The position numbers were made by a program, and so were the translations under genes. Below the pieces are notes generated by a model. It was not told the origin of the DNA. It did not search any database and saw only the letters and a program-made list of their open reading frames with translations. From Xestospongia bergquistia (taxonomy: Eukaryota > Porifera > Demospongiae > Haplosclerida > Petrosiidae), in assembly GCA_963965975.1 (NCBI GenBank), contig OZ014411.1, forward strand, positions 9,673,501 through 9,737,500: a DNA stretch of 64,000 bases. The letters are read 5' to 3'. Position 1 is the first letter of the stretch, and every line of letters starts with the position of its first letter. This document shows positions 1 through 64,000 of this stretch, piece after piece.

Positions 1-449
1 ATCAATAGCTTTTTTAGAGGACATTTTCATTCAACTTCTTTAGCAAGTGTTATAATATGACATGAAGTAATAAACTAGTAATCCTCAGGGATATAAAAAA
101 ATAATTATTATTATACAAAAAATGTACTAGATCATGTTACTATATAATAGTTAACTGGTATTTATACCATGCTATGCCGTAAATGACCAATCAGATTGCT
201 AAACCAGCCTATATAGATGTAATCCCTCAAATCATACTCTATACAATCATCCATTATATATAATAAAACATATACATGTAATGTTAATATTACAAACATA
301 TATAGCATCCTCCCAGAAATTTCAAAAATAGGACAGAATTACTTGGTGATTTTTTCTCAATAAAAGAAATGGATTGAAAAGAAATTAACCAAACTAATCA
401 TTATATATGTACATTAGAAACAACATTAAATACTAGCAGAAAAGACCAA

Positions 450-522
450 CCTTTAAGGTGAACTATGTCAGAGTTAAGTTCAGGGAAAGCTGGCTCTGGG
501 GTTAGGTTTATATTATCCTTTG

Positions 523-559
<37 letters not shown>

Positions 560-1791
560 TAAGTCTTTAAATCATTGAAAGCTGTACTTATCATTTGTCA
601 GAGATTGAGAACATGCAATTAAACTATAAGATAACTAAACTCAATTAATGCACAAGGTACAATACTATACATGTCTTATCTTTACATGTACTTTTATTAT
701 TATCAATAATATTCATGTATAATATCTTGTCTCATTCACATACTAGTGTTCCTTTATGTAATGAATGACGACATTCTTTTAGTTCATGAAGCATTTAGAA
801 GATCTCATCTTTGACTATAATTTTAAACTAATAAACAATAAGTTAGTAACTAATTCTATAGATTTCTAACACTCGCAAAACATTTTCAAATATGAAATAA
901 GAGGTATACATCTCTGAACTAAGAGAGAACATAGCCATCTTGAAGAGCTTGTTTCCAGAGATCAGTAGCTCTTTCAAATGATGAGAAGATACTTTAAATT
1001 TTCTTAAGAAATAAATCTCCATGTAGACAATACAGAAAATATGATTACAACAAATCACATGACAGAAAAAAGACTCTGCTTCAAACTAGATCAAAAACCA
1101 TAGCAACATACATTAATCTATTACACTTATTAAATCCAGTAGAACAAAATATGGTTGCTATAACTTTGGGGATGTCTTTTCATAATCAATGTCTTTGGCT
1201 GGTGTCATAATATAAGATGAAGTAAATTAAGAGTTGAATAACATGAGTACGATGAGTATATTCCTATAATAAACTCATTGTTATGATATTATAAATGTAC
1301 CATATTAGTGACTAATAGTGAACTGGTGTGTACTTACAGTATTGTACAGTATTCATCTTATTTTTGTAATTGTTCTCCATAGAATTAAAACATGGCTACA
1401 GCAATATAAAAGACAATGGACATTATTTTCATGACCTACATTATGTATAAATCTCATTAAATTGACACAAACAATAACATTATTATCCATACACTAGTAC
1501 ATGACCTATATAATATTGATAATAGAGAATATGTACCTTCAAAACTTGGTAGAAATTATGACTCTCCTTTTATTGCTAATTCAGGTAAAGAGTACTAAAG
1601 ACAACTAACAAATATAAAAGAAAACAAGTCATCTATACTCTAATCTACAGTGGGAAGAGTGAGAGAAAGAGAGGAGATCATTGACTACTTCCTTCTCTAT
1701 ATATCTTACCACAATGACCTTTCATAGTATTAAACAAAAGTGGATCAACATCACACTCAATACCAGCAGCAGTAGTCATACGATCACCAAC
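450..1791 (-). pseudogene. Decayed exon-like fragments of an unrecognised gene
   Basis: On the minus strand four short stretches read like coding exons. At 1791-1710 an 82-nt open stretch is bounded by TAG| and G|GTAAGA and reads VGDRMTTAAGIECDVDPLLF onward. Around 1600-1550 a stretch ends ..LPSFEG| at a GTACAT donor but contains an in-frame TAA. Around 980-910 a stretch contains ATDLWKQALQDGYVLS and then a stop. Around 520-450 a stretch contains LTPEPAFPELNSDIVHLK, bounded by AAG| and |GTTGG. I do not recognise the family. Internal stops suggest a pseudogene rather than a working gene. Whether the pieces belong to one gene is inference. Confidence 0.3.
527..556. repeat. (GA)n microsatellite
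   Basis: Uninterrupted GA dinucleotide run of about 15 units. Confidence 0.95.
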
Positions 1792-3240
1792 CTATACATG
1801 TACATGTAATTTATGCTATTGCACATGTAACCTGGAATCCTTGTCAATAAGATTAGTCCAATGTCAAGAACACAAAACCCAGTACTATCACGTAAGAAGT
1901 ACTTGTTGTCAAAACCAATCTAGATGTAGTCCTCAAATACTCTATACAATCATCCATTATATATTATAAAAAATATATACATGTAATGTTAATGTTACAA
2001 TATGTAGTTTAAATGTTATTGTAAATGTTGTTAACATAGCTTGAAAGTTCTTACTCCACCTTACTATAACTCTACCTTATTAAGTCATTACTATTACATT
2101 ATCAATGTACATATTATGTTACTAATAGTTATCTGGTATGTACTTACAATAATAAAATCTTTCACTCTATCTTTTGTTCTTGTTCTCCATAGAATACGAA
2201 CACAGTTCATAAAAGCCATTCTATTTTTGCTGTATCAAACTAAAGGTGTGATCCTAGCCAAGATATAGAAGGAAAAGAAGTCATTTTATGACACAATTAA
2301 CTAATGTTATCACAGTTATATCAGAACTACACGACAGATTAAGTACATGTACATGTGCACAGAACAGTAGGAGATACTTTGTTCTTTGTTTATAAGCTTT
2401 ACGATACTTCTCCTGTCAGAATGGACTTCTCATGGAGGTACTTTAAGTCTTCATTTACTCTTTATCTCAGTTGGATGTTGAGCCACATAATGGACTGCTC
2501 CTTGAGATACATGTAACTATTATAAAGTAAATATGTAGGACAATGTAAACTGGCCATCATTCTCCTCTTAAGTTGATTTTCAACAAGAATTGCTAACCTT
2601 GTTGTTGCTCCTCTGTACAAGTACTTGTAACTTCGATGTAAATTTCATAATCAGATCTCTTATCCATCTCACTATTTGTTCTTACACCAGCACATATCCA
2701 TTATTACAGCACCAACAGTTCTGGTGAATTACTGGTTTTGTTTAGTGTAGTAATGTTCTTTATGGTCAGATTCCTTGTCACATTGTTGTACTGCGTGTTA
2801 GTAAAGCAGTGATATCTTTTTTTAGTGTACCTTTACATTGGTTGGATTGTTTGGAGTTTAAATGTTGATACTTAATTTCATTGCCAAATACTTTTGTCCA
2901 TTTATTGATGCTATACCTGGACCTTACAAAGACAACTTAAAGTGCTGGTTTGGTATGAGCTTGCTTATGCTCTCTCTCATTTACATTATTACAGCTGTTC
3001 TTGAAAGTAGTAATTTGACTCTACAGCTTTTATAAATACAGATTAAGCTGTTGTTCTACCATATAAAAGGATTGAATGCATTCAATATATAGATGGTTTA
3101 TGGTACATTTCTCTTAATTTATTTCAATATTACTCTTGCCTTATCAGAAAACCTCACTATTGATAATATTGTGATAGTATCAGAGATTATTTTATACTTC
3201 ATAACAAATTTTCTAATCATGATGTACCATATATACATAT

Positions 3241-3263
3241 GTGTGTGTGTGTGTGTGTGTGTG
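3241..3263. repeat. (GT)n microsatellite
   Basis: Uninterrupted GT dinucleotide run, preceded by a short alternating AT/GT segment. Confidence 0.95.
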
Positions 3264-3349
3264 ATTTATTTTGTTGTATCAGTTACTAAGTTCTAATAAA
3301 AAGTACTTTTAATAAACTAATCAAATCTATTTTTTCAAGAGACAGTAGC

Positions 3350-3771
3350 AGATTTGAAAGTAGTGAAGATTGTCCACTATTATGACATGATAATTCATTT
3401 CAACATGAAGATGAGAGCCACACCATTGAGAGTGAGCTTATTAAGGACATAAAACTTCATTAATTGTTGCACATTGTACATGTATGATTCATTACAGACA
3501 CTCTTTTTTGAGCAACATAATAATTAATTTGATCATAATATTCATCATTTTATCTTATTTAACTGAAAACTAATAGTATTTTTTCTAAAAATTGTGATAT
3601 TCACTTGTGTTATTATATGTTATGTAGTACAAATAATGTTTGTTATAATTAGAGCATACATGTTATTATGACTGACACTTTAGGTCAAATGAATACAAGA
3701 CAACTTAGTCCTAAGAGACCAGTGGACTCTGAATCTGTCATTGGTATAACAAGAAAAGCAAAAAAAGATTA
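3350..3771 (+). pseudogene. Possible terminal-exon remnant with a basic tail
   Basis: After CACTTTAG at 3683 an open stretch reads QMNTRQLSPKRPVDSESVIG followed by a lysine-rich end and TAA at about 3769-3771, which resembles a last exon. Upstream, 3341-3440 reads as a Ser/Asp/Glu-rich coding stretch (DSSRFESSEDCPLL) and is broken by one TGA. No domain is recognised. A decayed gene fragment is the likeliest reading. Confidence 0.28.
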
Positions 3772-4785
3772 AGAAGACTTTAGTTTATATTTGTTATATT
3801 ATTTTATCTTTTTATGTTTTGTCTGTATTTGTTTAATGCTTAATATTCAATTTTTATTTAAACCCTTTTCATTTTATTATTCCATTAAGTAACTAACTAT
3901 ATACATATGTGTACAGTACGTATCTAATTCTTTTTATATAAACAAGAGTTACCTTAAATTTATAAGATGATATATACTTTAAATGTTTATTTTTTACGTT
4001 GATGTTACATTCCAAGTGTGGCAATGTAATTAAATTACAATTACATAATATGAACTATTTAATAGTTTAAAAGTAGATCTATTTACAAGCTGTTGTGTAA
4101 GTTCTTATGTCATTTCAAAGGCACGTTTCAATTAGGGATACTGAATTGATGTTTAATGCAACAAACTACTTGGAAAAAATGATGGCAGGTTACTATAGAC
4201 AATAATTATTTTGCAAGTACTAGTATATTGTTTTATGCTAAGATAGTGTTGGTGGACAAAGATATTTGACTGTCATCCAAAATATGGAATATTTGTAATG
4301 CCCAACTCAGTTAAAATGGGTGATAACCCTGAGAAACCTTCAGTGATGATGAAGAGGTGTAACAATATTATAACACTGCATTATCTCAGTCAATATTGTT
4401 AATATTGAAGTGCTTTATTACATTAAACTCTCTTCTATTTTCAATTCTGGTTTAATTTCAGATAAAATTAATGAGGTAATAAAAACAACTGTGTCATGAC
4501 TATTTTAATTAACTAGTTCAACAAAATTAAGTAAGCTCTTTAGTTAATCAAAATTCTATCAAGCAAGTAGACCTATGTTATTGACACTGACAATAAATAA
4601 TTGGAGCTACAACACCTAATACATAAATCATTAGATATAAATTGAATAACTCCACTGCAAAACTAATGTAAACAATATACACAAAAGTTAGTGGTAAATC
4701 CTAGTACACTAAAATGCTTTAAACTATAAATAATCTAAATTATATTTATATTTTGCTTATTAAGGGTGGATCACTCTGATTGAGA

Positions 4786-5325
4786 TTAGTATAAGTCAAG
4801 TCTTAGCTGAAAAAGCAAAATTTGTTTGGGTTGTTCTACCAACTCTTTTATTGGATTTGAGTCCAGCCTGATGAATTGAAAGACCAAGTCATGAATAACA
4901 TCAAAATCTTGATATCTTTCAAGAGTGTATCTAGAATGAGGTACAGTGTCCACTATTGATCATTAATTACACCTAGTGTTGTTTGGTAAAGGTGGTCACA
5001 TCTTATACGCCAATGATCCCTCTTGGATGGTCAGATTGTCAACAATTTGAGGCTGTCTAGTTTACATCTTCTATGATGCAATGCTTTATAAATTTATTAA
5101 ATAATGAGACAGTTAACAAAGACATATATATGACATATTTACATATGCATGTATTGCATTTAAATTGCTCTGTACATTTTTTACATAAATATAACTACCT
5201 TGATTGACATTGTCTAATTTAAAGTTGTATATCACACATTCAACAATATCTTCCATTATGCTTGCCAAGTTGTTACTTACATCCTCCAAAACAATAAATG
5301 TTTTTGGTTTTACATACTCTTTCAC
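4786..5325 (-). CDS. Unrecognised minus-strand gene fragment, probably 2-3 exons
   Basis: Minus-strand stretches that look coding lie close together. At 5325-5199 the reading is KPKTFIVLEDVSNNLASIME onward, ending ..NVNQ before a GTAGTT donor. Around 5066-5005 it is PQIVDNLTIQEGSLAYK. At 4952-4786, after ATCAATAG, it is VDTVPHSRYTLERYQDFDVI onward to a TAA at 4786-4788 (55 codons). Composition is soluble and helical. I do not know the family, and the exon joins are not proven. The first codon of the gene was not found. Confidence 0.33.
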
Positions 5326-5330
5326 TTAAA

Positions 5331-6614
5331 AGTAGACAGATCTTTTAAGGTTTAATTTAATTTGGTTAAGACAATCTATATTTTCTATGATAATAATCAT
5401 TTAGCCTCTGCTTTAACAAACCAGAGTTGAGAGAAGGAGCTAAATGGAGAAGAAAAAAATGCTACCACGTTAGGCTATTGTTACTAAATATAGAATTATC
5501 TTTATTTGTATATTGTTACAGACAAGCAGATAAAAGAACAACTACATGAAATATGCAAAAGTATTTATATCTACTGTATTTATAAGTTTTATCAAACTTC
5601 ATTTCTTTCTAAGGAAACATTTAATTCTCTTTTATTTTATCCTTTTGTCCATGATCATCCTGGTCAAACAGTATCTCACATCAACAACAATTGCTAGCAA
5701 ACACCTGATCAACTTGAAATCGAGTGTCAAAAATTTAAGATGCATGGCTGCTAGGACGTGATGATAAAGTCCAACCTATGATAGTTATTATTGTATCCTT
5801 ATGACAAGTATATTACATGTTCATTTATAACTCAATACAAATTAAGTCACCAAGTACTTTTTACTATCAACTTTTAAAATAGTTTTAGCAATAAATGCAG
5901 CTAATATATTATAAATTATAAGTCTCCATATTATTGCTAAAACTTCAGTATAGTACTACATTGTATCAATTAATATTACTATACAATATTACATTGCCAT
6001 CATGAAAACAGGACAAAGTAAAGACAGATGATAATCTGATATATCTCAATAACAACACAGAGAAAAAAAACGTTAATGAACAACATCAGTTAGAACAAAA
6101 CAACAGATACAATACATATATACATGTACAGCTTTTAATAATATTTGGGATCAACCAGAGGGTGGAGCACCAGGAGAAAATAAAGTGATGCTACAAGTAG
6201 ATACTGTCCCTAATAATTATGTAATCTTAATACAGGTCAATAGAAGTATTGTAGATTATAACAACATACATCACTGTACAATATAAACATTTTTAGATAA
6301 CAAAATTTAAATATAATAAGCAATATTAATCTACACACTTTAGTATGTTATAAATTAATGATTATATCTGAGTCCCTTCAAAAAATAGCCATATTGAGAA
6401 CACCATAACACTGTTATATCTGTCAGTGCCTGATAGTTGTGACGTTTAGCATAGATTACATGACTGTCCACTCGCGCAATACGCTGACTATCCCAAAGAT
6501 CAAATTTGTGGTGTAAAATAAGTTAAATAATTTGGTTTGCTGTTGAACTGAGCCACAGATAGTTACCATGAAACCTGCTCTAGTCAGAATAGGCGGTGTC
6601 CAATTCTTCTAACG
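5331..6614. other. Non-coding gap upstream of the DEATH/CARD/LRR gene
   Basis: AT-rich sequence with no supported exon. The overlapping open frames at 5506-5761 are low-complexity and lack splice or family support. The promoter and 5' UTR of the next gene probably lie at the 3' end, where a less AT-rich segment at 6440-6614 precedes the ATG. No TATA box can be assigned with confidence. Confidence 0.55.
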
Positions 6615-9600
6615 ATGGCTTCCAGAGACATGTTATTTGAAAAGATATTAAACGATAAACCTAGTCTTGCTGAGTTGTGTGAGCACGTACCTGTAAGTCC
6701 TAAATGGTATCAGATGGGTGTCCAACTCGAACTAGACCCCAGGAAGCTAAACGGAATTGAAAAACTCCAGGGTGCCGATGTCATTGATAAAATGACAAAG
6801 ATGTATGAGCTATGGTTAAATACAAAACCTCATGCTACAAGGAGAGAAATTGTGGAGACATTGAAGAAGAAATCTATTGAAGAAATCACTCTTGCTGAGC
6901 AATATGTGACAAAATTGAGTAAATTAAATCTCACCACCACATCTGGTAAGTATTTAATGATGACTAAAATTACTAACATTATCCTATTTCAAATCCCTTG
7001 ATGTATATGTACGTATAGTGTTTGACACCTTGGAAGTTGCTGATGAAGCTAGCAGTATTCTTCAACATTATTATACTGCCCTATCACAGTCTCTTATCTA
7101 TCCAGTGAAAGTGTCTCAGTTATTGTATAGCAAGAGATGTATCAGTGAAATAACTCTTGATGAAATGGAAGCAACGGAGAGTTCAGCTGATAACAAGAAG
7201 ATGATTCTCTTGACGGCAGTATGTACAGCAGTGTCATTAGATCACCTAAAGCTCAAAACACTAGCTGGAGTACTTTCTAAATTTGAGGAGATGAGGTCTC
7301 TAGGAAATAAAATCCTCAGTGCATTTGGTAAGTGCCAAAATGTAATAGTGATAACAATTTATGTTAATTATTTAGCTCAAAAGTTTCCTGATAATGAAGG
7401 AGAGCCAATACTTCAAGAGGAAGTACTAGGTCACCAGATGAGTCCTGAAGATTGTGCTAGTGATATTTTATGCTATCATTATGGGACTTTATCACAGTAT
7501 TTACATCATCCAAATAATGTGGCACAACTCCTTTGTCAAGAGAAGGTAATATCTGATACAACCCTATCACAGGTACAGGACAATCAACGATCTCAGTCAG
7601 AGAGAAAGACTGTCTTGTTAAAAGCACTACGTAGTGCTGTTCATATTGATCATCATAATCTGGAGGTGTTTGCTAGTGTACTAAAGCACTCCTCTGAGAA
7701 TGCAAAAATTGGTGAGGCAATCTTCATTGATTATGGTTAGTATATATAAGTTATGACTATATTATAATAAATACGAATTACAATTATAGTGAAAACTGTT
7801 ATGAAAGACAAAGTTCAAATTATAGCTGAAGGTACTAATATCAGCAATGGTATATTAGTGATCATTATAATGACTTATTTACATTATGTATTTCATATTT
7901 CAGTGAGTACTATTATTGATAGCAGTTCACAAGGTACTACAGTTAATCACAGTGGACAACAAGGTATGTATATTGTTTTATTTTAATAAAATAATGATCT
8001 GTGTATAGAAGATCCCTGTAAAATTCCAATTCCTCGAAGTATGAGTTCAGAATTTACTAGTATCAGAACAAAATTTGGTATTACCTTTAACATCATTAGA
8101 CATATTATTAAAAGTAACCCACCTCAATTGGAAGATATGAAAGAATTCCTTGAAGATTGTGACTCTTCTCTCAGGCCCTCTTTAGCTCATTGTGAAAGTA
8201 TCAATGATCTGTTGAATGTTGTCCGTGACAAGTGTACACTCATTGACATCAACTATCTAGAAGCAGTGGTAACAACATTTAACATAGAAGGAGCTAAGAC
8301 ACATATTGAGTCTTACAAGGAAACAATTGACCGATTTTGCCAGTCTGTGTCTGTTCGTCTTTGCCTAGAGGAAATATTTCCTGTTACAGCCACTCCTCCT
8401 TGTCTTAAACATGAGACTGCTACCTTTATCCTTAACTGGGATCCAGACGACCACATGCTAAACGATATCACAAATCTTCTGTCAGCTGTCTTTGAAAGAT
8501 TGCACAAATGGGTGACAATAAAAGTCATCAAAGAGGGAAACTCCATTGTGGTGACCTGTACTTTCCCACTCAATTTACTGGGTTTACTTATTGACAAAGC
8601 TGAGAAAACAATCTTATCAATAACAAAGAAAGAATTAATTACATTGACAATTGGTCATTGTATTGTTTGGAAGGTACATACAAGAGATAAAGTAAGAGAT
8701 AATGCTAATATAATTGTTACTATTTGATGTCTATAGAAAATTCAATATCTTGAGGAGGAGGTAAGTAAGAGAGAGAACCTAATAATGGAATTGAAGTCTT
8801 CTCTTAATGGTGAGTATTGTCATTATCTCAAAATTGATAAAAATTTATATATAATGTACTCCACATTAGTTTATACCAGTATAGACAGAGAAGGACTGGA
8901 AAACCAGTCATCAACTGAAGCTTTATCAGGTACACATACATTAATTAAGATATAGCTATATACCTGATGTAAACAGACAAGCTGAAAATATTGGATAGAA
9001 TGAGTAAAGCAAAGACATTGGAGATAGAGAGGTTAACCACACATAAAGAATGTGAGTTATAATATTGTTAGTAGTACATACCATATATGGTTATGCTCTA
9101 TAGTTACTGATAAAGCATTAATAGACAAACAAGAAGAGATTGGGATACTGCAGGAGAAAATAACGCTATTAATTTTAGAATTAAAGGAGAGAGAAGGAGA
9201 AATTAGTCAATTGATGGAAAAGATAAAAAGTAATAAAAATAATGAAATATATCATTAAAATTATAATGCCAGGTCTGCAGTCTCAAATAACTTTCAAGTG
9301 TGTGACACCAGAGGTAACTAAACCATTTCTAGAGATAACAGCTGATAAACTAATCCAAGAGATGTCACCTAGTCAAGTTTCATCACAAAGTCAAGAGAGG
9401 GAGACACAGTTAGTTATAACCAATGTGTCATCTAGTTGTCAGGCAATCAATAAAGATGAGGAGAATACAAGTCAGAGTGAGTACACATTTCACAACACTA
9501 CATGATTTCAATTTAGTATCCTTAAACCTCAACAATACAAGGTAATGAAACAGCTGAGCATGTTCCATGCAAATCTATTAGTCATAACACACAGTAGTAC

Positions 9601-11625
9601 ATTGCTATATAGTCAGAAAGTTGTCATAAGTTATATATCTGTTTTGGATATATTATAGTCTTGTCTCTAGCTATCCACTCTGCAAAGAGTCGCTGAGGTT
9701 TGACATTATAAAACATACCAACCATTATAGTATTTCTTTTTGCTTCCCAGTACCACTAAGTGACTCCTAACAAGCGATATTTCAATATCTGTTATTGTTC
9801 ACAGATGTTGCAATCGACAATTCCAAAATGACTCAATGTATTAGACTCCACTCAAACAGTAGATATGTAAGGATAAGAATGGAATGAATAGATTTCAAAC
9901 AAAAGATTTGTTCATCTAACTTAATTCACTTGACTAGGTTGAGTTTTAATAATTATCTAGTGTGAAAGAGGATAGGGTCTGCAAAATTGAAATAATGGCC
10001 ATAAATTAAAACTGTAGTATTTACATGTCATATGGTTATTATTTAGCTTTGTTATGTTATATATGTCTGACATAACAACATATAAACTAACTGTGTATTT
10101 GTAATATGATTTATTATAACTTTATGCTCAAGATATCTTAATTTGGCAAAGCTATTATTTTTTACAAATTAGTAATATTTGTAAGTGTGTGGCCAACCTA
10201 CGATTAAACAGAGTCTCATACCTAAATGGAATATGGCTACTAGGAGGAGAATATGAGTAAATTACTATTTAGTTGTCTCCTTGACTGTCAGGTGGGCCAG
10301 CCTGTTAGATTTGAGTATATTGAAATGGATACTGTAGTATTATAGTTAATGTGAACTTCATGAGATTTAGCTTTAGTTAAGTTTAGTATAGTATATTTAT
10401 TTTTTAAAAATCATCATAATTATGATAGAAACTAAAAATAGTGCCAGACTCAACCTTTTTACTAAAACTAAGAGTTTTTAGTTTCTGTTATCAATGAATG
10501 GTTATCGGTACGTTTTTAATTTTGATGCTTATTTCATACTGTTTCGACCTTAACCAAATTCAGAGTTGAAAGAATTATAATATAGTAATTTAGTTAACAA
10601 AATCATCAAGTTAAAACCATGTCAAATTTTTATTAGCATTTATTTGCTAGGGAGATATCATATCAATGCTGAATAATAAAATTAAAAAAGTTGTATGAGT
10701 AATACCAATATCCATAAACATGTAAAACAAAATGTTTGTTATAAAGATGAAGTTATGCATGTACATAATGTTAATAAATTGTCAGCATTCAATGTTGACC
10801 ACACTACAGTATGTATCAGTACTTTAGAGTTATCACACTTGAAATAGACCAAATCACAGACTCAAACATGATGAAAGCATCATGACAAGCCTATTGATTT
10901 CAATCCCTTCCATTATACTTAGACTATCTACCCATACTATTTTACAAAGAATGGCATCTTCTTCCTTGTTAAAACTTATTAACTTTACTGCAGTAGTTGA
11001 GCATGTTAAAGCATATTTATTGCTATTGTTGTTTGTATAAAATTATAAAAAAATATGTTTTTTAGGAGACACTGGAAGTGTTCATTGGACCAGTAATAGT
11101 GTTATACTGACTTCATCTACTGTGGTGCAATGTAAAGAAATGATAAATCAATTAAAGACACAAAGACACACAAGATGGTGTATTGAACTCAGGTCATTAT
11201 TTCCTGATAGTTTATTAACTATACTAACTGACATTAATGAATGTCAAGTGAGGAGACTTGTAATAAGGAACACTCATTTTGATAGTAACTGTGTCCATAA
11301 ACTAGTACAAGTAGTAACTTGTAACAAAACAATGGAAGAATTATATCTTTTCTCCTCACCTCTTATACCAGATACGTATAATCTTTTAGCCATTGCTGTC
11401 TCTAAAAATAACAAACTCAAGGTGTTATACTTGTTTACTGACAATAACATCACTGACAATGACATACCTCACATCTGTGATATTATTACAAATACTAAAA
11501 CATTAGAAGTATTATATCTCACATGTCCTAATATTACTAAATTTGGTATACAACAAATACAAAATGTCTTAGTTAATAATAAAAGTTTAATTAGAATGTT
11601 CATTAATGGTAATTATCTCCGTTAA
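6615..11625 (+). CDS. DEATH - CARD-like x2 - sponge-type domain - coiled coil - LRR protein
   Basis: Modelled as 12 exons: 6615-6945, 7019-7327, 7376-7735, 7790-7849, 7904-7963, 8009-8673, 8737-8809, 8885-8929, 8977-9051, 9104-9229, 9273-9476, 11066-11625. All junctions are GT-AG and the phases agree (phase 1 except one phase-0 junction after 8673). Together they give 955 residues and a TAA stop. In order: a DEATH domain (about 15-100; WYQMGVQLEL then a YELWLNTKP core), two related CARD-like helical domains (111-213 and 214-333; shared LSQ.L..P..V.QLL pattern), a domain I associate with sponge death-fold proteins (about 374-595; NPPQLEDMKEFLEDC, KCTLIDINYLEAVV), a coiled coil spread over small exons (596-770), and 4-5 ribonuclease-inhibitor-like LRRs (770-955). 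It is probably a cytosolic sensor or adaptor of death-fold signalling, NLR-like in layout but with no NACHT. A splice after GGT near 11610 to 11770 would also give an immediate stop, so the last few residues are uncertain. An AATAAA lies at 11670. Confidence 0.85.
9477..11065 (+). other. Long intron of the DEATH/CARD/LRR gene
   Basis: This 1.59-kb intron separates the coiled-coil exons from the LRR exon; donor and acceptor phases match (phase 1). It is far longer than the gene's other introns (about 43-75 bp). It contains an imperfect inverted repeat: GATAGAAACTAAAAA near 10424 and its complement near 10475-10491. No NACHT-like reading frame was seen in it on either strand. Confidence 0.7.
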
Positions 11626-11669
11626 TTATTAGTTATTTTTTATTAATGTTTATTACATTTTCTACCAAA

Positions 11670-11675
11670 AATAAA
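11670..11675 (+). terminator. Candidate polyadenylation signal (AATAAA)
   Basis: Canonical hexamer 45 bases after the stop codon of the DEATH/CARD/LRR gene. Assigned from position only; in DNA this AT-rich such hexamers also occur by chance. Confidence 0.4.
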
Positions 11676-12700
11676 TTGTTTCAAATTCAAATAAGTCAAT
11701 TGTTACTTAACAACTTTAATTTGCTGTTCTTTCTCTTATACCAAAATTATATAATTCTCTACTCTATAGAAACTGAAGTTCTCTAGGTGCCAAGTGACAA
11801 TGCCTACATTTATTAATAGTATATACAAAGAAAAATATAAAAGCATGGTAAAGTTTGACATGTGGAGGACATGCCCAGGAAAGATGGCTATTGCATTTAA
11901 TCTATTACATTATCATGATTTCAAATACATGCTAAAGCTGGACAGTCGGGCCATTTCATTTTTGAGAATATACCTGCCAGTATCGAGTCTTTCACAGCTA
12001 GTAAGAATTTAATGATACTATAGTGTTGTAGCAAAACCCTGTTACTATTAGCACAGAGGTAGTATCCTTTTTGAAACAGTTGACTCTACAAGACTACAAC
12101 TGATTATCAATAACTAAAAATAAATTTTACCTTTTGCTATAACTAAACTAAAACTAAAGCACCTTATGTCTACTAAACAACACTAATTGTCTCCATAAGT
12201 ATAAAACATGACATAAGACACCTTGGAGATTTTCCTATCTCTCTTACATACATATTCAAGATATTCATGCACATACCTTCAAAAGAAACATTTTCCATAA
12301 TAAAATAATTAACTATGACAATGTTCCCATTACTTTAAAGGAAAACTAGAATAGCCATCTGATAGAGTTGAGGCTAATTAACTCACATATTATTGATGTC
12401 TGCTTTCTTATTTGAGATATACCCAAATCAAGTGCTAAAGTTATTGATAGTGTTCTCAAGTATGACAAAACAAACTGGAGAACTTATCAGACTTGTAGTT
12501 GTGGAGAAACCATAATTTTTATGTTAAGGTCTTTTCACTTTTGTTGCCATTAGAACCAAAAGTGCAATAGCAAGTTACAGCTTTCATATTAATAGCCTAG
12601 GGCTTTCCCCATATGACTTTTTAGTAATATTTTAGCCCAAAAAGGGCTTTTGTTGTGATGGTGACCAGCACTGACAAGATTACAGCAGGATAACACCATA
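11676..12700. other. Non-coding gap before the transposase
   Basis: No supported gene. A 72-codon frame at 11794-12012 has no recognisable domain or splice context. The transposon's left end probably lies in 12500-12730, but no terminal inverted repeat could be paired by eye. Confidence 0.5.
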
Positions 12701-12724
12701 CACCGCCAAAATTTTCAAGGAAGA

Positions 12725-14516
12725 ATATTTTTGACAAATGTCAAGGCATGTCAAGCAGTTGAGAGTGGATTGTCTTTGAGACAGGCAGCAGAAGAGTATC
12801 AAATTCCTAAATCTACTATTCAAGATCATGTTTCGGGAAAAGTTTTAAGTGGTAGCAAGAGTGGTCAAAAGTACCTAACAGATGAAGAAGAAGAACTGGT
12901 AACATTTTTATTGGAAACTACAAAAATAGGATTTTCACTTACAAGGAAGGAAGTGATATCGATAGTACAAGCTACAGTTGATCGAAAAGGGAGCAATGTG
13001 AGAGTTTCTAGCGGTTGGTGGGAGGGATTCAGGAAACAACATTCAGAACTTTCTCTCCGAATTACAGAGCAAATTGCTAACAATCGTGCTTCAGCCTGCA
13101 CCCCAGACGTCTTGAGTAATTATTTCGATATTTTAGAGCAAACGATTCAGGAAAACGATCTTGTTTCAAAGCCCACCCAATTGTTCAACTGTGATGAAAC
13201 TGGAATGCCACTAGATCCAATACCTCCAAAGGGTGTGACTGCTAAAGGTGTCAAACATCCAAGAGCAATAACAACTGGAAATAAAACACAGATTACAGTT
13301 CTTGCATCATGTAATGCTCCTGGATATTGCATACCACCCTTTGTGATATTTGACCAAAAGTGTCTGAAACAAGCAATGGTTGATGGAGAAGTCCCCAGGA
13401 CTATGTATGGTCTGTCAGAATCTGGGTGGATCAATAGTGAACTGTTTGATTTATGGTTTGTCCATCATTTTTTGCCTCATGCCCCAACTGTATGACCAAT
13501 TCTACTCCTACTCGATGGTCATTCTTCACACTATAATCCTTCAGTAATTAATAAGGCAGCAGAAGAGAAAGTGATCATTTTTTGTCTACCCCCACATTCA
13601 TCACATGAAACCCAGCCTCTGGATAAAGGTCCATTTGGACCATTAAAGTCTTCATGGAGGCAGGTATGCCGAAAGTTTTTAGTGGATAATCCAGGCAAGG
13701 TAGTCACAAGATTCACCTTTTCAAAACTATTTAGTGAGGCATGGGCATGTGCAATGACGATGAAAAATATTCAAGCTGGATTCAAATACACAGGAACCTA
13801 CCACTTGAACAGGGATGCTATTGTTCCATCAAGAAAAGATGCCACAAGCACACTTGCACAGCGCACAAGACTGAAATTTATACCACTATATAGCCTTGCA
13901 CGACGATACAGGCCTCCCATTACTCAAGAAGCTGTATTCACAGAAGAGGAAGAATCAAGATTTCAAAAAAGGTTTCAAGAAGGTTATGATATTACTTCTG
14001 ATGATCGTTATAACCAATGAAAAAAAAGCATCAATCAACTAATGATGGTAGTGGATTCGTTGATCAAGAGCTTGATTTGAGTTCCCAATTCTCCCACAAT
14101 GACACAGTTGCTAATGATGCCACCACTCGTATGTATTATCAATACCCACATTACCCACCAGATACTAGATACCCATATTACCCACAAGACACTCTTCCAT
14201 ATTTTCCATTTTTTGTGCCACCATTTGCTTCTCATTTTCAAAGTTGTCCTTCCACTGCAAGTGCTGAAAGTAATACGTATCCTTTTGTCTGTCATCCTCC
14301 TGAACAACCTTCACAATCTGCTGTTCTTCAAAAATCATCCATTTTTTCAAAGATTTTAGAACAAGAAAGGTCATTACCCTTTTGTAAGCTTCCAGTTATA
14401 CCACTAAAGAAGTCTGGAAAAGTCTTAACAAGTGCAGAGAATCGTATGGCAATTGAAGAAAAAGAGAAAAGGAAATTAGAAGAAATGAGAAGGAAGGAAG
14501 AAAAAAAGAAAAAGAA
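12725..14516 (+). pseudogene. Decaying pogo/Tigger-like DDE transposase
   Basis: Opens with a psq-type HTH (SLRQAAEEYQIPKSTIQDHV, about residues 14-33 counted from 12731), then a CENP-B-like HTH region (about 45-130) and a DDE_1 catalytic domain. The acidic triad is visible: D in FNCDETG (13193), D in LLLDGHSSH (13514), D in TQPLDKG (13622). The last two are separated by 35 residues. The frame is broken by a TGA at 13493-13495, just before the second catalytic strand. A second break is TGA at 14018-14020, beside an eight-A run where the reading frame also shifts. The C-terminal tail (14021-14516) is proline/tyrosine-rich, then strongly Lys/Glu-rich, and ends at a strong donor GTAAGTAT (14517). 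Both TGAs are explicable as single transitions (inference). The N-terminal start is not clear; the frame is open only a few codons above 12731. The copy should not encode active transposase. Confidence 0.88.
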
Positions 14517-14565
14517 GTAAGTATATACATAGATACTGCAACTTACACATTCTTACTTTGATTAG

Positions 14566-14638
14566 ATCAAGCTAGGATAGCTCAGTTAAAAAAGTGAGAA
14601 TGACATGCCCAAATTTTGATTCCTCAATATTGCTATAG
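14566..14638 (+). repeat. tRNA-like remnant (possible SINE fragment)
   Basis: GGATAGCTCAGTT resembles a Pol III A box, and TTTTGATTCC about 35 bases later resembles a B box. The acceptor stem cannot be closed and the anticodon arm is poor, so this is at best a tRNA-derived relic lying in the intron between the transposase tail and the next exon. Confidence 0.25.
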
Positions 14639-14927
14639 AAAGTTATTGTTCTAAAAAGTCCTGTACTGGTTCAGGCCCTATTAGCAGTTCTCAATCTACA
14701 TCAAATAATCCCACTGAAGGTAGGTATTTGCATAATTTCATCTTAAGTCTAGCACCTTTTCAACCAGTATCAATGATGGTACTGTTATATTATACTGTAA
14801 TTAGGTTGCTCATTGTTTACAATGACTGAAGAACTAGAGAACAGTTTAAATGAAGGTATAGTGTTAATTTATTGAATTAGTTTATATACCACATCAGGTG
14901 CTGCAGGTATCTCCAAGTCTCCAATAG
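14639..14927 (+). CDS. Ser-rich linker exons leading into the 22-residue repeat array
   Basis: Three small exons, all phase 1 at both ends: 14639-14719 (YCSKKSCTGSGPISSSQSTS within it), 14805-14855 (TMTEELENSLNE) and 14898-14927 (AAGISKSPIG). The last is a short form of the downstream repeat. Lengths 81, 51 and 30 nt are all multiples of three. They probably connect the transposase tail to the repeat exons, but the tail's donor at 14517 is phase 2 in its present frame. A one-base indel in the lysine run, or a separate promoter, is therefore needed. Confidence 0.55.
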
Positions 14928-14976
14928 GTTAGTTTGTCTGTTATCCTCTATATTATTCATTTGTATAATAATCAAG

Positions 14977-16016
14977 CCTCTAGTATTCAATCTCGGACAC
15001 ATTCTCGGTCTCAAAAGTCAACCACTGTCAAGTCTCCAATAGGTCAGTTTGTCTGTTATCTTTTCTATTATTCATTGTTATAATAATCTAGCCTCTAGTA
15101 CTAGGTTAGGGACATGTTCTCAATCTCAAAAGGCAACCAATGTCAAGTCTCCAATAGGTCAGTTTGTCTGTTATCTTTTTTGTTATTCATTGTTATAATA
15201 ATCTAGCCTCTAGTACTCAATCTCAGACATGTTCTCGGTCTCAAAAGGCAACCTATGTCAAATCTCCGATAGGTCAGTTTGCCTGTTATCTTTTCTATTA
15301 TTCATTCATGATTGTTATAATAATCCACCCTCTAGTACTATGTTAAGGACATGATCTCATTCTCAAAAGGCAACCACTGTTGAGTCTCCAATAAGTCAGT
15401 TTGTCTGTTATCTTTTATATTATTCGTTGTTTAAATAATCTAGTCTATGGTACTCAGTGTCAGACACATTCTCAGTCTCAAAAGGCAACCTCTGTCAAGT
15501 CTCTAATAGGTCAGTTTGTCTGTTTTCTTCTATATTATTCATTGTTATAATCTAGCCTCTGGTACTCAGTCTCGGACACATTTTAATAATCTAGCCTCTG
15601 GTACTCAGTCTCTGACATGTTCTCAGTCTCAAAAGGCAACCTCTGTCAAGTCTCCAATAGGTCAGTTTATCTGTTTTCTTCTATATTATTCATTGTTATA
15701 ATCTAGCCTCTGGTACTCAGTCTCAGACACATTCTCTTTCTCAAAAGACAACCACTGTCAAGTCTCCAATAGGTCAGCTTGTCTGTTATTATTTGTATTA
15801 TTATTGGTATAATTTAGCCTCCAGAACTATGTTATGGACACGTTGTGGGTCTCAAAAGGCAACCAATGTCAAGTCTTCAATAAGTCAGTTTATCTGTTAT
15901 CTTTTATATTATTTATAGTTATGATAATCTAGCCCCTAGTACTCAGTCTCTGACACATTCTCAGTCTCAGACACGTTCTCAATGTCAAAAGAAAACCATT
16001 GTTTAGTCTCCAATAG
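14977..16016 (+). repeat. Tandem array of 66-bp symmetric exons (22-residue Ser/Gln repeat)
   Basis: Units of about 114 bp, each a 66-nt exon plus a ~48-nt intron. Exons: 14977-15042, 15092-15157, 15207-15272, 15444-15509, 15595-15660, 15707-15772, 15818-15883 and a longer 15933-16016 (84 nt). The usual boundaries are AATCTAG|CCTCT and CCAATAG|GTCAGT. Each exon is phase 1-1 and encodes roughly ASSTQSQTHSRSQKATxVKS followed by PI. The unit at about 15328 has lost its acceptor (CCAC in place of CTAG) and contains a TGA. The unit at 15556 is truncated. The last exon contains an in-frame TAG. Because units are symmetric, skipping damaged ones preserves the frame. Expansion at the DNA level is clear because introns are as conserved as exons. 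Confidence 0.82.
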
Positions 16017-16061
16017 GTATATATAACATATATTGCTTACTTGCAATAATATTTTTTATAG

Positions 16062-16237
16062 AAAAGTACTGCATTTGCAGACAGGGGCAGTTTGGTAGAA
16101 TGATTTATTGTGACAATGCAAATTGCTCAATTGGCTGGTGTCATTTTGAATGTGCTAATCTTAAGAGAAAACCAAGAGGGACTTGGTATTGTTCTACATG
16201 TGATAATCTATCGAAAGTAGATGATCTAAACTCTTGA
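16062..16237 (+). CDS. ING-like PHD finger, terminal exon
   Basis: Phase-1 exon after TTTTTATAG, ending at TGA 16235-16237. It encodes a C4-H-C3 zinc finger: CIC, then C..C around YCDNANC, H in WCHFEC, and W-Y-C-S-T-C near the end. The layout matches the ING-family PHD. Residues that form the H3K4me3 cage in ING proteins are present: Tyr before the first CIC, Met in GRMIYC, Trp in IGWCH. The first residue beyond that Trp is Cys where ING has Phe. It follows the repeat array in the same phase, so it is probably the C-terminus of the same transcription unit as the transposase-derived exons. It could instead end an independent gene. Confidence 0.78.
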
Positions 16238-16397
16238 ATGTCATTTAATGAAACTTTTAATTGACCACCTAAAAAACTGAGTACATGTTACCATATACCT
16301 TGCATAATGTCACCTTGTCAGTTGGCATTGAACTTTTAACAGCCTTTACTTTATTATAATGTACACTACCTACCTATATGTGTTAGTGAATAATCAT

Positions 16398-16886
16398 GGC
16401 CACACCTATTCAGCTGATTTCCTGAACAACAACTTGTTTTTAAGTTTTAATTGTATGACTTTTATAGTTCACTCATTACTTGATAAAAATAGCCATAGCT
16501 TATGACTGTAGACAATATATTTAGATTATGAGACTATTATAAATAGATCAATCTATAATAATAATGGATAAAACAAATTACCTATACGAGAAGGAGACTT
16601 ATTAGTAATCAGGTATTATTCAGAATTTGAAAAATTAGTAAATATAATTTTGTTATGAATAGACTGCAGTTACAGATAGTGAAACAATAATGCAGTATTC
16701 ATTTAAAAGCAATCACATCTAATTAAATGTACAAATAAATGCCACCTTGCAAGTGTGGACGATTTTATCAACCACACCTACTCAACTAATTTTTGTCGAG
16801 AAACTCTCATCATTTAACAGAAAATAGAACTTTGAGTATACTGTTGTAGCTCAGTCAGTACTTGATAGCAACAACCATAGTTCTCT
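16398..16886 (+). repeat. Two diverged copies of a SINE-like repeat
   Basis: Segments 16398-16505 and 16770-16886 share the order CCACACCTA.TCA.CT.ATTT, then ..ACTTGATA..AA.A.CCATAG. The second copy contains TTGTAGCTCAGTCAGTAC, which resembles a tRNA A box. No clear B box or terminal simple repeat was found. The rest of 16238-17285 holds no supported gene. Confidence 0.4.
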
Positions 16887-17285
16887 TGCTCAGCTTTGTT
16901 CTTCAAGGAGTTTGAGGAACTGGATGAATTTACATGATACTCATCTGCGCACCCATGCTTCCGATTTTTTTTGGGAAAAGACTGTCGCTGATCAGAGGAG
17001 TTTTCTGAATCTTTTATAATTCCTTAAATGTGTTTTGATATCAGCGAAATTCATTTCAGTATTTTAGAAATGCCAATTCTCTTGGTAGTTTATCCTGCTA
17101 GATGCGGCCGAAAGTGATATGTCTGTTCTTGTGTAATTTACTCTACATCAGTATGTGTACTCTCCTTGTCTTGTAGAGCAAGTAAACCTGACAATAAGAT
17201 CACAATAGTAATAATATTTTATATCATTGACAGATGAAAACATACCAGAAATGACATCTTTTTGCCAATATGAAATAGAGCGTCT

Positions 17286-18427
17286 TCAAGTTGTGTCAAT
17301 GTACCACCATTCCTCTAACAAGTACTTCATCTGTTCATTAGAATCTCTTTTACTTCTGATATCAGTCAGTACAGACTGATCTATATTAAGTTGATAACCA
17401 AGTAGTTCCCAATCTTCTTGTACTGGTTGTAGAACAACTGCCAGTTTAGAAAGATAACTGACAATATCTGTGATATATGATAAATAAAGTAATGAACTGT
17501 TATATTTACAATAATAACAAACCTGTAGTCTTTTTAGAAGCCCTAGGTAAGTTCTGTTGTTTATACTCTTGTAGTTGTGTTTGGAGTGTTGTTATGATCT
17601 CTTCTTTCTCTTTAGTAACAGTGTGTAGTTTACAAGGAAGTTGAGCTATATAGTTATCTTTCTCATGTACTAAATCAAGATGACTTGTTGTAGTAGGAAC
17701 TACAATATAAAACACAATGAATATCTCATCATCTGTCACTATATGTTTTATTATATGTCAATATAACAATGGACATGTCCTCTTACTTGTCAATCTATTC
17801 ATCCATTTAGTCATCTCTCAACTATTTAGCTATCCATCCATCAATTGATATATCCATCCATTTCTCTATCTCTCTCTGTCAATACATTTTATTATTCTAT
17901 TAATTCATCTTTTATATGTCCTTGAGTCCATCCATCCATTTATATTTCCATCTGTCCATTTATCTATTATTCTATCTGATTCCTTCAATCAATCTGTCCA
18001 TTATACATTCATCTCTTGTCTCTTAATATCTTGTCCATTCATCTTTCCAATGGATAAATAACAAACTAATAAACAGTTAGATGGACATGTGGAATAATAA
18101 ATGGACAGACAAAGAGAAAGAAAAATGGATGATAGATGAATATATGAATGGATGGATTAACAGAGGAATGGACAGATAGAGATACAACACATTCATTCCC
18201 TTGTCTTTATAATGGACGGATAGACACATGAATGGATTGTCATCAAAACAAAGTCTATATAACCTATATAACTAACTACATCATAATAGTTAGGTTACCT
18301 TGTTGTCTATCTTGTTGAGATTCTAATTCTAGTAGACTTTCTTGAAGACTTTGTATGTTTTGTTGAGCAACTAAAAGATCATCTTGATAGTTAGCTTGAA
18401 AAACTTTAGCTTGAAGAGTTTGAAGAA
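17286..18427 (-). pseudogene. Coiled coil + truncated DEATH domain gene fragment
   Basis: Three minus-strand exons in matching phase 1. 18427-18299 encodes a Gln/Leu-rich coiled coil (LLVAQQNIQSLQESLLELES). 17699-17523 encodes more coiled coil (TKEKEEIITTLQTQLQEYKQ). 17467-17286 encodes a DEATH domain (WELLGYQLNID, VLTDIRSKRDSN, YLLEEWW). The domain stops at TGA 17286-17288, just after the fourth helix. Beyond it, in the next frame, a DALFHIGKK-like stretch resembles the missing C-terminal helices, so a small deletion plus frameshift is likely. The architecture resembles the coiled-coil part of the 6.6-11.6 kb gene. No 5' exons were found, because glycerol kinase sequence lies immediately upstream. 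Confidence 0.6.
17785..18240. repeat. Degenerate (TCCAT)n / (ATGGA)n arms in opposite orientation
   Basis: 17785-18050 is rich in TCCATCCATTTATC-type motifs, while 18050-18240 carries the complementary ATGGATGGAT/AATGGACAGA motifs. The two arms form an imperfect inverted arrangement that lies within an intron of the minus-strand coiled-coil fragment. Confidence 0.55.
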
Positions 18428-18536
18428 CTTTAAAAATAATAATTAATCTCATGGGATGAACCCAATAAAGAGCCTATTATTACCTATTCTCTCATCTGTC
18501 CATTTTTGTTTCTGTGTATCTATATTTATTATTAAC

Positions 18537-20753
<2,217 letters not shown>

Positions 20754-22016
20754 CTAAAACAGTATGGATAATGTGATAATAAGGATAGCTTCCCATACAG
20801 TGTATATCTATTAATTAATTAATATTAATTAATATTATTAATTATTATTAATTATCTATTAATATGTTCGAAGTCTTTTAGAAAGCATGGTGTCTCTGCA
20901 AGGTTAACGAAGATAATGGTTCCTGAGATTCATTGTGTAGAGGTTACTAATGGTAGCTATCCTAGGTTACTATGTTAAGTACTGATTTTCATTTCTATTC
21001 TAATAGGACTGGGTATACAAACAATTATGTTTTGTTACTGAACCATTCCATCTTGTCATCACTTATCAAAGACAATATTCATACTGTTCTTCTTGGCTCT
21101 CTCCTCATCTCTCGCACCAAAAGACATTGCCTCCAGGACTGTTGTCCAGACATGAATGTAGCTTGTTTTAAAGTGAGTGAACGAATCATTTAGTATTTTT
21201 ATGTCCAGACTACTTTTACAGCTGAAGAGGTGCTCAATGTTTTTGATATGATGCCACACCCACTGGACAAAAATTATTGTCTCAAATATTGATGTTATGT
21301 TTTGTTTTTATCAGGACATATATCTTGGAAATTTGAAACAATTATGTGAGTAGATGGATGGATGGATGATGGACATATATACAGTAGGATAGATAAGGTT
21401 ATTATAATTATATAGTAGTGATGACATATGGCCATTGATCATTACGTATTAACTAAGATACATATTTGTATTTGTATTTTTGTTCTAGTGATGTTCTCAA
21501 CTATTAATGGTACAACTGATGGTACATCCTCTCTTATGACTTATAGTATAAACAATTCGTTAAATTATCATCGAAGAGACTATTACAACATGTATATACT
21601 CACCAGGTCAGTATGTTTGTTATGACAATACTATATTGCCTCCAAGCATCTCTCTTACACCCACGCATACAAAATCAGGAAGTTACTGCACTATTAATTC
21701 TTTTCTACTTCATTTCATTATCACCTGTTTTCTGTATCTTTGTCTTCCAGAGGACTGGATAAAGCAAGGCACACTTTATCAAGGTACCTAAATTATTGAC
21801 ATACCCACAATCTCTGTCCAGTTTGGTCATTATTATAAACAAGTAATTATATTATTTTTGTGTATGTCAGTATACTAGTTTGTATAATATTATATGCTGT
21901 CTTTGTGTAAGTCAGTATACTATTCAGTATAAGTCTGTATAACATTGTATATTGTCTTTATGTAAGCTTATATACTCTTATGTAAAAAGTTTGTTTATCT
22001 TTAGTTTGATTTTACT

Positions 22017-22309
22017 GTAAACAAGTAATTAACATTGAACATGATATTCATAGATCGTGTGACTATTAATAAGTATATTATATATATTCCCATAGTGACT
22101 ATGAATATATAATAATATATGTGCTATGATAAACTAGATATTGTAATATGGACACCCTCAGTTACTATGAATATGTACTAAGATCAATGATGAGATAATA
22201 GCTGTTACTTATATTATTATATTTACAATACATATAGTATATTGTAATGTGTGTTCTAAATCATTAATACTAATACTACAACTGACCTCCATTGATAATA
22301 CTTCTGTTA
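22017..22309. repeat. Direct repeat copy 1 (about 300 bp)
   Basis: Closely matches 23172-23478, starting GTAAACAAGTAATTAACATT and ending TTGATAATACTTCTGTTA. The copies differ by small indels such as a short internal insertion of ATGT type. Confidence 0.85.
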
Positions 22310-23171
22310 ATAGTTCTATATGAACTTTATCTGATTATCAACATATTATGAAGTCAGATAGATTTAGCATTTATTGCATTTATTGTGGGTATAACCAGAA
22401 GTAAGTTAAGAGAATTTATTAGAATTGCCTTACCCACCTCAACCATGGAAAGTAATAAATTATGCATAATTACACGTATCAAAGATCTCAAACTATATTG
22501 TATTAAGTGATATGTATTCTTCTATGACAGTAGATAGTTGGTACTTTCTTATATGGTTCTCAAGGTAACATTGAGCATCCAATCACAGATGCTTAACCTG
22601 GGTACTTTTAAGGATGGTCTTGAGTGTATTACTGACACATTTTGACACATTACCTATTACAAATTATCCTGGGACACATGAGACATATATATATTGTCAT
22701 GGTCTTAGGGTGTCATAGAAGAATACATATCACTTAATACAATGGGATCCTTGATACATGTATATCCTGGGATGGTCCTTAAGATATCACAGAATCATTT
22801 ATACCTTAAAGTATCTCTGATAATTATAATAATAAAAGTTTCATATACTCTAATATGCTAATTTAATATATATGGATCTAGTCAATAGTTCATAATATTT
22901 GATAGTTCTTAGTATCCATCCAGGAATTATACTCAATAGATATAATGAACTGACTAAAATTAAATCAATAAAATAACTTAGTCACAATTAATACTTATTA
23001 CTGTAAAACAACAACAACATCTATTCTTACACATTTGATATTTATGCTATAGTAATAACTAGTATTAACATTAGTTTGCTAGTAATCCAATTAGGAGTGG
23101 ATGTAGAACTATTTTTGAAAGAAAGAATCAGAAATCATACTCTTATAATTTATAAAGTCAAGGACAAGTTT

Positions 23172-23478
23172 GTAAACAAGTAATTAACATTGAACATGAT
23201 ATTCATAGATCGTGTGACTATTAATAAGTATATATGAATCCATAGTGACTATGAATATATAATAATATATATGATATGATAAATGAACTAGATATTGTAA
23301 TATGGACACCCTCGGTTACTATGAATATGTACTAAGATCAATGATGAGATAATAGCTGTTACTTACATTATTATATTTACAATACACAGCATTATATAGT
23401 ATATTGTAATGTGTGTTCTAAATTATTAATACTAATACTACATGTAATAACTGACCTCCATTGATAATACTTCTGTTA
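23172..23478. repeat. Direct repeat copy 2 (about 300 bp)
   Basis: Partner of the copy at 22017-22309, 1.15 kb away in the same orientation. It ends about 20 bases before the candidate exon acceptor at 23500. Confidence 0.85.
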
Positions 23479-24224
23479 TAAAATAATATTTTATTGACAG
23501 GGCTTCCTTTGTTGTTAGTGGACATATTAGTGGGTGTGTCTACCCTCTTAACTCAATAGTCTTAGCTGAAAGACCGAGAGAATTAAAAAATGAATGGATA
23601 AATAGAGAATATGATGATATGAGATCTGTAGAAAGAAATATAAGAGAACATTAAAATGTAGGAATTATTTGTCAACTAATATATATGTATATTACATGTA
23701 TAACTACAAACTAATAGTTATGAAGTTATCTTCAGTGATATTACTGTTATAATGATCATTAAATGTTAATTGATGATCTCTTTAGCCTTTTTTATCAACC
23801 CTAACAACAAATACAAATAAATTAACTTGTATTCTCTCTCTCTTTTCCACTTTCCCAGTTCTAAAATATACAGTCTATATACTCCATTGTTAAATATCCA
23901 TGTTTATGTATACCAATAACACATATATGTCTGATCTCCTTATAAGGTCTAAATTTGTACTGTATACAATGTATCTGTGCTATAAATAGTAACATGTTAT
24001 TAATAGTAACACTTTGACAGTTATATTAATAATTAGATCTAATGCTAGTGTTACCTTTATTTAGCTAAAGCTTCATAACTTTGCAAATGTCTATAATTAT
24101 GTTATATTTTAAAGTTAAAACCTTCTATAATGCCTTTATTATTATTATCTTTTAGTTAAAGTTTCTACATCATTAAATGAACACGAAGTCATTACAATAA
24201 TTTATAAGGTCATTATTCATCATC

Positions 24225-24545
24225 TAAATGTGTCTTTACAATATAATAGGAAGTAAGTGTGATATATAATGGTTTAAATTCTCTCTATATATAATTGTTA
24301 TTGTAGGAAAAATTTATACCTATGTCTTTATGTCTTTTACAATATAATAGTTGGTAAGTGTGACATAACAATGTATAAATTCTAACTGTATTGAATGCAA
24401 AGTTTACATTTTGTTTACTCTATTATTGTTTGTTTCCATACTAATGGTGCTATTATTACTCATATTTAAATGTGTCCTTTACAATATAATAAGATCTAAG
24501 TGTGATATAACATAGTTTGAATTCTATATATAATTGTTATAATAG
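24225..24545 (+). repeat. Outlying copies of the ~136-bp splice-site satellite
   Basis: Two clear copies of ACAATATAATAG-NNN-GTAAGTGTGA and one mutated copy (ATAATAAGATCTAAGTGTGA) occur near 24245, 24350 and 24488. They lie about 19 kb upstream of the large arrays inside the ankyrin gene. Confidence 0.7.
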
Positions 24546-25564
24546 GAATAATTTATGTCTCTCTCTTTCTCTCTATCACTCATTCAATTGTCACTTTACT
24601 GGTGGTAATCAAAAGAAAATCATTAAGTGAAATATCAATAGCAGGTAATTTTAGATCTAACACTTTAAGAGACTCAGTTTCTCCGTGTCCCAGTCAAACA
24701 TCATATATAAAGTTGTTGGCATACACTCATCAGAAACTACATACTTTAATAATATTCATTGCTTTGGACAGAGAACACGAACAGAGGAATAGTAAGGCAG
24801 TGGGTAGAGTCATGTTATTAGCAAACAACATTGTAATACATGGATATAAAACAATAAAGTCAATGATTTGTTTAATGTAATGAAAGGTAGACTATCTGTC
24901 CATTAATATGACTTATGCATCCATTTAGATATTAATCCATTAATTTTATTAAACTAGTCATCCATTCATTGTTAGCATTGTCATCATTCTAACTCCATAG
25001 CAACAACACTCAGAAAATAACTAGTGATAACATTAACTATATAAACCTATATCAACACTTTCATTGTTTGATTTCCTCTCATTAACTTCATTGTTTAATT
25101 TCCTATTTTGTATTTTCCAACTAACATTATACTAAACTAAATTTTTGTGATAGATGTATTTATATATATTACAGAATATAGTATACAATACCAAAGATTA
25201 TACACTATCCTTAAAATGACAGTATAATTCTACAGTAATAACTTTGTTTTTAACATCAGCCTTAACATTTTAAAAAACATATCGTAACATCCAAAAAATA
25301 ATTGAGAGAATATTGTATTCACGGATTTGGTAAAATCAACTTTACATATTATTTTTGGGATATAAAAACAAAGATAAAGGTGTTAATATCATTATAATAT
25401 CAATCAGTACTAAATTTGGAAGAATGATGGACCACAAGAAGTTGCTAAAATTCCACTCGTCATATGATTTTCTTCAGAATATTCAGTTATCTATAACAGA
25501 AAGACACATAAACATTAATAGATCGTGTATAAATGTACATGTAAAATGTAGTCAAGTAAACAAA

Positions 25565-25880
25565 GGGTTAAGAATTCAGGATCAACTCATACATACAACA
25601 CTCGTATAAGGGGTTTGACCATTTAGGATTATATAACAGACATAGAGTATAAAGGATAATATAACAGACACAGAGGGTTAATATTTCAGAATTATACAGG
25701 GACAGAGGGTTAACAAAACAGGATAATAAAACACATATGAAGGAAACAATTATGAAACAAGGGGTTAATAATTCAATATTATACAACAGACACAGACAGA
25801 AGATTTCAAAACAAACACAGAGAGAACATTTAGGATTACTACAACACACACAAAGGAGTTAAGAATGAGAAAGGGGTTAA
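25565..25880. repeat. Degenerate ~33-bp minisatellite
   Basis: About nine imperfect units on the theme GGGTTAATAATTCAGGATTAT followed by ACAACAGACACAGA. The minus-strand open frames across this stretch are by-products of the repeat. Confidence 0.65.
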
Positions 25881-26137
25881 TGTTATATTTATGGAAGGAT
25901 CTGACATGAGGCTTAGTATTAAGATAATGAGTTGCTGTTATAAGATGTTGTACAGCGATATTTTTATGCATAGCGACCAAAAGACAAAGATGAACAAAAT
26001 GTGAGTAAAACAAGAGTACGTAATTTTTAGAAACTAATGACAAAACAATGTATGACTTGTTATAACATGTCAAAACATACCAAATGCAATTATATATATA
26101 GGTGTTTAGTTACTATGGTGATCTCCAGTACCAAAAG

Positions 26138-26290
26138 GTTTTCTTCTAAAAAGGATATAAAATTGGTACTGTGTCTTAATTCATCACTTTTTGGTAAAAA
26201 TCATTTTTAGTAAAACTTGCCGATAAAGCATGGAATTAATTATTAATTACATATCTGATAGGTTTTGACAATATTTGTAACAAATTTCAA
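26138..26290 (+). repeat. Dispersed repeat, copy 1
   Basis: Shares GGTTTTCTTCTAAAAA, ATAAAATTGGTACT.TGTCT and TTTTTAGTAAAACTTGC, in that order, with 26647-26800. The copies are diverged. Confidence 0.65.
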
Positions 26291-26646
26291 AACATAACAC
26301 TACAAGGTAATTAGTTTTAGTCTTAAAACATTAATGAGACTAATGGTCATAAGATCATAAGTAATTTTGCTATGGGGTATTTATACAATTGCTATGGTAA
26401 TATATATGTACTTGCTAATGGTAATGTTGTTATGGTGATTGTTACCATGGTAATAGTTGCTATGATACCACACATGTTGGTGCTGAAGTAATTATTGCTA
26501 TGGTGACTCAAAACTTGATGCTCTTTACATGGATTATATAGTTTCACAAATTTGGGGATTTCTGTGTCCAATAGGTTTCAAAACATGATGATTATGAATG
26601 TAAACTGAACATTAAATATGAATTAAATAGCTAGTAGGGAAAAAAT

Positions 26647-26800
26647 GGTTTTCTTCTAAAAATTGTATAAAATTGGTACTATGTCTAAATTTTTTACTTT
26701 TGCTACAAATTTTTTAGTAAAACTTGCTAATGGGATGGAAATTAAACAATTGTTATTATTTAAATATTTGATATGTTTTGGCAATGTTTCTAACTAATTT
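26647..26800 (+). repeat. Dispersed repeat, copy 2
   Basis: Partner of 26138-26290, same orientation and about 510 bp downstream. Confidence 0.65.
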
Positions 26801-27194
26801 GGAATAGTTACGACAATATACAATTTAATTGAGAAATTATTGGAAAAATGTTCAACTAAAACAGTTTTTGTATGCCTTTTTGACTTTTAATATAAACTAG
26901 AATTAAATCTAAATTTATTAAAAGTAATTTAATTTAAACAAAACAAATTAAAACAACATTGATATAGGAAACTTTTGTTACTCACTTGAATAGCTTGAAA
27001 CAATTGAGTTAGATCTATCTGTGATCCAAGGAAGAGAAGTGTTGGTAGGTGGTACACAAATTTGCTAGGAACAGTGGTGGTCATGATGCAGATGAAAAGT
27101 AAGATAGAATAATGTTAATAGCATAAAGGATGAGGGTGGCTATAGAGCATCTGCTTTAGAAGAGTATGAAGTTACTGGAGTGGAAAAACATTAA

Positions 27195-27208
27195 GGGGGG
27201 GGGGGGGG
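27195..27208. repeat. Poly-G run (14 G)
   Basis: Uninterrupted run of 14 G in a very AT-rich context. Confidence 0.9.
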
Positions 27209-27259
27209 ATAGAAAAGTCAGCACAAGAGGTAGTGATAGAGAGATGACAATGATTGGTC

Positions 27260-27860
27260 TTAGGTGAGATCTTTGGTGGCAAGGTGGACAAGAAGAAAAA
27301 TAATGCTTCTGCTAGCCAACAGAAAACTATAAGGTCTAAAGGACTGAATGTTTGACTGAGGAAATGGGTCAGAAGGACTTATAACTCTAATAGAAACTAG
27401 CAGAAAGCTATTAAGTAATGAGAACTTATAACAACAAATGGCCACCATCATATCAGTTCTATTAATACCTTCAGGTAAATTTGTGATGGACTTCAATATA
27501 TTATGTAGTTCTACAAGTAACTTTCATAAAAACAGTTACATCTTTAAGAAATTGTTCCATTGTAGATTGAGATAGTTTGTATATCTCTTAGATTTTCAAA
27601 ATCCTTGTAGCAACAGCCTTTTCTGAGACATGAATGGATAATGTCATGTCTGCTTTATAGAATAAGTCAGCTTCAGAATTCAACAGGTGGTCAGGATCAT
27701 CTGCAGTTTGTCATAAAAGATACGAGACAAAACAGATTGAAAAACAGACTCAGATTCTGTGAGTAAGTCATATAGACAGTTTCTGTAAACTACGACAACA
27801 GCTGATACAGATTCCAGGTCTGTGTGAATGGACCTCTCAGATATATTTAATCAATTACAT
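27260..27860 (-). pseudogene. Frameshifted coding relic, family not recognised
   Basis: On the minus strand 27816-27690 reads ESVSAVVVVYRNCLYDLLTE onward for over 35 codons. It then resumes in another frame with DDPDHLLNSEADLFYKADMT (about 27710-27650), then MEQFLKDVTVFMKVT (27560-27520), then an open 78-codon stretch (27496-27260). Successive frame jumps with coding-like composition suggest a decayed gene. I cannot name the family. Confidence 0.3.
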
Positions 27861-28026
27861 GAATGTTGATAGTTAAAGCAAGCAGAGTAGATAGACTTTG
27901 ATCCTTCGGGGATTGATGAGCTACTTGTAGAGGTTCAGCACAAGGTCTAATTTCTAAATAATGCCCAACATACACGCATGCACAATAACAATTTTTGCAA
28001 CTGCGACTTCACTGATTCTGTCTAAT

Positions 28027-28545
28027 GGAGCGTAGTGTTGTGTTGGAAGATTTGTCAGCTGATGGACCACCTGTGTTTCTATTATTCAAAGTAATCTCCC
28101 AAAATTTTTGGACAGCTTACAATGAATGATGAACAGCTCAAAGAAGTTGCTGAGAAAACACCCGGTAGAGTCAAGCTGAAAAAGATTACAGACAGTGCAA
28201 GATCTATTGAGAAGATCAATGAATTGATCTGTTGTTGTTTTTGTTATGCTAATGTTATACCATTATGATTAGTAGAAAAACAGTAGTCTTGACATCAATA
28301 GCCTGGATCACCAGTCAACTATACCAAATGTTGTGCTACAAATATCTATATCTGATGATCCTTGTTCCTTGAATTCAGATACCTCATCTCAAAATTGGCA
28401 TCACACATTGTTGATAACCTCTGCTTTCTCTTTCAGACCAGAAGAAGCCTTATCCACTGAACAATTCACTAGAAGAATAAGAACAGAGATTATTTCACCT
28501 CTCTCAACATTTGATAATGGTACATACAAGAAACTCTTCAAGTGA
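28027..28545 (+). CDS. Unrecognised exon-like open stretches
   Basis: 28027-28134 is open from an ATG (MERSVVLEDLSADGPPVFLL). 28138-28260 is open in another frame (NDEQLKEVAEKTPGRVKLKK). 28276-28545 is open from a TTAGTAG acceptor to TGA and includes SSQNWHHTLLITSAFSFRPE and EEALSTEQFTRRIRTEI. The composition is that of soluble protein. The frame changes could be introns or decay. No family is recognised. Confidence 0.3.
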
Positions 28546-29083
28546 TCAGTACAATACTGTATGTCATAAACTGATTTAAAAATATCCAAAAGTTAAAAGA
28601 TGAAATTGGTTGTACTAGCTATTTAAGTGTATGACAATTCTCATTGTGAACTTGTTAATTTCTTAGGGTTCTTGGAAAACAATGTTACAGGGTCAATTCA
28701 AGTTTTTTTTTGTCATTTGCTTAAGACAGATTCTTTTACTACTTGCCCATCTCCAAAATCCAGAAGACTTTCAAACATCTTTTGAATTGACATAAGTACA
28801 TGTGTTGATGATCTGGATAGTAATTATACTAGCAACAAATCTGGCTATCTTACAACAGGAATGTTGTAATTAAAAAAATGGACCACTCTCTTGCTACCAT
28901 ACAGTCTTTGACCAGCATAACAGTTTCTAGATGGAAATGGATAACAGATTAGAACGTCCAGTTTTGAAGATCCTTGCACAATAACTATCATTGAAGGTTT
29001 GGAAAATAGTGAATTGTTGATAAAACTTGTTAACACCACTGTCATTTATTACATGTGTGAATTTCATCTGTATTCATGTTTAG

Positions 29084-29973
29084 GATGGAACTTAGAGCTG
29101 TTATCAGACTGGATGAAGAATCAGCATCCATTCACTCATGGCCAAAATTGAAACAACGTCTCTCCACTTTTGATGACAAGCAAACAAAAGAACTTGTGAA
29201 TGAAAGTATTTTATTACTAATTCAATGTATGTATGACATGATGTTTTAATAGGTCTTATAGCTTTTTAGTTATTATCTGAACTGTTGATCCCTAAAATCT
29301 GCCTTAGGAGACTAGTGATGGTAATGTTAACTGTAGATAGTGTTGTCTATTATCATGAATAAAAAGTCAACTCTAATATATTAGTCATTCAGTAGGTGAT
29401 ACTTGACTAATTATAACCTCAATATATATACATCTACCTTTTAATGTGTTTTTAGCCTTTGACTCCTTGCTTTTTCCAAGTTTGTCAATTACTTATACAA
29501 TGCTCCTTATGGTCTACCAACTTTTAATAGTTTTCTGAAGAGTTGTATATTTATAGTCTAAAAAATGCTTTCCATTTCATTACAGTGATATTGGTTCAGC
29601 TATGCAAGACTAGTGAGTGTACTTTGCATTAAAAATATTTTATAATCAAAGTCTAAAGATAAGCTATTGATATGTACAAAAATACATGTTGAACTACTCT
29701 TAACATACTTAATTTTGTTCAGTGCTTAATGCATGTTCATATCTGTTGAAGATCTCTTTCCATATCATAGAAGAGGAAAAAGCTATCTGTGAACTGAATT
29801 CTTTTGAGAGTACCTTGATCTACATGGTGGATTCTTACTTTATTTATAACATTGCATACCTAAAACCTCTCCAGTCAGGTCTATTGATGATCCAGTACTA
29901 TGTGATTGAAATAGAAGACTCACAAAAAAATATACCTACAGTCGTAGAGATTGTGATGGACAATAGTTTATAA
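29084..29973 (+). CDS. Unrecognised exon-like stretches
   Basis: 29084-29205, after GTTTAG, reads MELRAVIRLDEESASIHSWP onward to a weak GTATTT donor. 29721-29973, after TTGTTCAG, is open to TAA and contains HIIEEEKAICELNSFESTLI. Both have coding-like composition. Linkage to the 28.0-28.5 kb or 31.0 kb pieces is speculative. Confidence 0.25.
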
Positions 29974-30986
29974 TTCTAAAGTAACTCAGAGTTATTATAT
30001 ATTTACATTTTATTGTGTATATTTATGTTATCACTATTTAAGTCTTAAGTTCAAGTATTTTTGTTAAACTTCTTTAAAATTCTAAACTTAGTTTCAAAAC
30101 AGTTTCAACTTTATACTCACAAGAGCTCCAATACACAGTTATAAGTTGTAAATGCCAGTCTTGCAATTTATATTTTAGAGATAGTACAGAATCTGAGAAC
30201 GGATGTTCCAATTCCTATTTCTTCTACATTATTTCTTTATAATAAATGAATATTTGCAATATGAAAGTATTAAAGGTCATTTAAAGGATTTCCAAATGTA
30301 ACATTATAAGTTACTGAGTATAGCTTACCCAATGGTCCACTCAACAATGAGAAATGATAATTATAAGTATGTGGTGTTCAGAATATGAAATCTCTTTCTC
30401 TAAACTACATAATAAAAGTAAATTATATTTATTTATGATCCTTTATATGTTAATAAAGTAAGTTGTTATAATGACTGATTAGGTTTTGTCGTACTGCTGA
30501 TAAAGTATGTGCTACCCTTTAAAATATAATATTAATAAACTATTACTGTGTAGTTAATATTTTTAATGAAACAAGTAAATGTTTAATAATCATAACTAAA
30601 GTGCATGCAAGTGCTACCAAGTATAGTCTAATCTTCTCACAACGGATTTCTTCTTCCAAATTAAGCATCAACCACACCTATATATTATTGATTTTATTCC
30701 TCTAAGCGAAAGATCTCTAGAATACTAATAAAGATATCCAGTACAACACAGACTGTTTGTTTGGCCAGCTCAGTACCTTCAATAAAGCCCTCCGATCTCT
30801 TAATGCCTTCCTTATGTTCAATAAGGACTTCAGCTCTTTTCATCGACATGACGTATACAATGAATGACGATAGATAGTCTGTACGTTTCGCGAGGGAATT
30901 AAAGGATTGTCTTTAGAAATTCAGTTTTTATAGGTAAATCATATACCTAACTTTATGTACTGAGGTTCTATCTTTTTTTACCATAG

Positions 30987-31177
30987 AGCAAGAAATGGAT
31001 TGTAAGACTATTACTGATGCACTCAGCAGTTATTATCCAGGACCAGATTGTTTGAAGGTAGTCATTCCTAAGTTTAGAACAACACTTGAAGTGTATAACA
31101 AAGTCTTTGTGAACAATAGTAATATGAACAATGTCATATTACAGGTTATGTCTATGGATGATGATTTATGGTCATGA
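30987..31177 (+). CDS. Unrecognised 60-codon exon-like stretch
   Basis: After TTACCATAG the frame reads MDCKTITDALSSYYPGPDCL and continues to TGA at 31175-31177. A possible internal donor follows TTACAG. Composition and splice context look genuine, but no domain is recognised. Confidence 0.3.
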
Positions 31178-32954
31178 CTCAAGTCAAAAAGATGAACTAT
31201 AGTATTTATGATATATGATGTGTCATATATGTCTATAAAGAGCAGTTGTGATCTTGTGAAGGGGAGGGAGGGCATTGCAAGGAATACTATCAAGTTTAAT
31301 TTAAAATGATAATTATAAAATGGAATGATCATAATTATAGCTTTATTAGAGTGCTATCTTTCTATCTAAACATGTCCTTATAATTTATAAAGACACAGAT
31401 AGCAGCTATATAGTATTCTAGATCCCTTTCTTATTCCTGTGTTTGTCAAAGTTTGTATAAAAATCTTGTAAATAAACAACTTAAAACAGATTGAACATAC
31501 ATTTATTACAATGCTCATGACCAAATGATTCATTATCACATGACAGAGAAATACAGAACATATATGTTTCTTAATGCTAATTTTTTTTCAGAAGGACTAG
31601 GTTGGTCCTTTGTAGATCTCTTATTAAAACTAGGTCCAGGTCAGTTCACATTTTGATATTCTGTTATATCTGAAATATACTTCCATTACTTGTGTCTTTT
31701 TATATAAGAAAATTGTGAAATGAATATTTACTGTGATGTGAAATAAGAACTAGATTAACAATTTTGAAAAAGTAACAATCAATACAATCTATAGTTCCAT
31801 CATTGTCTAGATCTCTAAGAAATTCATATTTGTTCACAAGTGACCTCATCACAATTCTAAGAGATGGACACTGACTCTTGGATAATAAATAAATATCCAT
31901 ATCTAAGCACCATCTTGAAAGAGTATCCACTTCTAACAATGTAAGTTTCTCTTGTTTATGAAATAATTTTAATTACATACATATCTAGGTTGCTCAGGAG
32001 TTTGCACTATACACTGTTATGAGTAACCTTTCATGTAGATGAACCTGCTTCATTCTCACTAAAATGTTTAGTGCTCTAGCTTGTTGATTGGTCTTTAATC
32101 TAAGGAATGTGATAGGGATGTTCCATTTTAGTCAGGTTTGTACAGGTATGAACTTGTCTTTGTATCAATACACTTGTTGTTAGTTACAAAAAGAGCTTTT
32201 ATGTGTAAGCCAAAGGAGGACATCCTATTCCAATTCTATTTTCTATCACTCAATGAAGTTTTAATGAAGTGAAGTGCAGAGTGCAAGCATCACTCTTAGA
32301 ATGGAGTGATGTGACATGTTTCCAGTTTAGGCTGGGGCTATAGGATTTTAGTTGTTGAATATTTCATAGAAGGATAAAAAATAGAATTGGAATTGGAATT
32401 TTTGGGGAAAACTACAAAGTAGAATTGGATATTTTCGGAAAACTTCAAGGCAGAATATGAAATTATGAAGTAGAATTGGATGTCTCAGCTTCCATACTTT
32501 AAGGTGTGGAACTATTGGTATTTTATAGTGTTTGAGAACAGTATTTAATAGAAATGTGTCAACCAGCCTCTTCGCCACTAATTAGCTTATTTAGTTATGA
32601 ATATTATTTCCAAAAAGCCGATGCTATTGTTTGTTATGGAATATTCCCACGCTTTAACCTCATTTCCAAAAGGGGATGCTATAGTTTGTTATGAGATATT
32701 CCCATGCTTTAAAACTTATTCCAATAAATTGGAAAGGTCTTTAGCTATTATTAACAGTGTCATCATATTAAAATAATATGTTTACTGTATATTTCTTATG
32801 AATGGTCTTATAGTATATTGATATAGTATATTTTTAAATTATAAGTAAATAATTATTAGTCTATATTAGGTAGGTTTATGCTATTATTAATGACAATATT
32901 TTGTCATTAGTGTTCATTTCATTCTACTTATCTTCATTATTTTCATTAACACAG

Positions 32955-33769
32955 CATGGAACACTCTGATCAGAGGTGACAGATTGAGAGCCAATAATCA
33001 ACCACATATTATGATATTTATAGATGATAATACATATGATGATGATCCATTGGAACAGTACTTCACAGCAGTTGCACAAAATCTATTGATGTAATGCTAT
33101 TTCAGCCATTTTGTTCTTGTTGGATGAACATTATACATTTAATATGGCATATTAGATCTTTCTAAAACATATGATGTCCTAGCATTTCTATAACACAAGT
33201 TTTCAAAGATACTTTCACAAGTCAAATTCAAATGGGACACAGTAGCTAAAATATGTTCATGTGTCTGGGATGGATCAATGATACAAGTTATTGGTAGAGG
33301 ATGATATTGCGTATTTGTATTTAGAACAGAATAGGCAACTGAGTTGCTTGCCTTCATGCAAGTGGTATGGATGCATGATGTTAAAACTATAGATGTGACA
33401 AGTGCCAGTTTAACCTTAAGCATGAATGATCTAGTTTAAGATTTTCTGTAGAAACTTAAGATTTTATAATTATGACAGAGTTTTGTCTATACATGAACTC
33501 AATCTTTACTTTACTGGTCTACTGTTGTTGTGAATGAAATCAACATTTCAAGAAGGATATATTGAAGATCTCATAACTGTTCAGAAATTTGCTTATAGAA
33601 TTATCTCCAGCAACTTATAACTTATATTCTTTTCTATTTGTGAGGGACAATCTTTACCAGTTCTATTTTTTGTAATATTTACTGTCAGTAGTCTCACAAC
33701 AGTTACATCTCCTTCTACATTTATACGTCTACTTAACTTTACAACTGTTAGTATAAGAAGGCTGTCAAG
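32955..33769 (+). CDS. Unrecognised exon pair, second part hydrophobic
   Basis: 32955-33094, after AACACAG, reads WNTLIRGDRLRANNQPHIMI then FIDDNTYDDDPLEQYFTAVA, with a TAA or a GTAATG donor at its end. 33645-33769, after TTTGTGAG, reads SLPVLFFVIFTVSSLTTVTS onward to CAAG|GTAAGT. The second stretch could include a membrane segment. Whether they belong together is unknown. Confidence 0.28.
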
Positions 33770-33860
33770 GTAAGTAAAGTTACCATAACTTCAAAACAAA
33801 AAACTTTAAACAAGCAATATTCCCACGTTGAAATTCTATATAATTATTTGTATTTTGTAG

Positions 33861-33896
<36 letters not shown>

Positions 33897-35270
33897 TGCA
33901 AAAATGCTTTTTTGTATTTTTGTAATTTAATTCCAACATCTCCACCTCCAACATTGATGTCAAAAAAAAGATAAAAAATCAAGTCCATTTATTCATTCAT
34001 CCATTCATTATTTTAGGTATCTTTCCAGCTCAGCGGGTAATGTTGATCAAAGCCGTCTCTCACTTTTTTCACTAATAAAAGATCCTTTATATTACCATGG
34101 CCTTATAAAGCTGTAATTTAGTCCTTGGTTTTTCTGTGTTTTATAAATATTCATAATCGTGTAAAACGTAATGAAAAATCTGATTAGTGACCTTCGTCGG
34201 GCGAGTCTGACTAGTATAGATCTGAAGTTTTAAATTTGGTACGTAGTAGTGATATACTCTTGGCAATTAAGTTTTGAACTATTGAAGAAACGGACGATAA
34301 ACGTCATAAATACGTAAGTTCTATAATTTTGGAAGTCATAATATTTAGAGATTTAGTAAGAAATCCTTGCCTCCGTGTCAATCATGACCCTTAGCGTTGC
34401 CGACCCTTCGCTGGTCGGTACGGAGTAGGCTGCACAAACGTAATAAGTTTAACCGGCGAACAAAACTCTTCATGCAGGAATTGTTTGTATTTACAATTCT
34501 TAGTATTTCTGTATCCTATTAGATCTACTAGTTTATAAGTCTCCCTCTTAAACATAGAAAGTTATAGCCCATTGATGAGTGATATGGGCTAGAATCAGAA
34601 GTTAAAAATTTCAGCTTTAAGTTCTCTTTATTAACTTGGTAGTACATTTCCTTCTTTCTATGGTAATATTTCGAAGAAGATGTATTACAAATTTTGATTT
34701 TTACAAGAATTACAAAGTCTGTTAATTGCATTCTTTTTTAAATAATCAAAATCATGTGATTGATGACCTTTACGCATGTACAATCTTCTCTCAATATGGT
34801 ATACAGCTTATGTGTCAGAATGTAATGTAGGTTTGTTTTATGTTGTGCTTTGCTGATTGGGTGTCAAGGAAATATGAAAGTGTAATACATAATATAATGA
34901 AAATGTTTGTGCTATTTGTTGATGGAGTAGTAACTACAACTATTGATAGAAGGATACTTTCAAAATACAACTGTTACATAAACTCTGCCATGGCTCATAG
35001 GGTGATTTTGAAGACTAAATGTTATTTCAAAGCAAGAGAAAAAACATTTGACTCTCGATTTACCATAGGTCCTACATACATAACGGTAAAGGTTATGCTT
35101 CAAATAAACGTCTTGGCTTTCTAGCTTCTAAGTACTGTCAAAGTTAGAACTATTATAGACAACCTTTATATTAAGTTTTAAAATTGTATCTTATACAAAA
35201 ACATCAGAGTAAGGTCTTTCCTTATGCCTGATTGATTATTTTGAGGATGTGCTGTTATGTATATGATATC
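33770..35270. other. Non-coding stretch with an AT microsatellite and a GC-richer patch
   Basis: Contains an (AT)n run at about 33860-33897 and a locally GC-rich patch at 34370-34440 able to fold (see findings). The open frame at 34840-35124 has no family or splice support. Confidence 0.5.
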
Positions 35271-35277
35271 TTTAGAA

Positions 35278-36010
35278 ACTGTGAAACACCATCTGTAAAC
35301 TATGCGTTCTGTATATGCTATGACGCATGCGCAGTGACTAAAACGCGCAGAGTGAGTACCATGAGCCGTATCTAGCATTAACGATATGTGCAGATAGCCT
35401 CGTACCCAGGAAAGAAAAGAAGACCGCCTGGTAACTACTGCTTGCGCATGTACGTAATTATTGTAATTTAGGCAAAATAGTGACATCATAATTACAACTT
35501 TTAAATTAAATATGGGATGTGTTTATTTTGATGACGTTTTGTTCACTACACGAGTTTAGCATACGCATACCTAGTCGAGTTTGTCAGTTGCGCAGAGATT
35601 TAGTGGAAGCAAAAAGAGCGATAAACTTGTTCAGTGTTGTTGAAACCACCCGAAGACACGTCATATAATTACAGCTTCAACGAACAAGAGTTTCTCATTC
35701 TTAAGAGATAGATTGACCTTCCTAGCTGCTTTAGAGCACAGAGTAGAGCAGCTGAAAAGTTTATATCAGTACTATCAAGTAGCCTAAAAATGGCCTAACA
35801 TCGCGGTAAAATTAATTTAACGTCATAGTTGACGAAGGATTGTGGAAGTTAAACGCATGCGCAAACAGTAGTTACCAGGCGTTCTTTTCTTTCGCGAACG
35901 TCTGGGTACGAAGCCGATGAAGGGATATTTTCATTACTTAGAAATAGTTAAATTGGAAATACGCCCTGGAGAGTTGCGCGTTAAATAGAGTAAGCATCGC
36001 TATGGTTGGT
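35278..36010. mobile_element. GC-rich inverted-repeat element (MITE-like)
   Basis: 35397-35450 (CGTACCCAGGAAAGAAAAG.., GCCTGGTAACTACTG, TTGCGCATG) is matched in inverse orientation by 35856-35914, with a few mismatches and a small insertion. This leaves about 405 bp between the arms. The flank at 35278-35369 recurs directly at 37783-37872, and the 3' flank (TTGCGCGTTAAATAGAGT, about 35974) recurs at about 37694. It is therefore probably a non-autonomous DNA element or nested pair. No transposase frame and no target-site duplication were identified. Confidence 0.6.
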
Positions 36011-36599
36011 TTCTGCTGTGTACGCAGTTGTTCGAGTAATTCTACTGGAGAGTCAATGGAGACTTCACTTTTCTTTTTTTGTGCAATAAACGCTTTATTA
36101 TATTGCTTCTGGACGACTTGACGAAGTTCCTTCTCTATATCTACCAGTCCTGTTTACGTCTCGAATTCCAACTAATGAGAGAAACTGAGGTAGAAGCCAA
36201 CTATTAGTCATACAGTTCCCAAGCGACCTTCTTCATCTGCTGACAGCTCAATTGTTATTGACAATGTTCATGTTTTTGATGTTTTTACACAAACATAAGA
36301 GAACGTTTTGAGATTAAGGTGGAATTGGATTCACCTAGAGAAAAGATTTTATTTCTGGAGCAAAATCTGAAAAAAATAAATAATAAAAAGTCAAAACTAA
36401 ACATATAAAGCATGATGATTGTAAGGTGGCATTCTTTACACAGTATTAAAAGGTATGATCATTTTAGACAAACTATTTCACATTCAATTCAAACCTCCTA
36501 AATAGGTTGAACATATGGCACAACATTTATTGTTGCAGGTAACCAATCATGGTCATTGTCACTGGTTATTAAAACACTTGAAGTTTTTTTATCAATTTT

Positions 36600-37120
36600 T
36601 AATTTAGGACCAGCTGTTAATGTTTTGAGCTATTCTTGCAAACTCAATGAGGATAGTCTTGGTAAAAATCCAAGTAAGCATTGTAGGCCATGAGCATCAT
36701 TACCTCCACAAGAAGAATTTTTCTTACATTAATTCGTCTTCAACTAGAACTACTGGAACAGGACTTTGCTTATTGTTTCGGTATATCTCAATCAACTGTT
36801 TCTAGAATTATCATTACTTGGATTAACTCTCTGTTTTTGAAGTTGTAGCGTCCAAGAGCAATGATAAAAAGGAACATCCCAAAGAAGTTTAAGAGCTAAT
36901 ACCCAACTACAAGAGTAATATTGGTTGCCACTTAAATTTATATTGATCAGCCTTGTCTGATCTTCCTAAGCTAAAGCAGATGACATTTTCTAATCAACAA
37001 TAATACAACACATTTAAAGGTCTTACTGGTATCTCATCTGATGGTGTGATTATAATCAGGCATCCCTATAAGAATTCATGTGGAATGAGCAATAAAAATG
37101 AACTTTGACAGGTCGTTGCT
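36600..37120 (+). pseudogene. Dead Harbinger-like (DDE_Tnp_4) transposase remnant
   Basis: A helix-turn-helix (LLEQDFAYCFGISQSTVSRI, 36745-36805) is followed by WINSL and, through several stops and shifts, by remnants of the catalytic domain. These are NIPKKFKS then YPTTRVILVAT (about 36880-36933), NTTHLK (about 37000-37020), a V.SHLMV segment and a Y.NSCGMSNKNEL stretch. Order and spacing match DDE_Tnp_4 proteins, where the second part normally carries the catalytic D residues. These are mutated or out of frame here. This is a fragment with no working frame. Confidence 0.65.
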
Positions 37121-37584
37121 CATTTGTTTTAACTGATATTGCTGATAGAATTTTTTTGGTTTATTGTTGTTTATCTAAGTTTCATCCACCACTTAGTACA
37201 TGACAAACCTACAATGTGCAATCAAAATCAGTAACCCAACCCAACTTTGGGAGCATGTCATTGAAGAAATAGCTATCAAGCTGAGAACAATATATATATA
37301 TATATCTTGCCATACAAGGTCTGGATATATGTGCTTTACTGCTACTTCCTTTGTGGTATATTATACAAATCACACCACTATCTGAGATCAGTCAGCTTTT
37401 TTCATTGGTAGTATCTCCGACGAATTTAGCCAATGCTTGAGCTCTGCAACTTTTATGTCCTCTATGCTTCTGCCAGGTCCCACAATATTCTCCTTTTCAG
37501 GTTGTGGCTGCTCCGCTACTTCGCTCATAATGTCACGCTTTGTGCAGCTGCTTCTTTATTTCTGCACACGTTTACGCACATCGC

Positions 37585-37714
37585 TCAGTCTATTTAATGC
37601 GCAACCCACCAGGCATTTAACCATTTCTGAGTAACGAATTTGTAGATATTAATAATTACTCAGAATGGTTGAATAGGAAACACGGCGCGCGAGTTTGCGC
37701 ATTAAATAGATTGA
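37585..37714. repeat. Short inverted repeat (MITE-end-like)
   Basis: CAGTCTATTTAATGCGCAAC at 37585-37604 is complementary to GTTTGCGCATTAAATAGATTG at 37693-37713, with about 88 bp between. The right arm also matches a segment at about 35972. Confidence 0.65.
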
Positions 37715-37782
37715 ACATCACTACAGGAGACTCTTGCTTTTTCTTTCTTTCGATTGCCATTAAGTAAGAAATCTCTTTTTTT

Positions 37783-38900
37783 TACTGTGAAACACTATCT
37801 GTAAAACTGCGTGCTGCTATACAATAACGCATGGGCAGTAACTAAAATGCAGAGCGCGAGTACCACTAGACGCCTCTTATAATCGAGCGTCAGCGAGACG
37901 TGGGTTGGATTCCTGATTTTTGGTCGTATATTGTAAGTCTATCATACACAGAAACCTAGGACGGACATTCATTCTCGTGTTGCTATATATGGAAGCCAAG
38001 GATGGACATTATAACTCCAGTCTGTATAACCCCGTTTGTTTGAAATAGGATTCGGAAATTCCGTCTGAGGCTTCTGTACAACTCCAACTAATTTCCAATT
38101 TCTTCCTTATGGTGTTTCAGTTGGGGTGATTTTGGTTGTTAATTGAAGGACTGTCATTGATCGATCAATCGACTAGTAAAACTCCGTATACTAATTGAGA
38201 ACAGGGTTTAGGATCAAAATTTTGAAACAGATGGCATATCATGCTTCCTCACACTTTCACGATTGTTAAAAATTTCAATTATTGCACCCGTATGTAAGTT
38301 TCAATTTCTTAATCCATTCTTGGCACATGTGCAATTCTAGACTTGTCTTGTTACTTAAAACATGGTGCACAAGTACCATAAGCCTCCCTTAGAATTAAGC
38401 ATCAATGAGATGTTTCCAGTTGGGTTGGGTTCCTGATTTTTGGTTGTGAGCTATGCATGGAACTAAATCATATACTATAGTTTACAGGTGGTGTTACTCA
38501 CTGCGCATGCATCTTAATATATGATACTAGCTGGCTGTAGCAGCATGTATAGTTTACAGATGTTGCTTCATACTTTAGATGTAAAAGCTGAAATCTGCTA
38601 TGTCAAAAGGGAATACTACAGAAGTTGGCACATGTACCATTTCTATTTAAATTAGGCTTTTATTTTGCCATAATAAAATGCAGAGCACAAGTAACATGAG
38701 ATGTCTCTTAGAACAAGATCAATGAGATGTTTCCAATTGGGTTTGGTTACTGATTTTGATTGTACATTGTAGGTTTGTCATGTACAGAAACTGTGGACGG
38801 ACATTCCATATATGAAAATCAAGGATGGAAATTCCATCTCAGTTTGTCATCTACAGAACCTGAAGATAGACATTTCAACTTTGTATAAGTGCAGTTAATT
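37783..38900. repeat. Diverged direct copies of a ~90-150 bp dispersed repeat
   Basis: 37783-37935, about 38360-38450 and about 38665-38770 share segments such as AATGCAGAGC.C.AGTA, ATCAATGAGATGTTTCCA and GGGTT.GGTT.CTGATTTT. 37965-38030 and 38785-38850 share GGACGGACATTC and AAGGATGGA. No gene was found here. Confidence 0.55.
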
Positions 38901-39340
38901 GTACTTGAAATGTGAATTGGAATGTCTGCCCTTGGATTCAGTAAAAATAAAGTGTTTGGCATTTTTTCCATTTCAGTATGATGTGATTTATGCAAATGTG
39001 CATATTATGAATGCTGGCACAATCATTTTCTAACTGTAGCAAAAGTTTTTAAAGATAAAAATTGTAAATAACAACAATCAGATAAAAAGCGCTACAAAAA
39101 ACTTTTATAAACTAGACTCACAAACTGGTAACCATATTAAAGATTCAATGCCATGACCAAGTTAGATTAATCATGTTCTCATTATTTAAATTCCACAACA
39201 ATGCTAAGATATATGCTAGTGGTCAAACTAGAATTGAACAGAGTATAGTTTATTGGGCTAGGCTGTTCCTTGTTGCTTCACGAAAAGGGTCTAGAAAATG
39301 TTACATTAAAACATAAATCCATTATGATTAATCATAATTC

Positions 39341-39436
39341 TTCTTAAAAATCAGTTCATTACTGTTGTATAGCTTCCTTATTTATACTAGTATAAATAAG
39401 GAAGCTATACAACAGTAATGAACTGATTTTTAAGAA
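39341..39436. repeat. Perfect 96-bp palindrome (48-bp arms, no spacer)
   Basis: The left arm 39341-39388 begins TTCTTAAAAATCAGTTCATT. The right arm 39389-39436 is its exact reverse complement, meeting at ATACT|AGTAT. The first outward bases (39340 and 39437) do not pair, so the arms end sharply. Confidence 0.95.
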
Positions 39437-39852
39437 CAAAATTGTCTGACATTGATAGCAATCATGAAACAGTTTCTTTGGTAGAATTTAATGCTCATTA
39501 TTAAAGAGGAGGGTCTATCTTGATGGACTAAAATTGTATTCTAGAACTGGTAAACTCACTTCTACTGCATTTAAATGTCTGTTTGTTGTGCTAACTTGAA
39601 AAACTCTGATAATATATCATGTGTTTTTAAATAGATTGATATCTGTATACTGCCACACACCTTATGTACAATTAAGCAAATTTCATGAAGTGTGCTATAA
39701 TAATGAATTAGCACTACAGCTACCAGTTTCAGTACATTGTTTCTTGCATACATTTTACAAACCCTGTTAATAACAAATTTTTAAATGACTAATGATATTT
39801 CTTAGTATATTTATTATTCCATTTTTGTGTGTATTAACTTTTCTTTAGAAAC

Positions 39853-42800
39853 ATGGCTACAAGACTGGCTAAGATGACAAAAAAGCAGAAAGTAAGTTTG
39901 CATAAAGACTATGAAGATCAATACTATATATGGTTGGTTATAAAGCCCAAAAGACTTTGCATGCAAATTGAAATATACACATATCCCTGACATGCATGTA
40001 AACTATACATGTAAGTTATGTGTACTTTTTTTGAAACTTTGCGTAAATTACATTGAACTGCATTGCTATACTTAATCCTCTTGATCAAATGTGTAAATGT
40101 GTTATTATTGCACTCACAGCAAACTTGTGTAAGTATCTTGTATAGACAACTGATCTCATACTGCAGAAATGAGCACTGCAGTGTCTTTACCCATTTTTCT
40201 TCTAAATGAAATAGGTGTTTAGATATCATGGTATATGACAGAGTACTGTCCCATTTCACCAAATGTTCAAGCTTTCTTGCAAACAATAGAAGTAGGTTTG
40301 TAGGTATGAATGTAGGTGTGTCCTGTAGGTATAACTAATAATATTTTTTATTTAAAACAACAAAATACGTAATCAAACAAAATTGAAAATGATACCATAC
40401 CCAAGATACATTCCAGTCCACCCACACCAGTATTCTCCATTGAATTCTATAGAAATATACAATACATTTAGTTCTTTTAGAAAGTATACTCTATTATCTA
40501 TCAAGTTCAAAGTAGATATACTTATAGATTTTACCCTAATTACCTCAATAATAAACAGCACTAAATAGTGTTTTTCAAGATTTATGTTCTGTTATAGCAA
40601 TCAAGCTTAATGACTAGTTCCATAATATGAACTACAATATAATGTATACATTAATAAAGAAAGATTTGTTTAGGAAAAAGGATTGTTGTGACTAAGGCAT
40701 AGTTTATATCTTTTACTTTGAAATTGACATATACCTTTTAACTAGTGAGACTTTTTTGGAGCATATTTCAAACTTTCATTTTTAATGAGAGGTTCCTCTT
40801 AACTGTTATTCTAAATGTTACAATCATGTATTAATTACTTTCAATAATTAGTCATTATATACTATAATAACCATATATGGATTAAAGAATTGATTTCTAA
40901 ACTGGTATTATGTAATATTAGTTGTATCATAGGTAATTAAGCACATTAAAAAATGTAAATGAAACAACATTAACAAATGAATAATTTGAACTAGTTTATA
41001 TCATAAATACCTAATTTTACTGACTGATGAGATTACATTTACATATGTTAACTGTCATGGCTAGCAATGAAAAAGTCATAGCCACAAAGACATAAACACC
41101 AGTGATTATTTAAAGAGGATATACAGATCAGTTAGTTCACTATTTAAAACTATTATGAAACTGTTAATAAAAACTTAATATACATAAAGATGTTAAAGGC
41201 ATCATAGTTAAGAGCCACTCCCTCCAACAATGCTCAAATAATTAGATGTTTAATGGACAAAAATTCAGACCATACATTACTAATTGTACTAGAAGTCATT
41301 CACCATATTTCCTTAAGTAAAAGCCACCTTGATTATGTTTCCTCTATCCTTTCATCATTGCTTGAAACTTATACTTAGAGATTCTAATATTAGCTTCTTC
41401 TGTGAACAAGCACTCTTATTGTTAGGTATACCTAGATATAGTATAGATCATTTCCTATTAAAATTACAGGACACAAGATGAAGGTATATATCCTCATCTG
41501 CTACAAAAACAGTTTTAGCATAGCAACAAACTTGCATTGTGGTCATTAACTTTTTGTGTTTCATCATGTCAACACAATATTACATGTTCTGATAATACAC
41601 AGCTTAGTAGTAACTTTGTGTGTAATGATAAATTATCTAGAAACAAAAGTAGAAAAAGTTGACTAACTGCTTAGCAACCAGCTTTTGAGTAATCTTCTAG
41701 CAACATAGTGAGCTGATTAATAAAACTACAGACATATCTACCTATATTTATACAGTGTGGTTGACAGTGTGCAGACAATGTCATTGATCAATTTTATTAT
41801 ATATTACATATGACACTAGTAGTTTTGTAGTATCTACATGTATATTAATTAAGCTTGTTATCTCATGAACTATATCATTTGAGGACATGACTATATAACT
41901 GTTTATCACTCATAAACATGAATAATGACTATATAGAACTATATAGTATGACTATTGTCATGGACTGTTTAACCATTGACATTACTACCTAACATATAGA
42001 TGCATTATAAAATAGCTGATAAGTATAATTTCTAGTATTATAATAACAAACTATTAATTAATGAAATATGGTTATTGTCATAGTTTGTTTACCCTTATGT
42101 TAGCTTCTTTACCTGGTAATTATTTATAAAACATTTTTGAAATTATGGAAATTTTATCATATACATTAAAAATTGTAGTGTTTTTATTTTTATCATAGGA
42201 TGACAGTCTAATTAAAAGTGCTAAGAAAGGTGACTTGTCAGGAATAGAAGTTGCTGTTTCCAAAGGAGCTAATGTAAACGCTATTGATTCAGTTAGTTTT
42301 ATTATTATAACATTAAACTTTACACATTAAAATGAAGCAATTCATCTAAATGTATTTCTTTTGAATACAATTAATACTAAGCTTGATTTTATGATTACAG
42401 ATACAATCATCAGGACAATTAATTAGCAATGATAAGGTTATATGTTTGAGCTAAAATAATTCAATTCTTCCAGTATTGTTAACCTGAATTCCTTATTTAA
42501 TAATAAACATATTAAGATCTTGTTAACAGAGTAAGTGTTTTGTATATACAACGAGTCCCCTATAGATATAGAAAGCTTTTATCCTTAAAAAAAGTTGTTA
42601 ACTATGATAGTCTTGGAATTTTAGTTAATGTTGAATTGTTGAATTTAATAATATGCTTCATAAGAGCAACAAGTTATATTTTTGTCAAATTTTTTTAAAA
42701 TTCAAAAAAATACTTATTAGTAATACATGTAGCTCATGTCATACATGTATAACATGAGCTACATATAGACAATGTAGAAGAATAGTATATTGTATTATGA

Positions 42801-45800
42801 TAATTAAAGTGGACAATTAAAAGTCAATATATTTTATGAAGTCTGTGTTTGTACTGTTAGTAGTCTAATTTGACTGTTAATAGTTTGTTTGTTATTACAA
42901 TAGAATGGATGGGCAGCTCTTCATTATGCAAGTTTTGAAGGACATACAAAGATTGTTGAAGTATTAGTCAACCATAATGCTGACCTGAACATTGTTATTG
43001 AGGTAATTCAAATGACGAGAATGAGTATGTTTACTGTAATCTTTAAAGTGTGTAAATAAATGTATAGTAATTATTAAATAAGAAATAACATAGTCATTGT
43101 TGTGATATAAGGAAATAAGACAAAGAAACAAACAAGTCCAAAGTAGTAATATCAGTATGGACATTCCTATATAATAGAACACCAAACTACTTAAACATAT
43201 TGGCATATGTAAATTGTACCATGTTGTGGTCTGTCAGAGAATTTGATCATTTTTGTAGGAAAATGCAGATATCCATGATATAATGTAGTATAAATTCTAA
43301 GTGTATTTTAATTTAATATTTTTTACTCTATTGATTTCATTCCATTTTTATGTTGTTGTGTTTACTTGTGATCTGAATGTTTCCATTACAATATAATAGG
43401 GAGTAAATGTGATATAATGTAGTATAAATTTTAAATGTATTTCAATGTAATGCTTTTTTTACTCTATTGATTTCATTCCATTTTTATGTTGCTGTGATTA
43501 CTTATGATCTTATTGTTTCCATTACAATATAATAGGAAGTAAGTGTGATATAATGTAGTATAAATTCTAAATGTATTTCAATATAACGCTTTTTTTACTC
43601 TATTAATTTTATTGCATTTTTATGTTGTTGTGTTTACTTGTGATATTAATGTTTTCATTGCAATATAATAGTTTGTAAGTGTGATATAATGTAGTATAAA
43701 TTCTTAAAGTATTTCAATGTAATGCTTTTTTATTCTATTGATTTTATTCCATTGTTTATGTTGCTGTGTTTACTTGTTATCTCAATGTTCCCATTACAAT
43801 ATAATAGGGAGTAAGTGTGATATAATGTAGTATAAATTCTAAATGTATATCAAAGTTATGCTTCTTTTACTCTATTGATTTTATTCCATTTTTATGTTGC
43901 TGTGATTAGTTGTAATCTGAATGTTCCCCTTGCAGTATAATAGTTTATAAGTGTGTGATAATGAAGTATAAATTTTAAGTGTATTTCAATGTAATGTTTT
44001 TTTAACCCTATTAACTGTATTCCATATTTATGTTGCTGTGTTTACTTGTGATCTGAATGTTTCCATTACAATATAATAGAGAGTAAGTGTGATATAATGT
44101 ACTATAAATTCTAAATGTATTTCAATGCAATCCTTTTTTACTCTATTAATTTTATTCCATTTTTATGTTGCTGTGTTTACTTGTGATCTTAATGTTTCCA
44201 TTACAATATAATAGCTAGTAAGTGTGATATAATGTAGTGTAAATTCTAAGTGTATTTCAATGATATGCTTTTTTTACTCTATTGATTTTATTCATTTTTA
44301 ATGTTTCTGTGATTACTTTTTTGATCTGAAATTCTTTCTTTACAATGTAATAGTTGTTAATGTTTTAGTTAATATTTGTACATATGTTTTACTATTATAG
44401 TAAAAGAAGGTATTTCTTGAATTTAGTATATCTAATAAGGATTTAATTTTTTTCAAGTCTTTTCTTTGAAGGTCTGAGTTCATTTTATTTGTATGGGATT
44501 CTAGCTCATTCTTTACAATGTCATGAATATATAATATTTATTATGATCATATAATACTGTTTATTGCCAACTTTATATTTATAATAGTTTGACTATAAAA
44601 TATGTCTATACAAAATGTGTCATTGTTGTAAGAATTATTGAGAATAGTTTGTTTAGTGTAAGAGTGATTGTTGTGATAATGTTGTCTTAGTTTGTAATGT
44701 TACTAGAATAGTGATGTAATACATATAGAACAGTGTTTCTATAGATAATATAGACCTGTTATGATATGTTGTCTTGGTACATATTGTTGTGTTATTATAA
44801 TATATTTAGGAGGAATCTACTCCGGTCATGTTAGCAGCAAAGAAGGGACACAAAGATGTTGTTTTGATTTTAACACAGAAAGGAGCCAATTTAGACCTTG
44901 TTAACGGAGTAAGTGTTTATGTATATACAACAAGTCCTTTATAGATAAAGATAAAATGGAAGTTCTTTTTCTTTAAAGAATGTTGATGATAGTCTTGTAA
45001 TTGTAGTTAACGTTGAATGGTTGTCTTTAATAATATGATCAATAAGATGAATATTGGAAGGAGAACAGGATACAAAGTCCACATTATAATATTAGGCAAA
45101 AAGTGTACTTGTTTTACAATGTGTACAGTGATTAATTTTCCTGATTATTTAACACAAATGGACAGATAAAGATGACATTTTTAATGACTTTTTAATGATT
45201 AGTTCTAGTGCACAAGTAAACATAGTGATGAAGATCATGATGTGAAGCATGACTTATTTATCTTTGAAGTATCTTTTAAAATTCTCTAGAAATAGAAGTG
45301 TATTTTACTTACATGTACCTATTATGGAAGTACAGATGTAATGATAGTTGATAAAATGAAGAGCAACAAGTTATATTCTTGTCAGTTGTTTGTTTTTTAA
45401 AATTCAAAAAATACTCATTAGTAGTACATGTAGTTTACGTCATACATGTATAACATGAGCTACGTATAGACAATGTAGAAGAATAGTATATTGTATCATG
45501 ACAATTAAAGTGGACAATTAAAAGTCAATATATTATATGAAGTCTGTGTTTGTACTGTTAGTAGTCTAATTTGACTGTTAATAGTTTGTTTATTATTACA
45601 ATAGAATGGATGGGCGGCCCTTCATTATGCAAGTTTTGAAGGACATACAAAGATTGTTGAAGTATTAGTCAACCATAATGCTGACCTGAACATTGTTACT
45701 AAGGTAATTAAAATGATGAGAATGAGTATGATTTATTGTAATCTTTAAAGTGTGTAAATAAATGTATAGTAATTATTAAATAAGAAATAACATAGTCATT

Positions 45801-48800
45801 GTTGTGATAAAAGGAAATAACACAAAGAAACAAACAAGTCCAAAGTAGTAATATCAGTATGGACATTCCTATATAATAGAACACCAAACTACTTAAACAT
45901 ATTGGCATATGTAAATTGTACCATGCTATGGTCTCTCAGATGATTTGATCAGTTTTGTAGGACTCACTTTTTTAAACTGCAAATACCCGCAATTGTAATT
46001 ATATTTTTTAACATGACATCATAGCATTATATAATGATGTTTTTTTTAAATTTTATTTGAGACTCAGAAGCTAGCTTTGTTTGTAAACTAAAAAAACATT
46101 TGTGGTTAATTAAACTAGTTTTTGTTCCTGGTTTTTAATTATGTATACTATAACTAAAATGTTGTATATCTAATAAAATCAGATACTGTAAATGTTAAAA
46201 AAGTGATACAATAAACATCAAAAGAAGTAACTAATAGTGTGACATTTTCCATAATGAAAATGTAATAGGAGATAAGTTTGATATAATGTAGAAAATTCTA
46301 AGTAAATTCCATGGCAAAGTTTTCATTTTTTTTACACTCTTGTTTTCCTTCCATATTTATGATCCTGTGAATACTTTTGACCTAAATGTGTCCATATAAT
46401 AGAGGGTTAGTGTGCTAAAATGTATAAATTCTAAGTGTATTTCAATGTATTGCTCTCATTTTATTTACTCTATTGATTTTCTTCCATTTTTATGTTCCTG
46501 TAATTACTTGTAATCTGAATGTGTCCTTATTAATGTAATAGGTGGTAAGTATAAAAGTATATTCTAAACATATTTCAATGAAATCATTTTGTTTATTTTG
46601 TTTATTGATATTCTTTCTTTTTTATGTTGTTGTGATTACTTGTGATCTCAATGTATCCTTACAAAAATAGTCAGTAAGTGTGATACAATGTAGTATAAAT
46701 TCTAAGTGTATTTTGATGTACTCTTTTTATTTCATTTCATTTATTGTATTGTATTTTCTTTGCATAATTAATGAAAATATGTAATTACTTTTGATGTGAA
46801 TGTGTCCACTACAATGTAATAGCCAGTAAGTGTGATATGATGTAGAATAAATTCTAAGTGTATTTTAATGCAATGTGTTGTTTTTTACTTTATTTTCTTC
46901 CTTCCATATTTATATTGTTCTGATTACTTGTGATCTGAATGTGTCCTTTACAATATAATAGAAAGTGAGTGTGATATAATGTAGTATAAATTGTAAATGT
47001 ATATCAATGTAATACTTTTTTTACTCTATTGATTTCTTCATTATTTATATTGCTGCAATTAATTGTGACCTTAATGTGTCCATTACAATATAATAGAGGG
47101 TAAGTGTGATATAATATAGTATAAATTTTAAGTGTATTTTAATGCAATTTTTTATTTCATTTGCTCTGTTCTTTTTCTTTCTGTATTTATGATGCTGTGA
47201 TTACTTGTGATCTGAATGTGCCCTTTTCAATATAATAGATGGTAAGTATGATAAAAATAGTATAAATTCTAAGTGTAATTTAATGCACTTTTTTTCATTT
47301 GCTCTATTGTTTTTCTTTTTATATTTATGATGTTGTGATTACTTGTGATCTGAATATGTTCTTTTCAATAGGACGTAAGTGTGATAAAAAGTAGTGTAAA
47401 TTCTATTATTATTTCAAAGGGAATTCTTTTGTTATTTATTCTATTGATTTTCTTCCATTTTTATGTTATTATGATTACTTGTGATCTCAATGTATCTTTT
47501 ACAATATAATAGTTTGTAAGTGTGATATAATGTAGTATAAATTCTAAGTGTATTCCAATGTAATGTTTTCATGTTCTCACTCTATTGTTTTTCTTCAATA
47601 TTTGTGATGTCGTGATTACTTGTGATCTGAATATGTCCTTTTTAATATAATAGGAGGTAAGTGTGATATAATATAGTACAAATTCTAAGTGTATTCCAAT
47701 GCAATGTTTTCATTCTATTTACTCTATTTGTTTTCCTTCCATTTTTATGTTGCTGTGTTTACTTGTGATCTTAATGTGTCCTTTATAATATAATAGTTTG
47801 TAAGTGTGATATGTTAATTATAATACTAAGTATATTTCAATGTAATACGTACATTTTATTTATTTATCTTATTGTTTGTTTGTTTCCATATTTATGATGC
47901 TGTTATTACTTGCTATCTGAATGCTTCCTTTTCAATATAATAGTTGATAAGTGTTATAGTTAACATCTGTACAGGTGTTTTGCTATTATGGTAAAGAAGG
48001 TATTCCTTGAATTTATTTTATCTAAAATATGAATTTAAGTCTTTTTTGAATGTGTGAGTTCATTGTGTTTGTATGGTATTCTAGTTCTTTCTCTATAATA
48101 CCAAGAATTAATTACTTTTATTCTGATCATATACTACTATCTATTGTCTAATTTATTTTTGTAATGGTTTGCCTATAAAATGTGTCTATGCAAAATGTGC
48201 CATTGTTGTAAGAATTATTGAGAGTAGTTTGTTTAGTGTAAGAGTGATTGTTGTGATGAAGATAATATCTTAATTTGTAATATTACTAGTATAGTGATGT
48301 AATACATATAGAACAGTGTTTCTGTAGATAATATGCATCTGTTATGATATGTTTTCTTGGTACATATTGTTGTGTTATTATAATATATTTAGGAGGGATC
48401 TACTCCAATCATGTTAGCAGCAAAGAAGGGACACAAAGATGTTGTTTTGATTTTAACACAGAAAGGAGCCAATTTAGACATTGTTAACAGAGTAAGTGTT
48501 TATGTACATGCCACAAGTCCTTTATAGCTAATGATAGAATGAATTTTTTTTTCCTTAAGGAAAGTAATTAAATATGATAATCTTGTAGTTGTAATAACAC
48601 TGTTAACGTTGATATGATTGTCTTTAATAATATGCTCAATAAGATGAATATTGGAAGGAGAACAGGATACAAAGTCCACATTATAATATTAGGCAAAAAG
48701 TGTACTTGTTTTACAATGTGTACAGTAATTAATTTTCCTGATTATTTAACACAAATCGACAGATAAAGATGACATTTTTAATGACTTTTTAATGATTAGT

Positions 48801-51800
48801 TCTAGTGCACAAGTAAACATAGTGATGAAGATCATGATGTGAAGCATGACTTATTTATCTTTGAAGTATCTTTTAAAATTCTCTAGAAATAGAAGTGTAT
48901 TTTACTTACATGTACCTATTATGGAAGTACAGACGTAATGATAGTTGATAACATGAAGAGCAACAAGTTATATTCTTGTCAAGTGCTGAGTTGTTTGTTT
49001 TTTAAAATTCAAAAAATACTCATTAGTAATACATGTAGCTCACGTTATACATGTATAACATGAGCTACATATAGACAATGTAGAAGAATAGTATATTGTA
49101 TCATGACAATTAAAGTGGACAATTAAAAGTCAATATATTTTATGAAGTTTGTGTTTGTACTGTTAGTAGTCTAATTTGACTGTTAATAGTTTGTTATTAC
49201 AATAGAATGGATGGGCGGCCCTTCATTTTGCAAGTTTTGAAGGACATACAAAGATTGTTGAAGTATTAGTCAACCATAATGCTGACCTAAACATTGTTAC
49301 TGAGGTAATTCAAATGACGAGAATGAGTATGTTTACTGTAATCTTTAAAGTGTGTAAATAAATGTATTGTAATTATTAAATAAGAAATAACATAGTCATT
49401 GTTGTGATGTAAGAAAATAACACAAATAAACAAACAAGTCCAAAGTAGTAATATCAGTATAGACATTCCTATATAATAGAACACCAAACTACTTAAACAT
49501 ATTGGCATATGTAAATTGTACCATGCTGGGGTCTGTACAAAATATGATCAGTTTTGTAGAACTTTTCAAAATGTATATACCCACAATTTTAATCATATCA
49601 TTTTACATGGTTTCATAACAATATATGATGTATTTTTTAAAATTTTAGCTAAGAGTTGAAAGATATTTTTGTAAGCTAAAGAAAAAGTTGTGGCTAATGG
49701 AAACTCTTTTTCTTCCTGCCTTTTCGTTATGTTTACTATGACTAAAATGTTGTATCTTATAGATATCATATAGATTATAGATAGACAATAATGTTTAAAT
49801 TAATAAAATCAGATACTGTAAATATTAAAGTAGTAATAAAATGTAAATGTAGTAATGAGACATAAAAGCTAAGAGTATAAAAATTTTGTTTACTTTTAAT
49901 AATTTTTTCCTTCCATAATAATAATGTAATAAGTGATAAGTTTGATATAATGTAGTATATATTCTAAATGAATTTCAATGTACTCTTTCTTTATATTTAC
50001 TCTATTGTTTTTTCTTTTAAAATTAATAATGCTGTGATTACTACTTGTGATCTGAATGTGTCCATTACGATATAATAGCCAGTAAGTGTGATATAATGTA
50101 GTATACATTCTAAATGTATTTTAATATAATGCTTTTTTTACTCTATTAATTTTATTCCATTTTTATGTTGCTGTGTTTACTTGTGATCTTAATGTTTCCA
50201 TTACAATATAATAGCAAGTAAGTGTGATATAATGTAGTATAAATTCTAAATGTATTTTAATGTAATGCTTTTTTTACTCTATTGATTTCATTCCATTTTT
50301 ATGTTGCTGGGATGACTTGTGATCTTAATGTTCCCATTACAATATAATAGCAAGTAAGTGTGATATAATGTTGTATAAATTTTAAGTGCATTTCAATGTA
50401 CTCTTTTCATTTTAAATGCTCCTTTTTTTTCTTTCATATTGATAACATGTGATTACTTGTGATGTTATGTGTCATTTACAATGTAACAGAGAGTAAGTAT
50501 GATATAATGTAATATTAATTCTAATTGTATTCTAACACAATCTTTCATTTTATTTACTCTAATGTTTTCTTCTTCCATATTTATGATGCTATGACTACTT
50601 GTGATCTAAATGTGTCCTTTACAATAGGGAGTAAGTGTGATATAGTGTAATATAAATTCTAAGTGTATTTTAATGCAATGTTTTCACTTTATGTACTCTA
50701 TTGATTTCTTCATTTTTATATTGTTGCAATTAATTGTGACCTTAATGTGTCCATTACAATATAACAGAGGGTAAGTGTGATATAACATGGTATAAAGTGT
50801 ATTTTAATGCAATTTTTTCATTTTATTTACTCTATTATTTCCTTTCATATATATGATGCTGTGATTACTTGTGATCTGAATGTGTCCTTTTCAATATAAT
50901 AGTTGGTAAGTGTCATATAATGTGGTAAATTTTAAGCGTAATTCAATGTAATGCTTTCATTTTTTACCTAATTCGTTTTCCTTCCATTTTTATGTTGTGT
51001 GATCACTTGTGATGTGAATATGTCCTTTAAAATATAATAGTTGGTAAGTGTGATAAATGTAGTGTGAATTCTAAGTGTATTTCAATGCAATTATTTATTT
51101 ACTTTATTTGTTTTCCATCCATTTTTATATTGCTATGATTACTTGTGATCTGAATGTGTCCTTTTACAATATAATAGTTTGTAAGTGTGATATAATGTAG
51201 TATGAATTCTAATGTATTTCTATCCAATGCTTTTATTTTATTTATTCTACTCATTTTCCTTCCATTGTTATGTTGCTGTGATTACTTGTGGTCTGAATGT
51301 GTCCTTTACAATGTAATAGTTTGTAAGTGTGATATAATGTAGTATAAATTCTAAGATTATTCCAGTGCAATGTTTTATGTTATGTACTCTATTGTTTTTC
51401 CTTCCATATTAATGATGCTGTAACTACTCGTGATATTAATGTAAAATTACAATGTAATAGGAGGTAAGTGTGATATAGTGTAGTATAAATTCTAAATGTA
51501 TTTTAGTGCAATGTTTAATTTTATGTATACTAATTTTTTTCTTTCCTTTTTTATGATACTGTGATTATTTGTGAACTGAATGTTTTCTTTACAATATAAT
51601 AGATGGTAAGTGTGATAAATATAGCATAAATTCTAAATGTATTTCAATGCAATGTTTCATTTTGTGTACTCTATTGTTTTTCTTTTCTCATTTATGTGTC
51701 TGTGATTACTTGTGATTTGAATGTGTCCTTTACAATATAATAGTTGGTAAGTGTGATATAATTTAGAATAAATTTTATTTCAATGCAATGTTTTCATTTT

Positions 51801-54800
51801 ATTTACCCTATTTCTTTTTCTTCCACTTTTATGTTGCTATGATTACTTGTGATCATAATGTGTCCTTTACAATATAATAGTTTGTAAGTGTGATATAATG
51901 TAGTATTAATTCTAATGTATTTCTATCCAATGCTTTCATTTTATTTATTCTACTCATTTCCTTCCATTGTTATGTTGCTGTGATTACTTGTGATCTGAAT
52001 GTGTCCTTTACAATGTAATAGTTTGTAAGTGTGATATAATGTAGTATAAATTCCAAATTTAATCCAATGCAATGTTTTATCTTATGTACTCTATTGTTTT
52101 TTCTTCCATATTAACGATGCTGTGACTACTTGTGACGTGAATGTGAAATTACATTATAATAGAATGTAAGTGTGATATAATGTACTATAATCCTAAGTGT
52201 AATTTAATGCAAAACTTTTATTTAATTTACTTTATTTGTTTTGCTTCCATTTTATGATTCTGTGATTACTTGTGATCTTAATGTTTCCATTACAATATAA
52301 TAGTTTGTAAGTGTGATATAATGTAGTATAAATTCTAAGTGTATTTCAAAGTAATGCTTTCTTTTATTTACTATTATTGTGTTTCCCTCTATATGTATGA
52401 TTCTGTGATTACTTGTGATCTGAATGTGTGTTTTATAATAATTATAACAGTCAGTAAGTGTGATTTAATTAAACAAAAATTCTTGGTGTATTTCAATCCA
52501 ACATTTTAATTTTAATATTTTATTGTTTGTTTGTTTCCATATTTATGATGCTGTAATTTCTTTTAATCTGAATGCTTCCTTTATATCATAATAGTTGGTA
52601 AGTGTATTAGTTAACAATAGTATATTTGTTTTGCTATTAAGGTAAAGTAAGTATTTCTTGAATTTATTCTATCATATATAGGAATAAGTATTAACTTTTG
52701 TTTAGTCTTTTCTTTGAAGGTGTGAGTTCATCGTGTTTGTATGGTATCCTAGCTCATTCTCTATAATACCAAGAATTAATTACTTTTATTCTGATCATAT
52801 ACTACTATCTATTGTCTAATTTATATATATATATATATAATGGTTTGCCTATAAAATGTGTCTATGCAAAATGTGCCATTGTTGTAAGAATTATTGAGAG
52901 TAGTTTGTTTAGTGTAAGAGTGATTGTTGTGATGAAGATAATGTTGTCTTAATTCGTAATGTTACTAATATAGCGATGTAATACATATGGAACGGTGTTT
53001 CTATAGATAATATGCATCTGTTATGATATGTTGTCTTGGTAACAATATTTGATTATTATAATATATTTAGGAGGGATCTACTCCAATCATGTTAGCAGCA
53101 GAGAAGGGCCACAAAGATGTTGTTTTGATTTTAACACAGAAAGGAGCCAATTTAGACATTGTTAACAGAGTAAGTGTTTATGTACATGCTACAAGTCCTT
53201 TATAGCTAATGATAGAATGAATTTCTTTTTCTTTAAGGAAAGTTATTAATTATGATAATGTTGTAGTTGTAATAACACTGTTAACGTTGATATGGTTGTC
53301 TTTAATAATATGCTCAATAAGATGAATATTGGAAGGAGAATAGAATACAAAGTCCAAATGATAATATTAAGCAAAAAGTGTACTTGTTTTACAATGTGTA
53401 CAATGATTAATTTTCCTGCTTAATTAACACAAATTGATAGATAAATATGATATGTTTTTATGACTTTTTTAATGATCAGTTCAGGTCACATGTAAACATA
53501 GTGATGAATATCGTAATATGAAGCATGACTTGTTTAGCTTTGAAATGTTTTCAAAATTCTCAACAATGATCCCCTGAAAATAGAACTGTATTGTACTTGT
53601 AAGTACCTCCTATTGGATATTAACTGATGCTAATATTAATATTAATTGATGCTATTTTAAGAGTGTGGCAATGATCAGAATGATGAGGGTTTTTTATTTA
53701 TATTGTAACTATTAAATGTTATGGCACTTAAATGTGTGACTAATGTATGTGGGGATATTCATGTTGCCATTCCTACAGTGGTCATGTTTGAAATGCTACT
53801 ATTCCTACAGAGTCTACTGTGGTTATTATGTAGGAATTTTCATTGTGCCATTCATTCTGTTGACTTATCTCTCTTGTGATACAACTATCACTACATTTCA
53901 TTATTTCTTATTAATTTTTATGTACTTGTGCATTTGTAATCATCAATATATAGCAAGTACACAAAATGAAGTGTCCTTGCCCAAGACACAATTTGGTAGT
54001 TTTTCTACAACTTCCATTTATATTTTCAAGAAGATATTAAATTAACGTGACTTGAAATAATTGTGACCCATTATAAATGTACCTAAATGAGGTTAATATC
54101 TATCACTAATGTGAATTTATTAGGAGTTGTCTTTATCATCATATCGTTTCATGTTATAGTAATGTTATATTAGTTATATATTGTTGCAAACTTATGTGAC
54201 AGTGAATTTTTGTTATAATATTTTAAAATTTTTTTTCACTTTTTATTAAATATTTGTAAAGTAAATTACATCCTCATACTGCCATCATTTACTCAAGTAT
54301 ATTCTTGCCACTGACATAATATTCATATACTATTCATCGACTCACTAAAATTAATGATTATTGACTTTATACTAATAGTAGCTAAGTTTTATTATTACAT
54401 GTACATGTATATTTTGATTTGTTGTTATACAGGTTGGCAAGACCTTTCTCTATATATCATGTTATGAAGGTCATGATGAGATTGTTCAAGTCCTTCTAGA
54501 TGCTGGTATGAAAGTGAATGTTCCAGACAAGGTTAGTGTAATATTAGTATATAAAAGTAATTGTAGTTTTCTATAATACTTAATACCAACTTACAATATA
54601 CACATGACTTATCAAGCGGATATACAACAGTAGTCAAAACAAGTTCACGTATTGTCTTCGTACATGTTTTAACAAATAAAGTAGGAAATGTTTCATTAAT
54701 AATTATATGAACCAATCAGAGATAGTCTTTGCGGCATTTGTTCATTGTTTTGGAAATACATCAACACCTCACATTTGTATCATGTATTATATAAGCCCTT

Positions 54801-57800
54801 CAATTTTGTCATAACAGATACTCTAGAATTGCTATAGCTTCAGCAAAAGAGAAATAGCAAGACATTCTGTTGAGCTTTCATTGTTTTTTTACAATCAATC
54901 ACCAAAGGAAATGACTTGATATAAAACTTTGTGTTCACAGATATTTTTTCAAACTCAGTGAAACATTTGTCTTTAAATAGTTTAAACATTGTCTGAATTT
55001 TCAAGCTTGAAAATTAATTCTGCTAAAGCTATGTTACAAAGATTTTATTTTTGAGAGAATTTTGATATAATAATTGATCACAATGAGCAGTATCTTAATA
55101 GAAATATGTGTGTATGTCTCTTTGATGAATTCATTTGTTTGTAAGACATCATGTTCAAAATGACCAATATGCTTTTTAACTTATGCACACATGTGCACTC
55201 TTCTTTCATACGCATATTTCAAATGCTATGTAGTCTTTAATGATAGTAAAACTTCAGTTTGTATTTCTGGAACCACTCCTCACTCCTGAACAAATAACTC
55301 ATTATATACTATATGAGCATGCTATTAGAATTGTGATGTGCCATTCTGACCAAGTTTTGGTTTGTGATGCTCGTATTATGCTGCCACCTTATTCAACACA
55401 CATTGTTATTTTCTTTGCGGATATCAGCTATTTCAACTTTGTCTCACATCTAGTTGTTTGTCCTATTCTTTACCTTCATGTAAGGTCTCTTTCTTTAGCA
55501 TAGACATGTATAATGCTTCTAAGCATCTAGGTTAAAGTGATAAAAACCTACTGTTATTAAATATTTAATGGCATTAATTAAATGTATTCCTGCCTGGAGG
55601 TTGTTATGGGCACAAGTATCCTTGAAAATGTTTTTTTTTGTCTGTCTACAACACCCTCTAGATATTGAGGCATGCATTACTTAGTAAGTATTCTTCTCAT
55701 CTTTATGTCTACGTTTTACATAATTTGACTCATGTCATGCTTTTCTCATATTATTTAGTATGGACGTACAGCACTTCATGCAGCTTATTGGACTAAAAAT
55801 AATGCCATTATGAAGATGTTAGTTCATGCTAATGCCATTAATGTAGAAGCTGTGCAGGCTGTAAGTCATAAGTTAATACATATCTATATATATGCTCTAC
55901 ATCTATCTTACTCTATGTTTTTAATGGTTGTTATATGTACATCACTTTTGTGATCTTAGCATTTACATGTACATGTATGTTGATATAAATCAAACAAGTG
56001 TAGTCAGATATAGACAAGTTTATGAGTAGTAGTATAAATATTTTAGCAAATAAATAGTTTTGGTGTAGCATAGTAATTGCAAGTTCATTTATGTATGAGT
56101 ACTCTATAAGTATATAATATGTACATCTTACAATATTGAAAAATAATTTTTGATTCTTTATTAATATAAAAATTAAAACATTTTTTCTTTACTATTTAGG
56201 ACACTTTACTTTTAGAATCTTCAAGAAAAGGACATGTGGAAGGTATTAGAAATGCCCTGTCCAAGAGAGCATATGTTAACATTGGAAACAATGTATGCCA
56301 ATTTGTATAATACAATTATGAGGCAAATACAGATGCTATGACATAAAACAAGTCCAAAGGTCTAAAGACCAGAGAGTTATTTATGTCATTGCATACTGTA
56401 TGTGTAATGCAGTACATTACTGGTTGGGTTATAATGTGTTTATGGCTTAATACAATAAAATTATCACAACCTTGTATCTTATTAAGTGTGGTTTGTTGAC
56501 ACTTTGAACTTCTTGGTATAATGTCACAATTTAAAATAATATCATCAAAAACAAATTTGTTATTCATTTCGGCTTAATTAGTACTATTTTTAAACATTTT
56601 ACTAATGATAGTCAATAGCTAAAAAAGAAACAAGCTAGATTTTGTTCAAACACTTTTAACTAATTTGTACTATAAGTTTCATTTATTGTGTATTCATGTT
56701 CTTGTTTTTATGTATATATAGGATGGCCAAACTGCTTTGTACATAGCATCTGAGAAAGGCAATAATGAATGTGTTCAGCTTCTTCTTGAATTCAATGCTA
56801 ACCCTAACATTGCTGATCAAGTAAGTTGTGACGATCATTTCATTGTTTATTTAGCTAATAAGACTAATATATAACATATGCTTTGTCTTAAAATGTTCTA
56901 ACTAGTTTATTCCAAAATTATCATAGAAAGTAACTGCACAATCATCTAACCACCAAGCAACATTTTGTTACAATTAAGAAATGTTTCTAAAGTTTGAAAA
57001 TTATATCAATGAATGTAAACTATTAAAGAGGAGTCAGTGAGATTCACTGTATGAGCTGTGAAAGTGTATTTGTGTTAAATAAAGGATCTTGAAAGCTAAA
57101 ATATAAGAATGAGTTGACATAATTATTAAAAAATCAATATTCTCAAAACTTTCTTATTGTTAGTTTGCCACACAAATCGCTAGCTAGCTAAAACACACAC
57201 CAAATCCTATTGTTACATATGAGGTAAATGCTAGTAAAAGATAAAGTAATCATAGCAGTATGGTATATTTTGAAATATATGGAATATCGCTTACTAATAT
57301 TTTTCTTAGGATGGTAACACACCCCTTCATGGTGCTTGTAAGGGTTGTCATGGTGATGTTGTGAAATCTCTTTTGTCATCAGGAAAGATTGACCCAATGG
57401 CTAAGAACAGAAATAATGAAACAGCCATGGCGCTTGTTTATTATAACGACGAAAATCGCTTCGCTATTTTAAAGATGTTTGAGCGATTTGAGCAATGTCG
57501 AAAGGATTTCCCTGTAGAATCCTACAGCAAAGTTTTTTTCTGTGGTGATACTGGTGCAGGTAAAAGTTCACTTGCAGCAGTCATTATGGAACGAGCTAAG
57601 AAACCACCTAACTACAAGTTTGATACATCTGATCCTATTCCAGTAGAACTGCTAACTACTGGGATTAATGCACATACCATTTCAAGTCATGAAGTGGGAA
57701 ATATTGTCCTTTATGATCTCGCAGGTCATAAGGAGTATTATAGCAGTCATGCAGCAATTATGGAAAATCTTATGCTAAGCACACCTGCTGTTTTTACAAT

Positions 57801-60800
57801 ACTTTTTAAGATGACTGACAATCTAGATGTCATTAAAGGTGATTTATACTACTGGTTTAATTTTATCAAGAATGCCAATCTACAATTATCAAGTTCAAGG
57901 CCATCTCAAATACTCATCATTGGAAGTCGACTTGATGAGATCACTGATAGTTATGATGAAGTTTCTAAAGTAGTTGCTGAAGTTGCTGAAAAAGCTGATC
58001 ATTCACAAGAATATGTTGGGTTCCTACCTATGGAATGTCATCGTCCTGGTGGAAAAGGTGTTGAAGAGTTTGTGGTTAAACTTTCTTATAGCTGCAAAGC
58101 TGTGCTTGATCGATCAGACAAAGTTAGTTTCTACTGCCATGTTCAATTCTCCTTCTTACAATTGCTTCGAAATAAAGAAAATATTATAGCCATTAGTGTG
58201 ATGGAGTTATATGCTGAATTACGAAAGCGTGACGACCCTTCTCTTCCTTCTGAAAGATCAGTGTTATTGGAATTCCTTTCCACTTTAAGTGACAAGGGTC
58301 TCATCTTATTCCTTAAAAATGAAGATGATGCTCAAAGTTGGATAGTTATTGATAGAGCTGCCCTTCTCACTGAAGTCAATGGTGTTCTATTTGCTCCTAA
58401 GGCAATTGAACATGCCTATCAAAATATTGCTAGTAATACTGGTATTGTGCCTAAGTCTATTCTGCAAAAATATTTTTCACCACACAATATTGATATGTTA
58501 ATTGGGTTCCTTAGAAATCTTCAGTTCTGTCATGTTTTAAAATCAAATACATTGGAAAAGTTCGAAACCAATATATCAGCTTCAAATCTTCTGCCATCAG
58601 GTGAGCTCTTATTTTTTCCATCTCTCATTTGTACTGAGCCACCAACAGATATTGATATAGAAAATGGGTTGGGATGGTGTCTTTGGTGTCCTGATCCTAA
58701 CCAATTCCTCTCAACACGATTCCTTCACCTTCTTCTTTTTGGCCTTTCTTACAGTTTTTGTCTGCAATGTTGCTATAAACCTGGTGAAATTTCTGATTTA
58801 AATGAAGAAATCCAAATGTTAGCTCGGTGTTGTCATGTATGGACAAATGGTATTTATTGGGAGAATAAGGATGAAGTCAAAGTAATTGTTGAAGTAACAG
58901 AGTGCTATCGTTGTGTTACAGTAGTTACATCAATGAATTCGAATGACATCACGAAAAGCCGCAATGTTTTCAATAATGTTATTAAGAGCATATTAACCTT
59001 GAGTAGGATGCACTCATTTAAATGTGAGGAATACCTCATCGCTCCTAGTGATATAGCAAAAGCTCGTAGTCTTCTTGTCAAAAAACGCACACTTTATAAC
59101 ATAAAAGATGTTGCTCGATCAATGCTTGCAAAATGTAATGTTAGTGATGCCAATAACACAAAGAAGGTGGGCATTGAAGAAATTGTGGAAGTCCATGATC
59201 CCTTTCTTTGCATTGCTCCTTCGGTGACAAAGGCGCTTTTCAGTGCTGAGTTGCTACTTCGAAAGGACCACCTTCAACACATAGTGGATAACTGTTCTTA
59301 TTTCACATCATCACACTCATCATTAGGTCACATGGAAGTAAAGGAACGTTGTAGTCAACTCAGTGTGTTTGCTGGACGTAATCCTTTGGTAAGTATAAAT
59401 TAGTTTAAATATGCATGTACAAGAAATCTTTTGGCATTTTGTCATACATCATACTTGTACCACATTAATTTTGTACTGTATCATACTTACACCACTCTGT
59501 ATTGTATCACAATTAATTTTGCTACAGGACCTTGCTTATCCTCCATTAGATGAAAATGAAATAGAAACTATATCTGAGCAACTCTTCTTAAAAGGTTAGT
59601 ATATAGTGTTGGTGATTCATAGTATTGGTTACAGCCAACTTTTTGTGGTGTATTCCAGATACAGCATGCTATGTAGTAAAGCAAACCTGAGGATTGTTAT
59701 GTCACAGTTTATACTATATATGTAATACAGTATGATGTAGGTTGGGCCATAACATGCTTAAGGCTTGATACTATAGAAATTCAAAGCCCAGCATCTGTTG
59801 ACCATAGTACTATATCTGGATTCAAATGCCACTTTATGTAGTCTGAGAACCTCATCAGCACTTTGACATTCTATTTTATTATGTCACTACTTGTTTTATT
59901 AAATAATATTTAATATGTAGATCTGTATCTAAAATGTGAGATGACACGCCTACTCTAAATGAGTATGTAAACTAGTTTTACATACCAATTACAGAATTAA
60001 TTTACACATGCAATTCTCTGTCTCCAAAATATTGATTAAATGTAAACTAAATGTTCAGTAGACAAGGTATATGTTATTTTTATGCAATGTATGGATTTTA
60101 TAAATTTTTAGACTATTTATGTTGTTGTCAATCCATTGCAAACTATCCCTCCTCTTTATTTTATTGCTTTCTATTTATGAAACACACTAATAGCAGTCAT
60201 AAAAGTTAAATGCTGTTTGTACATATGTACATATATTGTCAGTTGAATTACCTATTTTAGGCTAAACAACACGTCCATACTGACATAAATCATACACTCT
60301 GATATTGTTATGTATCGTTATAAATTACAGCAATGCTCTGTATATATTCTAAGTACATATCATTTAGTTAATTTATAATTTAAATAAAATAGAATGAATG
60401 AAAAGCAGTAAAATGCTGGACATTTGTCTCTGTATATAGTGACTATAAATTACATTGATTATTAGTTTGTAATTCCACCAATAAGAACTTGTTTAAAAAT
60501 TATTACCAAATAGACAACATGTTTTGGTTATTCTTATAATGGCAGTCTCGTGCTAAGCCACATTTGTACATGGCAACAGTTTATTGCTAGCATACTGTTA
60601 CATTAGGTTAAACAAAAATATACATGTTTATAGAATAGAATGGCTCCATGCTAGTATTGTCTGTCAACATAATTGCTTGTGAATAAATTATATGTTGACA
60701 CACCCACATTTATTAGCTGCTACTGTCTGACCATCTATATATGTATATGACAATTATGTCATCTTATTGTTTGATTATGTTATCTTAGTGTTTAATTAAA

Positions 60801-61151
60801 AAAAATTTTTAATGTCAATACAAACATGTCCTTTTATTATTTAATTTCATATTAGGTAATATGGCTGAAGGAGCATCTACTATACCAGATCAGGTCTTGG
60901 ATCAACAACCTCCAATTCTAGAAATAGCTACACATGCTGAAACTGCAGAGTGGAAACATTTAGGTGTGCAACTAGAATTGCGTGATGTGGCCTTAGCTGG
61001 ATGTCGTAACTGTATCGAGACGTATCAGTTATGGATTATGGAGAAAGCTGAAAATGCAACTCGAAGGAAATTAATATCCGCTTTAAGAGCAATTAGACAA
61101 AATAATGTAGCATATAGCTATGAGCAACATTTGAAAACAGCTTTTTTGTGA
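39853..61151 (+). CDS. Ankyrin - ROC GTPase - COR-like - DEATH protein (DAPK-type, no kinase)
   Basis: Modelled as 15 exons: 39853-39891, 42199-42291, 42904-43002, 44810-44908, 45605-45703, 48393-48491, 49206-49304, 53071-53169, 54433-54531, 55759-55860, 56200-56292, 56722-56820, 57310-59388, 59528-59594, 60856-61151. All introns are GT-AG and phase 0, except phase 1 after 59594. Together they give 1186 residues. The start MATRLAKMTKKQK is the first ATG after an acceptor-like TTTAG and may not be the only start. Eleven ankyrin repeats follow, one per exon, plus part of a twelfth (DGNTPLHGACKG) opening the large exon. Next come ROC and COR-like regions (57310-59388) and a C-terminal DEATH domain (about residues 1105-1186, W at 1121 in EWKHLGVQLEL). 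DAPK1 shares the ankyrin-ROC-COR-DEATH order; no kinase domain was found 5' of the ankyrins. It is probably a cytosolic scaffold or GTPase of death-fold signalling. Introns of 1.9-3.8 kb hold satellites. A decayed copy of its 3' end follows. Confidence 0.88.
40000..42198. other. First intron of the ankyrin-ROC-DEATH gene (continuing from 39892)
   Basis: AT-rich intron with no supported coding on either strand. The minus-strand open frame at 39924-40286 has no family support and is treated as chance. Confidence 0.6.
42650..44908 (+). repeat. Ankyrin exon-pair module, copy A
   Basis: Contains exons 42904-43002 (NGWAALHYASFEGHTKIVEV) and 44810-44908 (STPVMLAAKKGHKDVVLILT) with flanking introns. 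It is homologous to copies B (about 45050-48491) and C (about 48650-53169). Exon differences from copy B are about four bases in 99 for the first exon. It is the most diverged of the three. Confidence 0.85.
43256..44395 (+). repeat. ~136-bp satellite, array 1 (about 8 units)
   Basis: Head-to-tail units of about 135-140 bp inside the intron after exon 3. The core is GTAAGTGTGATATAATGTAG then TATAAATTCTAA, a T-rich segment, TTACTTGTGATCTGAATG and TACAATATAATAG. Unit junctions at about 43398, 43532, 43672, 43808, 43940, 44081 and 44214 read ATAATAG-NNN-GTAAGTG or a one-base variant. Confidence 0.9.
45050..48491 (+). repeat. Ankyrin exon-pair module, copy B
   Basis: Contains exons 45605-45703 and 48393-48491. 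The intron segment 45050-45605 is almost identical to 48645-49205 of copy C, including the run GAATATTGGAAGGAGAACAG, which shows recent tandem duplication of B and C. Confidence 0.88.
46230..47960 (+). repeat. ~136-bp satellite, array 2 (about 13 units)
   Basis: Same unit as array 1, in the equivalent intron of copy B. The trinucleotide between TAG and GTAAGT varies: GTG, TCA, CCA, AAA, AGG, ATG, GAC, TTT, GAG, TTT. Some units have mutated donors such as GTGAGT or ATAAGT. Confidence 0.9.
48645..53169 (+). repeat. Ankyrin exon-pair module, copy C
   Basis: Contains exons 49206-49304 and 53071-53169. It differs from copy B by about three bases in each 99-nt exon. The module encodes two further ankyrin repeats in frame, so the protein gained repeats by duplication. 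Confidence 0.88.
49890..52630 (+). repeat. ~136-bp satellite, array 3 (about 20 units)
   Basis: Longest array, in the equivalent intron of copy C. Junction trinucleotides include CCA, CAA, CAA, AGA, GGA, AGG, TTG, TTG, TTT, TTT, GAG, ATG, TTG, TTT, TTT, AAT, TTT, TCA and TTG, always three bases between TAG or CAG and the GTAAG donor. Confidence 0.9.
57310..59388 (+). CDS. Exon 13: last ankyrin repeat, ROC GTPase and COR-like region
   Basis: Single 2079-nt exon encoding residues 374-1066 of the ankyrin-ROC-DEATH protein. After a partial ankyrin repeat and a linker, the G domain shows G1 GDTGAGKS (452-459), G3 DLAGH (509-513) and a G4 equivalent GSRLDE (578-583) in place of NKxD. Such a replacement is usual in ROC domains. 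The P-loop Lys and Ser are intact, so nucleotide binding is plausible. From about residue 640 a COR-like region follows (LYAELRKRDD, W-V-I-D-R-A-A-L-L-T-E-V-N-G-V, GIVPKSILQKYF, ELLFFPSLI). The exon is intact with no stop. Annotating from the GTG at 57361 would miss the ankyrin start of the exon. Confidence 0.9.
59595..60855. other. Intron between exons 14 and 15
   Basis: Phase-1 intron. Its first part (59600-60060) is duplicated at about 62386-62800. It contains a dispersed repeat (GATTGTTATGTCACAG.. GTATGATGTAGGTTGG, 59695-59790) that is also present near 62480-62580 and, more diverged, near 56385-56470. No coding was seen. Confidence 0.7.
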
Positions 61152-61590
61152 ACCTAAGGAATGTTTGAAATTCCTCCACAATAAGGACTTTGTCTGATCG
61201 CAAACATTTTCCTTTTGACTAGACTGCATACATTTTCCTATGCTGTATCTTTAATGTAGTTATTTTTATTCACTGTTTGAGTAATATGTTTATTTTTGCT
61301 TTGTAAATTTGGCTGATAAATTTGTCTTCTTCACTTTTGGTTTTATTAAAGTTGATTATTTCTATACCAAGATATGTAATCTGACTTTTAAATGTAACCT
61401 TTGACCTTAATTGATTATGTACACTTTTATATATTTTTGTAATTTTATGTACACACACAGGTACAGTGAAGTTTTTAATTTCACTAATTAAGATTGTGAT
61501 TTTTCCTTATTTGATTACTTTCGTAAAAGTGTGATTAATTTTTAAAAAGAAGACATTTTTCAGTACACTATCATTAATATATCATGATGG
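61152..61590. other. 3' flank of the ankyrin-ROC-DEATH gene
   Basis: AT-rich, with no supported gene. No AATAAA is placed convincingly behind the stop; ATTAAAG near 61345 is one weak candidate. Confidence 0.45.
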
Positions 61591-61593
61591 TCA

Positions 61594-62385
61594 ATATTGG
61601 ATAGTTATTGACAGAGCTACTCTTCTTACTGAAGTCAATGGTGTGTTCTATTTGCTCCTAAGGAAATCAAACGTGCCCATCGAAATATTGCTAGTAATAC
61701 TGGTATTGTGCCTAAGTCTATTCTGCAAGAAAATTTTCCAAAACAAATACTGATATGTTAATTGGGTTCCTTAGAAGTCTTCAGTTCTGTCATGTTTAAG
61801 AATCAAATACATTGCAAAAGTTCAAAACCAATATCTCAGTTTCAACTTCTCTGACATCAGATGAGCTATTATTTTTACCATCTCTCATTAATACTAAGCC
61901 ACCAACAGATATTGCAATAGAAAACAGGTTGGGGTGGTGTGTCTGGTGTCCTGATCCTAACCAATTTCACTTAACACGATTCCTTCACCTTCTTCTTTTT
62001 TGCCTTTTATATGATTTTTGTCTGCAATGCCACAATAAAGCTGGTGAAATTGCTAAAGATAACCAAATTATAAAAATAAAGGAAATAAAGAATAGGTGTT
62101 CCTATTTCAAATCCTCACTCCTATCATCAAGTTCATCAAGTCATATGTCAGTAAAGGAACGTTGCAGTCAATTTAGTGTGTTTGCTGGACATAATACTTG
62201 GTAAGGATAAATTAGTTAGAATGTACATGTACAAGAAATCTATTGTCTATTTGTTATATATCATATACCACATTAATTTTGTAATATATCATACTTACTA
62301 ATTATTAATTAATAATTGTCAATTTGATTATAGGACCTAGCTGATCGACAAAATAGAAACCATATCTGAGCAACTCTTCTTAAAA
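61594..62385 (+). pseudogene. Decayed tandem copy of the COR region and exon 14
   Basis: 61594-62056 matches 58333-58795 of exon 13 (for example IVIDRATLLTEVNG, NIASNTGIVPKSILQ, LGWCVWCPDPNQF). It carries frameshifts near 61645, 61735 and 61800. A deletion then removes the equivalent of about 58800-59280. 62090-62203 matches the exon's end (SVKERCSQFSVFAGHN). 62334-62385 is a damaged exon 14 (ISEQLFLK intact, DLA..PPLDENE part deleted). No complete reading frame survives. Confidence 0.85.
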
Positions 62386-62854
62386 GGTTAGTGTATAGTG
62401 TTACTGCCTCATAAGTAGCCAACTTTTTGGGATGTATTACAGATATAGTGTGCTATATATGTAGTAAAACAAATCTGAGGATTGTTATGTCACAGCTCAT
62501 ACCAAATGTTTAACACAGTATGATGTAGGTTGGAGTATAACATGCTTATGGCTTGATACCATAGAAATTCAAAGTGATGTCACAGCCCAATAATTATTGA
62601 TGTCAGCACTATATTTGGATACAAATGTCATTTTATTGAGTCTGAGCACCTTAACTTCTATGTTATTATGTCACCACTTGTTTAAGATGTGAGATGACAC
62701 ACCTACCCTAAATGAATATGAATATTATTAAAACTAGTTTCAAACAGCAATTTTATGGAGTTAATTTTATCACACACAACTCTGTCTCGATGTACTTTAT
62801 TATATATTCAATATTCAGTGTCAATATCTTAATTGATCTATTTTATTCAAACAG

Positions 62855-63221
62855 GAGCTGAGATTGTAAGCCAAGAAAGAGTTAAAGGCATATTGAAGAG
62901 AATACTTCAGGAACAGTCTGTAGTTTTATAACTAACTTGTTATCAAGTTGTCTACCAAATTTTGCTACACAAATGTTTGCTAGGAAATCAATAACAGAAT
63001 CTGTTTATAATAACCCAAACTATAAAGATGTAATGAATGATTACAAAAATGGAATTAATTATAAAAGTATCTCTGAGTTAGAGGAGCATTGTCAATTATT
63101 TCTGAACAGCCTGTCCAATCAAGGTGGTCCAGTGGAAAGTGTAGCAAAGGTTATTTCAGGGTATTGGAAAGATGAAATAAACAAAGAACTTGGTATAACA
63201 CTGAATTTGAATGTTTACTAA
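62855..63221 (+). CDS. Unrecognised terminal exon-like stretch after the duplicated exon 14
   Basis: After TTCAAACAG, phase 1 from the exon-14 donor gives SQERVKGILKRILQEQSVVL then TAA (62929-62931). A second frame, open from upstream of 62937 to TAA 63219-63221, reads FARKSITESVYNNPNYKDVM and GPVESVAKVISGYWKDEINK. It is helical and lysine/glutamate-rich, and unrelated to the DEATH exon at 60856. Either a frameshift joins the two frames or the second frame is a separate exon. No family is recognised. Confidence 0.4.
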
Positions 63222-63429
63222 TGACTAATTTTGTATATAGTGCTGACATTAGCACTAAAAATACTAACTAATATATAGTACAATTATGCTCTTATTATAA
63301 TGTATGCATATGTGTGTGTGTTTGTGTAACTTTTGTCCTAATAAATTAACATTAGAATTTGTTATAATTTTGCTATTCACAAAAAGTATATAACTTGTTT
63401 TATCAATAGAAGTCAATATTCTAGTAATT

Positions 63430-63988
63430 AATTTGGTTGCAATTCCGCCTTCTTTCCTACTTTTGATGTCAATTATACAAAGGTGAGTGGTCATGTTAGA
63501 GGATACCAATATGGATATCCTTATGCTTTTTATTGCAACTTAAACAACTATAATTGCTTTTATCCTGAAATAAAAACATATGGAGTGACTCTTACCTACA
63601 GTAATATTCCTCGTAAACATATTTGGACTTATGCTGGTGGCAATTTTAAACAAGGAACAGGATCATACCATTCTCCCTGTAATAATGGTAGCCAATATCA
63701 GAATCATGATATACCATTTGTTGGTAATGATTATTATTGTGAGTCAGGACGTACTGTTGGTGAAGGTAGAAGCATCTTATATACTGGTGGTCCCCTCTGG
63801 GACGGTCAGGACTGTTTAGGTCTTGAGGCTACCTGTTGTACTTCTTCTAAGATGCCATGGTTTGTGAAGATATTACATGAAACAGTTAGCGAAGACATTG
63901 AATTGACCACATGTGGTTGGAACTACAATTATCTGACATATATGTTGAAGGAATTCCTCTTGACCTTATTGAACTTTACATTAAATAA
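63430..63988 (+). pseudogene. Cys-rich extracellular-type protein, C-terminal part, one frameshift
   Basis: The open stretch contains CNSAFFPTFDVNYTKVSGHV, GVTLTYSNIPRKHIWTYAGG, NDYYCESG, GGPLWDGQDC, TCCTSSKMPWFVK and SEDIELTTC. This series (V.G.V.GYQ, R.HIWT, ..DYYCESG, PLWDG..C, .CC....PWF, DIEL) is one I recall from a family expanded in sponges and cnidarians, with conserved cysteines suggesting secretion. The usual ending (GIPLDLIELYIK then TAA 63986-63988) lies one frame away after about 63935, so one indel separates it. An in-frame TAA at about 63428-63430 precedes CNSAFF, and the N-terminal part and signal peptide were not found. It could be a pseudogene, or the indel could be a sequencing error. 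Confidence 0.62.
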
Positions 63989-64000
63989 TAATCCATACAT

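Follow-up and report, generated by a model that had tools for sequence, protein, structure and literature searches.

Tandem arrays of intron-like units with putative in-frame three-nucleotide micro-exons between ankyrin exons of a sponge genome

Neuronal 3-nt micro-exons are single-codon exons, as the putative exons described here would be. Dscam-type genes likewise carry tandem exon banks within a single gene, although in that case the exons are large and used in a mutually exclusive manner. We are not aware of single-codon exons arrayed by the dozen, and no report of such tandem arrays was found in the accessible parts of the open-licence literature. According to the available portion of one account, schistosome micro-exon genes (MEGs) contain series of tiny exons, with lengths usually divisible by three and introns between them; these exons measure 6-81 bp (3-81 bp according to the abstract), mostly 15 bp, encode parts of secreted proteins and undergo alternative splicing that is tied to protein variation (PMC10526429). 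The arrays analysed here would share with MEGs the series of tiny exons in multiples of three, but differ in the 3-nt length of the putative exons, in the near-identical tandem introns and in the ankyrin/GTPase host family; furthermore, whereas MEG coding sequences consist mostly of tiny exons, the coding exons in this case comprise 99-nt ankyrin (ANK) exons together with a GTPase exon of 2 kb. In recursive splicing, the ratchet-point consensus, as given in an excerpt of PMC5126111, is (Y)nNCAG|GTAAGT, with zero bases between acceptor and donor. Introners, in the part of the source available, insert into many genes genome-wide, and some families are accompanied by target-site or inverted repeats (PMC9860276).

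The window, that is, the whole 64-kb stretch of DNA that was analysed, contains ANK exons of two types, B and A, which alternate, and a large downstream exon (Table 1). The joined exons match the Pfam Ank profile (PF00023) in six stretches and are assigned to ankyrin repeats; the best stretch, residues 98-130, corresponds exactly to the second B exon and fills profile positions 1-33. The GTPase region of the large exon scores 23.3 bits against Roc, under the Pfam threshold of 27, and 22.3 bits against MMR_HSR1, over the threshold of 21.9. We infer that this exon belongs to the same gene as the ANK exons. Relatives of the GTPase exon number 588 among 8,000 scored candidates, the best 112 being 74-83% identical, and Death-domain exons adjoin genes of the ankyrin/GTPase family. 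All exons listed, 21 distinct ones of type B and 20 of type A, are 99 nt long with GT directly after them, and AG precedes all 39 B or A exons with those bases in view.

Table 1. Positions of the ankyrin and GTPase exons, the putative micro-exon arrays and the stray unit junctions in the window
Feature	Position	Strand	Remarks
Two stray unit junctions (GAA, TTG)	24243..24360	+	within dispersed ~1.7-kb repeat
ANK exon type B, first copy	42904..43002	+	33 codons, phase 0
Micro-exon array 1 (putative)	43393..44224	+	in intron 43003-44809; 7 AG-NNN junctions, 6 with GT
ANK exon type A, first copy	44810..44908	+	33 codons, phase 0
ANK exon type B, second copy	45605..45703	+	best Pfam Ank stretch
Micro-exon array 2 (putative)	46262..47953	+	in intron 45704-48392; AG and GT intact at 11 of 13 junctions
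ANK exon type A, second copy	48393..48491	+	
ANK exon type B, third copy	49206..49304	+	
Micro-exon array 3 (putative)	50072..52604	+	in intron 49305-53070; 19 junctions, AG and GT
ANK exon type A, third copy	53071..53169	+	
Large downstream exon	57310..59400	+	one ANK repeat and GTPase region

Three introns of this gene are occupied by tandem units of the form GT...AG, each ~133 nt long, with three variable bases between successive units. Tandem Repeats Finder places the repeats at 43276-44353, 46273-47963 and 49923-52605, with a base period of 136-141, and unit spacing, when counted within limits of 100-170, ranges between 110 and 158. The exact motif ATAATAG-NNN-GTAAGTG has 23 matches in the window, 21 of which fall at 43529-52604; the other two, at 24243 and 24344, lie in a dispersed repeat with another copy at C1:8.71 Mb. 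When mismatches are tolerated, AG and GT are both intact at 36 junctions (6, 11 and 19 in the three introns), and the donor GT has become AT at three more (43937, 46262 and 47937); a degenerate end unit near 44350 comes in addition to this list. The triplets followed by GT in array 1 are GGA, GAA, TTT, GGA, AGA and CTA, whereas the intact junctions of array 2 span 46396 to 47790. Three apparent junctions at 43042, 44400 and 49344 proved false; they stem from a looser triplet list of the window, which was not used. Overall, the ~40 units counted in the sequence-only reading hold up (36 intact plus at least three that have lost the donor), but its statement that every unit carries splice signals is slightly too strong.

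In the 146-Mb genome, the exact-flank pattern has 1,979 matches (1,319 + 660), compared with a single match (1 + 0) for the reversed pattern, which rules out a chance origin; a longer form of the pattern is absent from viral contigs and has four scattered matches in prokaryote contigs. The three-base spacing noticed in the window is borne out genome-wide: with the same flanks, 1,979 matches have a spacer of three bases, against 17 with spacers of 0-2 bases (reversed control, 23) and 43 with 4-9 (control, 37), so that only the three-base spacer exceeds the control. Within the sampled family loci, the exceptions are two spacers of two bases and one of four, versus 367 of three. The fixed length carries less weight than it seems to, as positions adjoining the triplet likewise show few indels. 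The same counts bear on recursive removal of the long intron in steps, one of four explanations put forward earlier. The arrays resemble recursively spliced introns in that an internal acceptor is closely followed by a donor within a long intron; however, because GT is not adjacent to AG, the mRNA would retain three bases, and the exact flanks abut directly at only three places. The classical, zero-length form of this explanation therefore fails.

Across the genome, arrays of 1-38 units were found in 22 of 22 B-to-A rows with both exons in view (21 introns, given that loci L056 and L057 represent one intron) and in none of the 14 corresponding A-to-B rows. The loci analysed were mostly selected through the core pattern, and units with an intact core served to train the profile. 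Unit matches lie on the strand of the gene in 648 cases and on the opposite strand in 12, with overlapping loci counted repeatedly. This distribution is relevant to the suggestion that the unit is an introner-like mobile element which generates a 3-bp target-site duplication and piles up in tandem. The unit indeed has the form of a complete GT-AG intron, near-identical units of this kind have been amplified in this genome as in those with introners, and target-site repeats of 3-9 bp are described for some published families in the part of the source available (PMC9860276). Yet we do not observe the dispersed insertion expected of introners, which some families combine with target-site duplications that match: the copies are tandem and, where exons are in view, restricted to one intron type, and stray unit copies are confined to one dispersed repeat. 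The dispersed copies searched show internal palindromes only, with no paired inverted ends, and no target-site signature was found, the triplets on either side of a unit being unassociated in L068-L070, the three youngest arrays that were compared (V = 0.17, p = 0.33). Such an origin fits poorly and appears very improbable.

The signals that flank the very short putative exon on both sides, AG and GT, are conserved. With the core masked, 532 junctions were identified, of which 466 retain both signals; after the pattern-picked seeds are dropped, the figure is 430 of 496. The two lowest divergences among the 23 G columns of the unit alignment (mean 31%) belong to the acceptor G (3.4%) and the donor G (5.9%). 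If the four bases diverged like columns of the same base, 35% of junctions would be expected to be intact, compared with 89% observed, in a set of 629 hits not thinned by genome position. The AG is preceded at a distance of ~22 nt by a branch-like CTnAA motif, in which n is free (53% diverged) and the other four positions are 6-23% diverged. By contrast, few positions of the unit vary as much as those of the triplet, which have entropies of 1.87, 1.78 and 1.35 bits per position, versus a mean divergence of 7% in the rest of the unit (170 aligned units). The alignment thus supports both the variable centre between conserved flanks and the constraint on the flanks that had been proposed from the window. 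In arrays ~96% identical elsewhere, GAA, TTT and CGA, interspersed, make up 82 of 84 centres, and the GC content of the triplets (42%) is above that of the unit (24%).

These observations weigh on the possibility that the arrays are an inert satellite, which derives from an intron whose core resembled splice sites, propagated together with the pairs of ankyrin exons, is homogenised by recombination and is not spliced. The arrays are tandem, homogenised, recombining and carried along with duplicated exons, and pieces of the unit also occur in dispersed repeats, all as such a satellite would have it; a neutral unit, however, should not show its lowest-diverging G columns exactly at the acceptor and the donor, nor does a satellite that merely resembles splice sites predict the absence of stop codons. 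Neutrality is also at odds with the flank tree, in which 222 triplet changes include two stop gains, both at sites deliberately searched for, compared with 28.4 expected, and none of 67 single-base steps leads to a stop (6.7 expected). On balance, we consider the inert satellite unlikely, and less well fitting than in-frame micro-exons.

At exact-flank sites, sense stops account for 2 of 1,979 triplets (TAA 1, TGA 1, TAG 0), compared with 118 TGG (by subtraction) and 318 V-AG, so that, with phase-0 host exons, the three-base centres are frame-neutral and almost free of stops. With pattern-picked sites dropped, 429 junctions contain one sense stop versus 48.3 expected, whereas antisense stops are not depleted in the same set (23 versus 23.3), but in contiguous regions alone antisense stops are short as well (12 versus 23.0). 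A shifted-frame control is not clean either: TAG read one base on (NTA plus the donor G) falls below expectation as well, with 18 versus 56.5, which indicates that column-frequency expectations are rough and that uneven triplet ancestry matters, enough to disturb simple stop expectations and to that extent in keeping with an inert satellite. None of the 69 broken-core junctions carries a stop (three are unreadable), although recently broken copies need not show any. An apparent enrichment of tryptophan was discarded as mostly an artefact of TGG-based locus picking, TGG falling from 35 to 8 without the seeds.

Stop avoidance might alternatively reflect splice-site competition only. Together with the G of the acceptor, TAA, TGA and TAG would form the donors GTAAGT, GTGAGT and GTAGGT, making translation irrelevant. 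In line with this explanation, which is compatible with the other readings, TAY triplets (GTATGT/GTACGT) are not stops but are also rare, 6 of 1,979 exact-flank sites, and part of the depletion is therefore possibly avoidance of a new GT donor. However, TGG, which would create GTGGGT, is common, gains of TAG and TAY in the tree stand at 0:4 against 35:10 for NAG and NAY (p = 0.005), and TAR and TAY counts at 2:13 against 148:31 for other NAR and NAY. As a sole cause, donor competition is thus improbable, whereas it or uneven triplet ancestry may explain part of the depletion. In a related scenario, the spliceosome recognises the sites, but they act as decoys or stepping stones within a long intron; the triplets are retained only by accident and have no role in the protein, and selection does no more than purge those that create a stop or a competing donor. 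This scenario covers the splice-site constraint, the stop depletion and the scarcity of TAN triplets, and synonymous single-base steps in the flank tree (10 versus 14.2 expected) suggest that residue identity may not matter. It leaves unexplained why triplet diversity in the ~96%-identical arrays far exceeds that of the unit, and why the triplets are richer in GC; we regard it as a minority possibility.

Taken together, position, phase, spacer length, constraint on the splice sites and depletion of stops are best accommodated if the spliceosome uses the triplets as in-frame 3-nt micro-exons between two ankyrin repeats, the reading that, of the four explanations proposed earlier, we favour with moderate confidence on sequence grounds. 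Each array would then be a series of spliceosomal units, in which a ~133-nt intron is followed by a micro-exon and the next intron, with splicing proceeding along the array one intron after another. Because the flanking ankyrin exons are in phase 0, every micro-exon used would add one codon, exactly at the boundary of two ankyrin repeats, and we infer both splicing at the junctions and the presence of the added residues in the protein. Intron-by-intron splicing would allow 1 to ~38 single residues, or subsets of them after skipping, to be inserted at this boundary. If so, one codon, the smallest possible coding unit, has been amplified as a satellite with the frame kept in about two thousand or more exact-flank copies, which would connect the evolution of satellites with the gain of introns and the diversification of proteins, and would provide a natural test of how the spliceosome handles dozens of successive 3-nt exons. 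Should the residues turn out to be functionless, conserved splice signals around stop-avoiding centres would still provide rare evidence that selection acts within a satellite.

The tip between ankyrin repeats is a common ligand contact in ankyrin proteins, and in designed ankyrin repeat proteins, variable residues near the inter-repeat turns determine binding; those proteins are engineered and their residues substituted, whereas here residues would be inserted. We tentatively suggest, as a speculative extension, that banks of micro-exons diversify a receptor by varying this tip residue by residue through splicing. The resulting repertoire would be combinatorial, in an expanded ankyrin/GTPase family with Death-domain exons alongside.

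A query of joined B and A exon DNA yielded no retrocopy joining the two in 40 scored places of 692 candidates, all 40 being single exons. A search for transcript-like proteins returned 722 proteins and was swamped by general ankyrins, with none of the best 120 exceeding 42% identity. A further protein search gave P0241 and P0242, labelled Gigantopelta aegis. In P0242, an automatically predicted relative, exon B is joined to exon A with zero extra residues, which, like the lack of a retrocopy among the places scored, counts against the micro-exon reading; two of its exons are near-identical to those of this genome (33 of 33 and 32 of 33 residues), a likeness that is probably due to contamination.

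The host genome comprises 146 Mb in 21 contigs; the window (C1:9673501-9737500, 30% GC) contains exons for ankyrin repeats, a Roc-like GTPase, Death domains and transposases (HTH_psq, DDE_1), a set that suggests an animal. Alternating ankyrin exons of two types, B and A, are followed by further ankyrin exons and a long GTPase-region exon, and we infer that these are joined into a single gene. The best Pfam Ank stretch matches a B exon end to end, with the profile covered from 1 to 33. All 21 B and 20 A exons listed have the same length and are followed by GT, and AG precedes each of the 39 for which the upstream bases are visible. Among 8,000 scored candidates, 588 are relatives of the GTPase exon, the best 112 being 74-83% identical. 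Death-domain exons lie on both sides of this gene; transposase-like open frames, with HTH_psq over its cut-off and DDE_1 slightly under, are presumably pogo/Tigger-like.

Features of the window and of two loci elsewhere in the genome
Feature	Position	Length	Sequence
Ankyrin exon type B		99 nt	NGWAALHYASFEGHTKIVEVLVNHNADLNIVTE
Ankyrin exon type A		99 nt	EGSTPIMLAAKKGHKDVVLILTQKGANLDIVNR
Putative single ankyrin/GTPase gene	window 42.2-59.4 kb		
Death-domain exons, upstream	window 6552-6998		
Death-domain exons, downstream	window 60813-61148		
Transposase-like open frames	window 12665-14517		
Second tandem exon-intron satellite	window 14928-15932		
Dispersed repeat	window 23255-24970	~1.7 kb	
L073, array of nearly uniform triplets	C6:4724643		
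L076, other branch of the array family	C5:3730001-3738000		

Each of the three B-to-A introns in the window contains one tandem array of ~133-nt GT...AG units with 3-base spacers, in agreement with the sequence-only reading. The introns carry 6, 11 and 19 AG-NNN-GT junctions, none of the 36 triplets being a stop, and three more junctions have an AT donor. Where both exons are in view, arrays of 1-38 units occupy 22 of 22 B-to-A rows (21 introns, L056 and L057 being one intron) and 0 of 14 A-to-B rows. The exact flanks, ATAATAG-NNN-GTAAGTG, occur 1,979 times genome-wide versus once for the reversed pattern; among the matches listed, copies elsewhere fall at 9.6-9.9 and 12.8-27.4 Mb of the same contig (C1) and on C5, C7 and C8. 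Stepwise recursive splicing had been proposed for these junctions, but an AG-NNN-GT junction, if used, necessarily leaves three bases in the mRNA, making it a one-codon micro-exon and ruling out a ratchet point. Because the flanking exon boundaries are in phase 0, a triplet spliced in as an exon would add one codon exactly at the ankyrin repeat boundary, which we take to be the tip of the ankyrin beta-hairpin. We lean towards such in-frame micro-exons. One automatically predicted relative, P0242, skips the array; it and P0241 are labelled Gigantopelta aegis, and two P0242 exons match host-genome exons at 33/33 and 32/33 residues. These matches probably reflect contamination of the Gigantopelta aegis assembly.

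Constraint was assessed with a profile in which AG-NNN-GT was masked, run against the examined loci, with duplicates dropped by genome position. AG and GT are both intact in 466 of 532 core-spanning junctions, and in 430 of 496 once sites selected through the core pattern are left out (loci picked by repeat unit being retained). As the sequence-only reading had anticipated for the flanks, the acceptor G (3.4%) and donor G (5.9%) are the least diverged of 23 consensus-G columns (mean 31%), although the profile was trained on intact-core contexts and most loci were selected around intact cores. A CTnAA motif ~22 nt upstream of the junction has fixed bases diverged by 6-23% and n by 53%, as a branch site would; the branch-site consensus is yUnAy.

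The variable centre noted earlier also holds: in the masked-core profile the three columns of the triplet stand 1st, 8th and 5th of 155 for divergence, and in the three youngest arrays tested (L068-L070), ~96% identical outside the centre, GAA, TTT and CGA are intermixed and account for 82 of 84 centres. A tree of 452 distinct contexts, based on the flanks only, requires 222 triplet changes versus 351 when the triplets are shuffled, and 155 of the 222 alter two or three bases. The association of triplets with variants of the flanks is partial (V up to 0.52), and units therefore recombine. Synonymous steps number 10 versus 14.2 expected, and residue identity thus looks free or mildly diversified. 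The boldest reading, drawn from the expanded family, the placement of the arrays between ankyrin repeats and the diverse centre, is that the triplets would constitute a recognition repertoire.

Stops are scarce. Exact-flank triplets genome-wide include TAA once, TGA once and TAG never, versus 318 V-AG and 118 TGG (by subtraction). With pattern-picked sites removed, one stop remains in 429 (a TAG with inexact flanks, C1 at 20.37 Mb) versus 48.3 expected from column frequencies, whereas antisense stops number 23 versus 23.3; in contiguous regions alone, the values are 1 versus 28.5 (sense) and 12 versus 23.0 (antisense). The flank tree has 2 stop gains in 222 changes (28.4 expected), no single-base step to a stop in 67 (6.7 expected, p=0.0009) and one inferred step away from TAA. 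Some arrays lack an ankyrin exon in the stretch examined; one of them, L073 (3 kb examined), has nearly all TCA triplets, with TAA and TTA once each.

Several results weigh against explaining this by translation alone: TAY is scarce too (6 exact-flank), T directly after the acceptor G always creating GT; broken junctions contain 0 stops in 69; and TAG one base on (NTA plus donor G) occurs 18 times versus 56.5, so that expectations from column frequencies are rough. For translation, tree gains of TAG:TAY are 0:4 versus 35:10 for other NAG:NAY (p=0.005), while GTAGGT, which TAG creates, is expected from the donor consensus to be at most as good a donor as GTATGT, and TGG is common though it likewise makes GT with the acceptor G. 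Taken together, splice-position constraint and stop scarcity in the genomic sequence suggest that the junctions are spliced at least at times.

With the same flanks, only a three-base centre exceeds the control genome-wide, while unit spacing ranges from 110 to 158. Given three exceptions within the family in the loci sampled and the rarity of indels in neighbouring columns as well, the fixed length is supporting rather than decisive evidence.

The window's second satellite, of about eight units, combines a 66-nt exon (22 codons, S/Q/K-rich; one frame open in 8/8 listed) with a 45-49-nt GT-AG intron; a 105-nt variant of the exon occurs once, as does a degenerate unit. It shows that exon-intron units get amplified in this genome, in which very short introns may be in use. 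The dispersed repeat, which shares 91% identity with its copy at C1:8.71 Mb, bears two or three ankyrin-array unit junctions, one broken, and may have given rise to the arrays or derive from them. In L076 and L034, which belong to another branch of this family, the period is ~637 bp, and each period has one good junction match, with degenerate junctions between.
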